Of a DNA stretch of 64,000 nt, positions 1 through 64,000 are shown one piece after another. Each line of letters begins with the position of its first letter. The first letter of the stretch is position 1. Position numbers and translations under genes: made by a program. The notes under the pieces were generated by a model, which was not told the DNA's origin, searched no databases, and saw only the letters and a list, made by a program, of their open reading frames with translations. Location: positions 186,001 to 250,000 of the forward strand of contig NZ_QVON01000001.1 in assembly GCF_003426735.1 (NCBI RefSeq). The letters run 5' to 3'. This DNA is from Arenibacter sp. P308M17. Lineage in GTDB: Bacteria; Bacteroidota; Bacteroidia; Flavobacteriales; Flavobacteriaceae.

Positions 1-1690
1 TTGCCAATTGCCCAATGCCCCATATGCCATGTATCCGGGCCATTTGATTGCCTCCGGCTGCAATGGCCTTGTTAAAGGCATTAAAACCTTTGTTGTCCCT
101 ATTTGCCAGTTCAAACTGGGCTTTTTGGCGTATTCGCATATCGGGATAGGAAAGGAGTTGGATCAATTGGTCTATACGTTGATCTGTGTAATCCAGGGTC
201 ATGAGTCGCTCCGTTTCCTTTCTCTCCGCCTCTAGGTTATTCTTATTCGGGGCCACATCCAATTTCCAGACCCGGCCGTAATTTTTGGTATCCCAGCCGT
301 TTATCCAATCGGCAATATACAATGCCCCGTCTGGGGCGAAACGGATGCCCGTAGGTAGAATTCCGCTCAGTATATCTTGTTCCTTATTTAATTCAAAAGA
401 GGCGCCTTTTGGTTTTAGGTCGAAGCTCCATATGTGGGATCTACTTGGGTTGCCCACAAACTCCACCAGAAAAAATTTGTTACGCCATTCTTTTCCTAGG
501 GCAGTTCCGGGATTGTATGCCATTCCGGTGGGACCATTATGAAAGTTCATCAGGGGAGGGATAATATAGGCAGCCTGCCCTTCCCAATGTGGCACATATA
601 GTTTTTCGTCCATCCAAACATTATAGCCATTGTTTTTGGGGTCCGTATATTTGCCATATTGCCAGTTGGAGCGCCATCCTGCGTCGGAGCCTTCTACAAT
701 ATATACCAGTCGTTCGCTCTCCCCACGGTGATCCCCATCATTATCTGCCGTAATAATATTACCGTATTCATCAAAGACAAATTCGTGGGTATTCCTGACC
801 CCTGCTGCAAAAACTTCAAAATCACTTCCGTCCGGATTGGATCTGACTATAACACCTTGGTTGGGATATTTATGCTGTGTTCCGTCCGTGGTGGTAATAT
901 TCGCCCCAATATCGCCAATACCCCAATAGATTCTACCGTCTGGGCCTTCAACAGCTCCGGACATTCCATGGCCCCCAAAACCGATATGCACCCCATAACC
1001 ATGGGAAATGGAGGTTTTATGGTTCATAATGCCATCCCCGTCCTCATCGGTAATTCTCCACATATCTGGGGCGATACCCACGAACATGTCATTTTTTCTG
1101 ACCAGTAAGGCTCCGGCCACGTCGGATGTTTCTTCATGAAAATTGTTCAGAATTCTTGTAGCAACATTGGCCATGCCATTGCCGTCCTGGTCTTCCAGTT
1201 TCCAAATTTCCTCCTTTTGAACCGCAAGGTCCCTCCAATCATGGATACTGTCCCTATTGAGGTCCTTTAGCCATTCGTTTTCCGAACTTTTTTCGGTTGC
1301 AAAGGTTTCGTGCAGGAAGTTCTTTCGGTCTGCCACGGATTGCAAGGCAATGGAAGGGGTCATCCAATGCCTAAATCCCCTGATATCAAATTCTGAATTT
1401 TTTTGGCGATTGGTCCTGGTCAGGTATATGTTGCCCTGGTCATCTACGGACATGGCCACCGGATCTGGAGCCAAAGAATCCGAAGCCCATAAGGACAGCG
1501 TTAGTCCATCGGCAACTTGTGCGGGAACACTTTCCCTAATTTCCTTAAATCTGGACCGGACAGTTGTCGTATCCTCTTTAATGACCAACAGAGGTTCCTG
1601 TGGTTGCTTCGGCTTTTTATCGCAGGACATGGTTAAAATGCCAAAAAGAGTAACTATGAGGGCAATTCTGAAGGAAAGGTTGTTTCGCAT
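1..1690 (-). CDS. PVC-type membrane-bound dehydrogenase lipoprotein (partial, C-terminus outside window)
   Basis: I read this frame directly from the reverse strand. It opens at ATG 1690-1688 and stays open to the left edge, about 563 codons. The N-terminus is a short hydrophobic stretch ending in LTMSCDKK, a lipoprotein signal, so the product is probably anchored in the outer or inner membrane facing the periplasm. The body has the beta-propeller-like features of the Pirellula/Verrucomicrobium 'membrane-bound dehydrogenase' family (also DUF7133): repeated G-D-G-x-x-D-like stretches, FGGHGMSG, GWRSNWQYG and FAPDGALYIADW. After about residue 480 it turns into HEAT-like sequence (QLLSYPDMRIRQKAQFELA). 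Family members often carry a C-terminal cytochrome c domain; that part would lie outside the window. The substrate is unknown, probably a sugar or polyol. It lies downstream of the SusCD set but is separated from it by crtY. Confidence 0.8.
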   Translation of the reverse strand, partial: MRNNLSFRIALIVTLFGILTMSCDKKPKQPQEPLLVIKEDTTTVRSRFKEIRESVPAQVADGLTLSLWASDSLAPDPVAMSVDDQGNIYLTRTNRQKNSEFDIRGFRHWMTPSIALQSVADRKNFLHETFATEKSSENEWLKDLNRDSIHDWRDLAVQKEEIWKLEDQDGNGMANVATRILNNFHEETSDVAGALLVRKNDMFVGIAPDMWRITDEDGDGIMNHKTSISHGYGVHIGFGGHGMSGAVEGPDGRIYWGIGDIGANITTTDGTQHKYPNQGVIVRSNPDGSDFEVFAAGVRNTHEFVFDEYGNIITADNDGDHRGESERLVYIVEGSDAGWRSNWQYGKYTDPKNNGYNVWMDEKLYVPHWEGQAAYIIPPLMNFHNGPTGMAYNPGTALGKEWRNKFFLVEFVGNPSRSHIWSFDLKPKGASFELNKEQDILSGILPTGIRFAPDGALYIADWINGWDTKNYGRVWKLDVAPNKNNLEAERKETERLMTLDYTDQRIDQLIQLLSYPDMRIRQKAQFELANRDNKGFNAFNKAIAAGGNQMARIHGIWGIGQLA

Positions 1691-1757
1691 GTGTTTACAT
1701 TGGTCTTAAAAGGCGCAAAATATACGTGTATATATCAGCATTATAAAATATTGCTTG

Positions 1758-2903
1758 TTAAATTAGAAATAGCCTACGTAAAAAGGCTCGGATAAATTCT
1801 TTTTTGGGGCAGGCCAAAATGATACTTAGGTCTTGCCATATGGTAGATTTTTCATCCAAAAAGGCAAAGATTTTTTGTGGACTGCGATTTTTGAACAATT
1901 GTCCAAAAATGAGTCGCCCTTTACTATTATCCCTAGAAAGAATGTCCAACAAAAGGAGGTCATAAAACCAAAAGCGGTCCTTTTTATGAAAGGTATTTAG
2001 GGGTCTATTCTCTTTTAAAAAGGGTATTAGGGCCATTGTTTTTTGGTGTGTCCGCATAAAAGTAAAGCCGGAACTTGGCTTGGCCCATCCGCCCGCAACC
2101 CCAATATGCATAAGGTGCTTACTGTTGTGAATATTAAAATCGTAACAGCTCATAGGAATGTTTCCCTTTTCCCTATCCAATATTTCGTAATGGTGGCAGG
2201 CCAGATTATTTTTAATATAGTTGCTTATTGCTTCTTCATACTCTTGGGTAGAAAGTAGATTTTTGGAGAATAGGGTATACTCCACCAAGGCTTCCGTTTC
2301 AGAAAGGGGAAGTACGTACATAAATCGGGTGTTTCCGATCTGGGGGATGGAAAAATCCATAAAAGTAGCCTGTTCACTGTCAAAAATGGGACTGGCCGAT
2401 TTAATAAACCACCCAATAAAATGCTGCTGTAGTACCGGATATTTTTTTTGCTGTAACAGGGGTTTGTAGTCGAAAATACTATTGAACACTTTTTTGCCAA
2501 CAAATGTAAGGGAATCCGTGGATACTATTATTTGATTGTCCCTTTCCTCAATGCCGACAACTTTCCCTTTTAAAAAAGTGATGTTGGGGCACCCATTTAT
2601 TGCTGTACGGGAGGTATTGTAAAAATCCTTGGCCCTGATCATCTTGTATTTGTAGGGATCAATGGCCATCCGTTTGGAATAACTGCCATCCGCCACCAAA
2701 ATATGGTCCCAGGTTTTGTGTAGAATGGCATCAAATTCCCCTTTGCCCTTTTCCCAAAAGCACCAGGTACGATCATTGGGCTTGTCCAAATCCTTATCCA
2801 ATAAAAGAATTGATCTTTCCGCAAAGAAACTATCCTTTCCCATGGCATTGGCCAATAGCAGACCTGAGGCACCTGCACCAATAATAATGTAATCGTATGT
2901 CAT
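1758..2903 (-). CDS. crtY: Lycopene beta-cyclase (CrtY type)
   Basis: The 381-residue product matches bacterial CrtY-type lycopene cyclases in length and motifs. An N-terminal FAD-binding Rossmann motif GAGASG lies at residues 9-14, followed by the family signature NDRTWCFWE near residue 43, and a central VLPLSETEALVEYTLFS segment. The enzyme cyclises the ends of lycopene to give beta-carotene, a non-redox reaction that needs reduced FAD, at the cytoplasmic membrane. In flavobacteria beta-carotene leads to zeaxanthin pigments. No other carotenoid gene (crtB, crtI, crtZ) is visible within the window, so it stands apart from a pathway cluster here. The start is the first ATG, directly before the Rossmann strand. 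Confidence in the family is high. Confidence 0.9.
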   Translation of the reverse strand: MTYDYIIIGAGASGLLLANAMGKDSFFAERSILLLDKDLDKPNDRTWCFWEKGKGEFDAILHKTWDHILVADGSYSKRMAIDPYKYKMIRAKDFYNTSRTAINGCPNITFLKGKVVGIEERDNQIIVSTDSLTFVGKKVFNSIFDYKPLLQQKKYPVLQQHFIGWFIKSASPIFDSEQATFMDFSIPQIGNTRFMYVLPLSETEALVEYTLFSKNLLSTQEYEEAISNYIKNNLACHHYEILDREKGNIPMSCYDFNIHNSKHLMHIGVAGGWAKPSSGFTFMRTHQKTMALIPFLKENRPLNTFHKKDRFWFYDLLLLDILSRDNSKGRLIFGQLFKNRSPQKIFAFLDEKSTIWQDLSIILACPKKEFIRAFLRRLFLI

Positions 2904-2942
2904 TCTAGAAGCGAAAAACGTTACTCGATAATCGAGATTTAA

Positions 2943-3029
2943 ACCTGCCTACCGCAGGCAGGTGCTCCGACACTTGCCCGCCCGTGCCGTTCGGACGGGC
3001 CCGCCCGTCCCGTTCATTCGGGCGTCGGA
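2943..3029. repeat. Cluster of GC-rich extragenic palindromes
   Basis: The gap between crtY and the VCBS gene contains a perfect 8-bp palindromic hairpin (ACCTGCCT at 2943-2950, AGGCAGGT at 2956-2963). It is followed by nested C/G-rich inverted arms from about 2966 to 3029 (CCGAC...CCCG paired with CGGGCGTCGG). The composition is far more GC-rich than the flanks. Similar GCCTGCC/GGCAGGC palindromes recur at 23898-23945 and 42703-42730, so this is probably a REP-like extragenic family. Whether it acts as a terminator or mRNA stabiliser cannot be told from sequence. Confidence 0.6.
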
Positions 3030-3079
3030 ATCAAACTTGAATTTCCTTTCAATGCCTCGTGGGATTGCCCCGAGGTAGT

Positions 3080-6000
3080 TTACTTTGAGAGCTTGTAGGT
3101 TTTTAATAAGTCACCGGACATCCCCAAAAATAAGGTATTATCGATAGTAATAGCACTTTGCACATTTCCGGAAACATTTAAACCTGATTCTTTTTGTTCA
3201 ATATAATTAAATGTTCCGTTACCATTCCCCATGAACAAGGTACCATAATTAGCGTCAAATTTCCCTATTCTCAACTTAAAATTATTGCTGTTTCCCAACA
3301 AAATAAGATCTTCCTTGCCATCTGTATCAAAATCGGATACCACCAAGGTTTGTACCGGTGCATACTGGGCCTGTTCCGGGAGCTCCATAACTTTAAAAAT
3401 GCGATCTTCATTACTTAAAAACAAAGTTGTTTCCATGTGGTTTGCGGTTAATCTACCCGCCTTTGATAATACTTTGGGAGCAATTATATCGGTTATTGTG
3501 GCGTTGGCATAGCTTTCATAACTTGTAAAGGTAGAGCGAAGACCACCAAGTTGCCCCAAAAGCTCATCCCTCGTAAGATAAGGGTAACTTTTACCTTGTA
3601 TATAGTAACAAAACAAGGGATCTACAGAGCCATTTTCATCAAAATCCTTATAATAGAGTTCCGCTGGCTCCTCATCGGTTGGTTTAAATTGGGTATTTGT
3701 ACCTAAATTACCAATAATAAGATCGGGTTTTCCATCCTTGTTAAAATCACCTGTTTCTATGGTGTTCCACCATCCACTATACGGCTTGTCAAAATAGAGG
3801 TCTGTTTCTTTCTGTAGTTTGCCGGAACTAATTTTGAATACGGTTATGGGCATCCAGTGCCCTACAACTACTAATTCCTTATTGTTATCCCTATCGAGAT
3901 CGATCCAAATGGCATCCGTTATCATGCCTAAATATTCCAGTTCCGGTGCTATGGATCCTATTTGATTTTTAAAATTACCTTTCCCATCGTTTACAAGGAG
4001 GTAAGTTTTTGGTGTTTCTGGATATCTGCCGGGAATTATCCTACTTCCTACAAAGAGGTCAGGGTGGCCATCTTGGTTAACATCCAGAACAGTAACAGCT
4101 CCTTTGCTTGTCCACATTTGCGGCAAGCTTGCTTCGTTTAGGCTAAAGTTTCCGTGCCCGTCCCCAAAATACAATCGGTCCTGTAATTTGGAATCGTTTT
4201 CCAAATAATCGTGATAACCTCCGCTGGCAACATAAATATCCGGATTACCATCGCCATTGGCATCAAATATTACGGCTTCTGCGTCATGGCTCCCTTTTGA
4301 AGTTTCAAAAATGGCATTTTTCATTTTAATAAAATTTCCATCCTTTTTCTGAATAAACAGACTTGCTCCCATGCCTTTTTCACCACCTATAAAAATATCC
4401 TCCAAACCATCTTTATCAACATCCCATTTGACCATTGGAGGTCCGGAATGGGAGAATTGTTCAATCAACAAGGATTGTCGTTTGAAATCATTAAAATTGG
4501 ACAAGTTATTTTTGTAGGATATTGGGGGTACCATGTCCTTAAAAATAGATACCGGTTTTATTTCGGTTGTTTTAAATGGTTCCGCATTTTTTTCATCGAT
4601 CTCTAAAGTTTGATCTGAAACCACATCGACCAAGCTTTGTCTTTTCCCGTTGTTCCAATTTATAACTACCGAATCGATCCGGGAAACTTTTCCCAGACCA
4701 AAGTGAAGCACGGGAGAAACGTTTGATAAATAGCCTTTAGAGGGGAATTGTTCCACGGTTTGGTGTCTTTTTCCCTGGTATAAAGTTACTTTTGTACCAA
4801 TACCTTGTGTATTCAGTTTTGTTCCTTTTAGTTTGACTTGTAAAAAATGGTTTCCGTGAAGCTGGGATTCGTTTTGATGAATGAACGCTGGTTGGTTGAT
4901 GTTGTTCACAATTAAATCCAAATCTCCGTCGTTGTCCAGATCTGCATAGGCGGCACCGTTACTATTGGCGGGCAAATCTAGTCCAAAAGATTTTGTGGTG
5001 TTGGAAAAACCGGTACCACCGAGGTTTGAAAACATATAGTTGGAAACATCCGAGGCCGGCATTTTCTTGATTATTTCCAAAATATCTTCCTTTTTAAGCC
5101 GCTCTTTGGATTGCGTATAAGAATCCATATAATTGATAAAATCGAGATTGGTATAATCACGGAAGTAACCATTGGTCACAAAAAGGTCTTTCCACCCATC
5201 ATTGTCATAATCTGCCAGCAATGCCGCCCAACTCCAGTCCGTGTTGGATATTCCTGCAAATTGGCCTATTTCGCTAAATGTTCCATTGCCGTTGTTGAGC
5301 TGTAGCATATTGCGCATATATTGATAATGAAAACCACTGCGCAAATTCAAATCAAATTTTTCATATTTGTCCGGAGCCAATAAAAGTTTTTGTCTTTTAT
5401 TATTCTCGGGCAGCATGTCCAGCGTGAAAATATCCGTCCACCCGTCATTATTTATATCTGCGATGTCATTTCCCATGGAGAAATGACTGATATGGCCCAT
5501 TTTTTCTTTTAATTTATTGGTAAAGGTTCCGTCCTTATTGTTCATATAAAGATAATCGGGAACCGAATAGTCGTTTGAAATATAAACATCTTCCCACCCA
5601 TCGTTGTCCAAATCACTAATACCTATTCCTAAACCATAGGTTAGGGCAGAACCACTTATCCCTGCATATACGGTAACATCTTCAAATTTGCCCTTGGTTT
5701 GCCGAAATAGGCGTACTCCTTGTAGGGAATCGTCTTTCTTTAGTAAATTTGCCGTGCTCAACTCGTTGAGAATAGGAAGGGATTTTGGATTATGGTTTAG
5801 CAAAAGCATATCCAAATCTCCGTCATGGTCGTAGTCAAAAAAATAGGCCTGATTACTAAATGCAGTGCTTGCTAAACCGTATTCCTGTGATTTTTCCTCA
5901 AAAATAGGAATACCCTTAGCGTCATTGCCAAGATTGATAAATAATTGATTGGCCCTTTTTTCTTCCGGCATTGTTCCTGAATAGCATAAGTATAGATCTA

Positions 6001-6436
6001 GTTTATGATCTCCATTGATATCCACAGCAGTCACTCCTGTCTTCCACGGCCCCGTTCTTCCTTGAATTTTAGATATCCGGGTAACATCTTCAAATCGCAT
6101 CCCGCCTTTATTGATGTAAAACTTATTTTCTCCCATATTGGAAGTAAAATAGAGGTCGATAAATCCATCATTATTGAAATCGCCTGTTGCCACACCGCCA
6201 CCATTGTACATGTATTCGTACAACAATACATTGGCATTTAGAGTTTCTTTGAGCTGATTTTGAAAGGTAATGTTGGTCTTTTCCGGAGATAATAAAGTGA
6301 ACATAGCGGGGCTGGATTTTTCTATATCTTCATTGCTACTGGAATTTTTATTGTCCTCCGAATTTTTACAGCTATAGTTAGTAAAGACCAGGACAGTCGA
6401 AAGATAAAAAAAACAGGGTAGGAAGGTCTTTCTCAT
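3080..6436 (-). CDS. VCBS/FG-GAP repeat lipoprotein with ASPIC/UnbV domain
   Basis: The 1118-residue product starts with a lipoprotein signal (TNYSC, Cys at about residue 23). It then carries many Ca2+-loop repeats of the form D-x-N-x-D-G-x-x-D-L (for example GDFNNDGFIDLYF, DLDNDGDLDLIV, DVDKDGLEDIFI) that build FG-GAP beta-propellers. A central ASPIC/UnbV domain near residues 535-610 is recognisable from GIGTKVTLYQGKRHQ and LHFGLGKV. It is a cell-surface protein of CRTAC1-like type, probably binding a glycan or protein ligand. It follows susD by 65 bp on the same strand, so it is probably co-transcribed with the SusCD transporter as its accessory surface lipoprotein. The ligand is not deducible. 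Confidence 0.88.
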   Translation of the reverse strand: MRKTFLPCFFYLSTVLVFTNYSCKNSEDNKNSSSNEDIEKSSPAMFTLLSPEKTNITFQNQLKETLNANVLLYEYMYNGGGVATGDFNNDGFIDLYFTSNMGENKFYINKGGMRFEDVTRISKIQGRTGPWKTGVTAVDINGDHKLDLYLCYSGTMPEEKRANQLFINLGNDAKGIPIFEEKSQEYGLASTAFSNQAYFFDYDHDGDLDMLLLNHNPKSLPILNELSTANLLKKDDSLQGVRLFRQTKGKFEDVTVYAGISGSALTYGLGIGISDLDNDGWEDVYISNDYSVPDYLYMNNKDGTFTNKLKEKMGHISHFSMGNDIADINNDGWTDIFTLDMLPENNKRQKLLLAPDKYEKFDLNLRSGFHYQYMRNMLQLNNGNGTFSEIGQFAGISNTDWSWAALLADYDNDGWKDLFVTNGYFRDYTNLDFINYMDSYTQSKERLKKEDILEIIKKMPASDVSNYMFSNLGGTGFSNTTKSFGLDLPANSNGAAYADLDNDGDLDLIVNNINQPAFIHQNESQLHGNHFLQVKLKGTKLNTQGIGTKVTLYQGKRHQTVEQFPSKGYLSNVSPVLHFGLGKVSRIDSVVINWNNGKRQSLVDVVSDQTLEIDEKNAEPFKTTEIKPVSIFKDMVPPISYKNNLSNFNDFKRQSLLIEQFSHSGPPMVKWDVDKDGLEDIFIGGEKGMGASLFIQKKDGNFIKMKNAIFETSKGSHDAEAVIFDANGDGNPDIYVASGGYHDYLENDSKLQDRLYFGDGHGNFSLNEASLPQMWTSKGAVTVLDVNQDGHPDLFVGSRIIPGRYPETPKTYLLVNDGKGNFKNQIGSIAPELEYLGMITDAIWIDLDRDNNKELVVVGHWMPITVFKISSGKLQKETDLYFDKPYSGWWNTIETGDFNKDGKPDLIIGNLGTNTQFKPTDEEPAELYYKDFDENGSVDPLFCYYIQGKSYPYLTRDELLGQLGGLRSTFTSYESYANATITDIIAPKVLSKAGRLTANHMETTLFLSNEDRIFKVMELPEQAQYAPVQTLVVSDFDTDGKEDLILLGNSNNFKLRIGKFDANYGTLFMGNGNGTFNYIEQKESGLNVSGNVQSAITIDNTLFLGMSGDLLKTYKLSK

Positions 6437-6501
6437 ATACTTACAAAAATACAGATTCCATCCCTTTTAAGGGGATGGAATCAAATTTTAATCTAATTAT
6501 G

Positions 6502-8355
6502 TTAGTCGTAACCCGGATTTTGGATCAAAGCCGTATTTGCATTAATTTCTGCTATCCTTATAGGTACAAAATAGGATTTGTCCAACCAAAGTCGGTTTTC
6601 GAATCCTGGATCTACTACGGTGGGGACATAAGAATAATCATAATTGGAAGGATCGTATTTGTATAAAGAAACATTGGCCCCTGGCTTGAGTGCACCTGTA
6701 ATTTGTATTCCCACAGCAGGCGCTCCGCTTGTTGTTGGGGCAATCATCCATCGGCGTACATCATGATATCTATGTTCTTCATAGGCAAGTTCCAGGCGTC
6801 TTTCATTTCTGTAAGCCTCGACCAGATCTTCCCCAGAGGCTACAATAGCCGGAAGACCAACTCTATACCGAATTTGGTTTAGCCAGGTAAGGGCTTCTGC
6901 TTCCTCGTCTGTTTCCAGTAGGGTCTCTACATAGTTCAATACTAGCTCTGTTTGCCTAAAGAAAGGCCAGGGAATGGTCTGAAAATCCGTTTGATCCACA
7001 AATGCGGGATCTGGCTCTGTGAATTTTTTAAAGTAATAACCGCTTCGGGTACCGTTCCAATCCTCTATTGGGCTTTGACGGGTGTCCAAACCAAAGTGTG
7101 TTGTAACACTTCCGGAACCGTTCACCTCATATTGCCCGGTCTGTATTTGATTGGCCGGATCCCTATCGGCGGAAGCTGCGGGTCTTGGTTTCCAATCGGC
7201 TCCATCGTAAAGAATGGTAGCATAAAAACGGGGTTCTCTATTTTCATAAGGGCTACTGGCATGGGTAGGGTTGTCCCAGTCAAATTTGGAACCATCCATC
7301 ATGGCATAATCGTCCACTAGGTTTTGAAGCGGGGTATTACCGGCCCAGTTTTGATAGCCATTGGGTCCGTTAAAGAGGCCAATTCGCCTTCCGGGGCCTT
7401 CTTGCGCTACATACTGCCGCTCCCAAATAATATCACTTTCACCTCCGTTTCTGGCCAAGGACATATTCAAATAATTTTGCTCTCCTTCATCGAAGGGGAC
7501 GGGGGAGGTAAGCCCCAATTTATATCCGGCACTGGAATAGTCGAGCGCGGCCTTAACCGCATCCCGTGCCCTTATCCAGCGTTGCTCCTGACTACCTTCC
7601 GTATAGGCGATCAATTCAGGGTTGGTATACGTGGATAGTAGGGAAGAATTGGCCGACGCTGTGGGAAAATCGTGAAAATCACTGGCGGCGTATAGTAATA
7701 CCCTTGCCTTTAAAGCCAGTGCTGCAGTGGCGTTGGCACGGCCGGAAGCCATACTCTTACCGTTTAACAATTCAAAGGCCCGTTCACAGTCGGCAATAAT
7801 AAATTCTACACATTCACTGTATGTGTTTCGTGGAATATTGTAGTCGGAATCCAATTCCAAAGGCTCGTCTATCAAAGGCACTCCACCATAAAACCGAAGT
7901 AATTGTTGGTAGTAGTAGGCCCTCATAAAATGGGCTTCCCCTAAAAGTCTATCAACAAGTTCGGCATCGTCAAGGCCTCCGTTTCCCAAATTGGCAATGG
8001 CCAAATTGGCATCCCGGAGATGGGCGTACATATTGTTCCAATCCCAATTGGCGTGAATCCATCCGGTTTCATCTGAATTGGAACGGGATTCGTTAACCGT
8101 GTTGATACCCCTACCGGTATGTGTAAAAATAGCCTCATCGGACAAGGAAGCCAACATTTGCTCGTCCAGCCCCCCTGGTCCAAGACCAAGATATATTCCG
8201 CTAACTGCGGCCTCCGCAAGACCCGGGTCGGACCATACACTTGCTCCTGAAACTTCGCTTAATGGGGTAATATTGGTAAAGTCATCGTTGCAGGCAGTAA
8301 TAAAGCCCAACATCAAGACCGTACCCAATGCTATAAATGATTTTTTGATATTCAT
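6502..8355 (-). CDS. SusD/RagB family nutrient-binding outer-membrane lipoprotein
   Basis: The product is 617 residues. A lipoprotein signal (GFITACNDD, Cys about residue 22) is followed by the typical SusD layout: an N-terminal helical TPR scaffold with MLASLSDEAIFT, RDANLAIANL and GEAHFMRAYYYQQLLRFYGGVPL, and a C-terminal part with RNERRLELAYEEHRYHDVRRW, one of the best conserved SusD signatures. It forms the lid of the SusC barrel and delivers oligomeric nutrients to it. The gene starts 11 bp after the end of susC on the same strand, the standard SusCD pairing. No glycoside hydrolase gene adjoins in the window, so the substrate class (glycan or otherwise) remains open. Confidence 0.95.
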   Translation of the reverse strand: MNIKKSFIALGTVLMLGFITACNDDFTNITPLSEVSGASVWSDPGLAEAAVSGIYLGLGPGGLDEQMLASLSDEAIFTHTGRGINTVNESRSNSDETGWIHANWDWNNMYAHLRDANLAIANLGNGGLDDAELVDRLLGEAHFMRAYYYQQLLRFYGGVPLIDEPLELDSDYNIPRNTYSECVEFIIADCERAFELLNGKSMASGRANATAALALKARVLLYAASDFHDFPTASANSSLLSTYTNPELIAYTEGSQEQRWIRARDAVKAALDYSSAGYKLGLTSPVPFDEGEQNYLNMSLARNGGESDIIWERQYVAQEGPGRRIGLFNGPNGYQNWAGNTPLQNLVDDYAMMDGSKFDWDNPTHASSPYENREPRFYATILYDGADWKPRPAASADRDPANQIQTGQYEVNGSGSVTTHFGLDTRQSPIEDWNGTRSGYYFKKFTEPDPAFVDQTDFQTIPWPFFRQTELVLNYVETLLETDEEAEALTWLNQIRYRVGLPAIVASGEDLVEAYRNERRLELAYEEHRYHDVRRWMIAPTTSGAPAVGIQITGALKPGANVSLYKYDPSNYDYSYVPTVVDPGFENRLWLDKSYFVPIRIAEINANTALIQNPGYD

Positions 8356-8366
8356 AATATTTCTTT

Positions 8367-11300
8367 TTAGAATGATAGGGAAAATCCAACACTTAAGATT
8401 CTTGATACGGGGTAGTCCCGTCCACTGGTATTAAGCCCTTCGGGGTCGAAGATGGCATCGGTCCAGGTAAACAGGTTTGCTCCGTTAATGTAGAACCTTA
8501 AAGCACTAAGGCCAACACGGGAAGTTACCTCTTCGGGCATGTTATAGCCCAGTTCAAAATTCTTCAACCTCATGTAGTCCGTATCCTGTCTCCAGTAAGT
8601 ATTGCCATTACTGTAATATTGATCGGCCCTGTTGGTTATTCTGGGGTGTACGCTACTTGGATTATTGACAGACCATCTATTATTGTAATCTCGTTCCAAA
8701 TAATTGCCTATGGTGCCGGCTTCATTAAAGTTAAAAAATAATTCACCTCCCCAGGCTCCTTGAAATAGAACGGCCAAGTCAAAATTTTTGTAGCCTAAAG
8801 TTAGGTTTACACCTCCTTGTAAAGTAGGGTAGATATTTTTGTCTGTTCTATAACGATCTTCCGGTGTTATTCGGTCATCTCCATTATAATCGACAATTCT
8901 CATGTCGCCGGGTCTTAGATTGTTGACGATACCCGAATAATCCAAGGTTTCGGCATCTATCTCGGCTTGGGTAGCGAATATACCATCATACCCATAGACC
9001 AAGGGAGCGTTTATCATACGTCCAGTTGCCCTTTGCCATTCGGGAGCTCCTTCAGCTTCGTCATTAAAGATAATCTTGTTCTTGGCATATCCTGCGTTCA
9101 AGGTGATACCATAGCTAAATTCATCACCAATAAAATCATTGTAGCCCAGAATAAAGTCGAATCCCTTGTTCTCTACCTCCCCAAAGTTCTGTCGAGGGGG
9201 GGTAATTCCCGATAATGCGGGCAAAGAGGCCGATGGGGTGGTTAGTATATCCGTTCTTTTGTTGAGGAACCAATCAAACTCAAGGTTCATCTTGTTCTTT
9301 AGGAAGCGGGTATCAAGGCCCACATTGATGTTTGTCGCAATTTCCCAGGTAATACCAGGATTTGGCACCCTTGATTCTGCTAGGGTCGTTATTAAGGAAT
9401 TGTTCATGACATAGGTGCCAAAACCATAACTGGCCAAAAACTGATTGGCTGGAAATTCGTCATCGTTAAAGGCATCATTACCCAATTGCCCCCATGAGGC
9501 GCGTAGTTTCAGGTGATTTAAAAAAGAGTCACTGTTCATTTCATCAAACCAAGACTCTTTGGTTACGACCCAACCTGCCGAAAAGCCAGGAAAGAAACCA
9601 TAACGGGTATCCTCCGGAAAAAGATAGGAACCATCATAGCGCCACAGGAACTCCATCAGGTATTTTTCGTTAAAGTCATAAGATACCCGTCCAAAATAAT
9701 TTAAACGTGATGCTTTGTTAGAGGAACCGGTATTGAATTGCTGGTCGTTGCCCCCGGCAAATAAATCTTGAATAACGGGGGAGATAAAGAACCGTCGATA
9801 AGCCTCAATACCCTCATAGGTTTTGGTTTCCTTATTGGTCCCTGCCATTAGCAGTAAGTTATGGTTGCCAAAGGATTTTTGATATTGAAGATTGGCTCCC
9901 AGTAAGATGCTCAGGCGGTTTTGTGAAAATTGTCTGAGGTTGGGTTCCGCAGGTCCCCTTTGAACAGCTGAAAGTCCGGATTCATCTCTGTTGACTCCGT
10001 CCCAAGAATATAAAAACCAAGGGGTTCTCCATACCTTTCGATTAAGAAAACTTTTGTCTATGGCTCCTGTAGTCTGCAATGTTAATCCGTCTATCCAGGG
10101 AATTTTAATGTCCACGGTGGCATTGGATTGAAAGTAGTCCCTAGTGTCGCGGTCATATCCTGTATCGTTGGTAGTAATTACAACCGGATTCTGCCCGTTT
10201 TCAATATCCGGTCCGGGAAATCCATTGGGCCAATAGGCCGGTTCCGTAGGCCTTCCCCTTGTTAACATTCTAAAGATGGAACCTGCCGATTCTGTAGGGA
10301 AATACCGTAACTCTTCCCTTCCCAATAGGCCCAATTTTACAGTTATGGCATCGCTGATCTTGGCATCAAGATTTATACGAATGTCATATTGTTCATAGCC
10401 GGTAGCAGAGTTTTTGTAATAGGCATCCTGCTTTAGATACCCCAAGGAACTAAAATAGTTAAAATTTTCACTGCCCCCTGTAAGCTGCATAGTGTGCTTT
10501 TCCTGTGATGAACCTCTTTTGAAGGTTTCCCCGAACCAGTCAGTATCCGGGTGCCCCCAAGGGTCTTGTCCGTTTCTAAAAAGTTCTATGTCCTCAGGGG
10601 TATATATGGCATCCCTTTGTGAATTATCGGGTCTTGTGTAGCTTCCTGTGGAAGCAAAGCCGTTAGTAGCATCTTGCCATTCAGCTACGGGCAGGTTGTA
10701 TACTTCCAGTTCATTTCTTAATTCGGCATATTGTGCGGCATTTGCCATCTCGGGAATGACCGTTGGTCTGGCCCAGCCCTGCATGGAGGAGTAGGTAATT
10801 TTTGGTTTTCCCGATTTACCTCTTTTGGTGGTGACCAAAATAACTCCATTAGCAGCTCTAGCCCCATAAATAGCTGCCGAGGCGTCTTTAAGTACCGAAA
10901 TACTTTCTATATCTGCCGGATTGATCCTGGACAATCCACCATCCCTATCGGGGATTCCATCTACCACTACCAAGGCGCCAGTATTATTATAAGTATTGGT
11001 ACCTCTAATTCTAATGGAAGCATCGTCATACCCGGGTTCGGCACTCGCTTGCTGTACAAATAGACCCGCTACCCTACCTGAAAGGGAATTGGTAAGGTTT
11101 ACCGTAGGCGATTTGGTCAGTTCCTCTCCTTTTACCGAGGCTACAGCTCCCGATACGGTAGCTCTTTTCTGGGTACCATAACCAACCACTACCACTTCAT
11201 CCAAGCTGGCAATATCTTCTTGCATGGTAAGGTTTAAAGTGGTTTGGTTATTAACTGCCGATACGGTAGTTTTAAAACCAATGGAGCTAAAGCGCAAGCT

Positions 11301-11549
11301 AGTAGTTCCGGAAGTCAACGAGATGGCATAATTTCCATCAAAATCTGAAATAACTCCCTTGCTGGAATCATTTACATCCACAATAGAGACACCGGGAAGC
11401 GGCAACCCATCTGATGCGGAGGTTATTGTTCCTGATACTGTAATTCCCTGCGCTTGTGCATTTGAAATGCCCATAAGGAATACAAATAATGCAAAAGCAA
11501 CAAAATTGCGAATATCGCAAATCTTGCCAATCTTTAATTGGTTGTTCAT
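8367..11549 (-). CDS. SusC/RagA family TonB-linked outer-membrane receptor
   Basis: The 1060-residue product has a signal peptide ending in SNAQAQG, then a carboxypeptidase-regulatory-like domain ([20 protein letters not shown]). The SusC TonB-box region follows ([14 protein letters not shown] near residues 113-126), then a plug domain with [11 protein letters not shown] and the [26 protein letters not shown] signature in two parts. The rest is a long beta-barrel ending in the aromatic residue typical of outer-membrane proteins (GFSLSF). It imports large ligands across the outer membrane using TonB energy, together with the SusD lipoprotein encoded 11 bp downstream. The start is the first ATG. 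It is the first gene of the susC-susD-VCBS unit. Confidence 0.96.
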   Translation of the reverse strand: [1060 protein letters not shown]

Positions 11550-11578
11550 AAATATTGAGTGTTTAGTTAGCTATTATT

Positions 11579-11586
11579 CAAAAATA
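11579..11586 (-). promoter_or_regulatory. Possible -7 element of the susC promoter
   Basis: Read on the minus strand this is TATTTTTG, matching the Bacteroidota -7 consensus TAnnTTTG, about 30 bp upstream of the susC ATG. No good TTG -33 element stands at the expected spacing (GTTAA is the nearest), so a regulated promoter is possible. Confidence 0.4.
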
Positions 11587-11918
11587 TAAATTTTTTTAAT
11601 ATATAATTAACATTTGGAAGAAAAAACTGATGCATTTAACACAGTAGATTACAATGGCCTATTTTAGCACATATTAAACCATTGATTATTGAATGTTTAC
11701 ATTTTATCATTGCCAAAATGAATTGTATTTATCCTTGATGGGCTCCTTTTTACTTTTTTGATATGGGAAAAGGAAAAATGGAGGATGATCGGTAGTCTCT
11801 AAATTTTAAAATAACTGTACGCCAGGGCATTTTAATGTCTGTTAAAATTGATTTTTTAGAGTAGAAAATAGGAAGGTTATGAAATTAAAGAGAAGAAAAA
11901 CCTGTTAATGGCCAAGCA
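11587..11918. other. AT-rich intergenic region, no gene seen
   Basis: Between the susC promoter region and the end of the next TonB receptor gene I see no credible coding frame, RNA gene or strong hairpin. The sequence is AT-rich and probably holds regulatory sites of susC. Confidence 0.6.
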
Positions 11919-14204
11919 TCAATTTATGGTATACCGCAATCCCAAAAATCCCCTTATGCCCTGATTTGGACCGTAAACATAGGTTGGGTCAAAGGTGAGG
12001 GCGTACGGATTGTTGGGCGTGGCAAGCACATTTCCGTTAGGGTCAAAAACAACATCCTTATCAAAAGGGTCATTGGCACGTGCAATAATAAACGGGTTTC
12101 CTCTGTTGGGTGTCCAATCCAACAGGTTTTTGATCCCTGTGTAGAGTTCAAAATTGTTAAAGCCTTTGTAGGTAAATTGTATGTTCTGGATACTCCAGGT
12201 GGGGGAATACTCCCTTCTGGGATCCAAATTGCCCAACAAAGGTAATCGCATGGGGCCATAGAGATTTCCTGTATAGTCGATGGCGAGATGTAAGGAAGGA
12301 ATGGGATAGGAAATGTTCCAGGTTCCGGAAAATTTTTCGGTAAGAATCTGCCGTGTGGTAACCTCCTTTTCGGTGACACTTACATCTAGGTAGGTACCCC
12401 CCAATATAAGCTTTAAACCACTGGGAAAAGCCATATCCACATTGGCACTAAATCCTTTGGAAACCGATTTTCCATCCAAATTGGCATATCTGATTTTATT
12501 GGGATCGGCGTCATAATCCGGTAGAATCCGATTGCTAAAATGGGTATAGAACAGGGAGGCATCCAATCCGATAAAAGTACCATTGTCGGCATATATTTTC
12601 TTTAGATAATTCAGATTGATATTGGAGGAACGCTCGGGCTTTAACTCCTCGGCAATAACAACTTCTCTAGCCCCGGTAAGGGCTGCATGTTCTTCTGTGA
12701 AGAGGTTTACCACCCTAAAACCGGTACCCGCATTTACTCGAAAAATATCATTATCCGTTATTTTCCATTTATAAGCCGCCCGGGGGGTAAAAATTGAACC
12801 ATGTCGGCTATCATAGTCATATCGCAGCCCCATAAGCAGGGAGTGTTCTTCTGCCACGGCAATTTCGTTCTGTGCGAAAAGACTGGGAATCCATACCTTA
12901 TCCGGTTCATTTCCCTCCCCTCCGGAAGTGGCCGGAGTACTGTCGTCATAATAATTGTAGCGAACGGAGGTTCCAAATAGTAAATCATTTTTACCCCAGG
13001 TTTTATCCCATGTAAGTTGTCCAAAACCAATACGCTGTTTTGCCAGATAAGGAACATCGCCATAGACCGAGTTCTGGTCATGATCATTGTAGGAAAAAGA
13101 AAACAGCATATTTTCGTTCCAGGGGAGTTGGTATTTGCCCAAAACCTCCCAACGCCTGGTATAAATACTTTCCCCGTACACCTCATTACCACCTCTAAAC
13201 TCTGGTGTCCATTGCATTTCACCCCCCCAACGGTCTTCATAGAAAAAACGGCCTGCAACGGAAAACAAACGGGAATAGGCCCTCTTAAAATTCCACTTTT
13301 GAAAGACCGATATCCTATCCTGTAAAGTGAGGTCCGTAAAGTTGTCGCCATTTTGGTCAACCGGATTATCATAAGTAAAGTAGTTTACCCCTAGAAGTAC
13401 ATCGGTTTTATCGCCTAGCTTCAACTTGCCTCCCAAATCCATATTGTATTCCCCCCAACTGTTTGTAAAGCCATCTGCTACAAATTTGGGGGCGGTTAAG
13501 GTGTTTTTGGTAATAATGTTAATTAATCCTCCCACAGCCTCACTACCATATAAACTGGAAGCCGGTCCTTTAATAATTTCTATCTGTTCTATTAAGGAAT
13601 TTGGAATTCCGGTAAGCCCGTAAACCGTTCCCAAACCGCTAACTATGGGCATTCCGTCTATAAGCACCAAGGTATATGGCCCTTCAAGGCCGTTGATATG
13701 GATATCGCCCGTATTGCAAACATTACAGTTGATCTGTGGCCGAACCCCATTCACATTTTGTAAGGCTTCAAAAATACTGGCGGTCGGATTTTTTTTGAAA
13801 AAGGTAGGGGAGTAGACCTCCACTGGGACAGGACTCTCCAAGCGACTAACCGGTTTTAAGGTACCCGTAACCACCATTTCTTCCAAAGACTCCATAGAGG
13901 GCTGCAAGGAAATATCCAGAATAACAGGTTCATTTTTTCCGAGGTTGATTTTGGTTTGGTAGGGGACATATCCTAAGGCAGAAACCACTAAGGTATTACT
14001 ACCGCTCTCTGGAACACTAATTTCATAATAGCCATCTTCGTTGGAAGGAGTGCCTATGTCCGTATTCTTAAGGTATATGTTTGCAAAAGGGACAGCCTGT
14101 CCGTTATAGGTTACAGTGCCTTTAATTTCAAAGTTTTGAGCCTGACCGGGAGCGAAGGAAAAAATTACTACTAAAAATGCGAACAAGATCTTCATTGTAT
14201 TCAT
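11919..14204 (-). CDS. TonB-dependent receptor, probably for a metal or metal chelate
   Basis: The frame is open to 14288, but the signal peptide starts at M29 or M32 of that frame (MNTMKILFAFLVVIFSFAPGQAQ in parts). I therefore place the start at 14204 (14195 is the alternative), giving about 761 residues. Domains: carboxypeptidase-regulatory-like (FEIKGTVTYNGQAVPFANIY), plug with CNVCNTGDIHINGLEG and IEIIKGPASSLYGSEAVGG, then a beta-barrel. The CNVC pair in the plug could bind a metal; this is inference. It is divergent from a DtxR/MntR-type regulator across an inverted-repeat operator, which suggests repression by a divalent metal. The extended reading would overlap the regulator's start, another reason for the shorter form. 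Confidence 0.88.
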   Translation of the reverse strand: MNTMKILFAFLVVIFSFAPGQAQNFEIKGTVTYNGQAVPFANIYLKNTDIGTPSNEDGYYEISVPESGSNTLVVSALGYVPYQTKINLGKNEPVILDISLQPSMESLEEMVVTGTLKPVSRLESPVPVEVYSPTFFKKNPTASIFEALQNVNGVRPQINCNVCNTGDIHINGLEGPYTLVLIDGMPIVSGLGTVYGLTGIPNSLIEQIEIIKGPASSLYGSEAVGGLINIITKNTLTAPKFVADGFTNSWGEYNMDLGGKLKLGDKTDVLLGVNYFTYDNPVDQNGDNFTDLTLQDRISVFQKWNFKRAYSRLFSVAGRFFYEDRWGGEMQWTPEFRGGNEVYGESIYTRRWEVLGKYQLPWNENMLFSFSYNDHDQNSVYGDVPYLAKQRIGFGQLTWDKTWGKNDLLFGTSVRYNYYDDSTPATSGGEGNEPDKVWIPSLFAQNEIAVAEEHSLLMGLRYDYDSRHGSIFTPRAAYKWKITDNDIFRVNAGTGFRVVNLFTEEHAALTGAREVVIAEELKPERSSNINLNYLKKIYADNGTFIGLDASLFYTHFSNRILPDYDADPNKIRYANLDGKSVSKGFSANVDMAFPSGLKLILGGTYLDVSVTEKEVTTRQILTEKFSGTWNISYPIPSLHLAIDYTGNLYGPMRLPLLGNLDPRREYSPTWSIQNIQFTYKGFNNFELYTGIKNLLDWTPNRGNPFIIARANDPFDKDVVFDPNGNVLATPNNPYALTFDPTYVYGPNQGIRGFLGLRYTIN

Positions 14205-14207
14205 TGT

Positions 14208-14240
14208 AAAACTAAATATATTTTTAGACAAAACTAAAAA
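14208..14240. promoter_or_regulatory. Candidate DtxR/MntR-type operator in divergent promoter
   Basis: A perfect inverted repeat TTTTTAG-acaaaa-CTAAAAA lies at 14221-14240. The half-site AAAACTAAA occurs twice as a direct repeat (14208-14216 and 14230-14238), 22 bp apart, two helical turns. The site sits between the TonB receptor start (14204) and the regulator start (14287), where an autoregulatory metal-responsive repressor would bind. TTTAG/CTAAA arms resemble DtxR-family boxes; the assignment is inference from position and symmetry. Confidence 0.55.
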
Positions 14241-14286
14241 TTTGTTTTTACAAATAAAAATGTATTTTTGCTTAAATAAGTATTTC

Positions 14287-14946
14287 ATGACACGTTCAGA
14301 GGAAAACTATATTAAAACAATTTTTCATTTAGGAAGAAAGGGGACCCGGGAAGTGGCCACAAACGCTATTGCCGAGTTAATGGAGACCAAACCTTCTTCG
14401 GTGACGGATATGATAAAGAGATTGTCCGAAAAGGATTTGGTGAACTACAAGCGTTACCAAGGGGTTTCATTGACCGCCCTGGGAAACAAAACGGCACTGG
14501 GCATTATTAGAAAACATAGGCTTTGGGAGGTATTCTTAGTGGAGAAGCTGGATTTTTCCTGGGATGAGGTGCACGAAGTGGCGGAGCAGTTGGAGCATAT
14601 TAAAAGTGATAAACTAATAGATAGCCTTGATAGGCTGTTGGCATATCCAAAGTTTGACCCACATGGCGATCCCATCCCGGACAAGAATGGAGGATTCAAG
14701 GAAAGGGACCGGGAGTTACTGAGCGAGGTGCCCAAAAATTCCGTTGGGGTATGTGTTGGGGTCAAGGATTCCTCCGCTACTTTTTTAAAATTCCTGGATA
14801 AGAATGGTATAGCTCTGGGGAACCAGATACGGGTAATGGAGATAGAAGAGTTTGACGGGTCGTTAAATATTGAGATCGACGGCAGAAAAATGCAAATTTC
14901 CCATGTCATCGCCTCTAATCTGTATATTAAAGTTAATAATGATTAA
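14287..14946 (+). CDS. DtxR/MntR-family metal-dependent transcriptional regulator
   Basis: The true start is the ATG at 14287 (MTRSEENYIKTIFHLG), the typical beginning of Bacteroidota MntR/IdeR proteins; an upstream ATG in frame would add 15 residues without family resemblance. The 219-residue product has an N-terminal winged helix (ATNAIAELMETKPSSVTDMIKRLSEKDLV), a metal-binding and dimerisation region with EVAEQLEHIKSDKLIDSLDRLL, and a C-terminal SH3-like/FeoA-type domain from about residue 150. It senses Mn2+ or Fe2+ and represses uptake genes. It is followed after 4 bp by a ZIP transporter and faces a TonB receptor, so both are likely targets. Which metal it senses cannot be read from the sequence. 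Confidence 0.9.
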   Translation: MTRSEENYIKTIFHLGRKGTREVATNAIAELMETKPSSVTDMIKRLSEKDLVNYKRYQGVSLTALGNKTALGIIRKHRLWEVFLVEKLDFSWDEVHEVAEQLEHIKSDKLIDSLDRLLAYPKFDPHGDPIPDKNGGFKERDRELLSEVPKNSVGVCVGVKDSSATFLKFLDKNGIALGNQIRVMEIEEFDGSLNIEIDGRKMQISHVIASNLYIKVNND

Positions 14947-14950
14947 ATAA

Positions 14951-15772
14951 ATGAATGAAGTTATCCATTATTTCGAGACAATAGACCCTATTTTGGCCGC
15001 TTTTTATGCCACCTTGTTTACTTGGGGGCTAACAGCCCTGGGAGCTTCCCTGGTCTTTTTCTTTAAGACCATGAACCGAGCGGTATTGGACGGGATGTTA
15101 GGTTTTACGGGAGGGGTTATGGTAGCCGCCAGCTTTTGGAGTCTTTTGGCACCGGGAATTGAAATGAGCCCGGGGGAGGGATTTATAAAAGTAATTCCTG
15201 CGGCAGTCGGTTTTTTATTGGGGGCATTGTTTCTTTTTGGACTGGATAAGGTCTTGCCGCATTTACACCTCAACTTTAAAGAGAATGAAAAGGAAGGTAT
15301 AAAAACGCCATGGCATAAAACCACTTTATTGACATTGGCGATCACTTTGCACAATATTCCTGAGGGACTTGCCGTTGGGGTATTGTTCGGAGGGGTGGCC
15401 GCAGGTTTTGACGGGGCCACAATTGGTGGGGCAGTGGCCTTGGCCTTGGGAATAGGACTCCAAAATTTTCCCGAGGGTTTTGCTGTTGCCATGCCATTAA
15501 GAAGGCAAGGGCTAAGCAGAAGAAAGAGCTTTATGTTTGGTCAGGCTTCTGCCCTGGTAGAACCCATTGCCGCAGTTTTGGGGGCCTGGGCCGTTCTTAC
15601 GTTTCAGCCCATTTTGCCCTATGCACTTGCTTTTGCGGCCGGGGCAATGATATTTGTGGTCGTGGAAGAGGTGATTCCGGAAACCCAACAGGATAAACAT
15701 ACGGACATAGCCACCATGGGTTTTATAGGGGGGTTTATTATTATGATGGTATTGGACGTGGGACTTAGTTGA
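14951..15772 (+). CDS. ZIP family metal transporter
   Basis: The 273-residue polytopic inner-membrane protein carries the two ZIP metal-site motifs: HNIPEG near residue 134 and QNFPEG near residue 171, each within a predicted transmembrane helix. About eight hydrophobic segments can be counted. ZIP proteins move Zn2+, Fe2+ or Mn2+ into the cytoplasm. The gene begins 4 bp after the DtxR/MntR-type regulator, so the two form one operon and the transporter is probably metal-regulated. It resembles the ZupT/GufA side of the family; the precise substrate is inference. The His-rich cytoplasmic loop often found in ZIPs is reduced here to HLHLNFKENEKEG. Confidence 0.9.
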   Translation: MNEVIHYFETIDPILAAFYATLFTWGLTALGASLVFFFKTMNRAVLDGMLGFTGGVMVAASFWSLLAPGIEMSPGEGFIKVIPAAVGFLLGALFLFGLDKVLPHLHLNFKENEKEGIKTPWHKTTLLTLAITLHNIPEGLAVGVLFGGVAAGFDGATIGGAVALALGIGLQNFPEGFAVAMPLRRQGLSRRKSFMFGQASALVEPIAAVLGAWAVLTFQPILPYALAFAAGAMIFVVVEEVIPETQQDKHTDIATMGFIGGFIIMMVLDVGLS

Positions 15773-15814
15773 AATGTTCCATTATTTATAAATTAATAGG
15801 CTATCTTCACTAAT

Positions 15815-16246
15815 ATGGGAAAAACAGAAAAAAGGCATTGGATGCTCAACGTACTTATTGTGGTCACAATAATTGTTGTGGTCTTGGCTTTTACGGCACA
15901 TTACAAAAATTGGGTAAAGACGGAAAAGGAAGGCTTGGAAATATTGTCGGGAATATATTTCGTAGAAATTCCTTATGCCGATATGGATAGTGTTAGCATG
16001 GTGGAAAAGATACCTTCCATGGAGCGCATCAACGGTTTTTCCGTTAAGGAAAGGGAAAAAGGTGTTTTTAAGGAGGATAGTCTAAGCAACAATAAGGTAT
16101 ATGTTTATGTGGATAAACTATCCCAACAAAAGATCAGGTTGGTCTATCGGGATTCCATGAAATTATTTCTGAATATGACCGATAGTACGGAAACCGAGCT
16201 GATGTATCAGTTTTTGTCCAATAAGATCAACCCACCTAAGGAATAG
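15815..16246 (+). CDS. Membrane-anchored protein of unknown function
   Basis: I do not recognise this 143-residue protein. It has a single N-terminal transmembrane helix (residues about 11-27, LNVLIVVTIIVVVLAFTAH) and a hydrophilic remainder with mixed alpha/beta character that should lie in the periplasm. It follows the ZIP transporter by about 40 bp and is followed after 4 bp by a DUF423 membrane protein. It may belong to the same transcript, but nothing else links it to metal transport. The ATG start is followed at once by a positively charged segment, as expected for a signal anchor. Confidence 0.7.
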   Translation: MGKTEKRHWMLNVLIVVTIIVVVLAFTAHYKNWVKTEKEGLEILSGIYFVEIPYADMDSVSMVEKIPSMERINGFSVKEREKGVFKEDSLSNNKVYVYVDKLSQQKIRLVYRDSMKLFLNMTDSTETELMYQFLSNKINPPKE

Positions 16247-16250
16247 AACT

Positions 16251-16637
16251 ATGGTACTAATAGCTCATATAATGGGTTCCCTTTACGGGCTTTTGGCGGT
16301 AGTTTTTGGTGCCTTTGGTGCGCACGCCTTAAAAAAGACCTTAAATGAACAACAGTTAAAAAGTTTTGAAACCGGGGTCAAATATCAAATGTACCATGCC
16401 ATTCTGTTGCTGGTATTGGGATTTAATCTTAATCTGGACTCTAGCTTGGAAAGATATATGGTGTATAGTTTTATAATTGGGACATTTCTTTTTTCCTTTA
16501 GTATCTATGGCCTTTCCATTAGTGCGGCAAAGGGGAGGAAAATCAAGGCTCTGGGACCTATTACCCCCTTGGGCGGATTATTGTTGGTATTGGGCTGGGC
16601 ATTATTGCTCTATTCCTTTGTCCAAAATTTAGTGTAG
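16251..16637 (+). CDS. DUF423 family small membrane protein
   Basis: The 128-residue protein has four predicted transmembrane helices and the DUF423 signature near the N-terminus: GLLAVVFGAFGAHALKKTL, then QLKSFETGVKYQMYHAILLL. The family is widespread (YgdD in E. coli) and has no established function. The gene starts 4 bp downstream of the preceding membrane-anchored protein, so the two are probably co-transcribed. It converges on the next gene, with stop codons only a few bases apart. Confidence 0.88.
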   Translation: MVLIAHIMGSLYGLLAVVFGAFGAHALKKTLNEQQLKSFETGVKYQMYHAILLLVLGFNLNLDSSLERYMVYSFIIGTFLFSFSIYGLSISAAKGRKIKALGPITPLGGLLLVLGWALLLYSFVQNLV

Positions 16638-16640
16638 TGG

Positions 16641-18170
16641 TCAATCGATCTCCACTTGGGCCGTAAAATCCTTAATGGCCTGGTTGGGCTCCAAAATGTT
16701 ATACCCCTTCCAAAATTCCGGATCATAATTGGGCATATAGGTAGGAAGTATGGTATTGTTTTCCTTAATGGAATTGAGTTCCTTTTCTGTGATTACCTCC
16801 GTATCAAAAAGGATAAGTTCGTGCTTGTTTACCCCATTGCTGGCCATATCCAATTTTAAGTAAAGCTCATTTTGCTTGTTCCTTCCCTTTACCCTTTTAT
16901 TTTTTTCAATTATCTTTAATGGTCTTTTAATACCGACCCTGGCCCCCAATTCTTCTTCCAAATAGCGTAAATAATAAAAGCCATCCTTATTTTTGGAGAA
17001 GATCATTTTGCCCCTGTCCAAATACTGGTCCAAGGAAATCCCTAAAAGGTTAAAGGTCCTTAATGATTTAACATTGTTGTAATCCAAACGGATAATAGCA
17101 AAATCATCGGCATTTATATACAGCCGTCCCTTATAGTCCTCTCCTCTTTTGGGCTCAAAATCCAATATATAAACGGCATCATCGCCCCAATAGGTAAAAG
17201 CTACCATTTTAAAATCATAGCGGTTATTTTTGTTGATGAAGTTGAGGTCGGAATCGTCCAGAAAGAACTGTTTCTCCATAATTTTCCCTAAACTGCTTTT
17301 TTTAAAGGTGGCAAAATTCTTCTTACGGTCTTCCTCCTTTTTTTTCTTTTCCAGCAGTTCCTTTTTTAGGGCCTCGGCATCGGTGGAATCGGTTTTAAAG
17401 CTCATAAATTCGTCCGCATCCACCTTGGTGCCAAATAGGCCCGATTTTATTTTGAAATAGGAGTCGGGTTTAATATTTTTCCTGAGGATGTCATTGAATT
17501 TTTCCTCCAATGAGGTGAGGTCCAGTTCGCTTTGTTTATCATATAGGTCAGAAGCTTTTATGAGGTCCAGTTTTTGGTTGTCCTTTTCAAAATTGCCATA
17601 AAAGTCGCCAAGGATCTCTGTGTAGCGACTTGATTTTTTTGGGATGGAATTTAGAACACTGTCCAAGAACCTTTTGTTTAGGGCAGCTATTGTAGATTCC
17701 TTGAACGTATAGTTGTCCTTGGTAAGGGTCTGATGGTAGGAATCCCGAAAAAACACTCTTTTTTTTGTGAGTTTGGTACCATAATTTCTGTCGATATTTA
17801 TTTTCACCTGCTCAATAAGCTCTTCCGCCGTATATTGTTTATTGCTTACAATTACCGGATTCAACTCTATGGGTTTCGCTTTTAAAAGAATAACACTCTC
17901 CTTAAATTGGTTCAAGGGCCTGCCCAAGGTTTCATATCCCATGCAGGAAATGAAAAGGGAATCGGTTTCCTTGGTTCCTGGATCCAACAGTAGACTAAAA
18001 CGCCCTTCCTCATTGGTAATTACCCCTTTCTTGTTTATTTGTACCGTGGCGTAGGGAACGGGATGTTGTGTAATGGAATCCACGATCTTGGAGCTTATAT
18101 TTTGGGCACTGAGGGAGGAAAAATAAAAAGAGAGGATCAGGGCCAAAAACCAATATATAATTTTTTGCAT
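16641..18170 (-). CDS. Secreted carboxypeptidase-regulatory-like domain protein
   Basis: The 509-residue product has a signal peptide (MQKIIYWFLALILSFYFSS, cleavage near SLSAQN) and an N-terminal carboxypeptidase-D regulatory-like beta-sandwich (SKIVDSITQHPVPYATVQI). A long region of mixed structure follows, with a charged, probably coiled segment around residues 265-290 (KKELLEKKKKEEDRKKNF). The C-terminal part resembles Bacteroidota outer-membrane-associated proteins of the DUF5686 type, but it lacks a clear beta-barrel of full length, so I leave it unnamed. It probably acts in the periplasm or on the outer membrane. Its neighbours give no functional hint. Confidence 0.75.
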   Translation of the reverse strand: MQKIIYWFLALILSFYFSSLSAQNISSKIVDSITQHPVPYATVQINKKGVITNEEGRFSLLLDPGTKETDSLFISCMGYETLGRPLNQFKESVILLKAKPIELNPVIVSNKQYTAEELIEQVKINIDRNYGTKLTKKRVFFRDSYHQTLTKDNYTFKESTIAALNKRFLDSVLNSIPKKSSRYTEILGDFYGNFEKDNQKLDLIKASDLYDKQSELDLTSLEEKFNDILRKNIKPDSYFKIKSGLFGTKVDADEFMSFKTDSTDAEALKKELLEKKKKEEDRKKNFATFKKSSLGKIMEKQFFLDDSDLNFINKNNRYDFKMVAFTYWGDDAVYILDFEPKRGEDYKGRLYINADDFAIIRLDYNNVKSLRTFNLLGISLDQYLDRGKMIFSKNKDGFYYLRYLEEELGARVGIKRPLKIIEKNKRVKGRNKQNELYLKLDMASNGVNKHELILFDTEVITEKELNSIKENNTILPTYMPNYDPEFWKGYNILEPNQAIKDFTAQVEID

Positions 18171-18300
18171 GGTGGTAGTTCGTTTTGTAGCAACAAACTA
18201 AAGAAAAGAAGCTTACATCGTATTGGATTTTCTATTTTCTTTATGATAGATTTAGTCTTTCTTTAGGAATTCCTGTTTTTAGCTTATAAAGTATTTTTGC

Positions 18301-18333
18301 CATAAGGCATAAGGCATAAGGCATAAGGCATAA
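18301..18333. repeat. Heptanucleotide tandem repeat (CATAAGG)
   Basis: The 7-bp unit CATAAGG is repeated nearly five times in perfect register. It lies in the 420-bp gap between the preceding gene's promoter side (18171) and the feoB-associated gene (18589). Short frames across this gap translate the repeat into low-complexity sequence and do not look real. The rest of the gap shows no gene. Confidence 0.75.
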
Positions 18334-18588
18334 GCCGTGGGCGATGAACATGAGTATACGGCAGGCAGTGTTGAAAAATTTTCCTCTTGAGAGCGCCTGT
18401 CCCGCTTTTTTGTAAGAGGATGGGGGTTTGTATTAATGGAGATGGAGCCATCCCGATTGCTTTTGAGAGAGACCTTTTTACAGGAGTTGGCAGGTTCAAA
18501 GGCAAGTTTGAATGTGGAAAGTAGAAAAGTTAGCATCTAATGAAAGATTTATACTCAATACTCACTTCTAAATGCTCATATCCAAAGA

Positions 18589-18738
18589 CTAATGACAGCC
18601 ACAATCGCCATCACTGCAACCTTTGGAGTTCTTTCTTTTTCCTGCAAACAGGGATTTTGGCAAAAGGAATTTCTTTATGAGATACCCCAAGGCTACTGCC
18701 ACGGTAATATAGACCAGAATGTGTTGAAGAATATGCAT
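18589..18738 (-). CDS. FeoB-associated Cys-rich membrane protein
   Basis: This 49-residue gene was read directly from the reverse strand: ATG at 18738-18736, TAG at 18591-18589. One transmembrane helix (ILVYITVAVALGYLIKKF) is followed by a basic stretch and a C-terminal cysteine cluster, KGCSDGDCGCH. This is the layout of the small FeoB-associated Cys-rich membrane proteins, which often follow feoB. The tail could bind ferrous iron at the FeoB gate; that role is a hypothesis for the family. It starts 78 bp after the feoB stop on the same strand, so feoA-feoB-this gene probably form one operon. Confidence 0.82.
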   Translation of the reverse strand: MHILQHILVYITVAVALGYLIKKFLLPKSLFAGKRKNSKGCSDGDCGCH

Positions 18739-18816
18739 TTTTTTAAGATAATAGAACATAGAAAAAAGATAATAGAAAAGAGAATACAGATGATAGACTG
18801 TCTCTTCTCTATTTTC

Positions 18817-21054
18817 TCATTTAAGCACCTGATAGGCGATCAATGCTACAATATACGCAAAAAGACTCATAAAAACCAGCTGTGCAGCAGGCCATTTCCA
18901 AGAATTGGTCTCCCTTTTTACTATGGCCAGGGTACTCATACATTGCATGGCAAAGGCATAGAAAAGCAAAAGGGATATCCCTGAGGCCAGATTAAATAAT
19001 GGTCTTTTTGTTTTGTGATCCATTTCGGCCGCCATCCTGTTCTTTATGGTGTCCTCCTCATCGCTGCCCACACTATAGATGGTGGCCAAGGTACCCACAA
19101 AGACCTCTCTTGCGGCAAAGGAAGTAAGTACGGCAATGCCAATTTTCCAATCATATCCCAACGGGTGTACGACGGGTTCTATGGCTTTTCCCATATATCC
19201 CATATAGGAGTTTTCCAATTTATAACTTGCAATTTCCTGGTTGATGGCCTTTTCGTTTAGGGCCATTTCCTTGGTTTTTAGCGAGTCGTTCAATGCTGTT
19301 TTGTCCAAGGCGTAAACTTTGTTGTTGATACTATCCTGTAATGCCAATTTATAGCTGGCCATTGTACTTTCTATATTGGATTGGTTGAAGTCCGAGAAGC
19401 CTTTATTTTTTATCTGTTCGGTAACGATCGCCTCTGCATTTTCAAAATCATCGGAAAAGCCATTGGAACCCAAAAACCATAGGATAATGGAGATGGCCAA
19501 AATTATTTTACCCGCACCTATAACAAAACTTTTGGTCTTTTCCCAAACCGTGTACACCACATTCTTGACCAGTGGCAGCTTATAATTGGGCATTTCCATG
19601 ACAAAAAAGGTCTTGCTCTTGATCTTCATGATCTTGTTCAGGATCATTGCAGAAAATATGGCCGCCCCAAATCCCATAAGATACAGGAGCATTAAGGTCA
19701 GTGCCTGATAGCTTAAGCCCATAAATCTTCCTTCCGGGATTACGAGGGCAATAATGATAAGATAAACCGGTAAGCGCGCAGAACATGTGGTAAAGGGGGT
19801 TACCAAAATAGTAATGAGTCGCTCCTTCCAATTTTCAATGGTCCTGGTGGCCATAATGGCCGGAATGGCACAGGCCGTTCCCGAGATCAAAGGCACTACA
19901 CTCTTTCCACTTAGGCCAAACGGTCGCATAAGTTTGTCCATTAAAAAAACAACCCTGCTCATATAGCCAGACTCCTCCAAGAGGGCAATAAAAAAGAACA
20001 AAAAGGCAATTTGCGGAATGAAAATGACAATTCCACCTATCCCTGCTAGGATTCCCTCGGCTATTAAATTGGTAAATACGCCTGGGGGCAAAGTGTCCTT
20101 TACCCATTCGCTGGCAGATGCAAAGGATTCATCTATAAAATCCATTGGATAGCTGCTCCAGTCATATATGGCCTGAAAAATGGTCAACAGAATTAGGAAA
20201 AAGATAGCGTACCCGAATATTTTGTGGGTCAAAATCTTGTCCAAGGTTGCCCTGAGTCCCTTGGCGGCATTTATATCCACTTTATAGGCCTGTTTTAGGA
20301 TACCGTTTATAAATTGATACCTAAGAATGGTTTCTTTCTGTTGTAGGCGTTTTAGTTCTGGTTTGGATTTAATATCGAAAGAAGTTGGAATGTTGATCGG
20401 ATTTTTTTCAATGGGCATAAAATTTACATCCTGGGTAATTACCAACCATAGTTTATAAAGATCTTCTTTTGGAAATGTGGTTTTTAATTTTTCAAAATAC
20501 TCGGGTGCAATTACCGTAGTATCGACATTGGGGGATATGGAAAGATTTTTATAATCGGCGATCAATTCCTTAATACGGTCTATGCCCGTTCCTTTTCTGG
20601 TACTTACCAAGGCAATTTTGGTATCTAATTTTTCTTCCAATAAATCAATGTCCAGTGAGATGCCGGTCCTGGACATACGATCGGCCATATTGATGACCAA
20701 GATCGCCGGAATTTTAAGATCCTTGATCTGTGTAAAAAGCAGCAGGTTCCTCTTGAGGTTTTCTACATCGCTGATGACGACGGCAACATCCGGGAAATCC
20801 TTGTCGTTTTTGTTGAGCAGTAGCTCTACGACCACACTCTCGTCCAAGGAAGTGGTGTTAAGACTATAGGTACCTGGTAAATCCAATATATGGGCCTTTA
20901 CTCCTCTGGGCAATTTACAGACCCCTTCCTTTTTCTCGACTGTAATGCCAGGGTAATTGCCCACTTTTTGTTTTAACCCGGTAAGTTGGTTAAAAACCGA
21001 AGTTTTACCGGTATTGGGATTGCCTATAAGCGCAACCTTGATCTGTTTGCTCAT
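18817..21054 (-). CDS. feoB: Ferrous iron transport protein B
   Basis: The 745-residue protein has an N-terminal GTPase domain: G1 GNPNTGKTS at residues 11-19, G3 DLPGTYSL, G4 NMAD. A long helical C-terminal membrane domain follows, with the two Gate motifs (ISGTACAIPAIMATR and FAAREVFVGTL). It imports Fe2+ through the cytoplasmic membrane. The start codon overlaps the feoA stop by 4 bp (ATGA), so translation is coupled. A hydrophilic insertion near residues 570-620, rich in Ala, Lys and Asn, separates membrane segments in the second half. Full-length and apparently intact. Confidence 0.97.
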   Translation of the reverse strand: MSKQIKVALIGNPNTGKTSVFNQLTGLKQKVGNYPGITVEKKEGVCKLPRGVKAHILDLPGTYSLNTTSLDESVVVELLLNKNDKDFPDVAVVISDVENLKRNLLLFTQIKDLKIPAILVINMADRMSRTGISLDIDLLEEKLDTKIALVSTRKGTGIDRIKELIADYKNLSISPNVDTTVIAPEYFEKLKTTFPKEDLYKLWLVITQDVNFMPIEKNPINIPTSFDIKSKPELKRLQQKETILRYQFINGILKQAYKVDINAAKGLRATLDKILTHKIFGYAIFFLILLTIFQAIYDWSSYPMDFIDESFASASEWVKDTLPPGVFTNLIAEGILAGIGGIVIFIPQIAFLFFFIALLEESGYMSRVVFLMDKLMRPFGLSGKSVVPLISGTACAIPAIMATRTIENWKERLITILVTPFTTCSARLPVYLIIIALVIPEGRFMGLSYQALTLMLLYLMGFGAAIFSAMILNKIMKIKSKTFFVMEMPNYKLPLVKNVVYTVWEKTKSFVIGAGKIILAISIILWFLGSNGFSDDFENAEAIVTEQIKNKGFSDFNQSNIESTMASYKLALQDSINNKVYALDKTALNDSLKTKEMALNEKAINQEIASYKLENSYMGYMGKAIEPVVHPLGYDWKIGIAVLTSFAAREVFVGTLATIYSVGSDEEDTIKNRMAAEMDHKTKRPLFNLASGISLLLFYAFAMQCMSTLAIVKRETNSWKWPAAQLVFMSLFAYIVALIAYQVLK

Positions 21055-21293
21055 AGTGGGGTATCTTCAATAATTTCCAACTCTATTAAGGCGGCCATGG
21101 AACGCCTAATAGCGATGTGGGTACCGTTAACGTTGATGTATATGGGGTCTTTAAGAGGGGCTACCTGCACCAATTCTATTTCATTGCCCGGGAGACAACC
21201 CAGTTCCAATAGTTTAATGGGAAGAATTCCATCGGCGAATTCTTTGATGATTCCTTTTTGCCCTCGTCTTAAATGTGCTACCGTTGTAATCAA
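21051..21293 (-). CDS. feoA: Ferrous iron transport protein A
   Basis: The 80-residue SH3-like FeoA protein is recognised by AHLRRGQKGIIKEF, LPIKLLELGCLPGNEIELV and a C-terminal IAIRRSMAALIEL, the usual FeoA pattern of small beta-barrel strands. It is a small cytoplasmic partner of FeoB. It is first in the operon and overlaps feoB by 4 bp. No Fur box was identified with certainty upstream. Confidence 0.95.
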   Translation of the reverse strand: MITTVAHLRRGQKGIIKEFADGILPIKLLELGCLPGNEIELVQVAPLKDPIYINVNGTHIAIRRSMAALIELEIIEDTPL

Positions 21294-21428
21294 TTTTTAT
21301 TTAGATTGATTTTAATTAAGCGCAAATTTAAAAGAAAAAGATGAAGTAAACAGCTAAAACCATAAAAAGTTGACCCCATTGGAAAGGGGGCTGCTTTTGC
21401 ATGGGGAGCGGATGGGCCATTTTTGGCT

Positions 21429-21590
21429 AGTGTCCTGTCAACCCTACTTTAGCCATCCCAAGTCTTATTCTTTTTCACCTGGCCTTCGTTAAAAAACAGT
21501 TCCGTAGCTACGGCTATGCAACATTTTTTTGCCTTGCCCAGATAAAAAATAACGGCGACTTAAACGACAAAGTAGCATTGACACGACACT
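21429..21590. mobile_element. 162-bp palindromic MITE-like element
   Basis: The region upstream of feoA is bounded by terminal inverted repeats: 21429-21450 and the reverse complement of 21569-21590 agree at 19 of 22 positions, both beginning AGTGTC. The interior is itself an imperfect palindrome centred on CCGTAGCTACGG (around 21502-21513): CACCTGGCC at about 21475 faces GGCAAGGC/CAGATAAAA at about 21530-21550. It has no coding capacity. This is the form of a non-autonomous miniature element mobilised by a transposase elsewhere. A clear target-site duplication was not found. Confidence 0.6.
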
Positions 21591-21664
21591 TGGACAAAAT
21601 ACGTTTGGATGAATGGGGTATTGCGTTATTGCTTTGAATTGTTACGCAATAAAAGCCAATATTA

Positions 21665-22339
21665 TCATTCCTTATAGGAAGATTTCAATATTTCAAGGTC
21701 GCCCAACAACTTTTCCATTTCCTCAGAGTCCGTACCGTCATAGAAACCCCTTATCCTACGTTCCTTATCTACCAGAATAAAGTTTTCGGTATGGATCATA
21801 TCGTACGGGCCGCCATCGCCATCGGTCTTTACTGCCATATAGGATTTTCTGGCCAGTTCATAGATCTGCTGTTTGTTGCCGGTAACCAGGTTCCACTTGT
21901 TGTCCACTACCCCTTTTTCCAGGGCATATTTTTTTAGTTGGGGTACGGAGTCTATGTCCGGGGTCACCGAATGTGAAAGTAACATCACCTCTTCATCGTT
22001 CAAGATTTCATCCTGGATGGCGGCCATATTTTTGGTCATAATGGGACAAATGGTGGGGCAGGTGGTAAAGAAGAAATCGGCAATATATATTTTATTACGG
22101 TAATCATTTTGAGTCACCAATTTCCCGTTCTGATTGGTCAGGGCGAAATCGGCTATAGTGTGGTATTTTTTTACATGCTGCAGGGTGCTGTCTACCAATT
22201 CAAAATTTACCATGGCCGGTTGGTAAACGGGCAGTATTTCCTTGGGCTGCAAGGCATTGTAAAATAGGGAAATGATTACTGCCGAAACTACCAGCAGTAC
22301 GATGCCGAAGAATTTGAATTTGGCAAAAAACGAACGCAT
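21665..22339 (-). CDS. SCO1/SenC family copper chaperone
   Basis: Placed at the second ATG (22339), the protein is 224 residues with an N-terminal membrane anchor (FGIVLLVVSAVIISLFY). The frame is open to an ATG at 22378, which would add 13 residues. The thioredoxin-like domain carries the SCO copper site: CPTIC at residues 94-98 and a downstream His in MIHTENFILVDKERRI, with SVTPDIDSVPQLKKYA between. It delivers copper to the CuA centre of cytochrome oxidase or acts as a thiol reductase in the periplasm. No oxidase gene is in the window, so the gene stands alone. Confidence 0.9.
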   Translation of the reverse strand: MRSFFAKFKFFGIVLLVVSAVIISLFYNALQPKEILPVYQPAMVNFELVDSTLQHVKKYHTIADFALTNQNGKLVTQNDYRNKIYIADFFFTTCPTICPIMTKNMAAIQDEILNDEEVMLLSHSVTPDIDSVPQLKKYALEKGVVDNKWNLVTGNKQQIYELARKSYMAVKTDGDGGPYDMIHTENFILVDKERRIRGFYDGTDSEEMEKLLGDLEILKSSYKE

Positions 22340-22462
22340 TTTTTTGGTAAAGGTAGGGTAGATTGCTATAAATTTCAAGTAAGTAATCGGGGATGGCTAC
22401 TAAATCTTTCTTAAAAAAAACCCTTGTGGGGAATAGTTTTTTTTTAAGACCGTGTAATAATG

Positions 22463-22470
22463 TACTTTTG
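22463..22470 (+). promoter_or_regulatory. Possible -7 element upstream of rseP
   Basis: TACTTTTG matches the TAnnTTTG consensus and ends 30 bp before the rseP ATG. The expected -33 position holds a T-run without a clean TTG, so the assignment is tentative. Confidence 0.4.
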
Positions 22471-22500
22471 TGCGCTTTTATAGTTTAAAAAATTTACTTA

Positions 22501-23817
22501 ATGACGTTAGCCATACAGATCGTACAGTTTGTACTTATCATCTCCATTTTGGTGATCCTCCACGAATTGGGTCATTTTCTTCCCGCAAAATACTTTAAGA
22601 CCAAGGTAGAAAAGTTCTATTTATTTTTTGATGTGAAGTTTTCCCTCTTCAAGAAGAAAATCGGGGATACGGAATATGGCATTGGTTGGTTGCCCTTGGG
22701 CGGTTATGTAAAAATAGCCGGGATGATCGATGAGAGCATGGATACCGAGCAGCTGAAGCAGGAGCCGCAACCATGGGAGTTCCGTTCCAAACCGGCATGG
22801 CAGCGATTGATCATTATGACCGGAGGGGTAATCGTCAACTTTTTGTTGGCCTGGGTGATCTATACGGTGATGTTGGCAAGCAATGGGGATACCTATATTC
22901 CTTCGGATAGTTTAAAATACGGTATTGTAGTAGATTCCATTGGGGAGCAATTGGGATTGAAGACTGGCGATCAGATCTTGATGGTGGACGATAAGAAGAC
23001 CAAAAAATTCAATGAAGCCGTATTGGACATTATTTTGGGCGATGAGGTAACGGTTAAAAGGGATGGCATGGAAATTACAGTGCCTTTGTCCGATGAAGGA
23101 AAGGAAACCGTTTTTTCAACTCAAGGTAAAAACTTCCTAGGGTATAGATCGAAAGCCATAATTGCAAAGGTACAGCCCAATTCTGTAGCCGAAAAGGCGG
23201 GCCTATTGCCGGGAGATGAAATTATTGGGGTAAATGGGGAATCAACCGAGTTTTGGGATGAATTTAGAAGTAAGATCGGCACTTCCGCCAACCAAGAATT
23301 GGACATCAGTGTTTTAAGGAACGGTACTACCGAACATTTGGGATTGACTGTTCCCGATGAAGCTATAATAGGAATAGAGTTGGATATTACCGACCTTAGG
23401 GTTACCGATAATTATAGTTTTCTTGAAGCCATCCCTGCAGGTTATAAGCGAACCATTCAGGTATTGACGGATCAAATTAGGCAATTTAAGGTGATCTTTA
23501 ACACTAAAACGGGCGCCTACAAGCAGGTAAAGGGACCTATCGGAATTGTTGAATTGATGCCTGAAAAATGGAATTGGACTTTCTTTTGGAATTTTATGGC
23601 CATGTTCTCGGTATGGTTGGCATTTTTAAATATTCTGCCTATTCCGGCCTTGGATGGCGGACATGTCATGTTTTTGTTATACGAAATGATCTCAGGTAGA
23701 AAACCCAGTGAAAAGGTATTGGAAACGGGTCAAATAATTGGTTTTGTACTACTTATGGGGCTTATGGCAGTGGTGTTTGGAAACGATATCTGGAATATCA
23801 TCAAGAAGTTTTTATAG
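22501..23817 (+). CDS. rseP: Site-2 intramembrane metalloprotease RseP
   Basis: The 438-residue polytopic membrane protease has the zinc-binding HELGH at residues 21-25 in the first transmembrane helix and the second active-site motif NILPIPALDGGH near residue 378. Two PDZ-like regions lie between (QLGLKTGDQILMVDD and KAGLLPGDEIIGVNGE). It cleaves membrane-anchored anti-sigma factors and other transmembrane substrates in the plane of the membrane. Length is normal for the family. It is followed by a tRNA gene and is probably monocistronic. Confidence 0.96.
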   Translation: MTLAIQIVQFVLIISILVILHELGHFLPAKYFKTKVEKFYLFFDVKFSLFKKKIGDTEYGIGWLPLGGYVKIAGMIDESMDTEQLKQEPQPWEFRSKPAWQRLIIMTGGVIVNFLLAWVIYTVMLASNGDTYIPSDSLKYGIVVDSIGEQLGLKTGDQILMVDDKKTKKFNEAVLDIILGDEVTVKRDGMEITVPLSDEGKETVFSTQGKNFLGYRSKAIIAKVQPNSVAEKAGLLPGDEIIGVNGESTEFWDEFRSKIGTSANQELDISVLRNGTTEHLGLTVPDEAIIGIELDITDLRVTDNYSFLEAIPAGYKRTIQVLTDQIRQFKVIFNTKTGAYKQVKGPIGIVELMPEKWNWTFFWNFMAMFSVWLAFLNILPIPALDGGHVMFLLYEMISGRKPSEKVLETGQIIGFVLLMGLMAVVFGNDIWNIIKKFL

Positions 23818-23865
23818 GGGAAATAAATATTTTTGGGAATTAGGGGTAAATCAGCCATTTTTTGT

Positions 23866-23895
23866 TTGGCAAATTTGAAAAAACATTTATCTTTG
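23866..23895 (+). promoter_or_regulatory. Promoter of tRNA-Asn (TTG-N19-TATCTTTG)
   Basis: TTG at 23866-23868, 19 bp spacer, TATCTTTG at 23888-23895: a textbook Bacteroidota housekeeping promoter. Transcription would start near 23901, about 60 bp before the mature tRNA. Confidence 0.75.
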
Positions 23896-23897
23896 CA

Positions 23898-23945
23898 CCC
23901 GCCTACGGAACACCGATGGCGTCCCTTCGGCGGGCAGGCCCGCCA
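23898..23945. repeat. GC-rich palindromic repeat inside the tRNA leader
   Basis: CCCGCC...GGCGGGCAGGCCCGCC forms overlapping inverted arms (CCCGCCTACGG facing CCTTCGGCGGG). It resembles the extragenic palindromes at 2943-3029 and 42703-42730. It lies between the tRNA promoter and the tRNA, so it would be in the precursor transcript. Confidence 0.5.
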
Positions 23946-23963
23946 TAGGTTATAAAAATACAC

Positions 23964-24037
23964 TCCTCCTTAGCTCAGTTGGTTAGAGCATCTGACTGTT
24001 AATCAGAGGGTCCTTGGTTCGAGCCCAAGAGGGGGAG
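23964..24037 (+). tRNA. tRNA-Asn (anticodon GTT)
   Basis: A complete 74-nt cloverleaf. The acceptor arm TCCTCCT pairs with AGGGGGA (one G-U), with discriminator G at 24037. The D arm is AGCTCAGTTGGTTAGAGC, and the anticodon stem-loop CTGACTGTTAATCAG carries GTT. The T arm is CTTGG-TTCGAGC-CCAAG. CCA is not encoded. The 3' part from 24011 is the left attachment site of the island, so the gene stays functional after integration. Confidence 0.97.
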
Positions 24038-24039
24038 CT
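24011..24039 (+). repeat. attL (29-bp tRNA-Asn 3' end)
   Basis: The 29 bases from TCCTTGGTTCGAGC to GGGGGAGCT are identical to 42552-42580. They cover the T arm, the 3' acceptor strand and 2 bases beyond the discriminator. Flanking bases differ (G/C before, T/A after), which fixes the repeat ends. Confidence 0.93.
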
Positions 24040-24047
24040 TTTTATAA

Positions 24048-24086
24048 AAATCCAATCTATTTGTTTAGGTTGGATTTTTTGTTTTT
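24048..24086 (+). terminator. Rho-independent terminator behind tRNA-Asn (element-borne)
   Basis: AAATCCAATC (24048-24057) pairs with GGTTGGATTT (24068-24077), a 10-bp stem followed by a T-rich run. It lies just inside the island, so the integrated element supplies the tRNA with a terminator. The likely native terminator is at 42590-42625. Confidence 0.75.
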
Positions 24087-24147
24087 GGTCGGTAAACATT
24101 GAGATTACCTTTATTTAAGACCATAAGTACACTTTCCAACAAAAAGT

Positions 24148-24216
24148 CAACTTGCCAAGTTATTAATGGATATTTGGTGTCCCTCTAGGTGTCCCTTCAA
24201 AATTCCTAGGTGTCTC
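24148..24216. repeat. Putative integrase/excisionase binding repeats at left end
   Basis: Two repeat types lie between attL and the integrase. CAACTTGCCAA (24148-24158) occurs inverted at the right end as TTGGCAAGTTG (42512-42522). GGTGTC(C/T)C occurs three times (24176-24183, 24188-24195, 24209-24216). Such repeats at subterminal positions are typical arm-type sites of tyrosine recombinases; the role is inferred. Confidence 0.5.
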
Positions 24217-24268
24217 ATTTTTAAATCCGAATTGCATGCCAATTGTTAAACATTAAAATCAATTGGTT

Positions 24269-25480
24269 ATGAATCAACTATCAATCTCAGTTTTGTTTTA
24301 CTTAAATAAATCGAAACTAAATCAAAAAGGACTATGTCCAATTAAATGTAGAATCACCTATCAGAAAAAACGAAAGGAATTTTCTACAGGTCTATTTGTA
24401 AGTCCAGAGTATTGGAATGCGAAAAGACAAATAGTACTTGACACTGACTTGGAAGGTAAATCCAAAAATGGACATCTATCAATAATAAGTCAGAAACTCA
24501 ATAATGCTTTTCTCTCATTGGAACTAGCCTCTGACGATTATGATATTAATGACATTTTTGATAAATACGCAGGTAGGGTAGTCCAGAAAGAGGACAACGT
24601 GGTGAACTATTTTAGGAGGTTCCTAGTTAAAAAATCCCAACTAGTAGATAAGGATATAAAGGAAGCTACTTATAAAAAATTTGAGTATGTGTGCAATGAC
24701 CTTGAGGCTTTTATATTATCGGAATATAAAAAGAAGGACTTTCCACTGAACAAACTTAACCCTCAATTTTTAGATGATTTAGAGCATTATTTAAAGATAG
24801 TAAAGGGTCAGAAGCAAGTTACCATAAACAAGGCTATCCAACGCTTCAGAAAACCTATTAAGGTGGCTGTAGCCGAAGGATATTTGGATAAAGACCCATT
24901 CACACAACATAAACCAGGACGGGTCTTAAAAGAGGTTGTTTTCCTTTCTACAGAAGAGTTGGAAAAACTTGAGAAACACCAGTTCACCCAACCTAGACTT
25001 CAATTGGTAAAGGATTTATTCATTTTTTGTTGTTATACTGGATTGGCATACCATGAGATGTCCAATTTAAAAAAAGAGCACATAATAAAGGGATTTGATG
25101 GTAACCTATGGATCAAAATGAAAAGGGAGAAAACAAGTAAAATGATATCTGTTCCATTATTGCCAAAAGCCAAGGTCCTCCTAGATAAATATAACAATAC
25201 GGTTGAGGGCTTTGCACTACCTAAATTTAGCAACCAAAAAATCAACTCCTATCTAAAGGAAATATCTGGAATAGTAGGAATAAATAAATCTATAAGCCAT
25301 CATGTGGCTCGAAAAACTTTTGCATCTACTGTGCTCCTTTACAATGATGTTCCCATGGAAATCGTGAGTGAATTGTTAGGTCATTCCAGCATGAAGATTA
25401 CGCAGGAGTATTACGGAAAGATTGTTCAGAAGAGGGTTAGTGAGGAGATGTATAGGGTATCAAAAAAACTGATTCAGTAA
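24269..25480 (+). CDS. Tyrosine recombinase (island integrase)
   Basis: I place the start at ATG 24269 (a TTG two codons earlier is possible); 403 residues. Layout: N-terminal Arm-DNA-binding domain (residues about 1-85), SAM-like core-binding domain (about 100-205), catalytic domain (about 215-400). Catalytic features: HVARKTFA (HxxR, near residue 343), LLGHSS (Gly-His near 371) and the nucleophile Tyr in QEYYGKIV near 382. The first catalytic Arg box reads TGLAYHE instead of TGLRxxE, so Arg is replaced by Ala; several Bacteroidota integrases share GLAY, so it need not be inactive. Position beside attL identifies it as the integrase of this island. Confidence 0.93.
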   Translation: MNQLSISVLFYLNKSKLNQKGLCPIKCRITYQKKRKEFSTGLFVSPEYWNAKRQIVLDTDLEGKSKNGHLSIISQKLNNAFLSLELASDDYDINDIFDKYAGRVVQKEDNVVNYFRRFLVKKSQLVDKDIKEATYKKFEYVCNDLEAFILSEYKKKDFPLNKLNPQFLDDLEHYLKIVKGQKQVTINKAIQRFRKPIKVAVAEGYLDKDPFTQHKPGRVLKEVVFLSTEELEKLEKHQFTQPRLQLVKDLFIFCCYTGLAYHEMSNLKKEHIIKGFDGNLWIKMKREKTSKMISVPLLPKAKVLLDKYNNTVEGFALPKFSNQKINSYLKEISGIVGINKSISHHVARKTFASTVLLYNDVPMEIVSELLGHSSMKITQEYYGKIVQKRVSEEMYRVSKKLIQ

Positions 25481-25557
25481 GGCACATGGTTAAATCCCTT
25501 CTTGTTAAGCCATAGTGAGGATTTAATGAATTTTCTCATTTTAATATTGATAAAATT

Positions 25558-25637
25558 ACCCAGTACGAGACCCATATGTACGGTGGTGTGAGAGGTGCAG
25601 TCCGTTTCTATTTAGGGGCGGAACCCTCTACTCGATT
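25558..25637 (+). other. Decayed group II intron 3' end (domains V-VI)
   Basis: GTACGGTGGTGTGAGAGG (25578-25595) followed about 30 bp later by CCTCTACTCGATT (25625-25637) is the characteristic domain V 3' strand plus domain VI of bacterial group II introns. The GAGAGG...CCTCTACTC stem keeps a candidate branch-point A. The 5' strand of domain V (ACCCAGTAC) no longer pairs well and no reverse transcriptase gene is present, so only a remnant remains. Recognised by pattern only; a covariance-model search was not possible. Confidence 0.55.
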
Positions 25638-25668
25638 GGGAACAGTTTTCATATATTCAATTGCCGTC

Positions 25669-27417
25669 CTAAAATTCTTTAAGTTTCTTTTTTAACTCTG
25701 ATATAAATTTTGAATAATCAGATTCAATTTTGCTTTTAGTAAGTTTCATAATCAAGTTTTTCTTTATAGTTTGTTTATTGTCTTTGTCATTTGAAGTGGC
25801 TTTGTCAATATTTTGAATTGCATTTTTTGATAAGTCGTAAGTGAAATCTGCATGCCCACTTTCTTTGATTGTTGTATTAATGTAACTTTGGGTCAGGAAA
25901 TCTTCCATTGTCGAAACCTTACTTTCTACGTCTCCATATGACAGCCAATAGTTCTTGTATTCGGGGTAGTATTTTTCAAAATCTTTGCGTTTGTCATTAG
26001 AGGTTTTATCGGAATCTGCCACTATTAAAAATTTCTTGTTAGCCAGAATTAAAAGCTGAACTAAAACCTCGAGTCCTGAAATCCCTCTTAGAAATACCTT
26101 ACCATATTCGTCAAAAGATTTATCCCTATTGAATACACAATATTTTTCAAACAATTGTTTATCAAGCCAGCCCTCAAAAATGATATTGATAGGTTGTAAA
26201 CATTCGAAAATACTCGAGCCGATTGCGTTTCTTAATAACTCGTCATCGCTAAAAGGCGCATTAGAATCTTGTGCTTTCAGAGTAGTAATGTCATCTATTT
26301 TTTCAACGATTAGATGACGATCTATACACCTAGAATCAATCATATATTGCGAGTGTGTTGTGTATATAACTAGAGCCTTTTCAGCAATTTTCAGCAATTC
26401 ATCTCGTAGGTAACGTACGCTAGTCGGGTACAAGCTCTGATCAGGTTCATCAATGAGAATGATATCATGACTATCAAATTTATTGCTTCTGGATTGTGTA
26501 CTTAACATTAGTAAAATACTAATGAATTTTTTGAAACCATCGCTGCGATCTTCAAATGAGTAGTTTGTCTTATTGACCACTTTAATTAATATTTCTTCTT
26601 TCCCATTCGGAATCAAAGCAAGACGAGTTTGCTTAAAATCTTTCCAAATACTGTGGAATACTTTCGTAGTTGCTTTTGAGATCTGTTCCAGTAAATTGGT
26701 ATAATCACCATCTTCTTCGATGGCATCCTCAAATTCTTGCTTTACATCGGCTCTATTGCATAAGGTAAAAATATTCTCAAGAGCTTTTTGGGAACCTGGA
26801 TCCTTTACGAATTCATCAATAGAAACAGTACCTGGTAAAAGAAAGTCCTCTTTATATTGCCAATAATTACAATTAATAGGTTGTTCAGTATAAACTTCCT
26901 TTACGTATTCAAATAACTTAAATTTAAGGTTAAAATCTGTATCACCTTCAAGACTCAATGTGTTATTCTTTATAAAGACCTTTTTAGTAGTTCCCCAATC
27001 ATTATCATTGATTTGCCAATAGCTAAAAAAAGGACTTGAATCATTTTTAGTGTCAATCTGAATAATTAGCTCATGAAATTTCGTTTTTATCAAGTCTTGG
27101 ATTGATTTTTTATTTTTTAATTCAATCAACTCAGTCTTCTCAATCATATTAAATCTTTGAAAAACTTCATCTATATCTGTCTGATCAAGTTTGACAATTG
27201 CTCGAACAAAATACTCATCGATTTTTTCGTTATCAATTCTCTTTCTTCGATCCTTTGTAGAAACGGAATACTCACCGAAAACGGAGGCAATTGCCTTTAA
27301 GACATTACTTTTGCCCGCTTCATTCTTTCCAACTAAAATTTTGCAGTTTTGATCAAGATGAATTGTCTCATCTTTAATTGATCTGAAATTTTTGATGCGT
27401 ATTCTATCTAGTTTCAT
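25669..27417 (-). CDS. OLD-family ATPase with C-terminal TOPRIM nuclease domain
   Basis: The 582-residue protein has an ABC/SMC-like ATPase domain: Walker A GKNEAGKS at residues 30-37, a degenerate signature region SDGFKKFISILLMLS near 290, and Walker B IILIDEPDQSLYP near 320. A TOPRIM domain begins about residue 405, with FEGWLDKQ (catalytic Glu near 412) and IVADSDK (DxD, near 462). OLD-family proteins are nucleases, many of them anti-phage. There is no adjacent UvrD-like helicase (GajB), toxin gene or reverse transcriptase, so it looks like a stand-alone (class 1) OLD protein. It is transcribed against the integrase. A defence role is inference from family and island context. Confidence 0.85.
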   Translation of the reverse strand: MKLDRIRIKNFRSIKDETIHLDQNCKILVGKNEAGKSNVLKAIASVFGEYSVSTKDRRKRIDNEKIDEYFVRAIVKLDQTDIDEVFQRFNMIEKTELIELKNKKSIQDLIKTKFHELIIQIDTKNDSSPFFSYWQINDNDWGTTKKVFIKNNTLSLEGDTDFNLKFKLFEYVKEVYTEQPINCNYWQYKEDFLLPGTVSIDEFVKDPGSQKALENIFTLCNRADVKQEFEDAIEEDGDYTNLLEQISKATTKVFHSIWKDFKQTRLALIPNGKEEILIKVVNKTNYSFEDRSDGFKKFISILLMLSTQSRSNKFDSHDIILIDEPDQSLYPTSVRYLRDELLKIAEKALVIYTTHSQYMIDSRCIDRHLIVEKIDDITTLKAQDSNAPFSDDELLRNAIGSSIFECLQPINIIFEGWLDKQLFEKYCVFNRDKSFDEYGKVFLRGISGLEVLVQLLILANKKFLIVADSDKTSNDKRKDFEKYYPEYKNYWLSYGDVESKVSTMEDFLTQSYINTTIKESGHADFTYDLSKNAIQNIDKATSNDKDNKQTIKKNLIMKLTKSKIESDYSKFISELKKKLKEF

Positions 27418-27671
27418 TGTATTTATTTCATTATAATTTACCGTAACTTTATTTAATTGTGCCCAAAGTTGTATATAATTACTAGTGTATATATTTCTAT
27501 TTTGTCAACACCACTAATCTAGTGGATTTTTAATGTTTTTAAAAGTATTTGTGGGAACATATGTATTATATGCATTGTATTGCCTGGACGGAGCCCTAAT
27601 GGCAGCCGTATCTGTCTAAGTACAACAACTTAATATTTTCAGGCACACTATTTTTATGTTATAAGATAAGG

Positions 27672-27813
27672 TGTATTGCATCCATGGTGTTGATTTATAG
27701 CGACATTCCTATGGAGACTGTCAGTGAGCTTTTAGGTCATTCAAGTATTAGTATAACATAGGAATGCTTTAGGAAGGTTGTTTAGAAAAAAATAGGTAAA
27801 GTAATGGAACAGC
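27672..27813 (+). pseudogene. Remnant of a second tyrosine recombinase (C-terminus)
   Basis: Translation in the frame of GCA 27678 gives IASMVLIYSDIPMETVSELL, then GHSSISIT, stop, ECFRKVV, stop, KKIGKVMEQ. This aligns with the C-terminal 45 residues of the island integrase (TVLLYNDVPMEIVSELLGHS...YYGKIVQKRV). In-frame TAG codons at 27759 and 27783 and a Tyr-to-Cys change at the nucleophile show it is dead. Confidence 0.8.
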
Positions 27814-27824
27814 GATCTAAACGA

Positions 27825-28049
27825 TTACCAATCAAATAATTCAGATACTTTTATATCAAGGACTGTAGCAATTCGAGAGGCGTTGGCAATAGAGGTATTT
27901 ATTATTCCCCTCTCTATTCTACTAATTTGTGAGATTTCAACGCCTAATTCGTTGGCAAGGAATTCTTGAGTGAAACCTTTAGATTTTCTCAATCTTCTGA
28001 GGTTTTTCCCGAAGCTTAATAAAAATGCATTTTCGTCAATTAAATCCAC
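27825..28049 (-). CDS. XRE-family HTH regulator (controller-like)
   Basis: The 74-residue protein is almost entirely a lambda-repressor-like HTH: FGKNLRRLRKSKGFTQEFLANELGVEISQISRIERG, followed by helices ending in KVSELFDW. The size and lack of a sensor domain match C-type controllers of restriction or island operons. The start lies 33 bp from an 18-bp perfect palindrome (28083-28100), probably its own operator, from which the genes at 28131 onward diverge. It probably represses or times expression of the divergent genes and itself. Confidence 0.88.
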   Translation of the reverse strand: MDLIDENAFLLSFGKNLRRLRKSKGFTQEFLANELGVEISQISRIERGIINTSIANASRIATVLDIKVSELFDW

Positions 28050-28082
28050 ACAATAAAAATGGTGGAGAAAAAATGTTTTTAT

Positions 28083-28100
28083 ATAGGCATATATGCCTAT
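28083..28100. promoter_or_regulatory. 18-bp perfect palindrome, probable XRE operator
   Basis: ATAGGCATATATGCCTAT is a perfect 18-bp palindrome in the divergent spacer between the XRE gene (start 28049) and the secreted-protein gene (start 28131). Position and symmetry fit binding of a dimeric HTH repressor. Confidence 0.7.
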
Positions 28101-28130
28101 TTTTAATTAACCATAATTCAACTATACCAA

Positions 28131-28616
28131 ATGAAAAATTTTAGATTATCATTTATATTCCTGTTGCTATATCAGTTTGGAATTGCGCAATGTGATATTA
28201 AAACAACGGAAAAACCAGATGGAAATTTAATTAAATATTTTAATCCCAAGCCAGTTGTAAGGCAATCGGATTACGAAATTGGAGTATCCATTTATAAGAA
28301 CATTACAACGGATGTTGTAATGGTGAATACATCTATTCTTTTTAAAGGTAAAGCGCCACAAAAATTAACAGGTAAACTTGTCATTCAGACAGCAGGTCAA
28401 AAAGGAATTTCCTTGGAACCTTTAGTCTCTGAATTGATTAAAATGAATGGTAGAGATGTGGCTATTGGTCTTTATGAAATAGATAAATCATCGTTATTAG
28501 AACTGTTAAACTATGATTTGAAAAGTATTTTTGTTTATGTTGGTGAGAACCTAGTTGGTTCGACTATCACTGAGAATAAGGGAACATTGCGACTTAATTT
28601 AGGTTGTTTTAAATAA
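28131..28616 (+). CDS. Secreted protein of unknown function
   Basis: I do not recognise this 161-residue protein. It has a Sec signal peptide (NFRLSFIFLLLYQFGIAQ; the following Cys lacks a good lipobox) and a mature part rich in beta-strand-type sequence. Two Cys remain in the mature form, near the N-terminus and in GCFK at the C-terminus, and could form a disulfide. It is first of three same-strand genes (to 29365) divergent from the XRE regulator, and probably regulated through the palindrome 30 bp upstream. Confidence 0.65.
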   Translation: MKNFRLSFIFLLLYQFGIAQCDIKTTEKPDGNLIKYFNPKPVVRQSDYEIGVSIYKNITTDVVMVNTSILFKGKAPQKLTGKLVIQTAGQKGISLEPLVSELIKMNGRDVAIGLYEIDKSSLLELLNYDLKSIFVYVGENLVGSTITENKGTLRLNLGCFK

Positions 28617-28648
28617 AGTAAGATTCTGAAACTGAATTTTGTAATGTT

Positions 28649-28879
28649 ATGGAAAAAGATAATAGCAAGGAAGATAGCAAAAATGGGTCTAACAAAGGGT
28701 GTTCAATTTTTGGACTAATTGTATTCATCTGTTTATTATGGTTTATTGATGGGTTTCTTGGATCTAAATTTGACGTTGACTCGGGAGTCGAAAATGTACT
28801 TAGCAATATAATGTTATTGATAACTTTTGGAATTGTAGCAGCCATTGTGATTAGTATAATGAAAGATATAAATAAATAG
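28649..28879 (+). CDS. Small membrane protein
   Basis: 76 residues with a hydrophilic, Ser/Asn/Lys-rich head and two transmembrane helices (CSIFGLIVFICLLWFIDGF and NIMLLITFGIVAAIVISIM). No family recognised. It lies between the secreted protein and a soluble protein, with spacings of 32 and 9 bp, so the three are probably one transcript. A small two-helix membrane protein in a repressor-controlled island unit could be a toxic effector, but nothing in the sequence proves this. Confidence 0.6.
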   Translation: MEKDNSKEDSKNGSNKGCSIFGLIVFICLLWFIDGFLGSKFDVDSGVENVLSNIMLLITFGIVAAIVISIMKDINK

Positions 28880-28888
28880 AATGGAGTA

Positions 28889-29365
28889 ATGACTTCTCAA
28901 GTAAAGGAGAAATTGTATATCGATGGTAAAGAGTACGGGATGGCAACAGAACCATTAAAACCTTATTTGGAAAAATTGGATAATAAACCCAAATTTTCAA
29001 TTCTAAATACAGGATGTTGGAGGGGATATGTCGGAAAATGGGAATTGCTCAATAACCATCTATATATAATAGATTTTTTTAGTCAAATAGAAATAAGAAA
29101 TGAAATTGTAGAGGTTGGACTGGACTATTTATTTCCAGATAAAGAAAAGGTATTTGCGAATTGGTTTAGTGGCTCAATAAGCCTTCCTCATGGAAAAATC
29201 ACAAAGTATGTCCACGCAGGTTATGCAACAGAGTATGAAAAACTACTATTTTTAGAATTTAATAATGGGGTACTAATCAACTATAAAATAAAGGACGATC
29301 CAAATCCACCAATAGTTGCGAAACAAGGATTTTGGAACAAAATGATTTCAATATTCAGAACCTAA
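28889..29365 (+). CDS. Soluble protein of unknown function
   Basis: 158 residues without signal peptide or membrane helix. The run NTGCWRGYVGKWELLNNHLYIIDF resembles, by my recollection, a small uncharacterised protein family common in bacteria and often near contact-dependent or island genes; this could not be checked. The C-terminus is polar, then KMISIFRT. It starts 9 bp after the small membrane protein and is last in the unit controlled by the XRE regulator. Confidence 0.62.
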   Translation: MTSQVKEKLYIDGKEYGMATEPLKPYLEKLDNKPKFSILNTGCWRGYVGKWELLNNHLYIIDFFSQIEIRNEIVEVGLDYLFPDKEKVFANWFSGSISLPHGKITKYVHAGYATEYEKLLFLEFNNGVLINYKIKDDPNPPIVAKQGFWNKMISIFRT

Positions 29366-29517
29366 AAAAAATCTACATTTCAAAAATTTTTTTCTAAAAT
29401 TTTTTCTGACACTTCCTTCACGCAAGAGCAGACTAACCGAAAGCTCACCCCCCGCCCTTTTTGGATTTTACGGGATACCCCCGTGCTTTAATTGTTTAAT
29501 CTTAAATTAAAAAGACC

Positions 29518-29862
29518 ATGGTAAAAATAATTGGTTACAAGACCTATTCAAAAGAGGATGGAACTGAATTTTGTACATTAATTGTACACGGAGGACTGGA
29601 AACAGTCAAAAGTAAAGAAACTGGCAAAACCTATCTTACCGTTAGGAAAGCTCATGTGCCCTGTACCTTTGACAGCAACGTTTGCGAAAGTCTAATTGGT
29701 AACGAACTGGCAGGAAACATTAAGAAAGTTAAGGTTGACCCTTACGAGTACACCAATCCGGAAACAGGAGAAATCATGTCCTTGTCGCATAGGTATGAAT
29801 TTATTGGTCCAGATGAGGAAATCTTGGATAATCATATAGTGGAGGAGGAATTGGTTTCTTAG
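29518..29862 (+). CDS. Small island protein, possible ssDNA-associated factor
   Basis: 114 residues, acidic at the C-terminus, with a predicted all-beta body (KIIGYKTY, EFCTLIVHGG, KKVKVDPYEY). I do not recognise a named family. An acidic tail on a small beta-barrel is the layout of single-strand DNA-binding proteins, and the next gene is a RecA-like ATPase; the assignment is only a suggestion. A terminator at 29884-29913 follows, so it can be expressed separately from the ATPase. A GC-rich leader with the run CACCCCCCGCCC lies before it, unlike the surrounding AT-rich sequence. Confidence 0.62.
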   Translation: MVKIIGYKTYSKEDGTEFCTLIVHGGLETVKSKETGKTYLTVRKAHVPCTFDSNVCESLIGNELAGNIKKVKVDPYEYTNPETGEIMSLSHRYEFIGPDEEILDNHIVEEELVS

Positions 29863-29883
29863 AAAAATAACCTACATAATTAT

Positions 29884-29913
29884 AAAGGGCTTCAGAAATG
29901 GAGCTCTTTTTTT
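29884..29913 (+). terminator. Rho-independent terminator
   Basis: AAAGGGCTTC (29884-29893) pairs with GGAGCTCTTT (29900-29909), ten pairs with two G-U, a six-base loop and a T-run, 21 bp after the preceding stop codon. Confidence 0.75.
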
Positions 29914-30031
29914 ATGTTTTTTTTTCAGTTGGGAGCTTCTTAATTAAGTTTATGATAACCTCAAAAATTTAATTATGATCTAATTAAAAATATTATCGAA
30001 TACATATATCACCTAAACAAAAATAGAAATC

Positions 30032-30922
30032 ATGAAATTACAAACTGCACAACGGCACCAGGTAAAACTGAGGCTTGGATTGAGTGGAGCAAGTGGATTT
30101 GGCAAAAGCTATTCCGCTTTATTATTGGCTCATGGAATAACCAATGATTGGTCCAAGATTGCCATAATAGATACAGAAAATAACAGTGCCAGCCTTTATT
30201 CCCATTTGGGCAATTTTAGTGTTTTATCACTCGATGAACCCTATAGTCCAGAAAGATACATAGAAGCCATTAAAACTTGTGAGAATGCGTCTATGGAGGT
30301 CATTATTATCGATAGCATAACCCATGAATGGCAGGGTAAGGGAGGATGTCTCCAAATCCATGAGCAATTGGGAGGCAGGTTTCAGGATTGGAGTAAAGTA
30401 TCTCCACGGCACCAGGCTTTTATAGATGCCATTTTGCAATCCAGATGTCACATGGTAACCACGGTCAGGAGCAAGATTGACTATTCCCTGGATAGTGACC
30501 AAAATGGAAAGACCAAGGTTGTCAAACATGGTACAAAAGAGATTACGCGTGAGGGCTATGAGTATGAGCTTACTGTGAATTTTGAACTTATCAATGACAA
30601 GCATCTTTGTAAGGCATCAAAAGATCGCACAGGACTTTTTATGGATAAACCAGAATTTATAATAAACCAAGCCACAGGTAAAAAACTGATTCATTGGTGC
30701 AATGAAGGATTATCTGTAGAACAAGCCAAAACAGAAATAGCCAAATGTACTACAATTGAGGGTTTGCGCCATTTATATCAAAAATATCAAGGACTTAAAA
30801 AGGAAGTTTATCCAATGATTTTAAATCGCAAATCCGTTTTGGAAACCGTTACAGGTCAAATTGTGTCATCAGAAACCATTATTAACCCTCTAAAAACAAA
30901 AGAACATGGAACTAATAACTAA
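30032..30922 (+). CDS. RecA-like ATPase (AAA_24 / phage nucleotide-binding type)
   Basis: The 296-residue protein has Walker A GASGFGKS at residues 19-26 and Walker B VIIIDS near 89-94 within a RecA-like fold (KIAIIDTENNSASLY between them). A conserved KASKDRTGLF lies downstream. Such single-domain ATPases occur in phages and islands as recombination (Sak4-like) or replication accessory proteins. It overlaps the DUF3871 gene by 17 bp, so the two are translated together and probably work together. The C-terminal 70 residues are helical and could bind a partner. Confidence 0.8.
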   Translation: MKLQTAQRHQVKLRLGLSGASGFGKSYSALLLAHGITNDWSKIAIIDTENNSASLYSHLGNFSVLSLDEPYSPERYIEAIKTCENASMEVIIIDSITHEWQGKGGCLQIHEQLGGRFQDWSKVSPRHQAFIDAILQSRCHMVTTVRSKIDYSLDSDQNGKTKVVKHGTKEITREGYEYELTVNFELINDKHLCKASKDRTGLFMDKPEFIINQATGKKLIHWCNEGLSVEQAKTEIAKCTTIEGLRHLYQKYQGLKKEVYPMILNRKSVLETVTGQIVSSETIINPLKTKEHGTNN

Positions 30923-31886
30923 TCCTCGTCCACAATCGATGATTCAGGACACAATGGAAATTAAAAACAATCATTCCAGTAGTTTTATAGAAGCCAATAC
31001 ACAGAAGGTGTCATTGGAACATCTACAGAAAGATTGTATTATACCAGTTTGGTCAAAGGATAATGAAACAACCATTAGCCACGGACAGTTTATTGGCAAT
31101 ACCATGGAGATAGTTCAAAATCTATTTCCTGAATTGCAGGTCAATTCACCTGACATTAGGGTAAGCCATGTGGTCAAGGGAAGGATACCATCTGCCATAG
31201 GCAAGCCAGTTAAGGAGCTAAAGGAACATGAGAAGACCATTTATTATGAAAGATGTGGTTTTCTAATTGACCTACCCAACATAGTAGAGGTAATCAATGG
31301 AAACGAACTGAGTCTTAGTGTAGGTGGGGTCCGTGCCTATAATCAAGAAAACTTGTACAGCAGAAAATCCTTGGAGAAATTCAAGGTTTTTATTGGCTTT
31401 AAAAATAAGGTTTGTACAAATCTGTGCATTTCAACAGATGGATTTTCCAATGAAATACGCATTGGGTCAATAGATGAACTGGGCAAACAGATGGAGAATT
31501 TATTTCAATCCTATAATCGGGAAAGACATTTGGAACTGATGCAGAGAATGTCCAGATATAGATTTACGGAGAAGCAATTTGCCCATTTTTTGGGGAGACT
31601 TAGGATGTACCATCACATGACCAAGTCGGAACAGCTTCAGGTATTCCCTATCCATCTAAACGATAGTCAGGTAAGTGTGTTGGTCAAGAATTATTATAAC
31701 TGCCCAAACTTTGGAAGAAATAAGGATGGTTCCATAGACTTCTGGAAATTGTTCAATTTGCTAACCGAAGCCAACAAGTCATCTTATATCGATACGAACT
31801 TGGAACGCAATGTAAATGCATACGAGTTGATCAACAACCTAGGAAATTCCATGGAAAACGGAATTTTAAATTGGTACACTCAATAA
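30906..31886 (+). CDS. DUF3871 family protein
   Basis: The 326-residue protein matches the DUF3871 family known from Bacteroidota mobile elements: HGQFIGNTMEIVQNLFP and DIRVSHVVKGRIPSAIGKP near the N-terminus and FAHFLGRLRMYHHM near residue 220. The function of the family is unknown. It overlaps the RecA-like ATPase by 17 bp; the first ATG (30906) lies inside that gene. The association of the two suggests an island replication or recombination module. No catalytic motif was recognised. Confidence 0.8.
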   Translation: MELITNPRPQSMIQDTMEIKNNHSSSFIEANTQKVSLEHLQKDCIIPVWSKDNETTISHGQFIGNTMEIVQNLFPELQVNSPDIRVSHVVKGRIPSAIGKPVKELKEHEKTIYYERCGFLIDLPNIVEVINGNELSLSVGGVRAYNQENLYSRKSLEKFKVFIGFKNKVCTNLCISTDGFSNEIRIGSIDELGKQMENLFQSYNRERHLELMQRMSRYRFTEKQFAHFLGRLRMYHHMTKSEQLQVFPIHLNDSQVSVLVKNYYNCPNFGRNKDGSIDFWKLFNLLTEANKSSYIDTNLERNVNAYELINNLGNSMENGILNWYTQ

Positions 31887-31953
31887 TAAATATAGCTATT
31901 AGGCGCTTGACTGCAAATAAACCAGCTAGTGGAATAACTTATAAATTGGCAAT

Positions 31954-32202
31954 ATGGATGAGGAGAAATTAGCGGAATTACTTAAATATAGCTCGCCTAA
32001 AGAACTATACATAATAACCTGGAACAACTTGTTAAAAATACTTTTTTGTCCGTTTAAGGTTCGGGTACTACAGGGAGTAGGCAATTTAAAAAAAGGCAGT
32101 ATTGTCTGGGTAGAAGAAGTCAAAGTTACTAGGGATTTGGTAACGGTGTACATAATTAAGGGAGAAGCCTATTACTATAATAGATTCGACATAATCTTAT
32201 AA
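31954..32202 (+). CDS. Small protein, possibly translated
   Basis: 82 residues with a C-terminal beta-rich stretch (IVWVEEVKVTRDLVTVYIIKG) that reads like a short SH3-like fold. No family recognised. It stands alone 67 bp behind DUF3871 on the same strand. Frame quality is like that of neighbouring genes and the start MDEEKLAELL is plausible, but the evidence for expression is weak. Confidence 0.45.
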   Translation: MDEEKLAELLKYSSPKELYIITWNNLLKILFCPFKVRVLQGVGNLKKGSIVWVEEVKVTRDLVTVYIIKGEAYYYNRFDIIL

Positions 32203-32622
32203 AAAAAAGGAGTCATGCTGTATTTTGGATAACCAAGCTTTTGAGACGGTTCCTCCTTTAACAAAGAACCACTGAAAATGATTTGAGCTCAAAATGGGTG
32301 ATGAAAACTAGAAATAGTATAGTTGCCCATTTACAACAAAAAATTGATATAAAAAAATATATATTGTTAAAAATTAGGAAAATTCAATAATTTTACGTAT
32401 ATTCGTAGCTGTTTTTGGATTTTAGATGAAGGAGATTGATGAAAGTGATTAAGCAAAAAAACAAAAAAATAAAGTTATTTGGGCGCTCGCCATATTCTTC
32501 ATTTAAAATAACTATTCCAAAATTTTATTAAAACTGTCGGCTTAAATAGTTGCCGAAACTTTAATCAGACTACTCGGACTATCCTGACTGGGATATTTCG
32601 TTAGTTATAATATTAATATAGA
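32203..32622. other. 420-bp AT-rich non-coding region before RepA-like gene
   Basis: No gene seen. The stretch is strongly AT-rich in its middle (32340-32400) and contains ACTGTCGGC (32535-32543) and, 7 bases later, GTTGCCGA. It lies directly before a RepA-like ATPase gene, where an origin could be expected, but I see no clear iteron array. Confidence 0.4.
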
Positions 32623-33708
32623 ATGGAAGAAACTAATCATGTTTCAAATGAAGAAGGTAGAATAGTTGTTGTCAAGGCTATTGACCTTATTAACAAGGTA
32701 AAAGAAGAACCAGAACCAAGTTTTTTGTGGAAAGGAATACCAGAGGGCTCAACAGGATTGATAACTGGTGTGGGAAAGACAGGTAAAACTACATTTGCCG
32801 AAAACCTGGCAATTAGCCTAAGTGTTGGTAAAAAGGAATTTTTTGGATTTCCAATGGATGGAGTTCCTAGAAAATCACTGTTCATTAACTTAGAGGAAAG
32901 TTATAGAGTTAAAAGCCGAAGAAATATAAGACAGATTGCAAGTTTAACCCCTGCAGAGTTGGATCTTTTCGCTAGTAATTATTTAAGTACTCCTTTGGAT
33001 TTTCCTCAATATTTGAATACCGAGAATGACTGGGAACTAATGCGAAATTATATAATTGCGTCTGAGGCGGAAGTTGTGTTTATTGATAGTTTAGGTCATA
33101 TGTGCATTGGGGAAATTGAAAAGAGTCTTATAGCACAAAATTTTACTAAGACATTTAAAGAGTATTTAGGGAATCTTAATAAAACATTGATTATAGTGCA
33201 TCATATGACAAAAGGCAGTGATAAGCCAATTGACCAAGATTCAATCGCTGGTAGCCGATTTATTGCCCAAGAATTTGACTATGCATATGGCTTAGCACAT
33301 GTGCCAAGAGCGACGGGTGGAAGTTATGCATGTTTATTATACAATAAATATATTGAAAAGGATGATACCACCTCTTATTTATATAAAATGTCCAATGATG
33401 GATGGGTAGAGTATTTATCGACGGAAAATAAGTATAATTTGTATAAAGACAGTCGTATTGACGGTAGGGCAAATTCTACCAATAATGATCTTATATATAA
33501 ATATGTTAAGAGTAAGGCTAGTCAGGGTAGTCAGACTATAACGTCTCAGGAGTTCATGGAAAATTTCGTTTCTAATAATACAATGTCGAAGGATACCCTG
33601 TATAAAAAAATTGGACATCAAATTCAAGATGGTTTAATTGAAAGGAAAGAGGGTAATGAGGGAGTTTATAAAATTAACTTGGGGACTGGAAATGGAGAAA
33701 GAAAATAG
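32623..33708 (+). CDS. RepA-like RecA-fold ATPase (AAA_25 type)
   Basis: The 361-residue protein has Walker A GVGKTGKT at residues 49-56, Walker B VVFIDSLGHM near 150, and a RecA-core IIVHHMTKGSD near 190, as in RepA/RSF1010-type helicases and AAA_25 proteins of integrated elements. The C-terminal 80 residues (SQTITSQEFMENFVSNN to the end) look like a winged-helix DNA-binding domain. It probably unwinds or loads at the element origin. It overlaps the following GIY-YIG gene by 17 bp. Confidence 0.8.
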   Translation: MEETNHVSNEEGRIVVVKAIDLINKVKEEPEPSFLWKGIPEGSTGLITGVGKTGKTTFAENLAISLSVGKKEFFGFPMDGVPRKSLFINLEESYRVKSRRNIRQIASLTPAELDLFASNYLSTPLDFPQYLNTENDWELMRNYIIASEAEVVFIDSLGHMCIGEIEKSLIAQNFTKTFKEYLGNLNKTLIIVHHMTKGSDKPIDQDSIAGSRFIAQEFDYAYGLAHVPRATGGSYACLLYNKYIEKDDTTSYLYKMSNDGWVEYLSTENKYNLYKDSRIDGRANSTNNDLIYKYVKSKASQGSQTITSQEFMENFVSNNTMSKDTLYKKIGHQIQDGLIERKEGNEGVYKINLGTGNGERK

Positions 33709-34354
33709 TAATTATATAATATATAAGGCGGTCAATTTCCAATCTGGTGGTGTGTACATTGGTGCGACGGGTAAAAGTTTGGAAGAGCGTATGCAGGACC
33801 ATATACAAAAATCCAATAAAGGATTAGGAGGTTATTTTCAGGAAGCTATCGGGACTTATGGTCCGGAGGCTTTTACTTGGGAGCAAATAGATACTGCCAA
33901 TGATGTCAATGAGATGGCTAGCAAGGAGAAAAAATACATTTTGAAATATAAAAGTAACAAAGATGGCTATAATTCCGATTGTGGAGGTGGAGTTCAAAAG
34001 AATGTTTACCAATATAGTGTGGATGAAGGAAGATTGGTTGGGACTTATGATTCATTAGAACATGCTGCTAAGGCGGTTAATTCATCTAGGAAATCTATAA
34101 GCAATGCATGCCTTGGCTATAATAAATCCTGTAGAGGGTTCTATTGGAGTTATGATTGTTCAGAGCCATTTATACCAGAAATGGATAAAAGGAAGAAGGA
34201 AGTTTACCAAATATCCCTTCAGAATCAATTTGTAGCTAAATATGTATCTGTTTCAGAAGCATCAAAGCAAACAGGAATATCCAAAACCTGTATCTCTAGA
34301 TGTTGTAGAGGTGAAAGGGATCGCAGTGGAGGATATATATGGAAATACATTTAG
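33692..34354 (+). CDS. GIY-YIG nuclease with two NUMOD1 repeats
   Basis: The start at ATG 33692 (MEKENSNYIIYKAVN) gives 220 residues and overlaps the ATPase gene by 17 bp; a longer in-frame start would lie deep in that gene. GIY-YIG domain: YIIYKAVN...GVYIGATGKSLEERMQDH, with Glu near residue 75 as possible catalytic residue. Two C-terminal NUMOD1 DNA-binding repeats follow (VYQYSVDEGRLVGTYDSLEHA and VYQISLQNQFVAKYVSVSEA in parts), each with the SRKSISNACLG/SKTCISRCCRG helix. This is the architecture of free-standing homing endonucleases. No intron or intein surrounds it. It could cleave competing elements or the island's target. Confidence 0.85.
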   Translation: MEKENSNYIIYKAVNFQSGGVYIGATGKSLEERMQDHIQKSNKGLGGYFQEAIGTYGPEAFTWEQIDTANDVNEMASKEKKYILKYKSNKDGYNSDCGGGVQKNVYQYSVDEGRLVGTYDSLEHAAKAVNSSRKSISNACLGYNKSCRGFYWSYDCSEPFIPEMDKRKKEVYQISLQNQFVAKYVSVSEASKQTGISKTCISRCCRGERDRSGGYIWKYI

Positions 34355-34358
34355 AAAG

Positions 34359-34386
34359 AAAGGGCAGCAGATATGTTGCCCTTTTT
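34359..34386 (+). terminator. Rho-independent terminator
   Basis: AAAGGGCAGCA (34359-34369) pairs with TGTTGCCCTTT (34374-34384), eleven pairs, GATA loop, T-run. It begins 4 bp after the GIY-YIG stop and separates the replication block from the restriction operon. Confidence 0.88.
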
Positions 34387-34520
34387 ATTTATATATTTAA
34401 AGTTTCATGGCAAGCAATTTTGAAAATTAGTGCAATCATGGAAATATAAACGGAAATAAAATAATAAAGGTCGTTTAATAGCTGCTTTTTTTATTTTTAG
34501 AGACAAATTCAAAATGACCG

Positions 34521-35975
34521 ATGTTCGAACAAACTTTTAAAAATATTGACGACCTTTTATACAAAGATGCAGGTGCAGATAGTGAATTGGACTATATAGG
34601 ACAGACCTCGTGGGTTATGTTCCTTAAATACCTGGACGAACTGGAGCAAGACAAAGCAGATGAAGCAGAGCTAAAAGACGAATACTACCAATACATATTA
34701 GACCCAGAATACCGTTGGCCAATTTGGGCGATGCCTAAAGGGGCAGATGGCAAATTGGACCATCACATTGCAATGACAGGACCGGATCTTATCCAATTTG
34801 TGGACCAGAAGCTATTTCCATATTTGGCTGGATTTAAACTTACGGCAGACAACCCCCAGACCATAGAATATAAAATAGGTGAGATTTTTTCAGAGTTAAA
34901 AAATAAAATTCAAAGTGGATACATTTTAAGGGATATTTTAGATTATGCCGACGAGCTTCCCTTTAGGTCATCAACAGATAAGCATGAGCTGAGCGAGTTG
35001 TACGAAACCAAGATTAAGAATATGGGTAATGCTGGTCGTAATGGGGGGCAATATTACACTCCCAGGCCACTCATTAGGGCCATGATAAATGTAGTGGACC
35101 CAAAGATAGGCGAGAAGGTTTACGATGGAGCGGCAGGCTCCTGTGGCTTCCTATGTGAGGCTTATGAGTATATGTATGACCGCATGGAAAAAACCACGGA
35201 TAATCTCCAGACCCTTCAGGAAAGAACATTTTATGGAAAGGAGAAAAAGAACCTGGCTTATGTGATTGGAATTATGAATATGATTTTGCACGGGATAGAA
35301 GCCCCTAACATTATCCATACCAATACCTTGGGGGAAAACATAAGGGACATCCAAGAGAAAAACCGTTACCATGTCATTCTGGCCAATCCACCCTTTGGCG
35401 GAAAGGAACGTAAAGAGGTACAACAGAACTTTGATATTAAAACAGGGGAAACCGCTTTTCTGTTTTTACAACACTTTATAAAAACCTTAAAAACTGGAGG
35501 TCGTGCTGCTATAGTCATAAAGAATACTTTTTTAAGTAATACCGATAATGCCTCTGTTGCCTTACGCCAATATTTATTGGAGAGTTGTAATCTACATACA
35601 GTATTAGATATGCCCGGGGGAACCTTTTTAGGTGCTGGAGTAAAAACTGTGGTGTTATTTTTCGAGAAAGGTGAAACAACTAAAAATATCTGGTATTATC
35701 AACTGGACCCAGGGCGAAACATGGGTAAGACCAATCCTTTAAATGATAAGGATTTAGCGGAGTTTATAAAATTACAAGAAACCAAACCTGAAACGGAGCA
35801 ATCGTGGAATGTAAAAGTGGCAACAATAGATGAAAAAACCTATGACCTGATTGTTAAAAACCCAAATATTCCAAAGGAAGCAGCATTACGAAGCCCAAAG
35901 GACTTATTAGCGGAAATGGAATCATTAGATGATGAAACTAATGCAATTTTACAATCGATTAAAGAGTTAATTTAA
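34521..35975 (+). CDS. hsdM: Type I restriction-modification methyltransferase subunit HsdM
   Basis: The 484-residue adenine N6-methyltransferase has an N-terminal HsdM helical domain (residues 1-135), motif I in GEKVYDGAAGSCGFL and catalytic NPPF in ILANPPFGGKE near residue 288; GGQYYTPRPLI is the usual HsdM lead-in. The start ATG at 34521 opens directly into FEQTFKNIDDLLYKDAG, as in homologues. The stop touches the hsdS start (ATG at 35976). It methylates the host's recognition sites together with HsdS. It is the first gene of a four-gene operon. Confidence 0.95.
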   Translation: MFEQTFKNIDDLLYKDAGADSELDYIGQTSWVMFLKYLDELEQDKADEAELKDEYYQYILDPEYRWPIWAMPKGADGKLDHHIAMTGPDLIQFVDQKLFPYLAGFKLTADNPQTIEYKIGEIFSELKNKIQSGYILRDILDYADELPFRSSTDKHELSELYETKIKNMGNAGRNGGQYYTPRPLIRAMINVVDPKIGEKVYDGAAGSCGFLCEAYEYMYDRMEKTTDNLQTLQERTFYGKEKKNLAYVIGIMNMILHGIEAPNIIHTNTLGENIRDIQEKNRYHVILANPPFGGKERKEVQQNFDIKTGETAFLFLQHFIKTLKTGGRAAIVIKNTFLSNTDNASVALRQYLLESCNLHTVLDMPGGTFLGAGVKTVVLFFEKGETTKNIWYYQLDPGRNMGKTNPLNDKDLAEFIKLQETKPETEQSWNVKVATIDEKTYDLIVKNPNIPKEAALRSPKDLLAEMESLDDETNAILQSIKELI

Positions 35976-37187
35976 ATGATGGTATTAAAAAAGTTCGGTG
36001 AAGTTTGTGATTTTGTAAGAGGTCCATTTGGTGGTAGTCTAAAGAAAAGTGGTTTTGTCGAGGATGGATATGCAGTCTATGAACAGCAGCATGCCATTTA
36101 TGATCAATTTACTGAGATACGATATTTTGTTGATGAGGAAAAGTTCAATGAAATGAAAAGATTCGAGCTTAAGCCTAACGATTTAATAATGAGTTGTTCC
36201 GGAACAATGGGGAAAGTTGCAATTGTACCACAAAGTATAAAGAAAGGGATAATTAATCAAGCACTTTTGAAGCTTACACCAAAAAAGTTTTTGGATGTTG
36301 AATATCTAAGGTATTGGATGACCAGTCCAGACTTTGATGCAAGAATAGAAGAGAACACAGTTGGAGCAGCCATAAAAAACGTAGCATCTGTTAAAATTTT
36401 AAAGCAAATTGATGTTCCCACACCACCTCTTCCTGAACAACAACAAATCGTTGCCCTATTGGACGAGGCCTTTGAGGCCATAGACCAAGCTAAAGCTAAT
36501 ATTGAGAAAAACATTGAAAATGCAAAGGAGCTGTTCCAGTCCAAACTCAACGATATCTTTAGTCAAAAAGGTGAGGGTTGGGAGGAAAGGACTTTGGGCA
36601 AAGTTTGTATGAAAACAAAAAATATTAGGTGGCAAGACCATATAAATGAAGAATATCAGTACGTTGATTTAAGTTCAGTTTCGAGAGAAACTTTAAAAGT
36701 GACAGAAACAGCAATAGTTAATGACAAGAATGCACCAAGCCGAGCAAAAAAAATTATTGAAAAAGGCGATGTAATATTTGCTACTACAAGACCAACACTA
36801 AAAAGAGCAACTATTATTGATGAAGAACTAGATGGTCAAATTTGTAGTACTGGTTATGTAGTGTTAAGACCAAATGAAAAGATTAGTACAGATTGGATAT
36901 TTTTCTATCTTTTGACTTCAACATTCATAGATAGAATGGAGTCCTTACAACGGGGAGCAAGTTATCCCGCTGTAACTGATAGCGATGTAAAAGGTTCAAT
37001 ATTGTCGATTCCAACATCAAAAATTATTGAGGGCAAATATATTAGCGTAATGCATCAATTACGAGAAGGTACGAGTGAACTTATTATTCAATATCTGGAA
37101 AAATTAAATTCACTCGAAGAACTCAAAAAATCTATCCTTCAAATGGCGTTCACAGGGGAGTTAACAGATAAAGCTGTTGAGGTATGA
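35976..37187 (+). CDS. hsdS: Type I restriction-modification specificity subunit HsdS
   Basis: 403 residues with the two-TRD layout: TRD1 about residues 1-150, the first conserved helical spacer with LPEQQQIVALLDEAFEAID (about 153-200), TRD2 about 205-360, and the second spacer ending in LKKSILQMAFTGELTDKAV. It sets the bipartite DNA recognition sequence of the complex. It starts on the base after the hsdM stop and ends in ATGA overlapping the KAP gene, so translation is coupled throughout. The target sequence cannot be deduced. Confidence 0.94.
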   Translation: MMVLKKFGEVCDFVRGPFGGSLKKSGFVEDGYAVYEQQHAIYDQFTEIRYFVDEEKFNEMKRFELKPNDLIMSCSGTMGKVAIVPQSIKKGIINQALLKLTPKKFLDVEYLRYWMTSPDFDARIEENTVGAAIKNVASVKILKQIDVPTPPLPEQQQIVALLDEAFEAIDQAKANIEKNIENAKELFQSKLNDIFSQKGEGWEERTLGKVCMKTKNIRWQDHINEEYQYVDLSSVSRETLKVTETAIVNDKNAPSRAKKIIEKGDVIFATTRPTLKRATIIDEELDGQICSTGYVVLRPNEKISTDWIFFYLLTSTFIDRMESLQRGASYPAVTDSDVKGSILSIPTSKIIEGKYISVMHQLREGTSELIIQYLEKLNSLEELKKSILQMAFTGELTDKAVEV

Positions 37188-38584
37188 AAATTAAGCATAA
37201 TGACATAGTAATACCTGAAAACAACCCTTTTGTAAATTGTAAATTAGGTAGGGAACAGTATGCTGATGTGTTGACTAGTATTACTGAAAATTATTCAGAT
37301 GGTTTTGTATTGGCTATAGATAACAAATGGGGTCAAGGCAAGACCACTTTTATAAATATGTGGCGGCAAAAACTGAAAAATATAGGATTCAGCACCCTCT
37401 ACTTCAACGCATGGGAGAATGATTTTCATGATGATGTTATCCTATCATTAATAGCTGAGCTCGAGGAGCTTAGGGAGAAGTCATATGAAAATTTCGATAG
37501 TTTAATTAGTAAAACAGCAAAGTTCATGAAAAAGGCTGCGCCCGAATTAGTTAAAGGAGCCGTTGGAAAATTTGTGGGTAATGAAGCTGTTACTATAGTA
37601 GCAGAGGCTGCTGTAGAGTTTACTACGGACGAAATAGAAAGCAGTTTAAAAGAGATAAAGGAGAGAAAAAAAGGAATTCTTGAGTTCAGACAAAGTCTTG
37701 AAAAATTCGTTGAATCAGTGGACAATAAAAGACCTATTGTGTTTTTTATTGATGAATTGGATAGGTGTAGACCAAATTACAGCGTGCAAATTTTAGAAAA
37801 GGTAAAGCATTTTTTCAACGTTCCAGGTATTGTTTTTGTTTTGTCCATTGACAAAAGCCAGTTGTGCCATGCAATTAAAGGTGCATATGGCAGCGAAAAT
37901 TTTGATTCGAAGGAATATCTAAAAAGGTTCATTGATTTGGAATATAGTATTCCAAATCCCGATGCAGAAAAAGTAGTTGACTATTACTTTGAATATTTCG
38001 GAATAGAGGAATTTTATAAAAAACAAACTAGATTACATAGTCGTGGTTTAAATGTTGAGTTCGCAAATTTTTTAGAAACTTTTATCGTTTTGATTTTAAA
38101 TAAAACTCTTAATTTGAGGGCAATTGAAAAAATAATCGCCCATTTCAAAATTGTTCTTTCATCATTTTCCTCAAACCAGTATACCTTCCCTGAAATTATT
38201 CTTTTAATTATCCTTTTGAAGAAATACAATGAAGATTTTATTAGAGAAATAGTTGATAAGGCATATACTCCACAAGAATTGGTAAATAAATTAGAAATGG
38301 AATTTAAGGTTAACAAGGGTGATGAGGAAAGACAGAAAAGAGTTCTGAGTTTTATGTTCGCCACTTTTATTTATGCTTATTGTAATTACATTAAGGGTGA
38401 TTTTTATGCTAAAAAATACCTGGAAAGTGTAGAAGGAAAAAGCAAATTGATATTAACTACTAATTATGACCAAAAAAAATTTGAAAATATATTTATACTC
38501 CGGAATAACGATATGAATATAAGTGATGTGGACTTAGATTGGTTAATAGGAAGAATTGATTTTATAGAAAAAATGGTTGGTTAA
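37184..38584 (+). CDS. KAP family P-loop NTPase inside a type I R-M operon
   Basis: The 466-residue protein carries KAP signatures: Walker A WGQGKTT at residues 49-55, FNAWEND near 73, and Walker B FFIDELDRCRPNY near 186. KAP NTPases often have transmembrane insertions between the Walker boxes; here residues 110-150 are Ala/Val-rich but not clearly membrane-spanning. It overlaps hsdS by 4 bp (ATGA) and is followed 3 bp later by hsdR, so it is made with the restriction subunits. KAP and related STAND-type ATPases occur in several anti-phage systems. A role as sensor or second-line effector of the R-M complex is inference. Confidence 0.9.
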   Translation: MKIKHNDIVIPENNPFVNCKLGREQYADVLTSITENYSDGFVLAIDNKWGQGKTTFINMWRQKLKNIGFSTLYFNAWENDFHDDVILSLIAELEELREKSYENFDSLISKTAKFMKKAAPELVKGAVGKFVGNEAVTIVAEAAVEFTTDEIESSLKEIKERKKGILEFRQSLEKFVESVDNKRPIVFFIDELDRCRPNYSVQILEKVKHFFNVPGIVFVLSIDKSQLCHAIKGAYGSENFDSKEYLKRFIDLEYSIPNPDAEKVVDYYFEYFGIEEFYKKQTRLHSRGLNVEFANFLETFIVLILNKTLNLRAIEKIIAHFKIVLSSFSSNQYTFPEIILLIILLKKYNEDFIREIVDKAYTPQELVNKLEMEFKVNKGDEERQKRVLSFMFATFIYAYCNYIKGDFYAKKYLESVEGKSKLILTTNYDQKKFENIFILRNNDMNISDVDLDWLIGRIDFIEKMVG

Positions 38585-38587
38585 ATA

Positions 38588-40972
38588 ATGAATGAAGCCC
38601 AAACAGAATTTGAATACATTGATCCTGCACTTAGGAAAGCCGGCTGGGGAACAGTAGAGGGTTCACGGGTATTCAAACAATTTCCTATCACCAATAAAGA
38701 AAAACCTGGGGTGCGTAATTATTCTCAACTAAGAGCAGATTATGTACTTATATATAAGAATAGAAACCTCGCCGTCATTGAGGCCAAAAAACGAGACCAG
38801 TACTATACGACAGGCGTTGGGCAAGCTAAGGATTATGCTGAGCGGCTGAATATTAGATATTCCTATGCTACCAATGGACTTCAAATATATGGTGTGGACA
38901 TGGATGAAGGAACTGAAGGTGATGTGAGTAAGTATCCTTCACCAGATGAACTTTGGGAGATGACCTTTCCAACACCTAAGGAGGAGTATAAGGTGGAAAT
39001 AGCAGATTGGAAAGAGCGTTTGTTTTCTGTTCTGTATGAAGATAGGGGTGGCACATGGCAACCGCGCTACTATCAAAATAACGCCATTACAAAGGTATTA
39101 GAGGCCGTTGCAGATAAAAAGGACAGAATCTTACTTACTCTTGCTACGGGAACAGGAAAAACAGCAATTGCGTTTCAAATAGCTTGGAAGTTATTCAATG
39201 CTAAATGGAATTTAAGACGTGATGGACAACGAAGTCCTAGAATATTGTTTTTAGCGGATAGAAATATTTTGGCAGACCAAGCATTTAACTCATTCAATGC
39301 CTTTGAAGAAGATGCCTTAGTGCGCATTGCGCCAGATGAAATAAGAAAACGTGGTAAAGTACCCCAGAATGGTAATATCTTCTTTACCATTTTTCAGACC
39401 TTCATGTCTGGACCATATGAAACACCGAACTTTGGCGAATACCCTAAAGACTTTTTTGACTTTATTATTATAGATGAGTGCCACCGTGGAGGTGCCAATG
39501 ATGAAAGTACATGGCGCGCTATTATGGAATATTTTAGTCCAGCTGTCCAATTGGGGCTTACAGCCACACCAAGACGAGACGTTAACGGTGACACTTATAA
39601 GTATTTTGGTGATCCAGTATATATCTATTCCCTAAAAGAAGGTATCAACGATGGTTTTTTGACCCCTTTCAAGGTGAAAGAAATTAGTACTACCATAGAC
39701 GAATATGAATATACTGGGGATGATGATGTAGAAACAGGTGAGATTGAAACCAACAAAAAATATACGGAAGCTGACTTTAATCGAATTATAGAAATCAAGG
39801 CCCGTGAGGAATATAGGGTAAAGATATTTATGGATATTATTAACCAGAACCAGAAGACCTTGGTGTTCTGTGCCACCCAAGTGCATGCTGCTGCCATTAG
39901 GGATCTGATCAATCAATATTCGAAGAGCAAAAATACCAATTACTGTCATAGGGTAACTGCGGATGATAACAAGGTAGGGGAAAAGCATTTAAGGGATTTT
40001 CAGGATAATGAAAAAAATATCCCTACCATTTTGACCACTTCCAGGAAGTTGAGTACGGGGGTAGATGCACCAGAGATTAGAAATATAGTATTGCTAAGGC
40101 CTGTAAAGTCTATGGTGGAGTTTAAGCAGATTGTGGGTAGAGGCACTCGTTTATTTGATGGAAAGGAATATTTCACAGTATTCGATTTTGTAAATGCTCA
40201 CGACCATTTTAAAGACCCTGAATGGGATGGTGAGCCATTGGAACCAGAACCTTATGAAAAAGGCAAACGAGGTAAAGGTGACTGTAAAGTATGTGGACAA
40301 CCAAAACCATGTGCTTGCGTTAATGAACCACCCCCAATCTGTGAGGTCTGTAAAAATGACCCTTGTGTTTGTGATGTCCCTACTAAGAAAATGATAAAGA
40401 TAAGGTTGTCTGACACTAAGGTTCGTGAAATAGATTCCATGGTTAAAACTTCTTTCTGGAGCCCTTCAGGCATGCCTATTTCAGCCAAAGAGTTTATAGA
40501 ACAACTGTTCGGGGACTTGCCCTCATTCTTTAAAAATGAAGAAGAACTGAGAAGGATTTGGAGCTTGCCCACTACAAGAAAGAAGTTGTTGGAAGAGCTG
40601 AATGAAAAGGGCTATACCAATTCGCAATTGGAAGATCTACGTAATTTGGTTCATGGCGAAAATAGTGACCTCTTTGATGTTTTAAACTATGTGGCCTATC
40701 ATAAGGACTTGGTTCCGCGTTTAGAAAGGGCAGAGAAGGCAAAGGTTCAATTAGGAGATTACAATCCCAAGCAGCAGGATTTCCTAAATTTTGTATTGGA
40801 TCAGTATGTAAAAGAAGGTGTGGACGAACTCGACGATGCTAAACTGCCCGATTTACTGGAATTGAAATACAAGGCTATTGCCGATGCAAAACGTGAGTTA
40901 GGGGCTATTAAAACCATTAGAGAATCGTTTATAGGATTTCAAAGTTATTTGTATGGTGGTGCGGCCGGTTGA
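38588..40972 (+). CDS. hsdR: Type I restriction endonuclease subunit HsdR
   Basis: 794 residues: N-terminal nuclease domain with ADYVLIYKNRNLAVIEAKK (D...ExK, about residues 45-65), then SF2 helicase motifs ATGTGKTAIAF (Walker A near 185), IIIDECHRGG (motif II), LGLTATPRRD (III) and IVGRGTRLFDG (VI). The C-terminal helical region is of EcoEI R type. Near residues 565-600 there is an unusual duplicated cysteine motif, CKVCGQPKPCAC then CEVCKNDPCVC, a probable zinc site. It translocates and cuts unmodified DNA with HsdM and HsdS. It is last in the hsdM-hsdS-KAP-hsdR operon. Confidence 0.95.
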   Translation: MNEAQTEFEYIDPALRKAGWGTVEGSRVFKQFPITNKEKPGVRNYSQLRADYVLIYKNRNLAVIEAKKRDQYYTTGVGQAKDYAERLNIRYSYATNGLQIYGVDMDEGTEGDVSKYPSPDELWEMTFPTPKEEYKVEIADWKERLFSVLYEDRGGTWQPRYYQNNAITKVLEAVADKKDRILLTLATGTGKTAIAFQIAWKLFNAKWNLRRDGQRSPRILFLADRNILADQAFNSFNAFEEDALVRIAPDEIRKRGKVPQNGNIFFTIFQTFMSGPYETPNFGEYPKDFFDFIIIDECHRGGANDESTWRAIMEYFSPAVQLGLTATPRRDVNGDTYKYFGDPVYIYSLKEGINDGFLTPFKVKEISTTIDEYEYTGDDDVETGEIETNKKYTEADFNRIIEIKAREEYRVKIFMDIINQNQKTLVFCATQVHAAAIRDLINQYSKSKNTNYCHRVTADDNKVGEKHLRDFQDNEKNIPTILTTSRKLSTGVDAPEIRNIVLLRPVKSMVEFKQIVGRGTRLFDGKEYFTVFDFVNAHDHFKDPEWDGEPLEPEPYEKGKRGKGDCKVCGQPKPCACVNEPPPICEVCKNDPCVCDVPTKKMIKIRLSDTKVREIDSMVKTSFWSPSGMPISAKEFIEQLFGDLPSFFKNEEELRRIWSLPTTRKKLLEELNEKGYTNSQLEDLRNLVHGENSDLFDVLNYVAYHKDLVPRLERAEKAKVQLGDYNPKQQDFLNFVLDQYVKEGVDELDDAKLPDLLELKYKAIADAKRELGAIKTIRESFIGFQSYLYGGAAG

Positions 40973-41070
40973 AAAATGAAAGATGAATTCTTTTTGAAAT
41001 TTTTAGTAGTGAATTAATGTAGTTGCAGGGATATAGGATATTATTAATAAAGATTTGTAAACACTAATTT

Positions 41071-41649
41071 ATGGAAAAACCAGTTAAAGAAATTCGGGAA
41101 AATTACAAAAGGTATGAAGAATTAATTGGTGAGATTAAGAATACTTCTATTCAAACAATAACACTTGATGAACTAAAGGGAAACCATCAAAATACAAGAG
41201 TTAAAAAAGTAAATGTTGAACATGTATCTGTTCCTGAAAAGCTAGAATTAATTATAGAGTCCAGAATAGAAAACAAAAAAGATTTTAAATTCAAATTAAG
41301 AGCTCCAGAATACACTGGAATTCCATTTTTTAGATTTGACTCCGACGGTGTAGCACATTACAATAGAGTTCCAGATGTAGAACTTCCAAATCAAAAAGTA
41401 GAAACGCCCCATTTCCATAAATTTGATTCCGATGGTAGAAACATTGCATATAAAACTGCCCCACTAGAGAAAGCCACGGAATGTGATGCTTTACTCAATG
41501 ATATAAGTCTGTGTATGGCACATTACTGTGATGAGTCTAGGACATATTACAAAAATGAATATTATGTTGAAATAATTCAAACACCTCCTACTGAATTAGA
41601 TTTCGATAGTCATAAAGATAACCCTACAGAAGGTGTACAATATGAATAA
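41071..41649 (+). CDS. Unknown protein, first of an overlapping pair
   Basis: I do not recognise this 192-residue cytoplasmic protein. Its middle part contains a repeated phrase: FFRFDSDGVAHYNRVP and FHKFDSDGRNIAYKTAP (about residues 89-135), each with F-x-x-FDSDG. No membrane helix or classic nuclease motif is present. The stop overlaps the next gene by 8 bp, so the two products are made together. It begins 98 bp after hsdR and may belong to the restriction operon or be a separate module at the island's right end, a place where defence cargo commonly sits. Confidence 0.72.
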   Translation: MEKPVKEIRENYKRYEELIGEIKNTSIQTITLDELKGNHQNTRVKKVNVEHVSVPEKLELIIESRIENKKDFKFKLRAPEYTGIPFFRFDSDGVAHYNRVPDVELPNQKVETPHFHKFDSDGRNIAYKTAPLEKATECDALLNDISLCMAHYCDESRTYYKNEYYVEIIQTPPTELDFDSHKDNPTEGVQYE

Positions 41650-42469
41650 TCTAGAAAAAATAGCAATTAATGTCCGAGAAAGCTTTGACCAGTTATGGTC
41701 CTTTAAGCTGAGAGGAAAAGATACCATAGAAATAAGTACACCCTATTCAACAACTACGAGTAAGTTTGTTTCAATTTATGTAACGGAGCGTGGTGGAAAA
41801 TATATTGTTTCTGATGGTGGTCTATTGAATTCTGAGGCTTACGAATCTGAGATTGATTATGAAAATCAATGCCTGTTAAAGATTCTTTATCATTTTGAAG
41901 CTTATTATGAAGTTAAAAGAACAGAGGATAAACAAGGCATTAAACATTATTATAAAACAACTACAAAGGCGAACTTAATCCCCAACATGGTTTATGAAAT
42001 GGCTCAGTTTGTTTCTATGTGTGCATCTGCTGCAACAGTTCAATTTGAAGATGCAAAAGAAATAGAGGAAAGAAATACGTTTAGGACTAAGGCAAATACT
42101 TATATAGGTTCAAACCTTAAGGAATATAATCCCATTTTTCAAGCTAGTCTAGATAGGGATGAATATCGTTCAGTCAGGTTTAGCGCATTGATCGAAAGAA
42201 GGAATAGATTAAGCCTTGTGAGTTTTGTAACAGGTTCAAATCCTTCCAATTTTAGAAATTGTATAGCAAGAACTAATATGAATTTCGAAATTGCGGCTTC
42301 TTCTAAATATAAAGATCATATAGATAATAAGCTTGTGTTGGTTAATAATACTGCTGATGGATTTGAGTATAATCAAATTTCCAAACAACTTTTCATTCTT
42401 GAGGAACACACAGGACAGGAAGCCATATTTTGGACAGAAAGAGAAAAATTAGTAGCAATTTTAAAATAA
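41642..42469 (+). CDS. DUF1828-like protein, second of an overlapping pair
   Basis: The ATG at 41642 gives 275 residues; a GTG three codons earlier is the alternative. The N-terminal region IEISTPYSTTTSKFVSIYV...GGKYIVSDGGLL resembles the DUF1828 pattern (substrate-facing beta strands ending in SDGG). The remainder has ALIERRNRLSLVSFVTG, followed by a probable DUF1829-like C-terminal half. The biochemical role of the DUF1828 family is unknown. It overlaps the 192-residue gene by 8 bp and ends about 80 bp before attR. Family assignment is by eye and moderately certain. Confidence 0.72.
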   Translation: MNNLEKIAINVRESFDQLWSFKLRGKDTIEISTPYSTTTSKFVSIYVTERGGKYIVSDGGLLNSEAYESEIDYENQCLLKILYHFEAYYEVKRTEDKQGIKHYYKTTTKANLIPNMVYEMAQFVSMCASAATVQFEDAKEIEERNTFRTKANTYIGSNLKEYNPIFQASLDRDEYRSVRFSALIERRNRLSLVSFVTGSNPSNFRNCIARTNMNFEIAASSKYKDHIDNKLVLVNNTADGFEYNQISKQLFILEEHTGQEAIFWTEREKLVAILK

Positions 42470-42503
42470 TAAATTTAGTAGAAAAGGCATACAATTCGGT
42501 TGC

Positions 42504-42522
42504 CCATTAAGTTGGCAAGTTG
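42504..42522. repeat. Right-end copy of subterminal inverted repeat
   Basis: TTGGCAAGTTG (42512-42522) is the exact reverse complement of 24148-24158; the adjoining CCATTAA (42504-42510) also mirrors TTATTAATGG-like sequence at the left end. It lies 30 bp inside attR. Confidence 0.55.
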
Positions 42523-42551
42523 TCAAATAGTTGGATTACAAAAAGTTACTC

Positions 42552-42580
42552 TCCTTGGTTCGAGCCCAAGAGGGGGAGCT
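42552..42580 (+). repeat. attR (29-bp tRNA-Asn 3' end)
   Basis: Identical to 24011-24039. Here it is not part of a tRNA, since the D and anticodon arms are missing upstream. It marks the right boundary of the island. Confidence 0.93.
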
Positions 42581-42589
42581 ACTTGTAGC

Positions 42590-42625
42590 AAAGGCTTCGC
42601 AGAAATGCGAGGCCTTTCTTTTTTT
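42590..42625 (+). terminator. Displaced native tRNA-Asn terminator
   Basis: AAAGGC...GCCTTT with inner TCGC/GCGA forms a stem-loop followed by a run of Ts, ten bases after attR. Before integration it would have stood directly behind tRNA-Asn. Confidence 0.7.
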
Positions 42626-42702
42626 AAGGGGGACAACATAGGGACAACTAAATGAGTCCCCTCTTCTTATTTTCTTTCATTTTACTCAATTGGTTTTTAT
42701 TG

Positions 42703-42730
42703 CCTGCCTGTTCGGCAGACAGGTTTTTTA
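42703..42730. repeat. Palindromic extragenic repeat with T-run
   Basis: CCTGCCTG (42703-42710) pairs with CAGACAGG (42716-42723) with one mismatch and is followed by TTTTTTAT. Same family as the palindromes at 2943 and 23898; it may also terminate transcription. Confidence 0.55.
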
Positions 42731-43405
42731 TCGGTTTTCGTGAATCTTCGATTTAGTTCATTATTTTTTATTTCAAGGTATTCATGAATCTTCGATTTCT
42801 TTGCTTGTCCAAAGAAACCGACGCAGGAGGTTCATGAATACCTTTTTCCAAAATAGACAGGCAATGAATAAAACGAAACAAAAGAAAAGACCCTTCTTCA
42901 CTAGGTGGTCCCTAAAATCTCAGGATTTTAAGGACCGATGCCATGGCCTAAATTATTTCCAAGGCTTCAATAATTCTTTACGGCAATGGCATCTCCACTA
43001 CGGAAGAAGATGGGCCGGATAAGTAACTTCTAAGACCATTTATTGTGCTATGTAATAACGGTCAATGATTTTTCGGCACCATAGGTTCACGGCATTAAGG
43101 AACGGCCTATTTTCGAAGTCTGTGTTGAGAGAGGCGGGAGGAAAAAAGGTAAGGGTCAATGCGTAAAGGTTTTGGAATTAAGAGGCTGCACCGTCGATTT
43201 TCAAATTTAAGCATTGCTTTATGGTTACATAAGGCACAATAACCCTGATAATAGCTTCATAAAGACACTGCATTTTGGCTTCGTTTTCCGCAAAGGATCC
43301 CGGAGCGTATTTTGCAGTCCATGAAGGGTAATAAGTGCCTTGAAACGGAGCTATTTTACCCCGTCAAAAAGGGGCGGACCTAGCCTATTTTCATATACAT
43401 CCTAA
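42731..43405. other. Gene-poor, probably decayed region
   Basis: No convincing gene in either direction. Visible structures: the 14-bp direct repeat TGAATCTTCGATTT (about 42740 and 42785), the perfect hairpin TTTCTTTG/CAAAGAAA (about 42796-42817), and a 13-bp inverted repeat GGTCCCTAAAATC/GATTTTAAGGACC (42907-42919 and 42924-42936, one mismatch). The longest frame (73 codons from 42801) is basic and unstructured and runs through the last hairpin, so I do not call it. Confidence 0.5.
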
Positions 43406-43493
43406 CTATGGACTAACTATGGAGTATCTATGGAGTATCTATGGACTAACTATGGAGTATCTATGGAGTATCTATGGAGTATCTATGGAGTAT
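43406..43493. repeat. Eight-unit 11-bp tandem repeat
   Basis: Perfect 11-bp units in two variants, A = CTATGGACTAA and B = CTATGGAGTAT, in the order A B B A B B B B. A partial unit (CTATGAAAGG) follows. The unit length is not a multiple of three, so it is not a protein repeat. The remaining stretch to 43985 shows no gene; AT-rich sequence with TAAAAAACTAATTTTAGC leads into the Fic gene. Confidence 0.9.
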
Positions 43494-43985
43494 CTATGAA
43501 AGGTAAAATTAACAAATCTAAAGGAACACTACAAAAATCGGACAGCATCCATGCGCAGGTAAGTTATGGTAAGATTCGGGTTTAAATGTTAAAGATTGAT
43601 GTAAAATAAGGATACGATAGATTAATACTAGTTCTTAAAACTTGAATGTTTTTTGTTGGATAATTGGTTCCGAATGCGTTTAAAAATTTGATCAACATTA
43701 ATGGCAAGGGAACTATTGTACCTGTTTCAATACCAATGGGTCATCTCTGTTAGAACGACTGGAGAAAACGTTTCCTCAATGGTTTCAAGAAGAAACTTGA
43801 AGTGGGACGTATTGACCAAGTTGAGCCATTATGTTTTGTGTTTCGAAAATACATCAACATGCATTTACTAATTTTAACACGGTTATATTTGCTAATTTCA
43901 GTACATTTGTTTTTACTAAGATTAACACGATATAAAAAACTAATTTTAGCCCGAAAACAAAGATTAAAAAAATAAATTCAACAAC

Positions 43986-45548
43986 ATGGCAACCCCCAGA
44001 GAACGATTCGCAGAAGCCCTTAGCTTTCTGAAAGGGTTACAGGACCAGGGTATAGTAGGAATTCATACCGATGATATTCCTAATGTAAAACACCGTCAAT
44101 TGCTTGTCAAAAATGGATTTTTACAGGAAGTCACCAAAGGATGGTATATTGCCACAGACCCCAATGGGAAAGATGGTGAAACCACAGCGTGGTATAGTTC
44201 ATATTGGGAATTTATAGCACGGTTTCTTAACCGAAAATATGGAGACGATTGGTCGCTTTCGGCAGACCAATCCTTATTGCTCCATGCCGGGAACCGGTCG
44301 GTGCCGCAGCAATTGCATATACGGTCGCCCAAGGGCAATAATAAGCCTACTCCGTTACCCTATAACACCTCCCTGTTCAATTTGAAGACCGATATACCTA
44401 CTTCGGAACAGACCATAATAGAAGAAGGCATCCGCATGTATAGTTTACAGGCCTCCCTCATTTATGCAGGGGTGTCGGTGTATACAAGCAATGCCATTGA
44501 TGCGCGTACCACGCTGTCGTTGATACGGGATGCTTCGGAATTATTGCCCATACTATTGGAAAACGGGCATACCACATTGGCTGGTCGATTGGCCGGGGCT
44601 TTTCGTAACATCCAACGTAACAGAATAGCCAACCAGATTATGGAAACCTTCAAACAGGCCGATTATGACATCCGGGAGGAAGATCCCTTTGATGCCAAAT
44701 TGGAATTGAAATTGTCGGCAAGGGAACGTTCTCCTTATGCCAACCGCATACGCCTGATATGGCTACAGATGCGTGGGGCTGTAATGGCCAATTTTCCCCA
44801 AGCCCCCGGCATACGGACCGACCATGAATCCTATATGAAGGACGTGGACGATATATACATAACGGATGCCTACCATTCCCTGTCCATTGAGCGCTATCGG
44901 GTGACCCCTGAGTTGATTCAAAAAGTGAGTTCCGGCGAATGGGACACCGAGGAAAACGAAGGGGACCGGAAACAACGGGATGCGATGGCAGCCCGGGGCT
45001 ATTATCAGGCTTTCCAATCCGTAAAGCGGAGCATCAAAGCCATATTGGAAGGAGCAAATGCAGGAACACAGGTCGATAAAGACCATGCCACATGGTACAG
45101 GCAGTTGTTCGACCCAAGTGTAACGGCAGGCCTGTTGAAGGCTTCCGACCTTTCCGGTTACCGCAATAGCCAAGTGTACATCGGAAACTCCAAACATGTT
45201 CCCCTAAATGTAGAAGCCATGCGCGATGCCATGCCCATACTATTTGAACTGTTGGAGGAAGAGTCCGAGGCTTCCGTGCGCGCCGTGCTGGGCCATTTTG
45301 TCTTTGTTTTTATCCACCCGTATATGGATGGCAACGGTCGTATGGGCAGATTCCTGATGAATACAATGCTGGCCTCCGGGGGCTATCCATGGACCGTAAT
45401 TCCCGTAGAAAAGCGGGATGAATATATGCAGGCATTGGAGGAAGCGAGTGTAAGACAGAACATCGAACCGTTTGCAAAATTCTTGGGAGATTTGGTCAAC
45501 GAAAGAATGAAAGGTAAAAATGCAGCGGAATTACCGAACAAAAAATAG
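43986..45548 (+). CDS. Fic family protein (AMP-transferase type) with N-terminal wHTH-like region
   Basis: The 520-residue protein has the intact Fic motif HPYMDGNGRMGR near residues 445-456, needed for transfer of AMP or another phosphate-linked group to a target hydroxyl. The region before it (about 290-440) has the Fic helical core. Where class II Fic proteins carry the inhibitory (S/T)xxxE(G/N), this one reads SLSIER near residue 298: the Glu is kept, the next residue is Arg. Residues 1-130 resemble an AbiEi-like winged helix (GIHTDDIPNVKHRQLLVKNGFLQ). The target is unknown. It stands alone beyond the island's right end. Confidence 0.9.
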   Translation: MATPRERFAEALSFLKGLQDQGIVGIHTDDIPNVKHRQLLVKNGFLQEVTKGWYIATDPNGKDGETTAWYSSYWEFIARFLNRKYGDDWSLSADQSLLLHAGNRSVPQQLHIRSPKGNNKPTPLPYNTSLFNLKTDIPTSEQTIIEEGIRMYSLQASLIYAGVSVYTSNAIDARTTLSLIRDASELLPILLENGHTTLAGRLAGAFRNIQRNRIANQIMETFKQADYDIREEDPFDAKLELKLSARERSPYANRIRLIWLQMRGAVMANFPQAPGIRTDHESYMKDVDDIYITDAYHSLSIERYRVTPELIQKVSSGEWDTEENEGDRKQRDAMAARGYYQAFQSVKRSIKAILEGANAGTQVDKDHATWYRQLFDPSVTAGLLKASDLSGYRNSQVYIGNSKHVPLNVEAMRDAMPILFELLEEESEASVRAVLGHFVFVFIHPYMDGNGRMGRFLMNTMLASGGYPWTVIPVEKRDEYMQALEEASVRQNIEPFAKFLGDLVNERMKGKNAAELPNKK

Positions 45549-45639
45549 CCACATTATATTATTTGAAATCATTTGATTAAAGTTACCGTATAGAAAGCAT
45601 AAAACGCTCCCGTCGATGTCCTAATTACAAAACACTGGA

Positions 45640-48627
45640 ATGAAACTCCAAGAACAAATACAGCTCTTAAAACTCTTGTTCAAAGGACGAGACGATGTAT
45701 TTGCCTTGCGATGGGAAAAGGGTAATAAAAGTAGCTACATGCCTGCCTATCATTACGACCCCTATATGTACCGCCTACACAAGCAGAAAGGAGGAACATT
45801 CAGTAATTATAAAGACAAGACCTATTTAAAATTAGATGGCCATCAATTATCAAAACATATAAAAGGCGAGCAATTTATTGGTGTTTATCCGCTTTTAAAG
45901 GATAACACCTCTTGGTTTATCGTGGCCGATTTTGACAAGAAAGACTGGAAAGAGCAATCCGTCAAAGCCATAGGTATTTGTAAGGAAAATGGAATTCCTG
46001 CTTATTTGGAACGTTCACGTTCCGGAAATGGCGGACATGTATGGGTGTTTTTTGAACAACCATACCTGGCTACAAAAAGCAGAAAGATTATATTGAAACT
46101 TTTTGAGCAAGCGGGCATTTTTTCGCTATTTGATAAGAACACAAGTTTTGACAGACTGTTTCCAAATCAGGATTATCTATCGGGAAAAGGGTTTGGAAAC
46201 TTGATTGCCCTTCCACTTCAGGGAACAGCTTTTCAATATGGAAATTCCTGTTTTATCGATCTCGAAACATTTTCACCTATCCAAAATCAATGGCAATTTT
46301 TAAAAGCCATCAAAAAAGTTTCGACCATTCATTTGGATAAGGTTTTACAAGCATTATCCAATCAAAAAGAAGAAGCAAGAGTTCTTTTCAAAAACAGCAT
46401 TTCCAGTTCTGGAAGATTGCATATTATCTTGAAGAGCAGTGTTATAATCAATCGAAGAGGCTTAATCCCACCAATAGTCGATTTTCTAAAAGAACATTTG
46501 AATTTTTTCAATGCCAATTATGCGATTAAAAAAAATACTGGAAGAAGTACTTGGAAAACGGAGCGGTATTTCAAACTTATCGATGAAACCGAGAACACCA
46601 TTGAAATTCCAAGAGGGTTTATAGGAAACTTGGTTCGGTTTTGTAAGCAACAACATATTGATTATGAATTTATAGATCAAAGAAAACAGTTGAATAAAGT
46701 TGGGTTTTCATCTACAATTCAATTGCTAAAACATCAATTCCATCCAGTAGAAACAGCGACAAAAAAAGATTTCGGAATCATTGTAGCCCCTCCGGGTTCG
46801 GGAAAAACAATTATTGGGCTGAAAATTATTGAGCATAAACAACAACCTGCATTAATCCTTACCCATAGAAAACAGATTGCCGACCAATGGACGGATAGAA
46901 TTGAAACATTCTTCGGTATTCCAAAAAGAGAAATCGGTAAAATAGGCCAAGGAAAGATGAAGATTGGTAAGCAGATAACAGTGGCATTGATTCAAACTTT
47001 GGCAAAGAAATTATCCAATGAAAATGATATGGGAAAATTGGCATCTGCTTTTGGCACCATTATCATTGACGAATGCCATCATATTCCAGCTAAATCCTTT
47101 CGGAAGGTTATCCATAAACTTTCTCCTTATTATCAATATGGGTTAACGGCTACCCCTTTTCGGAAAAACAATGATGAAAAACTATTTTTCGTCTATTTGG
47201 GAAATATCATTTCTGAAATCAAGCCCCAAGAAATTGAACATTACAAAAAAGCACGGGTTGTAATTCGGGAAACCAACCTTAATGTTCCCTTTAACTCAAA
47301 AACTGACAATTTTGAAACCCTTTCCAAAATATTGGTCCACGATTCCGAAAGGAATAAACTGATTTTAAGCGATGTTCAAGATGAACTGAACAAAGGTAGA
47401 AAAGTAGTAATAATCACAGAGCGAAAGGAACACATCCAAACGCTGCATCAGTATCTGAAAAATCAATACGAAGTTGTTCCGATTTCCGGTGATGACAATG
47501 TAAATTCACGTGCCATGAAATGGAAAAGCATCGAGCAGGACAACTATCAAACTATTATCACTACTGGGCAATTTTTTGGTGAAGGAGTGGATATTCAAAG
47601 TATATCCTGCTTATTTTTGGTCTATCCGTTTGCCTTTAAGGGCAAACTAATCCAATATATAGGAAGGGTACAACGTTCTGAATTAACACCTATTATTTAT
47701 GATTATCGAGATAAACAAATCCCATATTTGAACAGGCTCTTTTTAAAACGGAACACTTACTACCGAAATCTAGACCGACAAGCTACCTTATTTGAGGATT
47801 TACAGGAAACCATTGAAAACAGAATGCCTCTAAGTGACATCGATAAGATTATCAAAATCGCAATCCATGATTTGGATTTTCATTACGGGATGGTCTGTTT
47901 TTCGTATAAACTATCAAATGGTGTTTCACTTAAATTTGAAATCGAGAATGAAGAAGTACAGCCAGAATTCGAGGTGTTAAAGCCTTACTTTTCCAAAGTT
48001 CTAAATTCAAAATCCGTTAAAGTTCGTATACATGTTGGATTTGAAAATGATGTAGTTGTTTCACAACTGGCCACTTCGGAAGATATTGACCATATCAATA
48101 AAGAAATAGTGGATAGTGTAAAATTTCAGTTTATTGAACAAAAGTTTATTAGGAGTGGAAAGTTTGTAAATAAAGAGGATATTGAAGAAGCTCCTAAAAC
48201 AATAGGTTCTTTCTTTGGTTCTGAAGAAAATTTACTGGAAAGCCTATTGAAAAACAGCAAGTATGTCCACCATAAGCAGTTATTGTATCTAGCAAAACAG
48301 CATCAGAATAAAAAGCTGAAAATTAGGTTTGTTTTAAATCCATTTTCATTCGTTTTCCTTTTAGAGGGAGAACAAAAATTTTACATTGTTTTGGAAACAT
48401 TAGACACCAAAGAGGCGACCTATGTTTGGCATCTTTCGAAAGAACATTCTTTTTTCAAAATAGAATTGGAACGCATCAACCGGAAATTGAACTGGATACG
48501 TAAAAATGGGCGCCAATCATTTTTGGAAACCAAAAGCGAAAATTTCAGTAGGATAATCCATGACTATAGCGAAGATAAAAAAGGGTTCTATAAATGGAAG
48601 AATGCTTTGGAGGAAAGGTTAGTCTAA
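45640..48627 (+). CDS. TOTE-type archaeo-eukaryotic primase fused to SF2 helicase
   Basis: The 995-residue protein combines an N-terminal AEP primase domain with an SF2 helicase. AEP motifs: WFIVADFD (metal-binding DxD, residues about 92-99), RSGNGGHVWVFF (about 128-139) and GNLIALPLQG near 190. Helicase motifs: APPGSGKT near 384, IIIDECHH near 475, YGLTATPF near 505, QYIGRVQR near 680. The C-terminal 230 residues are unassigned. The fusion matches TOTE conflict-system proteins described by comparative genomics. It probably acts on nucleic acid of invading elements; the mechanism is unproven. It has no companion gene in the same transcript; the Fic gene ends 91 bp upstream. Confidence 0.88.
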   Translation: MKLQEQIQLLKLLFKGRDDVFALRWEKGNKSSYMPAYHYDPYMYRLHKQKGGTFSNYKDKTYLKLDGHQLSKHIKGEQFIGVYPLLKDNTSWFIVADFDKKDWKEQSVKAIGICKENGIPAYLERSRSGNGGHVWVFFEQPYLATKSRKIILKLFEQAGIFSLFDKNTSFDRLFPNQDYLSGKGFGNLIALPLQGTAFQYGNSCFIDLETFSPIQNQWQFLKAIKKVSTIHLDKVLQALSNQKEEARVLFKNSISSSGRLHIILKSSVIINRRGLIPPIVDFLKEHLNFFNANYAIKKNTGRSTWKTERYFKLIDETENTIEIPRGFIGNLVRFCKQQHIDYEFIDQRKQLNKVGFSSTIQLLKHQFHPVETATKKDFGIIVAPPGSGKTIIGLKIIEHKQQPALILTHRKQIADQWTDRIETFFGIPKREIGKIGQGKMKIGKQITVALIQTLAKKLSNENDMGKLASAFGTIIIDECHHIPAKSFRKVIHKLSPYYQYGLTATPFRKNNDEKLFFVYLGNIISEIKPQEIEHYKKARVVIRETNLNVPFNSKTDNFETLSKILVHDSERNKLILSDVQDELNKGRKVVIITERKEHIQTLHQYLKNQYEVVPISGDDNVNSRAMKWKSIEQDNYQTIITTGQFFGEGVDIQSISCLFLVYPFAFKGKLIQYIGRVQRSELTPIIYDYRDKQIPYLNRLFLKRNTYYRNLDRQATLFEDLQETIENRMPLSDIDKIIKIAIHDLDFHYGMVCFSYKLSNGVSLKFEIENEEVQPEFEVLKPYFSKVLNSKSVKVRIHVGFENDVVVSQLATSEDIDHINKEIVDSVKFQFIEQKFIRSGKFVNKEDIEEAPKTIGSFFGSEENLLESLLKNSKYVHHKQLLYLAKQHQNKKLKIRFVLNPFSFVFLLEGEQKFYIVLETLDTKEATYVWHLSKEHSFFKIELERINRKLNWIRKNGRQSFLETKSENFSRIIHDYSEDKKGFYKWKNALEERLV

Positions 48628-48662
48628 TAATTGTGCGCTTATAAAACTTACGGTTAAATAGA

Positions 48663-48693
48663 TTGTTTTAATATTTAACAAAGTTTATATTTG
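48663..48693 (+). promoter_or_regulatory. Strong-looking promoter without an obvious gene
   Basis: TTG (48663-48665), 20-bp spacer, TATATTTG (48686-48693), followed by GCACC as in front of tRNA genes. Downstream to 48812 there is no open frame or tRNA, so it drives an unknown RNA or is orphaned. Confidence 0.5.
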
Positions 48694-48812
48694 CACCGTC
48701 AGAAAGTAAAGCAATTTATTTTGAGTTCATTGAAGTATCGTCAACAAATCGGATAACAGTTGTCTCTTTAAGACTGTAACTGGTTGATATATAAAGAATT
48801 ACGTGGTTGGGT

Positions 48813-49034
48813 TCAAACTCTGCCACAAACATTCAGGGTGATACGGAATATCCAGGTGGACAATGAGGAGTTGGACTTAAAATTGGGCATTGATTGCCAT
48901 ATTTGGATCAATACTTCTTGGAAAAGGTCTTTGGTATCTTCAGCATCTTTAGAGTAAGCGTAACAAATTCTCAGCACCTTTTGCTCATTTTGTTCCAATG
49001 CCTCTAGAAAAGTGGTTTCAAATTCTTTGACCAT
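48813..49034 (-). pseudogene. Truncated ECF sigma factor (region 2 only)
   Basis: 73 residues with a normal sigma-70 region 2: QKVLRICYAYSKDAEDTKDLFQEVLIQIWQSMPNFKSNSSLSTWIFRITLNV. The frame stops just behind, so region 4 (promoter -35 recognition) is missing, and nothing downstream restores it. Probably a gene broken by a past insertion or deletion near 48810-48820. ECF factors next to TonB receptors would normally regulate them. Confidence 0.75.
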
Positions 49035-49293
49035 TCTTATATTTTGTCTATATTACTTTAGTTACAAGAGCTCTAAAAATATGACACTTTGGTCATCTTT
49101 TTTTAAGTTATATGCCAAATGCCTTCAGATGTTGGGCTCAAGTGCGATATAGATATCCGCAACATCTTCGGTTGTTTTAAGCAGTGGTTTACTGATTTAC
49201 TGGTCTTCAGTTTCATTGGCCGTTTTATTTATTCGTTTTGGTAATTTAATTTGTATTGCTAACCTCCCTTCAAATTACATTCTTTTCCCATTG

Positions 49294-49638
49294 TTATTGT
49301 AACCCTTCCCTCAATTTTTCCTCCCTATAATAAAGATTGAGATGGTCCATAAGTTCTTCCTCTCCCTGGGGCATTAACCGGTTGGCAATTGTCAATATTT
49401 GGCGGAGATACTCTTTTTCATATCGTTCATTGATGTCATCGTACAATTCCGGGTCGATCACCTTCTTGGCAAGGTAGAGCATGACACGTACTGTTAGTAA
49501 GAGATCCAGGTGGTTGTCCACATAAAAGAAGCTTACTTCATATTTATTGTTAAAGAGGGGGTGGGGCTTTAGGGTAGGGTGATGGTCCTTCGCCTGATAT
49601 TTTAGGCTATTGATCAGTTTTTCTTCGTTCGGGTTCAT
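49294..49638 (-). CDS. Unknown protein, paralogue of its neighbour
   Basis: 114 residues, helical, no signal or membrane segment. It resembles the adjoining 104-residue protein: DNHLDLLLTVRVMLYLAKKV against DNNDLLLNIASLLEVCVFAL, and ANRLMPQGEEELMDHLNLYY against LNILPHSQMDFMDYVTEKL. The pair overlaps by 4 bp and must be co-translated. No family recognised. Possibly the two form a heterodimer. The gap on its left (49035-49293) shows no gene. Confidence 0.68.
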   Translation of the reverse strand: MNPNEEKLINSLKYQAKDHHPTLKPHPLFNNKYEVSFFYVDNHLDLLLTVRVMLYLAKKVIDPELYDDINERYEKEYLRQILTIANRLMPQGEEELMDHLNLYYREEKLREGLQ

Positions 49639-49949
49639 AGGTGTTGATTTTTAGGTGATTTTGTTTTGGTATGGTCCAAACCGTTCAGCTTTTCGGTCAC
49701 ATAGTCCATAAAATCCATTTGACTGTGGGGCAGTATATTGAGGACCAGTTCCAGCACCCTGCAAACGCTGTCGTGTTTGGTTACATTTTGATGGTTTGGG
49801 AACAAGAGCATTCCGTTCCCGTCCAGGGCAAATACACATACTTCCAGAAGGCTGGCGATGTTCAATAGAAGATCATTGTTGTCCCTTATCTTCAGGGAGA
49901 CCTTATAATTTCCTGATGGATTGCCTGGATCCCGATTTAATAGCCCCAT
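49635..49949 (-). CDS. Unknown protein, first of a paralogous overlapping pair
   Basis: 104 residues, mostly helical, with beta-type sequence at the start (GNYKVSLKIRDNNDLLLNI). Its C-terminal half, VCRVLELVLNILPHSQMDFMDY, matches the same part of the following gene product, so the two arose by duplication. The start is ATG 49949; an upstream frame extension has no other good start. The genes are divergent from the siderophore-type TonB receptor at 50095 with a 145-bp shared promoter region. Confidence 0.65.
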   Translation of the reverse strand: MGLLNRDPGNPSGNYKVSLKIRDNNDLLLNIASLLEVCVFALDGNGMLLFPNHQNVTKHDSVCRVLELVLNILPHSQMDFMDYVTEKLNGLDHTKTKSPKNQHL

Positions 49950-50043
49950 CAGATTTTGGTGCAGTCTATGGATGTCGTTCAGGGTCTTAAGATTGTTTTT
50001 TATCTAAAGTCTGTATGAATCATATAATATCTTTTATTCATAT

Positions 50044-50075
50044 TTGGTCTAAATAAGAATAAATGCGTATCATTG
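50044..50075 (+). promoter_or_regulatory. Probable promoter of the siderophore-type receptor
   Basis: TTG (50044-50046), 21-bp spacer, TATCATTG (50068-50075; one mismatch to TAnnTTTG), followed by GCACC. The spacer contains GTCTAAATAAGAATAAAT, an AT-rich element that could bind an iron repressor; this is not certain. Confidence 0.5.
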
Positions 50076-50094
50076 CACCTTAAAAAAATTATCC

Positions 50095-52521
50095 ATGAAA
50101 AAATTCTATTTCTCATTAACTCTCTTTTTCCTTATTCAAAACATATTGATTGCGCAAGCTACTTTAAAAGGAAGGGTACTTGATCAAGAAGGGGCACCGC
50201 TAATGGGCGCCAATATTATGGTTGCCGAAAACGAGGGTACCATTGCCGATTACGAAGGAAACTATACTATTCAGAACCTTTCACCTGGAACCCATACGAT
50301 AAAAGTAACTTTTATAGGTTTTATTCCACTGAGCCGAACCATAACAGTTATCGATAAAGAGAGTGCAACCTTAGATGTTGTCCTAGTTGCTGCCAGTGAA
50401 CAATTGCAAGAGGTTGAGATAACAGGAAGAAGGGAAAAATCATATAAGAACAATCTAACGTTTGCCGCAACCAAGACCGCTACGGCCATTAAAGACATCC
50501 CTCAGGCGGTAAGTTATGTGACCAAAGAAGTCTTTGCAGATCAACAGGCATTTCGGGTAAACGATGTTATAAAAAACATTAGTGGTGTTAATATGTATTC
50601 CTATTATGATGATTTCACCTTCCGTGGATTCCGTTCTGGTGACACCTATATCAATGGCCTTCGGGTTGTGGGGTTATTTGGCCCTGAACCCTTACTGGCC
50701 AATATTGAAAGGGTAGAAGTTATAAAAGGACCGGCATCGGCCATGTTTGGGAATTCGATTCCTGGGGGTATTATGAATAGGGTTACCAAAAAACCCTTGG
50801 CAGAAGATCGGAAAGCAATTAATTTCACTTTAGGAAGTTTTAATACCCTTAGGACCACTGCCGATTTCACGGGTCCCATAAACGAAAAAGAAACCTTGCT
50901 ATACCGACTTAATTTAGCGTACGAAAACTCGGATTCTTTCAGGGATCTTCAGGAATATAAGTCCTATGTGATTGCTCCTTCCATTTCATTCTTGCCTACG
51001 GATAGGACCCGTATTAATTTTGACCTGGTCATCACCAATTTTGATGGAAAATTGGATCGTGGGCAACCTATTTTTGGGGCTACGGCCGGGACAGATATTT
51101 ACGCTACCCCTATTTCTTTTGCTATAGGACAGACCAGCGATTTTCATAAAAGCGATGTTGTGTATTCCACTCTTTCCTTAAATCACGAATTCACCGATAA
51201 TCTTTCTTTTAATGCCTCTTATATCAAGTATCTTTTTGATGAGGATCTGGAAGAACACCGTACCTCCAATCAATTTGCCATTGATGCCAATGGGAATCCT
51301 ATCCCAACTTTAATGGGAATGCAAGTGATTACGCGACAAGGGCAGACCATTGCCGATAACCTTTCTACCTATTTTGTTTATAAGGCCAAAACAGGAAATC
51401 TTGAACATAAAATAGTGGCTGGGTTTGATTATAATGAACAAAAGCAACCTGTTGGTAATGCACAGTCTTTTGCAAGAGGATATCTTTTAGAGGGTGGTGG
51501 TGCATCGAACAGTGCCGCAGATTTTGACAATTTCCTTAGGGATGCAAACGGTAATCCTGTACCCAATGTGCCGCATTTTGATTTACAGAACCCTACCTAT
51601 AATGTTGCTAGACTTAGTGATTATATATTCACCAATTCTCCTTCAGATCCTACAAAATATTACTCTTATGGTTTCTATATCCAAGATCAAATTAAATGGA
51701 ACAAGTTTCAGCTATTGTTGGGTGGAAGACAGGAATATTATAACGATGTTTCCAATTTTGACCAACCCGAAGAAGAGATTACCACCCAAAATAAATTTCT
51801 TCCCCGTATTGGCTTCGTCTATTCGGCCACTCCAAATATGAACTTATATGGGACCTATACAGAAAGTTTTCAGCCCCAAGGTGTGGCATCTTTAAACAAC
51901 CCCCAAGCTGGCGGACCTTTTGATCCAGTAAATGCCTTTATGCTGGAAACAGGAGCGAAGGGGGAATTTTTCAACAATAAATTAGCGGCCAATCTTGCCA
52001 TATATTATATAGAAAACAACAACATTCTGATCAATGCCAATGATACCAATAATCCCGAATTGCTCCGTCAGCGTGGACAGGAGGAATCTAAAGGGATTGA
52101 ACTGGACATTAACGGACGTATTCTGCCCAACTTGAGCATCACCGCTAATTATGCCTATAACGAGGCAACGATTACCGAAAGTGATATTTTGGATGAAATA
52201 GGAACTAGCAAAGAGAACGCCCCATTGCATCAAGGAGGAATTTTTGGGAAATATAGTTTTCTTTATGGGAAATTAAAAGGCATTGGTCTTACCTTGGGAA
52301 GCAATTTTGTAGGGGAACGCAACACTATGGAACCAACGCTTCAACTGCCTTCTTATATGGTTATGGATGCAGGGGTTTCGTATGAAGTGGATAAATTTAG
52401 CATTCGCTTTTTGGTCAATAACCTCACGGACAAGACCCATTGGGTAGGAGGGTATAGTTATACCCGTTTATATCCTGGAACGCCAAGAAATTATCTGTTA
52501 AGTGTGGGGTATACCTTCTAA
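50095..52521 (+). CDS. TonB-dependent siderophore-type receptor
   Basis: The 808-residue protein has a signal peptide (KKFYFSLTLFFLIQNILIAQA), a carboxypeptidase-regulatory-like domain (LKGRVLDQEGAPLMGANIM), a plug with SYVTKEVFADQQAFRVNDV, FTFRGFRSGDTYINGLR and VEVIKGPASAMFGNSIPGG, and a barrel ending in YLLSVGYTF. Plug motifs are those of siderophore receptors of the FhuA/FpvA group. It imports ferric siderophores across the outer membrane. It is followed by a PepSY-type membrane protein in the same transcript, a combination usual for siderophore uptake and reduction. Confidence 0.9.
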   Translation: MKKFYFSLTLFFLIQNILIAQATLKGRVLDQEGAPLMGANIMVAENEGTIADYEGNYTIQNLSPGTHTIKVTFIGFIPLSRTITVIDKESATLDVVLVAASEQLQEVEITGRREKSYKNNLTFAATKTATAIKDIPQAVSYVTKEVFADQQAFRVNDVIKNISGVNMYSYYDDFTFRGFRSGDTYINGLRVVGLFGPEPLLANIERVEVIKGPASAMFGNSIPGGIMNRVTKKPLAEDRKAINFTLGSFNTLRTTADFTGPINEKETLLYRLNLAYENSDSFRDLQEYKSYVIAPSISFLPTDRTRINFDLVITNFDGKLDRGQPIFGATAGTDIYATPISFAIGQTSDFHKSDVVYSTLSLNHEFTDNLSFNASYIKYLFDEDLEEHRTSNQFAIDANGNPIPTLMGMQVITRQGQTIADNLSTYFVYKAKTGNLEHKIVAGFDYNEQKQPVGNAQSFARGYLLEGGGASNSAADFDNFLRDANGNPVPNVPHFDLQNPTYNVARLSDYIFTNSPSDPTKYYSYGFYIQDQIKWNKFQLLLGGRQEYYNDVSNFDQPEEEITTQNKFLPRIGFVYSATPNMNLYGTYTESFQPQGVASLNNPQAGGPFDPVNAFMLETGAKGEFFNNKLAANLAIYYIENNNILINANDTNNPELLRQRGQEESKGIELDINGRILPNLSITANYAYNEATITESDILDEIGTSKENAPLHQGGIFGKYSFLYGKLKGIGLTLGSNFVGERNTMEPTLQLPSYMVMDAGVSYEVDKFSIRFLVNNLTDKTHWVGGYSYTRLYPGTPRNYLLSVGYTF

Positions 52522-52522
52522 A

Positions 52523-53824
52523 ATGAAATTGGATAAGAAAATATTTTTTAAGATCCATAGTTGGATAGGTGTAAAGCTCAGCATCTTATTTTTTATTGTT
52601 TGCTTTTCAGGAACCTTGGCCACGCTTAGTCATGAAATGGATTGGCTTTTTAATCCGGATATGCGGGCAAGTCCACAAAACGAATATGCTTCCCGCAACC
52701 TCATTGCCGCCAATTTTAAGGAAGCATATCCAGATGCCCGAATTCAGTATTGGATGCGTTCTGAAGAACCGTATCTATGCGATATCCTCTATAAAATGGA
52801 AGGGGATGCACTGAGCTATGTATTTGCCAATCCCTATACAGGAAAAATACAAGGGGAATCCGCGATTACTATTCAGCGCTTTTTTAGGGATCTGCATTAT
52901 TTTCTGTTCATTCCGTTTCAGATTGGAAATTTTTTGGTTTTGATCTTTGGATTCCTCCTGTTCATTTCATTGGTTACCGCATTATTGTTTTATAAAAAAT
53001 GGTGGCGTAAACTATTTGAATTGAAAACGGGAAAAGGTCCGCTCGTTTTTTTCCGAAGTTTTCATCGATTGGTCGGACTTTGGTCTGTCCCTTTTACTTT
53101 GTTATTTTCTATTACTGGAATTTGGTATTTTATAGAGCGGGCCAATGTAGGTGGAATTGGCGGCGAAGTAAACCCAAAGATGCCCCAATTGGAAATAACC
53201 GACCTCACTCAAAATAATGTAGCAGATAATAATTTAAGTTATAACATTGATTATGATAAGGCGATTGCCATAGCCGAAAAAGAGATCCCTGGACTTCATG
53301 TGGGCAATTTATACATTCCATATAAGCAAACGGATATACTTGGGTTAGTAGGTAAAAGTAATGTTCCGTTAGTACGCCAAAGGGCCAATAGGGTGCATTT
53401 GGATCCAAGATCTTATGAGGTTATCTCTTCTCAAAAAGCCGACCAAATTAGTACAACTATGTGGTTAAACGATATTGCCGACCCGCTTCATTTTGGATAT
53501 TGGGGAGGAATACCTACTAAAATAATCTGGTTTGTTCTAGGGTTGGGAATTTCCTCCTTGGTATTGTCCGGAATTTGGATTACAATGAAACGCAAGAACC
53601 TGAAACAAAAAAAGATTAAACGACCCTTAGGAGTATGGAAATATATAAACTGGGCAGTTTACGGAATTATGCTATTGTTTATGTATATGAGCTTAATAAA
53701 TCGCTATAAGGCCTCTGTTGAGGCATTAATTACAATCAGTTTTGGTTGGATTGTTTTTATTTTCCTGACCTATTATATTTTCGTTATTAGACTAAACAGA
53801 GTTGTTAAGAAAAACAAAGCCTAA
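52523..53824 (+). CDS. PepSY-associated transmembrane protein (siderophore reductase-like)
   Basis: The ATG at 52523 overlaps no upstream sequence and starts 1 bp after the receptor stop; 433 residues. Four main transmembrane helices carry the PepSY_TM pattern: KIHSWIGVKLSILFFIVCFSG, FRDLHYFLFIP, FHRLVGLWSVPFTLLFSITG and PLHFGYWGG, each with conserved His that may bind heme. Periplasmic PepSY domain near residues 240-280. Such proteins pair with siderophore receptors and are proposed to reduce the ferric complex at the inner membrane. Function is inferred from this context. Confidence 0.88.
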   Translation: MKLDKKIFFKIHSWIGVKLSILFFIVCFSGTLATLSHEMDWLFNPDMRASPQNEYASRNLIAANFKEAYPDARIQYWMRSEEPYLCDILYKMEGDALSYVFANPYTGKIQGESAITIQRFFRDLHYFLFIPFQIGNFLVLIFGFLLFISLVTALLFYKKWWRKLFELKTGKGPLVFFRSFHRLVGLWSVPFTLLFSITGIWYFIERANVGGIGGEVNPKMPQLEITDLTQNNVADNNLSYNIDYDKAIAIAEKEIPGLHVGNLYIPYKQTDILGLVGKSNVPLVRQRANRVHLDPRSYEVISSQKADQISTTMWLNDIADPLHFGYWGGIPTKIIWFVLGLGISSLVLSGIWITMKRKNLKQKKIKRPLGVWKYINWAVYGIMLLFMYMSLINRYKASVEALITISFGWIVFIFLTYYIFVIRLNRVVKKNKA

Positions 53825-54195
53825 TTTTTAATGAATCGGGTGGAATTAGGTTTAATTCTATTAAATTCTTCTATATTTATTTGTTGGATGATGGAATTTT
53901 ATGGGAAAATTTGGACAAAATGCCGGTAAGACATTTGCCAAAATGTGTACGATTGCTCAAGTTTTTCTAAATGGGAGGATAGGGGGCGGTAGGACGAACC
54001 TGATACTTTTCCTGATTTATATATAGTATTTATTGTTATTATAAATGCTGAAACAGAGGTCGTTTCTGCTATAAATTTTAGGCCCTTGATGAGGATACTA
54101 TTTTGGGAAATTATGGCCTGAAACCGACAAAAATTATAAATGCATGGTTGGTAATGTTTACATATGGGATTGATTGGTAATTATTTCGGTAATAT
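53825..54195. other. Intergenic region, no gene seen
   Basis: 370 bp without a credible frame or RNA gene; no clear terminator behind the PepSY gene. The right end contains the promoter region of the toxin-antitoxin pair. Confidence 0.55.
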
Positions 54196-54214
54196 TACGT
54201 ATATTGTACGTATA
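54196..54214. promoter_or_regulatory. Probable operator of the toxin-antitoxin operon
   Basis: TACGTATA-ttg-TACGTATA: two direct 8-bp copies, each partly palindromic, 11 bp apart, 15 bp before the antitoxin ATG. A third TACGTA follows just inside the gene. Repeats of this kind bind ribbon-helix-helix antitoxins. Confidence 0.6.
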
Positions 54215-54228
54215 ATTAATATTCGATT

Positions 54229-54474
54229 ATGATACGTAAGGAATTACATTTGGACGAAAAGGTCATTTTGGCATTGGAGGCCGAAGCAAAAAGGCAAAAT
54301 CGCAGTCTCAAGAACTATCTTGAGTTTTTGGCTATAGAACAGGCCAAAAAACTAGAAGTGCCGTCAAAGGAGTACATGGATATGATGGATGGCCTTTTAA
54401 ATAAGTTTGATAAAGATGAAATTGAGTTTTCAACCATTGAAGAAGTAATGAGCCGAAATGGAATATCCAGTTAA
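54229..54474 (+). CDS. RHH-type antitoxin
   Basis: 81 residues: an N-terminal ribbon-helix-helix fold (IRKELHLDEKVILALEAEAKRQNRSLKNYLEFLAIEQAK) and an acidic, flexible C-terminus that would cover the toxin. The stop lies 17 bp inside the toxin gene, so the two are translationally coupled with antitoxin first. It neutralises the toxin and probably represses the operon through the TACGTATA repeats upstream. Subfamily (ParD or RelB-like) is not certain. Confidence 0.82.
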   Translation: MIRKELHLDEKVILALEAEAKRQNRSLKNYLEFLAIEQAKKLEVPSKEYMDMMDGLLNKFDKDEIEFSTIEEVMSRNGISS

Positions 54475-54730
54475 GGTTTCAAAAGATGCGGAGAAGGATA
54501 TTTTAACAGCCAAATGTCATTACCGTATTTCCGGTATGGAAAGGCTTTTTGATGATGATTTTATAAAACAGCTAACGTATTTAAAAGCCAATCCTTTCCT
54601 CTATCAGATTTACTATCGCAATGTTAGAAGGTCCCACTTTGATAGTTTTAAATATGCTATTCATTTCGTAGTCCAAAATGATGCCCTTTATATTTTGAGA
54701 ATTCTACATCATAAGCAAGAGTTAATATAA
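54458..54730 (+). CDS. ParE/RelE-superfamily toxin
   Basis: 90 residues with the compact RelE/ParE fold pattern: VKVSKDAEKDILTAKCHYRI (N-terminal helices), FDDDFIKQLTYLKANPFLYQIYYRNVRR (basic strand region) and the closing strand FKYAIHFVVQNDALYILRILHHKQ. The C-terminal HHK is typical of the ParE-like branch, which targets gyrase, whereas RelE cuts mRNA at ribosomes; the target here cannot be decided. Overlaps the antitoxin by 17 bp. Confidence 0.82.
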   Translation: MEYPVKVSKDAEKDILTAKCHYRISGMERLFDDDFIKQLTYLKANPFLYQIYYRNVRRSHFDSFKYAIHFVVQNDALYILRILHHKQELI

Positions 54731-54795
54731 ACGATGGTCAAAAAATAACCGACTTGCTGCAACTGGAACAGTAACGATATAAAAAGATACTTCAA

Positions 54796-55308
54796 ATGAA
54801 AATCGCCCTAATGTCCGATATCCATGACAACATTTGGAACCTGCAAAAAGCCTTGGCCAGGCCCGAGCTACAGGCTACGGAAGCGATGCTGTTCTGTGGG
54901 GACCTTTGTTCGCCCTTTGTCATCCATTTATTGGGGCGGGGGTATTCCGGACCTATCCATATGGTACTTGGCAACAACGATGGGGATGTTGCGGCCATCA
55001 TGGCAAACTCAAAAAAGTATTCGAATATCCACATTCATGGGGAATATTTTAAAAGTGTCTTGGGTGGGCGTACAGTGGCCATGAACCATTACCCGGATAA
55101 AGCGAGGGCCATTGCGGAGAATGGAGGGTTCCATATAGTGTGCTATGGACATAACCATACCATGGTGAACGATGAAATGGTGGGTGACACCCTACTGATC
55201 AATCCAGGGGCCATTATGGGCTATCATGGGGGAGGGCTGATGGATATCCCCGCCACCTATTTGGTGCTGGATACCGACCTGCTCCAAGCCGAGGTACATC
55301 AAATTTGA
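54796..55308 (+). CDS. YfcE/MJ0936-type metallophosphoesterase
   Basis: 170 residues with all calcineurin-like metal motifs in order: MSDIHDN (residues 5-11), CGDL near 34, LGNNDGD near 58, NHYP near 96, CYGHNHT near 113. The size fits small YfcE-type phosphodiesterases acting on cyclic dinucleotides or other phosphodiesters. It is soluble and cytoplasmic. The upstream region carries no further gene of the same unit; it follows the toxin gene by 65 bp but shares no obvious function. Confidence 0.9.
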   Translation: MKIALMSDIHDNIWNLQKALARPELQATEAMLFCGDLCSPFVIHLLGRGYSGPIHMVLGNNDGDVAAIMANSKKYSNIHIHGEYFKSVLGGRTVAMNHYPDKARAIAENGGFHIVCYGHNHTMVNDEMVGDTLLINPGAIMGYHGGGLMDIPATYLVLDTDLLQAEVHQI

Positions 55309-55413
55309 GGGGAGGGCCACACAGGAAGTCGTTGCCATTGTTCAAATAAACGACCCCATGTAATAATTTTCAAAATAAAGATAAAAATTGAGAGAGATTG
55401 AAAAACCGCAATC

Positions 55414-56361
55414 CTACCCGTTCACCAAGCGTACCAGCTTCATTCGACTATTTATACCGATTTTGGTATAAATCCTATGGGTATGGTCCTTTACCGTCTG
55501 TAGGCTAATAAACAGTTCGTCCGCTATTTGTTGGTTGGTCTTGCCCAGGCAGATCTGCTCAATAATCTCTTTTTCCCGCTTGGAGATGTCATACTTGCTA
55601 TAAATGAATTCCTTTTTTCCTTGATTCGGGTTTTCGGAATGCAAAGGTGCAAATATCAAATGGGAACGGAGTTTCAGATAAAATACAGGGACAAAACTCG
55701 ACATAAAGTACACCAATATCAATAGGGCAATCAGCCATGGACTGGAAAAGGCAAAGGCCAATACCAATAGTCGCAATACAAGGCTCCCAAACATCAAAAT
55801 TATAAATTGGAGGACCATTTTTTTAGTAGCTGGTTTTTGTTTTTTGGAATAGTGCCGGGCAATACCAACAAATAGGAGCGTATATCCCAGTTCCAAACCA
55901 ATGAATATTACCATTTCCGCATACATGGGATGTGCTGTAATTAACGAAGGAACGGTATTAGTTGAAAAGTAAATTCCGGATGCGATAGCGATGACAGATG
56001 CCAAAAAAATAAGATAGATCCGAAAAGCTTTGTTCTTTGACTCTACAGCAACTACGGAAAAACCCATTTTAATTAACATATACCAGGAAATAAGTAGGAA
56101 GGGGACGCCAAGTACAGGTGAAAAATGGGTTACCTTTTCCACGGTCGTAACCTCCACCTCAATTGAAGAGAGGATGACCCGCATAATGATCGGTGCCCAA
56201 ATGCCATAAAAGGCAAATGAATAAAAGGTGGCCAAAAAATAAAAGTAGTTACGATGAAATTCGGTATTGTAGGTGGTAATGAGCTGGTGGGCCACCAAAA
56301 TACTGGCCGATGCTATGGCGGCACAAAAAACAAATACGACTATGAAGGTTAAACTAAGCAA
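55414..56361 (-). CDS. Membrane-bound LuxR-type transcriptional regulator
   Basis: 315 residues: about seven transmembrane helices in residues 1-235 (for example FIVVFVFCAAIASASILVA and ALLILVYFMSSFVPVFYL), then a short linker and a C-terminal LuxR/GerE HTH (KREKEIIEQICLGKTNQQIADELFISLQTVKDHTHRIY). A DNA-binding domain tethered to a 7TM sensor suggests membrane-to-promoter signalling without a separate kinase. It is divergent from a multi-pass membrane protein, with a 13-bp inverted repeat in the shared promoter, probably its operator. The signal is unknown. Confidence 0.88.
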   Translation of the reverse strand: MLSLTFIVVFVFCAAIASASILVAHQLITTYNTEFHRNYFYFLATFYSFAFYGIWAPIIMRVILSSIEVEVTTVEKVTHFSPVLGVPFLLISWYMLIKMGFSVVAVESKNKAFRIYLIFLASVIAIASGIYFSTNTVPSLITAHPMYAEMVIFIGLELGYTLLFVGIARHYSKKQKPATKKMVLQFIILMFGSLVLRLLVLAFAFSSPWLIALLILVYFMSSFVPVFYLKLRSHLIFAPLHSENPNQGKKEFIYSKYDISKREKEIIEQICLGKTNQQIADELFISLQTVKDHTHRIYTKIGINSRMKLVRLVNG

Positions 56362-56414
56362 AAATAATTCTGTTATAGGCTAAAAGTATAAAAATGCAGG
56401 TAATCCCAACCCCT

Positions 56415-56448
56415 ACTTAAGTAGTGATTTTAAATTCACTACTTAAGT
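56415..56448. promoter_or_regulatory. 13-bp perfect inverted repeat, candidate LuxR-type operator
   Basis: ACTTAAGTAGTGA (56415-56427) and TCACTACTTAAGT (56436-56448) with an 8-bp spacer. Each arm contains the 8-bp palindrome ACTTAAGT. It lies between the LuxR-type gene and the divergent membrane protein gene, 57 bp before the latter's ATG. Confidence 0.7.
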
Positions 56449-56504
56449 TGGAATGTAATTTAATAAGACACCCTTACATTTACCCGAATTTAAAATCAAA
56501 GCTC

Positions 56505-57164
56505 ATGGAAATCATAAAAGCGGAAAGAAGACCTGAAGCAACCATTACGGGAAGTTATGGTTATGGATGGCAACAAATGTGGAAACATTTTTTGTATTTA
56601 TTTTTAGTGATGATCATTGTGGGTATTGCAGAATCCCCGATCTCCATTATTAGTGATTCCGATGCCGAGAATTCTCCTGGAAGGATCATTGTACAGATTT
56701 TGGCCGCCGCCTATTGGTTGTTGGTCTTTTCAGTAATCAAATATGGGGGTGACTTAATGTACCTGCGTGCCGTTCGCAACCAAAAATTTGAAATCGGTGA
56801 AATGTTCGATGGCTTTAAAAAGAACTATATCAATATCATCCTTGCTAATCTGCTTACCTTTTCCATAATTGGTTTGGGCTTTGTTTTTCTAATAGTACCC
56901 GGAATTATTTTGGCCTGTAGGTTGGCTTTCGTTTCCTACCTGGTAATGGATAAAGATATGGAGCCGGTTGCCGCAGTTGAAAAAAGCTGGGAAATGACCA
57001 GAGGGCACGGATGGCGGCTTTTTGGGATGGGCCTGCTTGCAATTCCCGTAGCAATAGGCGGATTCCTCTGCTTTATTGTCGGGATTATATTCTCCATTAT
57101 ATGGATTTCCGCAGCGTTTGCCTCTATGTACCATGCCGTGGACCTATCAAAAAACAGTAATTGA
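56505..57164 (+). CDS. Multi-pass membrane protein of unknown function
   Basis: The start is ATG 56505 (MEIIKAERRPEATITGSYGYGWQQ); the frame is open further upstream but crosses the inverted-repeat operator. 219 residues with about five transmembrane helices, an amphipathic N-terminus and the segment FVSYLVMDKDMEPVAAVEKSWEMTRGHGWRLF, which recurs in bacterial DUF975/glycerophosphodiesterase-associated membrane proteins. Probable target of the divergent LuxR-type membrane regulator. No enzymatic motif seen. Confidence 0.75.
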   Translation: MEIIKAERRPEATITGSYGYGWQQMWKHFLYLFLVMIIVGIAESPISIISDSDAENSPGRIIVQILAAAYWLLVFSVIKYGGDLMYLRAVRNQKFEIGEMFDGFKKNYINIILANLLTFSIIGLGFVFLIVPGIILACRLAFVSYLVMDKDMEPVAAVEKSWEMTRGHGWRLFGMGLLAIPVAIGGFLCFIVGIIFSIIWISAAFASMYHAVDLSKNSN

Positions 57165-57235
57165 AGGTAAAGATATTTGTTGTTGAGAAATGGCCTAGCC
57201 TTTCCAAAGGGGAATAAAAAGTAAATGATTTTGCC

Positions 57236-57520
57236 ACATTGAACCAGAAACCTTGGACTCAACCTTGAACCTTGGACTTTGAACCTTGAACTTTTTCCCT
57301 GCCCACTGCCCGCTTCTGTAAGAGATCTCGATCCCCGTCCGGACACGGCCGTCACTTCGACATAAGCCCTTTTCGGGCGATTGAGAAGTCGCACATACTT
57401 GGTCTGAGCTACATGTGCGATTTAGCTTATAACATTTTTATTTTACGGGTATTCGTGAACCCTCGGTTTCTCCCTTTGGACACTCCACAGACATTGAACC
57501 TTGAACCTGAAACTTTGAAC
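57236..57520. repeat. Degenerate tandem repeats of CCTTGAA(C/G) type
   Basis: In the 440-bp gap before sdaA the units AACCTTGAACC and CTTTGAACCTT recur at 57250-57293 and 57494-57519. A short palindromic run AATCTAGATTCTAGATTC lies at 57551-57568. No gene is seen. Such repeats are probably slippage-derived spacer DNA. Confidence 0.6.
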
Positions 57521-57607
57521 AAAAAATACGGTCCAGTTTCTAGGATCCAGAATCTAGATTCTAGATTCTAATTTCTAAATACTCACTACCCAATACTATG
57601 TAATACA

Positions 57608-59032
57608 TCAACAATCGCTGAGATAAACGCCAACGGCGAGCCCCCCTTCAGAGGTTTCCTTGTATTTGGTATTCATATCCTTGGCCGTTTCCCACATGGT
57701 ATTGACTACTTTGTCCAATGGTACTTTTGCATTGGCAGGGTCCGAGTCCAATGCCAGTTCCGCCGCATTGATGGCCTTAATGGCTCCCATGCAATTGCGT
57801 TCTATACACGGAATCTGTACCAATCCGCCTATTGGATCACAGGTAAGGCCCAGATGGTGTTCCATGGCAATTTCCGCTGCTATCAGTACCTGTTCCGGGC
57901 TGCCGCCCATAAGCTCTGTTAGTGCTGCGGCGGCCATGGCGGAAGACACGCCGATTTCGGCCTGGCAGCCGCCCATGGCCGCTGAAATGGTAGCCCCCTT
58001 TTTAAAGATGCTGCCAATTTCTCCCGCTACAAGAAGGAATTGCTTAATATGTTGAAAGCTGGCCTGGTGGTTCTCTATGACCATATAGTACATGAGCACG
58101 GCCGGTATTACCCCGGCACTGCCATTGGTAGGGGCGGTGACCACTCTGCCCAGGGAAGCGTTTACCTCATTCACGCTTAGGGCAAAACAACTCACCCATT
58201 TAAGGATGGAACGGAACTTAACTTCGGTCTTTCTTATAGTAGTCAGCCATTGCTGGGGGGTGGAATAGGGGAGGTCGCCCTTTAGTTTTTGATAGGTATC
58301 ATAAGCCCTTCTCCGCACATTGAGTCCGCCTGGCAGGCTCCCTTCGGTATGGCATCCTATGTACATGCACTCCAGCATGGTATCCCAAATATGTTGCAGG
58401 CCCCGGTCTATTTCCGTATCGGAACGCAGGGAACGCTCGTTTTCCAGCACCAATTCGGAAACGGATTTGTTTTCTTTTTTGCAAGTGGCCAAGAGGTCCG
58501 CCCCCTTTTCTACGGGAAAGGGGAAGGCCTTAAAAACTTGCCTTTTCCTTTTGGACCTTTTAAGCTCCTCTTTAACAACAAATCCCCCTCCAATGGAATA
58601 GTAGGTTTCGCTAATGGATTTGCCGTTGGCAAGGCTGGCGTTAAAAGTGAGTCCGTTGGCATGGAATGGCAAAAATTCCCTTTTGAACAGGATATCCAAT
58701 TGGGGATCGAATGGAATCTCCTTGGCATTGTTCAACAGCAGTTTTTTGCTCTCCCGGATCCCGCTTATGATCCCGCTTATATTTTCAATAGGAATATTGA
58801 CCGGGTCGGCCCCTGTAAGGCCCAACATAATGGCCAGATCGGTGGCGTGGCCCTTTCCGGTCAGGGAGAGGGAGCCATATACGTCCACCTGTATATGGGC
58901 AATGTCATGGAACAATTTTTTTTCCAATAGTTCGCCAATAAACCGTTCTGCGGCACGCCATGGGCCCAAGGTGTGGGAACTGGAGGGGCCTACACCTATT
59001 TTGAGCATATCGAAAACACTAATGCATTCCAT
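57608..59032 (-). CDS. sdaA: L-serine dehydratase (iron-sulfur type)
   Basis: The 474-residue protein is a single-chain L-serine ammonia-lyase: N-terminal beta domain ([24 protein letters not shown]) and C-terminal alpha domain with [19 protein letters not shown] and [20 protein letters not shown], whose cysteines hold the 4Fe-4S cluster. It turns L-serine into pyruvate and ammonia in the cytoplasm. The start is at the first ATG, in the conserved [13 protein letters not shown]. Full-length; alone in its transcript. Confidence 0.95.
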
Positions 59033-59367
59033 TTTATGTTGTTTTATCAGGTTAAATATATGGTTTACAATTGGAAAAATCGATGTAGATATAAACGACT
59101 TGATTAGGAATTGTGAACCTATTTTGAGAATTTGGCGTATGTCCTATTTGGGCCAGGTTCCAAGATATAAGCGATTTCCCATAATGGTAAGGGTGGGTCA
59201 CTGTTATCATATTTGATGGCTGGAAAAATAACAACAAATTGCCCGTCACCATTTTTAGGGTGATAAAGGGAAATGATATGCCGTGCACTGTTTCCCAATA
59301 GAAGGGGAAGATTAAATGGAACCGGGATTGATCAAGGATTTTGTGTTGGCCCAAAACCGGGATTTGG
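59033..59367. other. Intergenic region, no gene seen
   Basis: 335 bp between two minus-strand genes. A weak inverted pair TCACC/GGTGA near 59248-59272 is the only structure. It should contain the sdaA promoter; no clear TAnnTTTG at a good distance. Confidence 0.5.
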
Positions 59368-61749
59368 TTACATTCTGTTCTGTCCGGAATACTGCATGGC
59401 CTCTCCCTTACCAAAGCCATAGCTAAAACCAAGGGCTACAAATGTACCGCGTTGACGGCGATTGTACACTTCGTAATTGGCCTGGGCAATTTGGCTCTCG
59501 TCTACCCTGGAGGCGAACAGGTCCCTCACACTTAAATTGAGGACGGCCTTGCCTTTCAGGATACTTTTTCGCAGCCCCATATCCATAAAGAGCATATCGC
59601 TAACGTTGCTTTGTACGGTTTGGTAACTGGATTGGTAATTGCCGGTCATTTCCATATCGAAATCCGATGGAAGTTTAATTTTTGTCATTAATTTGGAAGT
59701 CCATTGGTCATTGTTAAAATCGAAAACAGTGGTCTCGAAGATACCATCCCTTTGAAATTTGTTGTAATTAAAATCCCCGTTCAGGCTAAGCCATTTTGCA
59801 GGGCTATATTTTGCATTGAATTCGATACCATAAGCTTTGTTGGTTCCAATATTTTCGGGCCTGCTGGTGCTAATGTTGTTTTCAAAGGTGGTAATGCCCT
59901 CTATGACGTCTGTGGTATAACGGTGGTACGCCCCAAAATTGATACTGGCAGGACCTAAAATGTATATACTGGTTACCTCATAGGAATCGGTAAACTCGGG
60001 CTGTAATTCGGGATTTCCCTGGCGTATGCTATAATTGTTCCGGATATTGAAGAAAGGGTTCAAATCCCACATTCTGGGTCGGTATATTCGTTTGGAATAG
60101 CCGGCCTGAATGGAAATCTTGTTACTGAATTTATAGGAGCTATGAAGGCTGGGAAAAAAGTTGCCATAGTTTTCATCGTTGGCAGAGTCCGTTGTGACGA
60201 GCAAGGTATTCTGATCGGTATGTTCCAAGCGCAGGCCTCCTTTTACGCCCCATTTTTTACCTTCATAAGATCCTGTACCGTATAGGCCCAGCACCTTTTG
60301 GTCGAATTGAAAAACATTGGTCAGACCAGGGTCGTTGACAAAGGCTCCATCTATGAAATTATTTACCTCAAAATCATTGCTTACGTCGTTCATTACGTAT
60401 TGGGCTCCGGTTTCCAAGGTCCATTCGTCCGAAATAGGATTGGTATAATCCAGTTTGTAGGTATATATGGCTTCCTTGAAATCGGTTCTTGTCTGTTGCC
60501 TGGAATCATTATCCGCTCCGGAAATAGTGCTGTTGAGGAATTCGGAGGATTGGTCCTTCCCAAAGAAATTTCCCAGTCCGCTAAAAAGTAGGGTATGGTC
60601 CTCATGGTTTTTAAATTCCTTTTTGTACTGTAGTTCAAATTGAAATTTTGGGTTTCTCGCATCTGTAACTTCGGTGCGTTCCCATTCCGAGCCAATGGCA
60701 TTGTTGGAATCCAGGGACACAAAACTGGTGTTGGAGGGTTGGTCCTCTATTTCCATGGCAAAGTTTCCGGAGAGGGTCAGTACATTGTTATCATTAATGT
60801 GATAGTCCGTTCCCAAGACAAAATTATAATAGGCTTCATTCCGGTACTCGGTACCCGTACTAAGAACGGTAATGTTGTTTTCCAAATCTACGTTTCTGGT
60901 TTCAATATCGTTGGGCAAATCCCGAAGCCCTGCTCCCAATTGGGTGAACAAGTTGAAATTCTCGGTTCTCCTATTTAGGCTAACCCCAATACTATGGCTA
61001 TCTGGGGCCCCGGTATTCACAGAGATGGAACCGTTAAGGCCTTTGCGTTCCTCCTTTTTTAATACAATATTGATTATACCGGAAGTACCCTCGGCATCAT
61101 ATTTGGCCGAAGGATTGGTCATTACCTCTACCTTTTCGATCATATCCGCCGTAATGGTCCCAAGGGCATTTCCTTCCTCACTGGCAATGATGGACGGCTT
61201 GCCATTGATGAGGATCTGCACTCCCTGACTGCCCCTTAGGCTAACGCGGCCCTCCATATTAACGTTAACGGATGGTACATTGTTTAAAACTTCCAAGGCA
61301 CTTGCCCCGGTAGTACTGAGGTCTTTGCCTACGTTGAATACCCGTTTGTCCAATTTAAATTCGGTACGCGAAACTTCACCTTGTACCACTACTTCCTGTA
61401 ATTGTTCCACATCTTCCGAAAGGGCTATTTTCCCTAAATCTATAATTTTGCCCTGGGTTGGTGGTGGTCCAAATGTTTTGGTCCGGAAACCAAGAAAACT
61501 TACTTCTATATAGTATTCGGTAGCAGCGGTCTCCAAGCTAAAACGACCATCATCCATAGTGGTAGTACCACTTATGGGTTTTTTGGTTTCGTTATCCCCT
61601 ACCATTACCGTGGCATATGCAATGGGCTGTCCGCTGGACTCCTCCACCACGGTTCCCTTTATGGTAACCGTGCCTTGTTGCGCCATGGCCATGGGGCAAA
61701 AGAGGATTAAAGAACTGGCGATGAACATATGTACCAATATTTTTTTCAT
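59368..61749 (-). CDS. TonB-dependent receptor, outer-membrane beta-barrel family
   Basis: Start taken at ATG 61749 (MKKILVHMFIASSLILFCPMA in parts; 14 codons after the first ATG of the frame); 793 residues. Signal peptide ends in AMAQQ; carboxypeptidase-regulatory-like domain VTIKGTVVEESSGQPIAYATV; plug with VEQLQEVVVQGEV, LRGSQGVQILINGKPS and IEKVEVMTNPSAKYDAEGTSG; then the OMP_b-brl_3 type barrel. This branch differs from SusC (no SusD partner) and its ligands are mostly unknown. Divergent from a LacI-type regulator, 328 bp apart with no other gene, so sugar-dependent control is possible. Confidence 0.88.
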   Translation of the reverse strand: MKKILVHMFIASSLILFCPMAMAQQGTVTIKGTVVEESSGQPIAYATVMVGDNETKKPISGTTTMDDGRFSLETAATEYYIEVSFLGFRTKTFGPPPTQGKIIDLGKIALSEDVEQLQEVVVQGEVSRTEFKLDKRVFNVGKDLSTTGASALEVLNNVPSVNVNMEGRVSLRGSQGVQILINGKPSIIASEEGNALGTITADMIEKVEVMTNPSAKYDAEGTSGIINIVLKKEERKGLNGSISVNTGAPDSHSIGVSLNRRTENFNLFTQLGAGLRDLPNDIETRNVDLENNITVLSTGTEYRNEAYYNFVLGTDYHINDNNVLTLSGNFAMEIEDQPSNTSFVSLDSNNAIGSEWERTEVTDARNPKFQFELQYKKEFKNHEDHTLLFSGLGNFFGKDQSSEFLNSTISGADNDSRQQTRTDFKEAIYTYKLDYTNPISDEWTLETGAQYVMNDVSNDFEVNNFIDGAFVNDPGLTNVFQFDQKVLGLYGTGSYEGKKWGVKGGLRLEHTDQNTLLVTTDSANDENYGNFFPSLHSSYKFSNKISIQAGYSKRIYRPRMWDLNPFFNIRNNYSIRQGNPELQPEFTDSYEVTSIYILGPASINFGAYHRYTTDVIEGITTFENNISTSRPENIGTNKAYGIEFNAKYSPAKWLSLNGDFNYNKFQRDGIFETTVFDFNNDQWTSKLMTKIKLPSDFDMEMTGNYQSSYQTVQSNVSDMLFMDMGLRKSILKGKAVLNLSVRDLFASRVDESQIAQANYEVYNRRQRGTFVALGFSYGFGKGEAMQYSGQNRM

Positions 61750-62077
61750 AGTTTCCTTTAATGGTTTATAATGGCATTGTAAGAATTGCAAATATGAATC
61801 TTTTTATTGGGACAGCTTGGGTATTTTCTGCAAACGACAAAAGTATTCCATTAAACAACAGACCTCATCTGGTATTAACAACGGCCAAGAAAGAGTTTGT
61901 GGAAAAATACGATTGTAACTAAAATACTTTCAGACTTACATTGCAATCCATTACAACCAAATAACCAAATTAGTATATCTTGCCAGGATTAAACCTAAAA
62001 TACGATTATAATAGGGATCCCTTTCTTTTCAATTCATAGCCAGCCTTTGGGATATTGTTATAAGATGTACTCAATTC

Positions 62078-63103
62078 ATGGAAAAGAAAACGACCATATA
62101 TGATATTGCGGCCAAACTTGGTCTAACCGCTGCCACAGTCTCCAGGGCCTTGAACAACAATGCCAAAATAAGTTTAAACACCCGCAAGTTGGTCTTGGAG
62201 ACGGCTTTGGAAATGAATTATGAACAGAATAAGTTGGCTTTGGCCCTAAAAAGTGGAAAAAGTTATAATGTAGGGGTCATAGTTCCCAGAATTGATAGTA
62301 ATTTCTTTTCAACCGTTATACGTGGCATTGAAGAAGAATTGTATCCCAAGGGCTACCATGTCATTATCTGCCAGACCCACAACCAGGAAAATTTGGAAAT
62401 TGAAAAAATAAATTCCCTCTTAAATGTTCAGGTAGATGGCATTTTAATGTCTATTTCCAATGCCGATCTGGAGGAAGATAAAGGGTTTAACAAACTTTTA
62501 AAAAATAAAGGAACGCCATTGGTGTTCTTTGATAGAAAGAAGGACATAAAGGGGGTTAGTTCTGTAACCATAGATGATTTCAAGGGAGGATATGATGCCA
62601 CCAAACACCTAATAGAACAGGGCTGCAGGCGTATAGCCCATCTGTACAACGACCGTAAGTTTGAGATTTTCAACAATAGGTTTTTAGGGTATAGGCAGGC
62701 TTTGCTCGATAATGGCATTGAATTCGACGAAAGTTTGGAAATCGAAACCATTAGCAATGTGGCGGAGGGCAGAAAATCCGCTAGGGAGTTGCTTGGTAGG
62801 GACAGACCTCCGGATGCTATTTTTTCTTCCAGTGATTTTGCGGCTTTGGGGGCCTTGCAGGAAATAAGGGAGCGCGGACTTGGCATTCCGGAGGACATAT
62901 GTATTGTTGGATTCTCCAATGAGCCATTTACTAAGTTTATGGAATTGACCATCACTTCAGTGGATCAGTTTCCTATGGAAATGGGGAAAGTGGCGGCCCA
63001 GGTATTTTTGGAAGAGGTAAGCAATATCCAGGACATCAAAATAGCCAAAAATATTGTGCTGACACCGGAACTGATTGTGAGAAAATCGTCATTAAAAACT
63101 TAG
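62078..63103 (+). CDS. LacI-family transcriptional regulator
   Basis: 341 residues: N-terminal LacI HTH (TIYDIAAKLGLTAATVSRALNNNAKISLNT, residues 5-34) and the periplasmic-binding-protein-like effector domain (NVGVIVPRIDSNFF to the end, with VDGILMSIS and DAIFSSSDFAALGALQ). It binds an operator and dissociates or binds on effector sugar. It sits between a TonB receptor (divergent) and a tagaturonate reductase (convergent), so uronate-related control is a reasonable guess. Confidence 0.92.
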   Translation: MEKKTTIYDIAAKLGLTAATVSRALNNNAKISLNTRKLVLETALEMNYEQNKLALALKSGKSYNVGVIVPRIDSNFFSTVIRGIEEELYPKGYHVIICQTHNQENLEIEKINSLLNVQVDGILMSISNADLEEDKGFNKLLKNKGTPLVFFDRKKDIKGVSSVTIDDFKGGYDATKHLIEQGCRRIAHLYNDRKFEIFNNRFLGYRQALLDNGIEFDESLEIETISNVAEGRKSARELLGRDRPPDAIFSSSDFAALGALQEIRERGLGIPEDICIVGFSNEPFTKFMELTITSVDQFPMEMGKVAAQVFLEEVSNIQDIKIAKNIVLTPELIVRKSSLKT

Positions 63104-63234
63104 ACATTCTCTCAAAAGGCTTGAATCAATTATCCCAATTCTTCGCGCTTTGATTTTTAAGGGATACACCTCTGCGCCATGGAATTCCATTCCGTTCCAA
63201 AACCCATTTCATTACATATTCTGTTAGTTCTTCC

Positions 63235-64000
63235 TTAGAACCTTTTGCTGAAATTGGCAAACCCCCCTTCTATTCCGTGGGTGTCAATTTCCTCCAAGGC
63301 TACCGCTACGGCATCCGTAAGGTTTTCCGTTTGGTTCAGGTCTTCCCCCCAGTAGCTTGTTTTGCCCAGGACATTTGTAGCTATTTCCCTATAATTATTG
63401 GATTTCCATATGTCGGCAAACACATCCACAATATCCGCACTGTCATTTACCGGTAATTTTTCACCCTTCCAGCTTCCTTTGTAAAATCTGATCAAGGCGG
63501 CAAAGGCAAAGGTGAGGTGGAGGGGTAATTTTTTGTTGAGGGCAACGTATTCCAATAAACTTGGTAGTACCCTTACCTTAAATTTGGAAATGGAATTGAG
63601 GGCTATACTGGATAGGTTATGGACAATAAACGGGTTTCTAAAGCGATCCAAAACCTCTTCGGCAAATTGGTCCAGTTCCTTTTTATCCATAGGGAGGGTT
63701 GGGTTGATCTCGTTAAAGATGGCATTGTTTACAAAGCCACCGGTAAAATCGTTGTCTACGGTTTGCTTTACGGTGGCATTGCCGTATAAAAGGGAAAAGG
63801 GGACCATAGCGGTATGCGCGCCGTTTAGGATTCTAACCTTTCTGGTCCTATAGGGCTGCATATCCGCTACAATCTTTACGTCCAGATCGGTTTTATGAAA
63901 GGGCAACTTGTCCTTAAGTGCGTCATCACCTTCAATCACCCATAGAAAAAATGTTTCCGCCGCTACTATTAAATGGTCCTTATAGGATAGTTGGGCATTG
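63235..64000 (-). CDS. uxaB: Tagaturonate reductase (partial, N-terminus outside window)
   Basis: The frame is open to the right edge: the part beyond 63939 reads NAQLSYKDHLIVAAETFFLWVIEG, so the real start lies outside the window. The visible 254 residues have the mannitol-dehydrogenase-family C-terminal domain: RKVRILNGAHTAMVP, DFTGGFVNN, RFRNPFIVHNLSSIALNSISKFKVRVLPSL. FLWVIEG is typical for altronate oxidoreductase. The enzyme interconverts tagaturonate and altronate with NAD(H) in galacturonate breakdown. The gene is convergent with the LacI regulator, with 131 bp between. Confidence 0.88.
   Translation of the reverse strand, partial: NAQLSYKDHLIVAAETFFLWVIEGDDALKDKLPFHKTDLDVKIVADMQPYRTRKVRILNGAHTAMVPFSLLYGNATVKQTVDNDFTGGFVNNAIFNEINPTLPMDKKELDQFAEEVLDRFRNPFIVHNLSSIALNSISKFKVRVLPSLLEYVALNKKLPLHLTFAFAALIRFYKGSWKGEKLPVNDSADIVDVFADIWKSNNYREIATNVLGKTSYWGEDLNQTENLTDAVAVALEEIDTHGIEGGFANFSKRF

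Follow-up and report, generated by a model that had tools for sequence, protein, structure and literature searches.

The KAP-family P-loop NTPase gene found inside a type I restriction operon of Arenibacter sp. P308M17 is best explained as a portable solo gene, probably defensive, that occupies a known type of embedding slot and is co-expressed with the restriction genes yet functionally separate from restriction; the probability of this reading is put at about 0.78. KAP has the appearance of exchangeable cargo, as opposed to a new part of the restriction enzyme, because related operons hold various other genes, or none, at the same place. The window, which is the whole 64,000-nt stretch analyzed (NZ_QVON01000001.1, 186,001 to 250,000 of the forward strand), carries hsdM, hsdS, KAP and hsdR on the plus strand as four intact frames spanning 34521-40972. 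hsdM (34521..35975, +) encodes a type I methyltransferase subunit of 484 aa (Pfam N6_Mtase, E 4.7e-62; PADLOC PDLC03021, 5.3e-157), and hsdS (35976..37187, +) encodes a specificity subunit of 403 aa with two Methylase_S stretches (Pfam E 2e-25). The cargo of the hsdS/hsdR slot is the KAP gene (37184..38584, +; 466 aa; KAP_NTPase, E 4.8e-46; PDLC04959, 2e-154), followed by hsdR (38588..40972, +) for an EcoEI-type restriction subunit of 794 aa (Pfam ResIII, E 2e-39; EcoEI_R_C, E 9.7e-31). A GIY-YIG/NUMOD ORF, recognized by domain matches, lies 5′ of hsdM (33638..34354, +). The translations contain NPPF in HsdM, DYVL, EAK, GTGKT, DECH and TATP in HsdR, and DELDRCRP and NAWE in KAP, motifs taken here in their usual meaning. 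As hsdM, hsdS and hsdR share one operon and their motifs are intact, the locus is identified as a type I restriction-modification system, whose site-specific methylation and cleavage are predicted from the genes. GC content rises from KAP (0.313) through hsdS (0.353) and hsdM (0.391) to hsdR (0.400), the low value of KAP relative to hsdM and hsdR speaking for the portable-gene reading. The ORF coordinates confirm the spacing given in an earlier note on this DNA, namely a 0-bp gap between hsdM and hsdS, a 4-bp overlap in which the hsdS stop and the KAP start share an ATGA (37184..37187, +), and a 3-bp gap between KAP and hsdR. On account of this overlap and the 3-bp gap, KAP is probably co-transcribed and co-translated with the hsd genes.

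Regarding the protein itself, the window KAP scores 157.8 bits against KAP_NTPase, for which the curated cut-off is 20, and has both Walker A, which reads KWGQGKTTF in the alignment, and Walker B, placing it in the KAP family. W49, G50, G52, K53, T54, T55, D190, E191, L192, D193 and R194 are invariant in all 20 aligned KAP sequences. The PADLOC model PDC-S20 (PDLC04959) matches at full length (E 2e-154; residues 1-464, model positions 1-462 of 464). PDC-S20 denotes a single-gene phage defense candidate that is itself a prediction, and the anti-phage activity of the window protein is likewise putative; a literature search by the name PDC-S20 returned no paper, and no assay of the window protein was found. 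The PADLOC model for PifA matches residues 36-341 only (E 3.5e-25) and that for QatA has an E of 8.1e-16, and no Tmn line is present among the PADLOC matches. The 2004 paper on the KAP family reportedly describes, by its title, an NTPase domain with inserted transmembrane segments, a feature taken here as typical and not as obligatory. Judged by hydropathy and not by a topology predictor, no stretch of the window KAP is clearly transmembrane (best 19-residue value 1.27); none of the 56 rows of two alignments, both including the window, reaches 1.9, and nine reach 1.6. An AlphaFold2 model has a mean pLDDT of 85.2 and a pTM of 0.83, with low confidence at residues 118-147. In a fold comparison with the PDB, the top match was the RdrA rings of RADAR (E 1.0e-05, TM by query 0.38, rmsd 12.3), followed by Orc/Cdc6-type, FtsH and clamp-loader ATPases, and among viral predicted structures it was a KAP protein of a Megaviridae sample (TM by query 0.33). 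The PDB matches suggest an AAA+-like core and say no more than that. A sequence search of the PDB gave no convincing relative, the matches being two ABC-transporter P-loops with E about 0.005.

The junction between hsdS and hsdR was compared across 15 related operons, the window included, in which it is readable. Four junctions are empty and 11 are filled, ten with other cargo and one with KAP. The cargo kinds are KAP (window only), AlbA_2/Schlafen-like, RhuM(-Fic), PHP-ATPase, DUF5131, Y1 transposases and an unknown gene. L124, from the same genus and with a 94% identical HsdR, has an AlbA_2 gene in place of KAP; its DNA is 86% identical to the window in hsdM and 88% in hsdR, where the alignment begins 1 bp before the hsdR start. 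Both operons have the GIY-YIG gene before hsdM (82% DNA identity over 642 bp). The window operon sits on an integrative element of 18.5 kb located at a tRNA-Asn gene (23964-24038). This element is bounded by 29-bp attachment repeats, the left one in the 3′ end of the tRNA gene (24011..24039, +) and the right one marking the opposite end (42552..42580, +), and has a tyrosine integrase (24263..25480, +; Arm-DNA-bind_5, Phage_int_SAM_5, Phage_integrase); L124 also keeps 93 bp of its right end at 98%. In L094, whose HsdR is 86% identical and whose hsdM is split in two frames, the junction is empty, hsdS ending in GAGGTATAA and hsdR beginning 3 bp downstream, and L102 is empty as well. KAP is therefore an embedded gene, a non-hsd gene within the operon that is absent (L094, L102) or replaced (L124) in close homologs. 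The earlier suggestion of KAP as an integral component or a regulator of HsdR finds no support in this comparison. A role in which KAP, as an accessory subunit, would regulate or power HsdR accords with the gene order, the 3-bp gap to hsdR and the assignment of both proteins to ATPase families; it was nevertheless rejected because close homologs of the operon (L124, L094) lack KAP at the junction, and it is highly improbable also given that HsdR has helicase and nuclease-like motifs of its own and that the order hsdS-KAP-hsdR was not found at 37 other KAP loci.

The spacing between hsdS and the cargo is visible in ten operons, the window included, and in six of them, with starts called mechanically, it is the 4-bp ATGA overlap (window, L096, L099, L101, L104, L105); the other gaps are 2 bp (L106), 4 bp (L111), 52 bp (L124) and 79 bp (L097). 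As five of the six overlaps involve unrelated genes other than KAP, tight spacing is no mark of partnership, and seamless gene overlaps at this junction do not imply joint function. The idea that KAP is made in step with the restriction subunits thus stands as far as shared orientation and tight spacing go, but not as a sign of partnership. Strong PADLOC candidates occupy only five of the 11 filled junctions, KAP included, the others being PDC-S23 (L096, L105), PDC-M49A (L104) and PDC-M30B/M41B (L100). Other junctions of related operons contain PDC-S05 (L101, L128) and PDC-S26 (L108), and two AlbA_2 junction genes match PDC-S50 weakly (E 3.5e-7 and 2.5e-7). Of four other filled junctions, two hold Y1 transposases (L106, L111), one an unknown 122-aa gene (L099) and one a RhuM fragment accompanied by a transposase (L097). 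The acceptance of such transposases and of the RhuM fragment, together with shortened frames in some KAP relatives, would suit a passenger that has no defense role and is kept because the slot tolerates insertions. This is unlikely for the window KAP, whose frame and motifs are intact, given that some other slot genes are defense candidates and that KAP-domain defense proteins are known from the available sources (Tmn, the qatABCD system and PifA, the last as a PADLOC model). The filling of 11 of 15 junctions by at least six unrelated kinds of gene favors one half of a further reading, in which the junction is a true exchange site using recombination via the conserved 3′ end of hsdS and 5′ end of hsdR; joined to its other half, in which KAP is wired to fire when restriction fails, that reading is improbable.

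KAP relatives were sampled at 37 loci of other genomes (L003-L005, L025-L043, L060-L069, L073, L074, L125, L126 and L210). The fetched flanks reach at least 2 kb on either side at 30 of them and fall short of 2 kb on one side at seven; L034/L035 and L038/L043 each come from one genome. KAP between hsdS and hsdR was found at none of the 37 fetched loci. One locus (L028) adjoins hsd genes directly, with KAP upstream of hsdM, and at 34 the fetched flanks contain no type I system, or at 33 if a weak helicase-like match at L210 is counted; blastp on 36 of the 37 flanks gave the same picture. An HsdR profile search of the flanking ORFs found three loci, the profiles including rows from L028 and L125, which match by construction. 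A loose association of KAP with hsd genes exists, since KAP in L125 and L126, of the same genus, shares its strand with a different type I system 2.8-3.4 kb away. Frames are shorter than 400 aa in five of the 37 relatives (L003, L004, L005, L036, L064). Three further genomes of the family (G403, G664 and G674, with KAP matches at E of about 1e-31 to 1e-32 and frames of ~650 aa) were left out of the flank comparison. A second, overlapping family sample added one new KAP locus, and among 79 genomes of the family to which L028 belongs, KAP occurs at E up to 1e-40 in one, that of L028 itself. G602 carries KAP as a solo gene and, at a separate place in its genome, a copy of this operon whose slot holds a PHP-ATPase. 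Phylogenetic analysis placed the window KAP in a clade (97/97) with five KAPs whose fetched flanks lack hsd genes, and the L028 KAP outside the 22-row group of the window (100/99), so hsd-linked KAPs do not form one clade. The tests proposed by the earlier note, run on this sample, therefore turned against a dedicated system: the gene order did not recur (0/37 other KAP loci; KAP in 1/15 operons), the hsd-linked KAPs were not monophyletic, and KAP was absent from close operon homologs (L124, L094).

KAP relatives also occur on viral contigs, where 233 of 246 pattern-matching stretches encode a KAP relative. All 80 loci of the viral sample (79 among the matches listed plus L112, also listed) have a KAP ORF of about 406-580 aa; their available flanks contain no HsdS match, one weak HsdM-like match and one weak HsdR-like match. 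The PDC-S20 model also detects solo relatives on a viral contig (L131, 5e-169) and on a chromosome (L066, 3.4e-153), with scores similar to or better than that of the window KAP. Two of five phage matches were examined, one of them without annotation, and in an annotated prophage KAP lies beside genes for an S24 family peptidase and a DNA adenine methylase. None of the 149 plasmid matches covers 80% of the query, and for four of them (H1, H2, H5, H13) an incomplete gene table lists no hsd gene within 8 kb. This distribution bears on a model for which PrrC with EcoprrI is the precedent, in which KAP guards the restriction enzyme, stays silent while HsdMSR works and, released by a phage anti-restriction protein, kills the cell. 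The tight spacing and the placement between hsdS and hsdR would fit such a guard, as would the frequent embedding of PrrC in restriction-modification loci of Pseudomonas islands, according to the available text of PMC12629846. However, as the flanks of 34 of the 37 loci (33 with the weak L210 match) contain no type I system, most KAP relatives have no linked enzyme to guard; the 80 viral loci likewise lack a clear type I system and other genes occupy the same position with the same overlap, making the guard model quite unlikely.

Under the preferred reading of KAP as separate defensive cargo, its expression with the hsd genes would mean that the operon delivers two barriers: HsdMSR would cut unmodified DNA, and the KAP ATPase would act on phages that escape. 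Abortive infection is attributed to PifA, a KAP protein encoded by the F plasmid. We infer that the window KAP, an AAA+-like P-loop ATPase whose C-terminal part is mostly helical, may recognize an infection signal as its trigger and, through ATP-driven assembly, shut down the infected cell or the phage program. A second line of defense, as the earlier note had suggested, is its most likely role. The junction before hsdR appears as a landing site for accessory genes in this type I operon family, and the KAP ATPase joins the genes known from such slots, a simpler rule that replaces the guess of a new composite enzyme. The AlbA_2, PHP-ATPase, DUF5131 and 122-aa genes are junction neighbors worth cloning.

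Among known systems, PDC-S20 corresponds to the window KAP over its full length, the window copy lying inside an hsd operon whereas those of L131 and L066 are solo. PifA and QatA are KAP-domain defense proteins whose PADLOC models match the window KAP, PifA only in part. The Payne et al. 2024 preprint reportedly introduced guilt-by-embedding. The earlier view that no characterized system has this layout holds for KAP in the literature searched, but the kind of arrangement is known from DarTG2, TgvAB and PrrC in the available texts, and the window KAP already bears the candidate name PDC-S20. Tmn is a KAP-family NTPase with two transmembrane domains and a mechanism described as unexplored in the available text of PMC11846954, whereas the window KAP has no clear transmembrane stretch by hydropathy. 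TgvAB, embedded in the type I cluster of V. cholerae VPI-2, resembles the window KAP as a second defense (predicted for KAP) inside a type I operon, and differs in being a GmrSD-type restriction system of two genes with no KAP domain, as far as the accessible part of PMC11411939 describes it. According to the same source, the protection that TgvAB gives alone against several phages is 10- to 100-fold below that of the complete type I cluster, and embedded genes may therefore not be wholly independent of the host operon. DarTG2, in the available portion of PMC12255303, lies between hsdS and hsdR, the same type I operon position as the window KAP, its cargo being a toxin-antitoxin pair under the dedicated repressor RptR.

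The hsdM-hsdS-KAP-hsdR layout and spacing claimed in the earlier note were borne out by the window coordinates, and all four genes are intact. HsdM (34521-35975), HsdS (35976-37187), KAP (37184-38584) and HsdR (38588-40972) gave strong Pfam and PADLOC scores, and the motifs of HsdM, HsdR and, in the KAP alignment, KAP are present. The KAP gene has a GC content of 0.313, below the values for both hsdM and hsdR. Directly upstream of hsdM lies a homing-endonuclease-like GIY-YIG/NUMOD ORF (33638-34354), which is found at the same position in L124, an operon from the same genus. The KAP protein matches PDC-S20, a single-gene phage defence candidate, from end to end (PADLOC, E 2e-154), and PifA and QatA over the NTPase part. 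Candidates of this kind in PADLOC-DB v2.0.0 are described as named through guilt-by-embedding (PMC10855318); therefore, the inference route of the earlier note resembles the route by which they were listed. A literature search by the name PDC-S20 found no paper. The AlphaFold2 model of KAP (mean pLDDT 85.2, pTM 0.83; residues 118-147 poor) has a core of alternating strands and helices, its C-terminal part being helical with two short strands, and hydropathy analysis gave no clear transmembrane stretch.

HsdR relatives were found in 19 of 299 family genomes (E <= 1e-150) and 4 of 18 genus genomes (E <= 1e-100), own genome counted in both, and these searches yielded 21 operons besides the window. 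Sixteen of the 22, window included, form a group with HsdR identity of at least 55% and the gene order hsdM-hsdS-hsdR. The contigs of L095 and L100 end before hsdS, and L095 was left out of the slot count, leaving 15 operons. The hsdS/hsdR junction is empty in four (L094, L102, L098 and L103) and holds cargo in 11, window included. Besides KAP in the window, the cargo comprises SLFN_AlbA_2 (L124, L101), RhuM or RhuM-Fic (L096, L105), a RhuM fragment with a Y1-type transposase named by likeness to that of L111 (L097), a PHP-ATPase matching PDC-M49A (L104), DUF5131 (L100), Y1 transposases (L111, and L106 below the Pfam cut-off) and a 122-aa gene with no Pfam or PADLOC match (L099, 9631-9999). 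Both AlbA_2 genes score weakly in PADLOC (PDC-S50, E 3.5e-7 and 2.5e-7). L098 (7875-9998) and L103 (1090-3156) carry hsdM and a single Methylase_S domain in one reading frame, which in L098 is preceded, 3 bp away, by the end of an AbiH gene (Pfam E 1.6e-71). The remaining six operons have the order hsdR-X-hsdM, and in all six the X position is occupied by an additional gene, namely an AAA_21 ATPase (identified by scanning in L107 and L109, and from its similar position and start in L110), a PDC-S26 PD-(D/E)XK protein (L108), RhuM (L128) or a 447-aa protein with no Pfam or PADLOC match (L127, 641-1981). With both gene orders taken together, an extra gene is present in 17 of 21 resolvable operons.

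L124 offers the closest comparison: an AlbA_2 gene occupies the site at which the window carries KAP. The two share the upstream GIY-YIG gene (82% over 642 bp), hsdM (86%) and hsdR (88%), and the hsdR alignment begins at window position 38587, one base ahead of the hsdR start. In L094, the empty homologue, hsdS ends with GAGGTATAA and hsdR starts three bases on, whereas the window hsdS ends with GAGGTATGA, the ATG of which is the KAP start; thus, the insertion is seamless at the hsdS stop. The 4-bp overlap recurs with other cargo (L096, L099, L101, L104 and L105).

A tRNA-Asn gene (23964-24038), a tyrosine integrase gene (24263-25480) and a 29-bp direct repeat with copies at 24011 and 42552 place the operon in an integrative element of 18.5 kb (~24011-42580), at the right end of which 93 bp are common to the window and L124 at 98%. 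Inside the element, a 582-aa AAA_15 ATPase (25669-27417, minus strand; PADLOC AriA E 1.2e-31, Old E 1.9e-24) may be another defence gene. The stretch from hsdR to the right end contains two genes (41071-42469; 192 and 278 aa) that overlap by 17 bp and are only weakly labelled (DUF6978 at E 0.0009, which is below cut-off, and PDC-M24B at E 0.0001). Just beyond the element (43986-48627) lie a Fic-domain protein (SoFic E 6.9e-23; GC higher, 0.482) and a TOTE-type primase-helicase (AEP-TOTE E 1.7e-82).

KAP relatives were found in 18 of 395 genomes of the phylum (E <= 1e-15), 15 of 299 of the family (E <= 1e-30), 4 of 395 of the class (1e-40) and 3 of 18 of the genus; an overlapping family sample of 397 genomes gave 12 (1e-80), one of them new. 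Own genome is counted in each case. The genome_contigs search returned three KAP loci, and the nearest named carriers are Mucilaginibacter, Pedobacter and Chryseobacterium. Flanks of up to ~10 kb per side were fetched for 37 loci (2 kb or more on each side in 30), the weaker family matches G403, G664 and G674 being left out. By HsdM, HsdS and HsdR profiles, a type I system stands beside KAP in three of the 37. KAP lies directly upstream of hsdM-hsdS-hsdR in L028, in whose family only its own genome among the 79 searched gave a KAP relative; in L125 and L126, from the window's genus, a different type I system lies 2.8-3.4 kb off with four called ORFs between. One weak helicase-like match was found in the flank of L210, and a GmrSD-type gene adjoins KAP in L026. 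The more distant KAPs of L038 and L040-L043 (frames > 600 aa) probably belong to other KAP subfamilies. The longest KAP frame is below 400 aa (~246-359 aa) in L003, L004, L005, L036 and L064. In IMG/VR, 233 of 246 stretches with the KAP motif encode relatives; the best 80 of the 233 all have a KAP ORF of ~406-580 aa. HsdS matches were absent from these 80, and HsdM-like and HsdR-like matches were limited to one weak case each (L157 and L185, respectively). The few type I neighbours and the relatives on viral contigs thus indicate that the KAP gene is mostly free-standing and common on contigs classed viral. One genome (G602) carries a solo KAP at one site and a window-type operon with PHP-ATPase at another.

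The reading of KAP as a built-in component of the restriction system was not sustained, since none of the 37 KAP loci from other genomes has it between hsdS and hsdR, and the operons of L124 and L094 lack it. In the tree, the window KAP falls in a clade with L065-L069 (support 97/97), whose fetched flanks, only 174 bp on one side of L067, contain no hsd genes; the KAP of L028, the sole other direct hsd neighbour, is not part of the group of 22 rows that contains the window KAP (100/99). One insertion of a solo KAP gene into a ready slot would fit best. Layout, integrity, slot behaviour and the solo relatives are regarded as established, and the anti-phage role is one that we infer.

Judging from the overlaps, KAP would be co-expressed with the hsd genes. 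Its family (PifA, QatA and Tmn) and its company suggest phage defence, in which it may drive an ATP-dependent response to an infection signal; a second line of defence, as proposed in the earlier note, is plausible. Tmn is described as a KAP-family NTPase with an unexplored mechanism (PMC11846954). TgvAB and DarTG2 are tested precedents for a gene embedded in a type I locus: TgvAB gives protection even in the absence of the remaining type I cluster genes, although protection from several phages is then 10- to 100-fold weaker (PMC11411939), and DarTG2 is located between hsdS and hsdR (PMC12255303). The phrase "between hsdS and hsdR" matches text in PMC12255303 and PMC9577141. At one Pseudomonas island hotspot, most type I systems are reported with an embedded second defence system, often PrrC, and PifA is the most enriched of the rarer additional systems (PMC12629846). 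Embedded second defence in type I operons is therefore already known, and the KAP copy described here is a new example.
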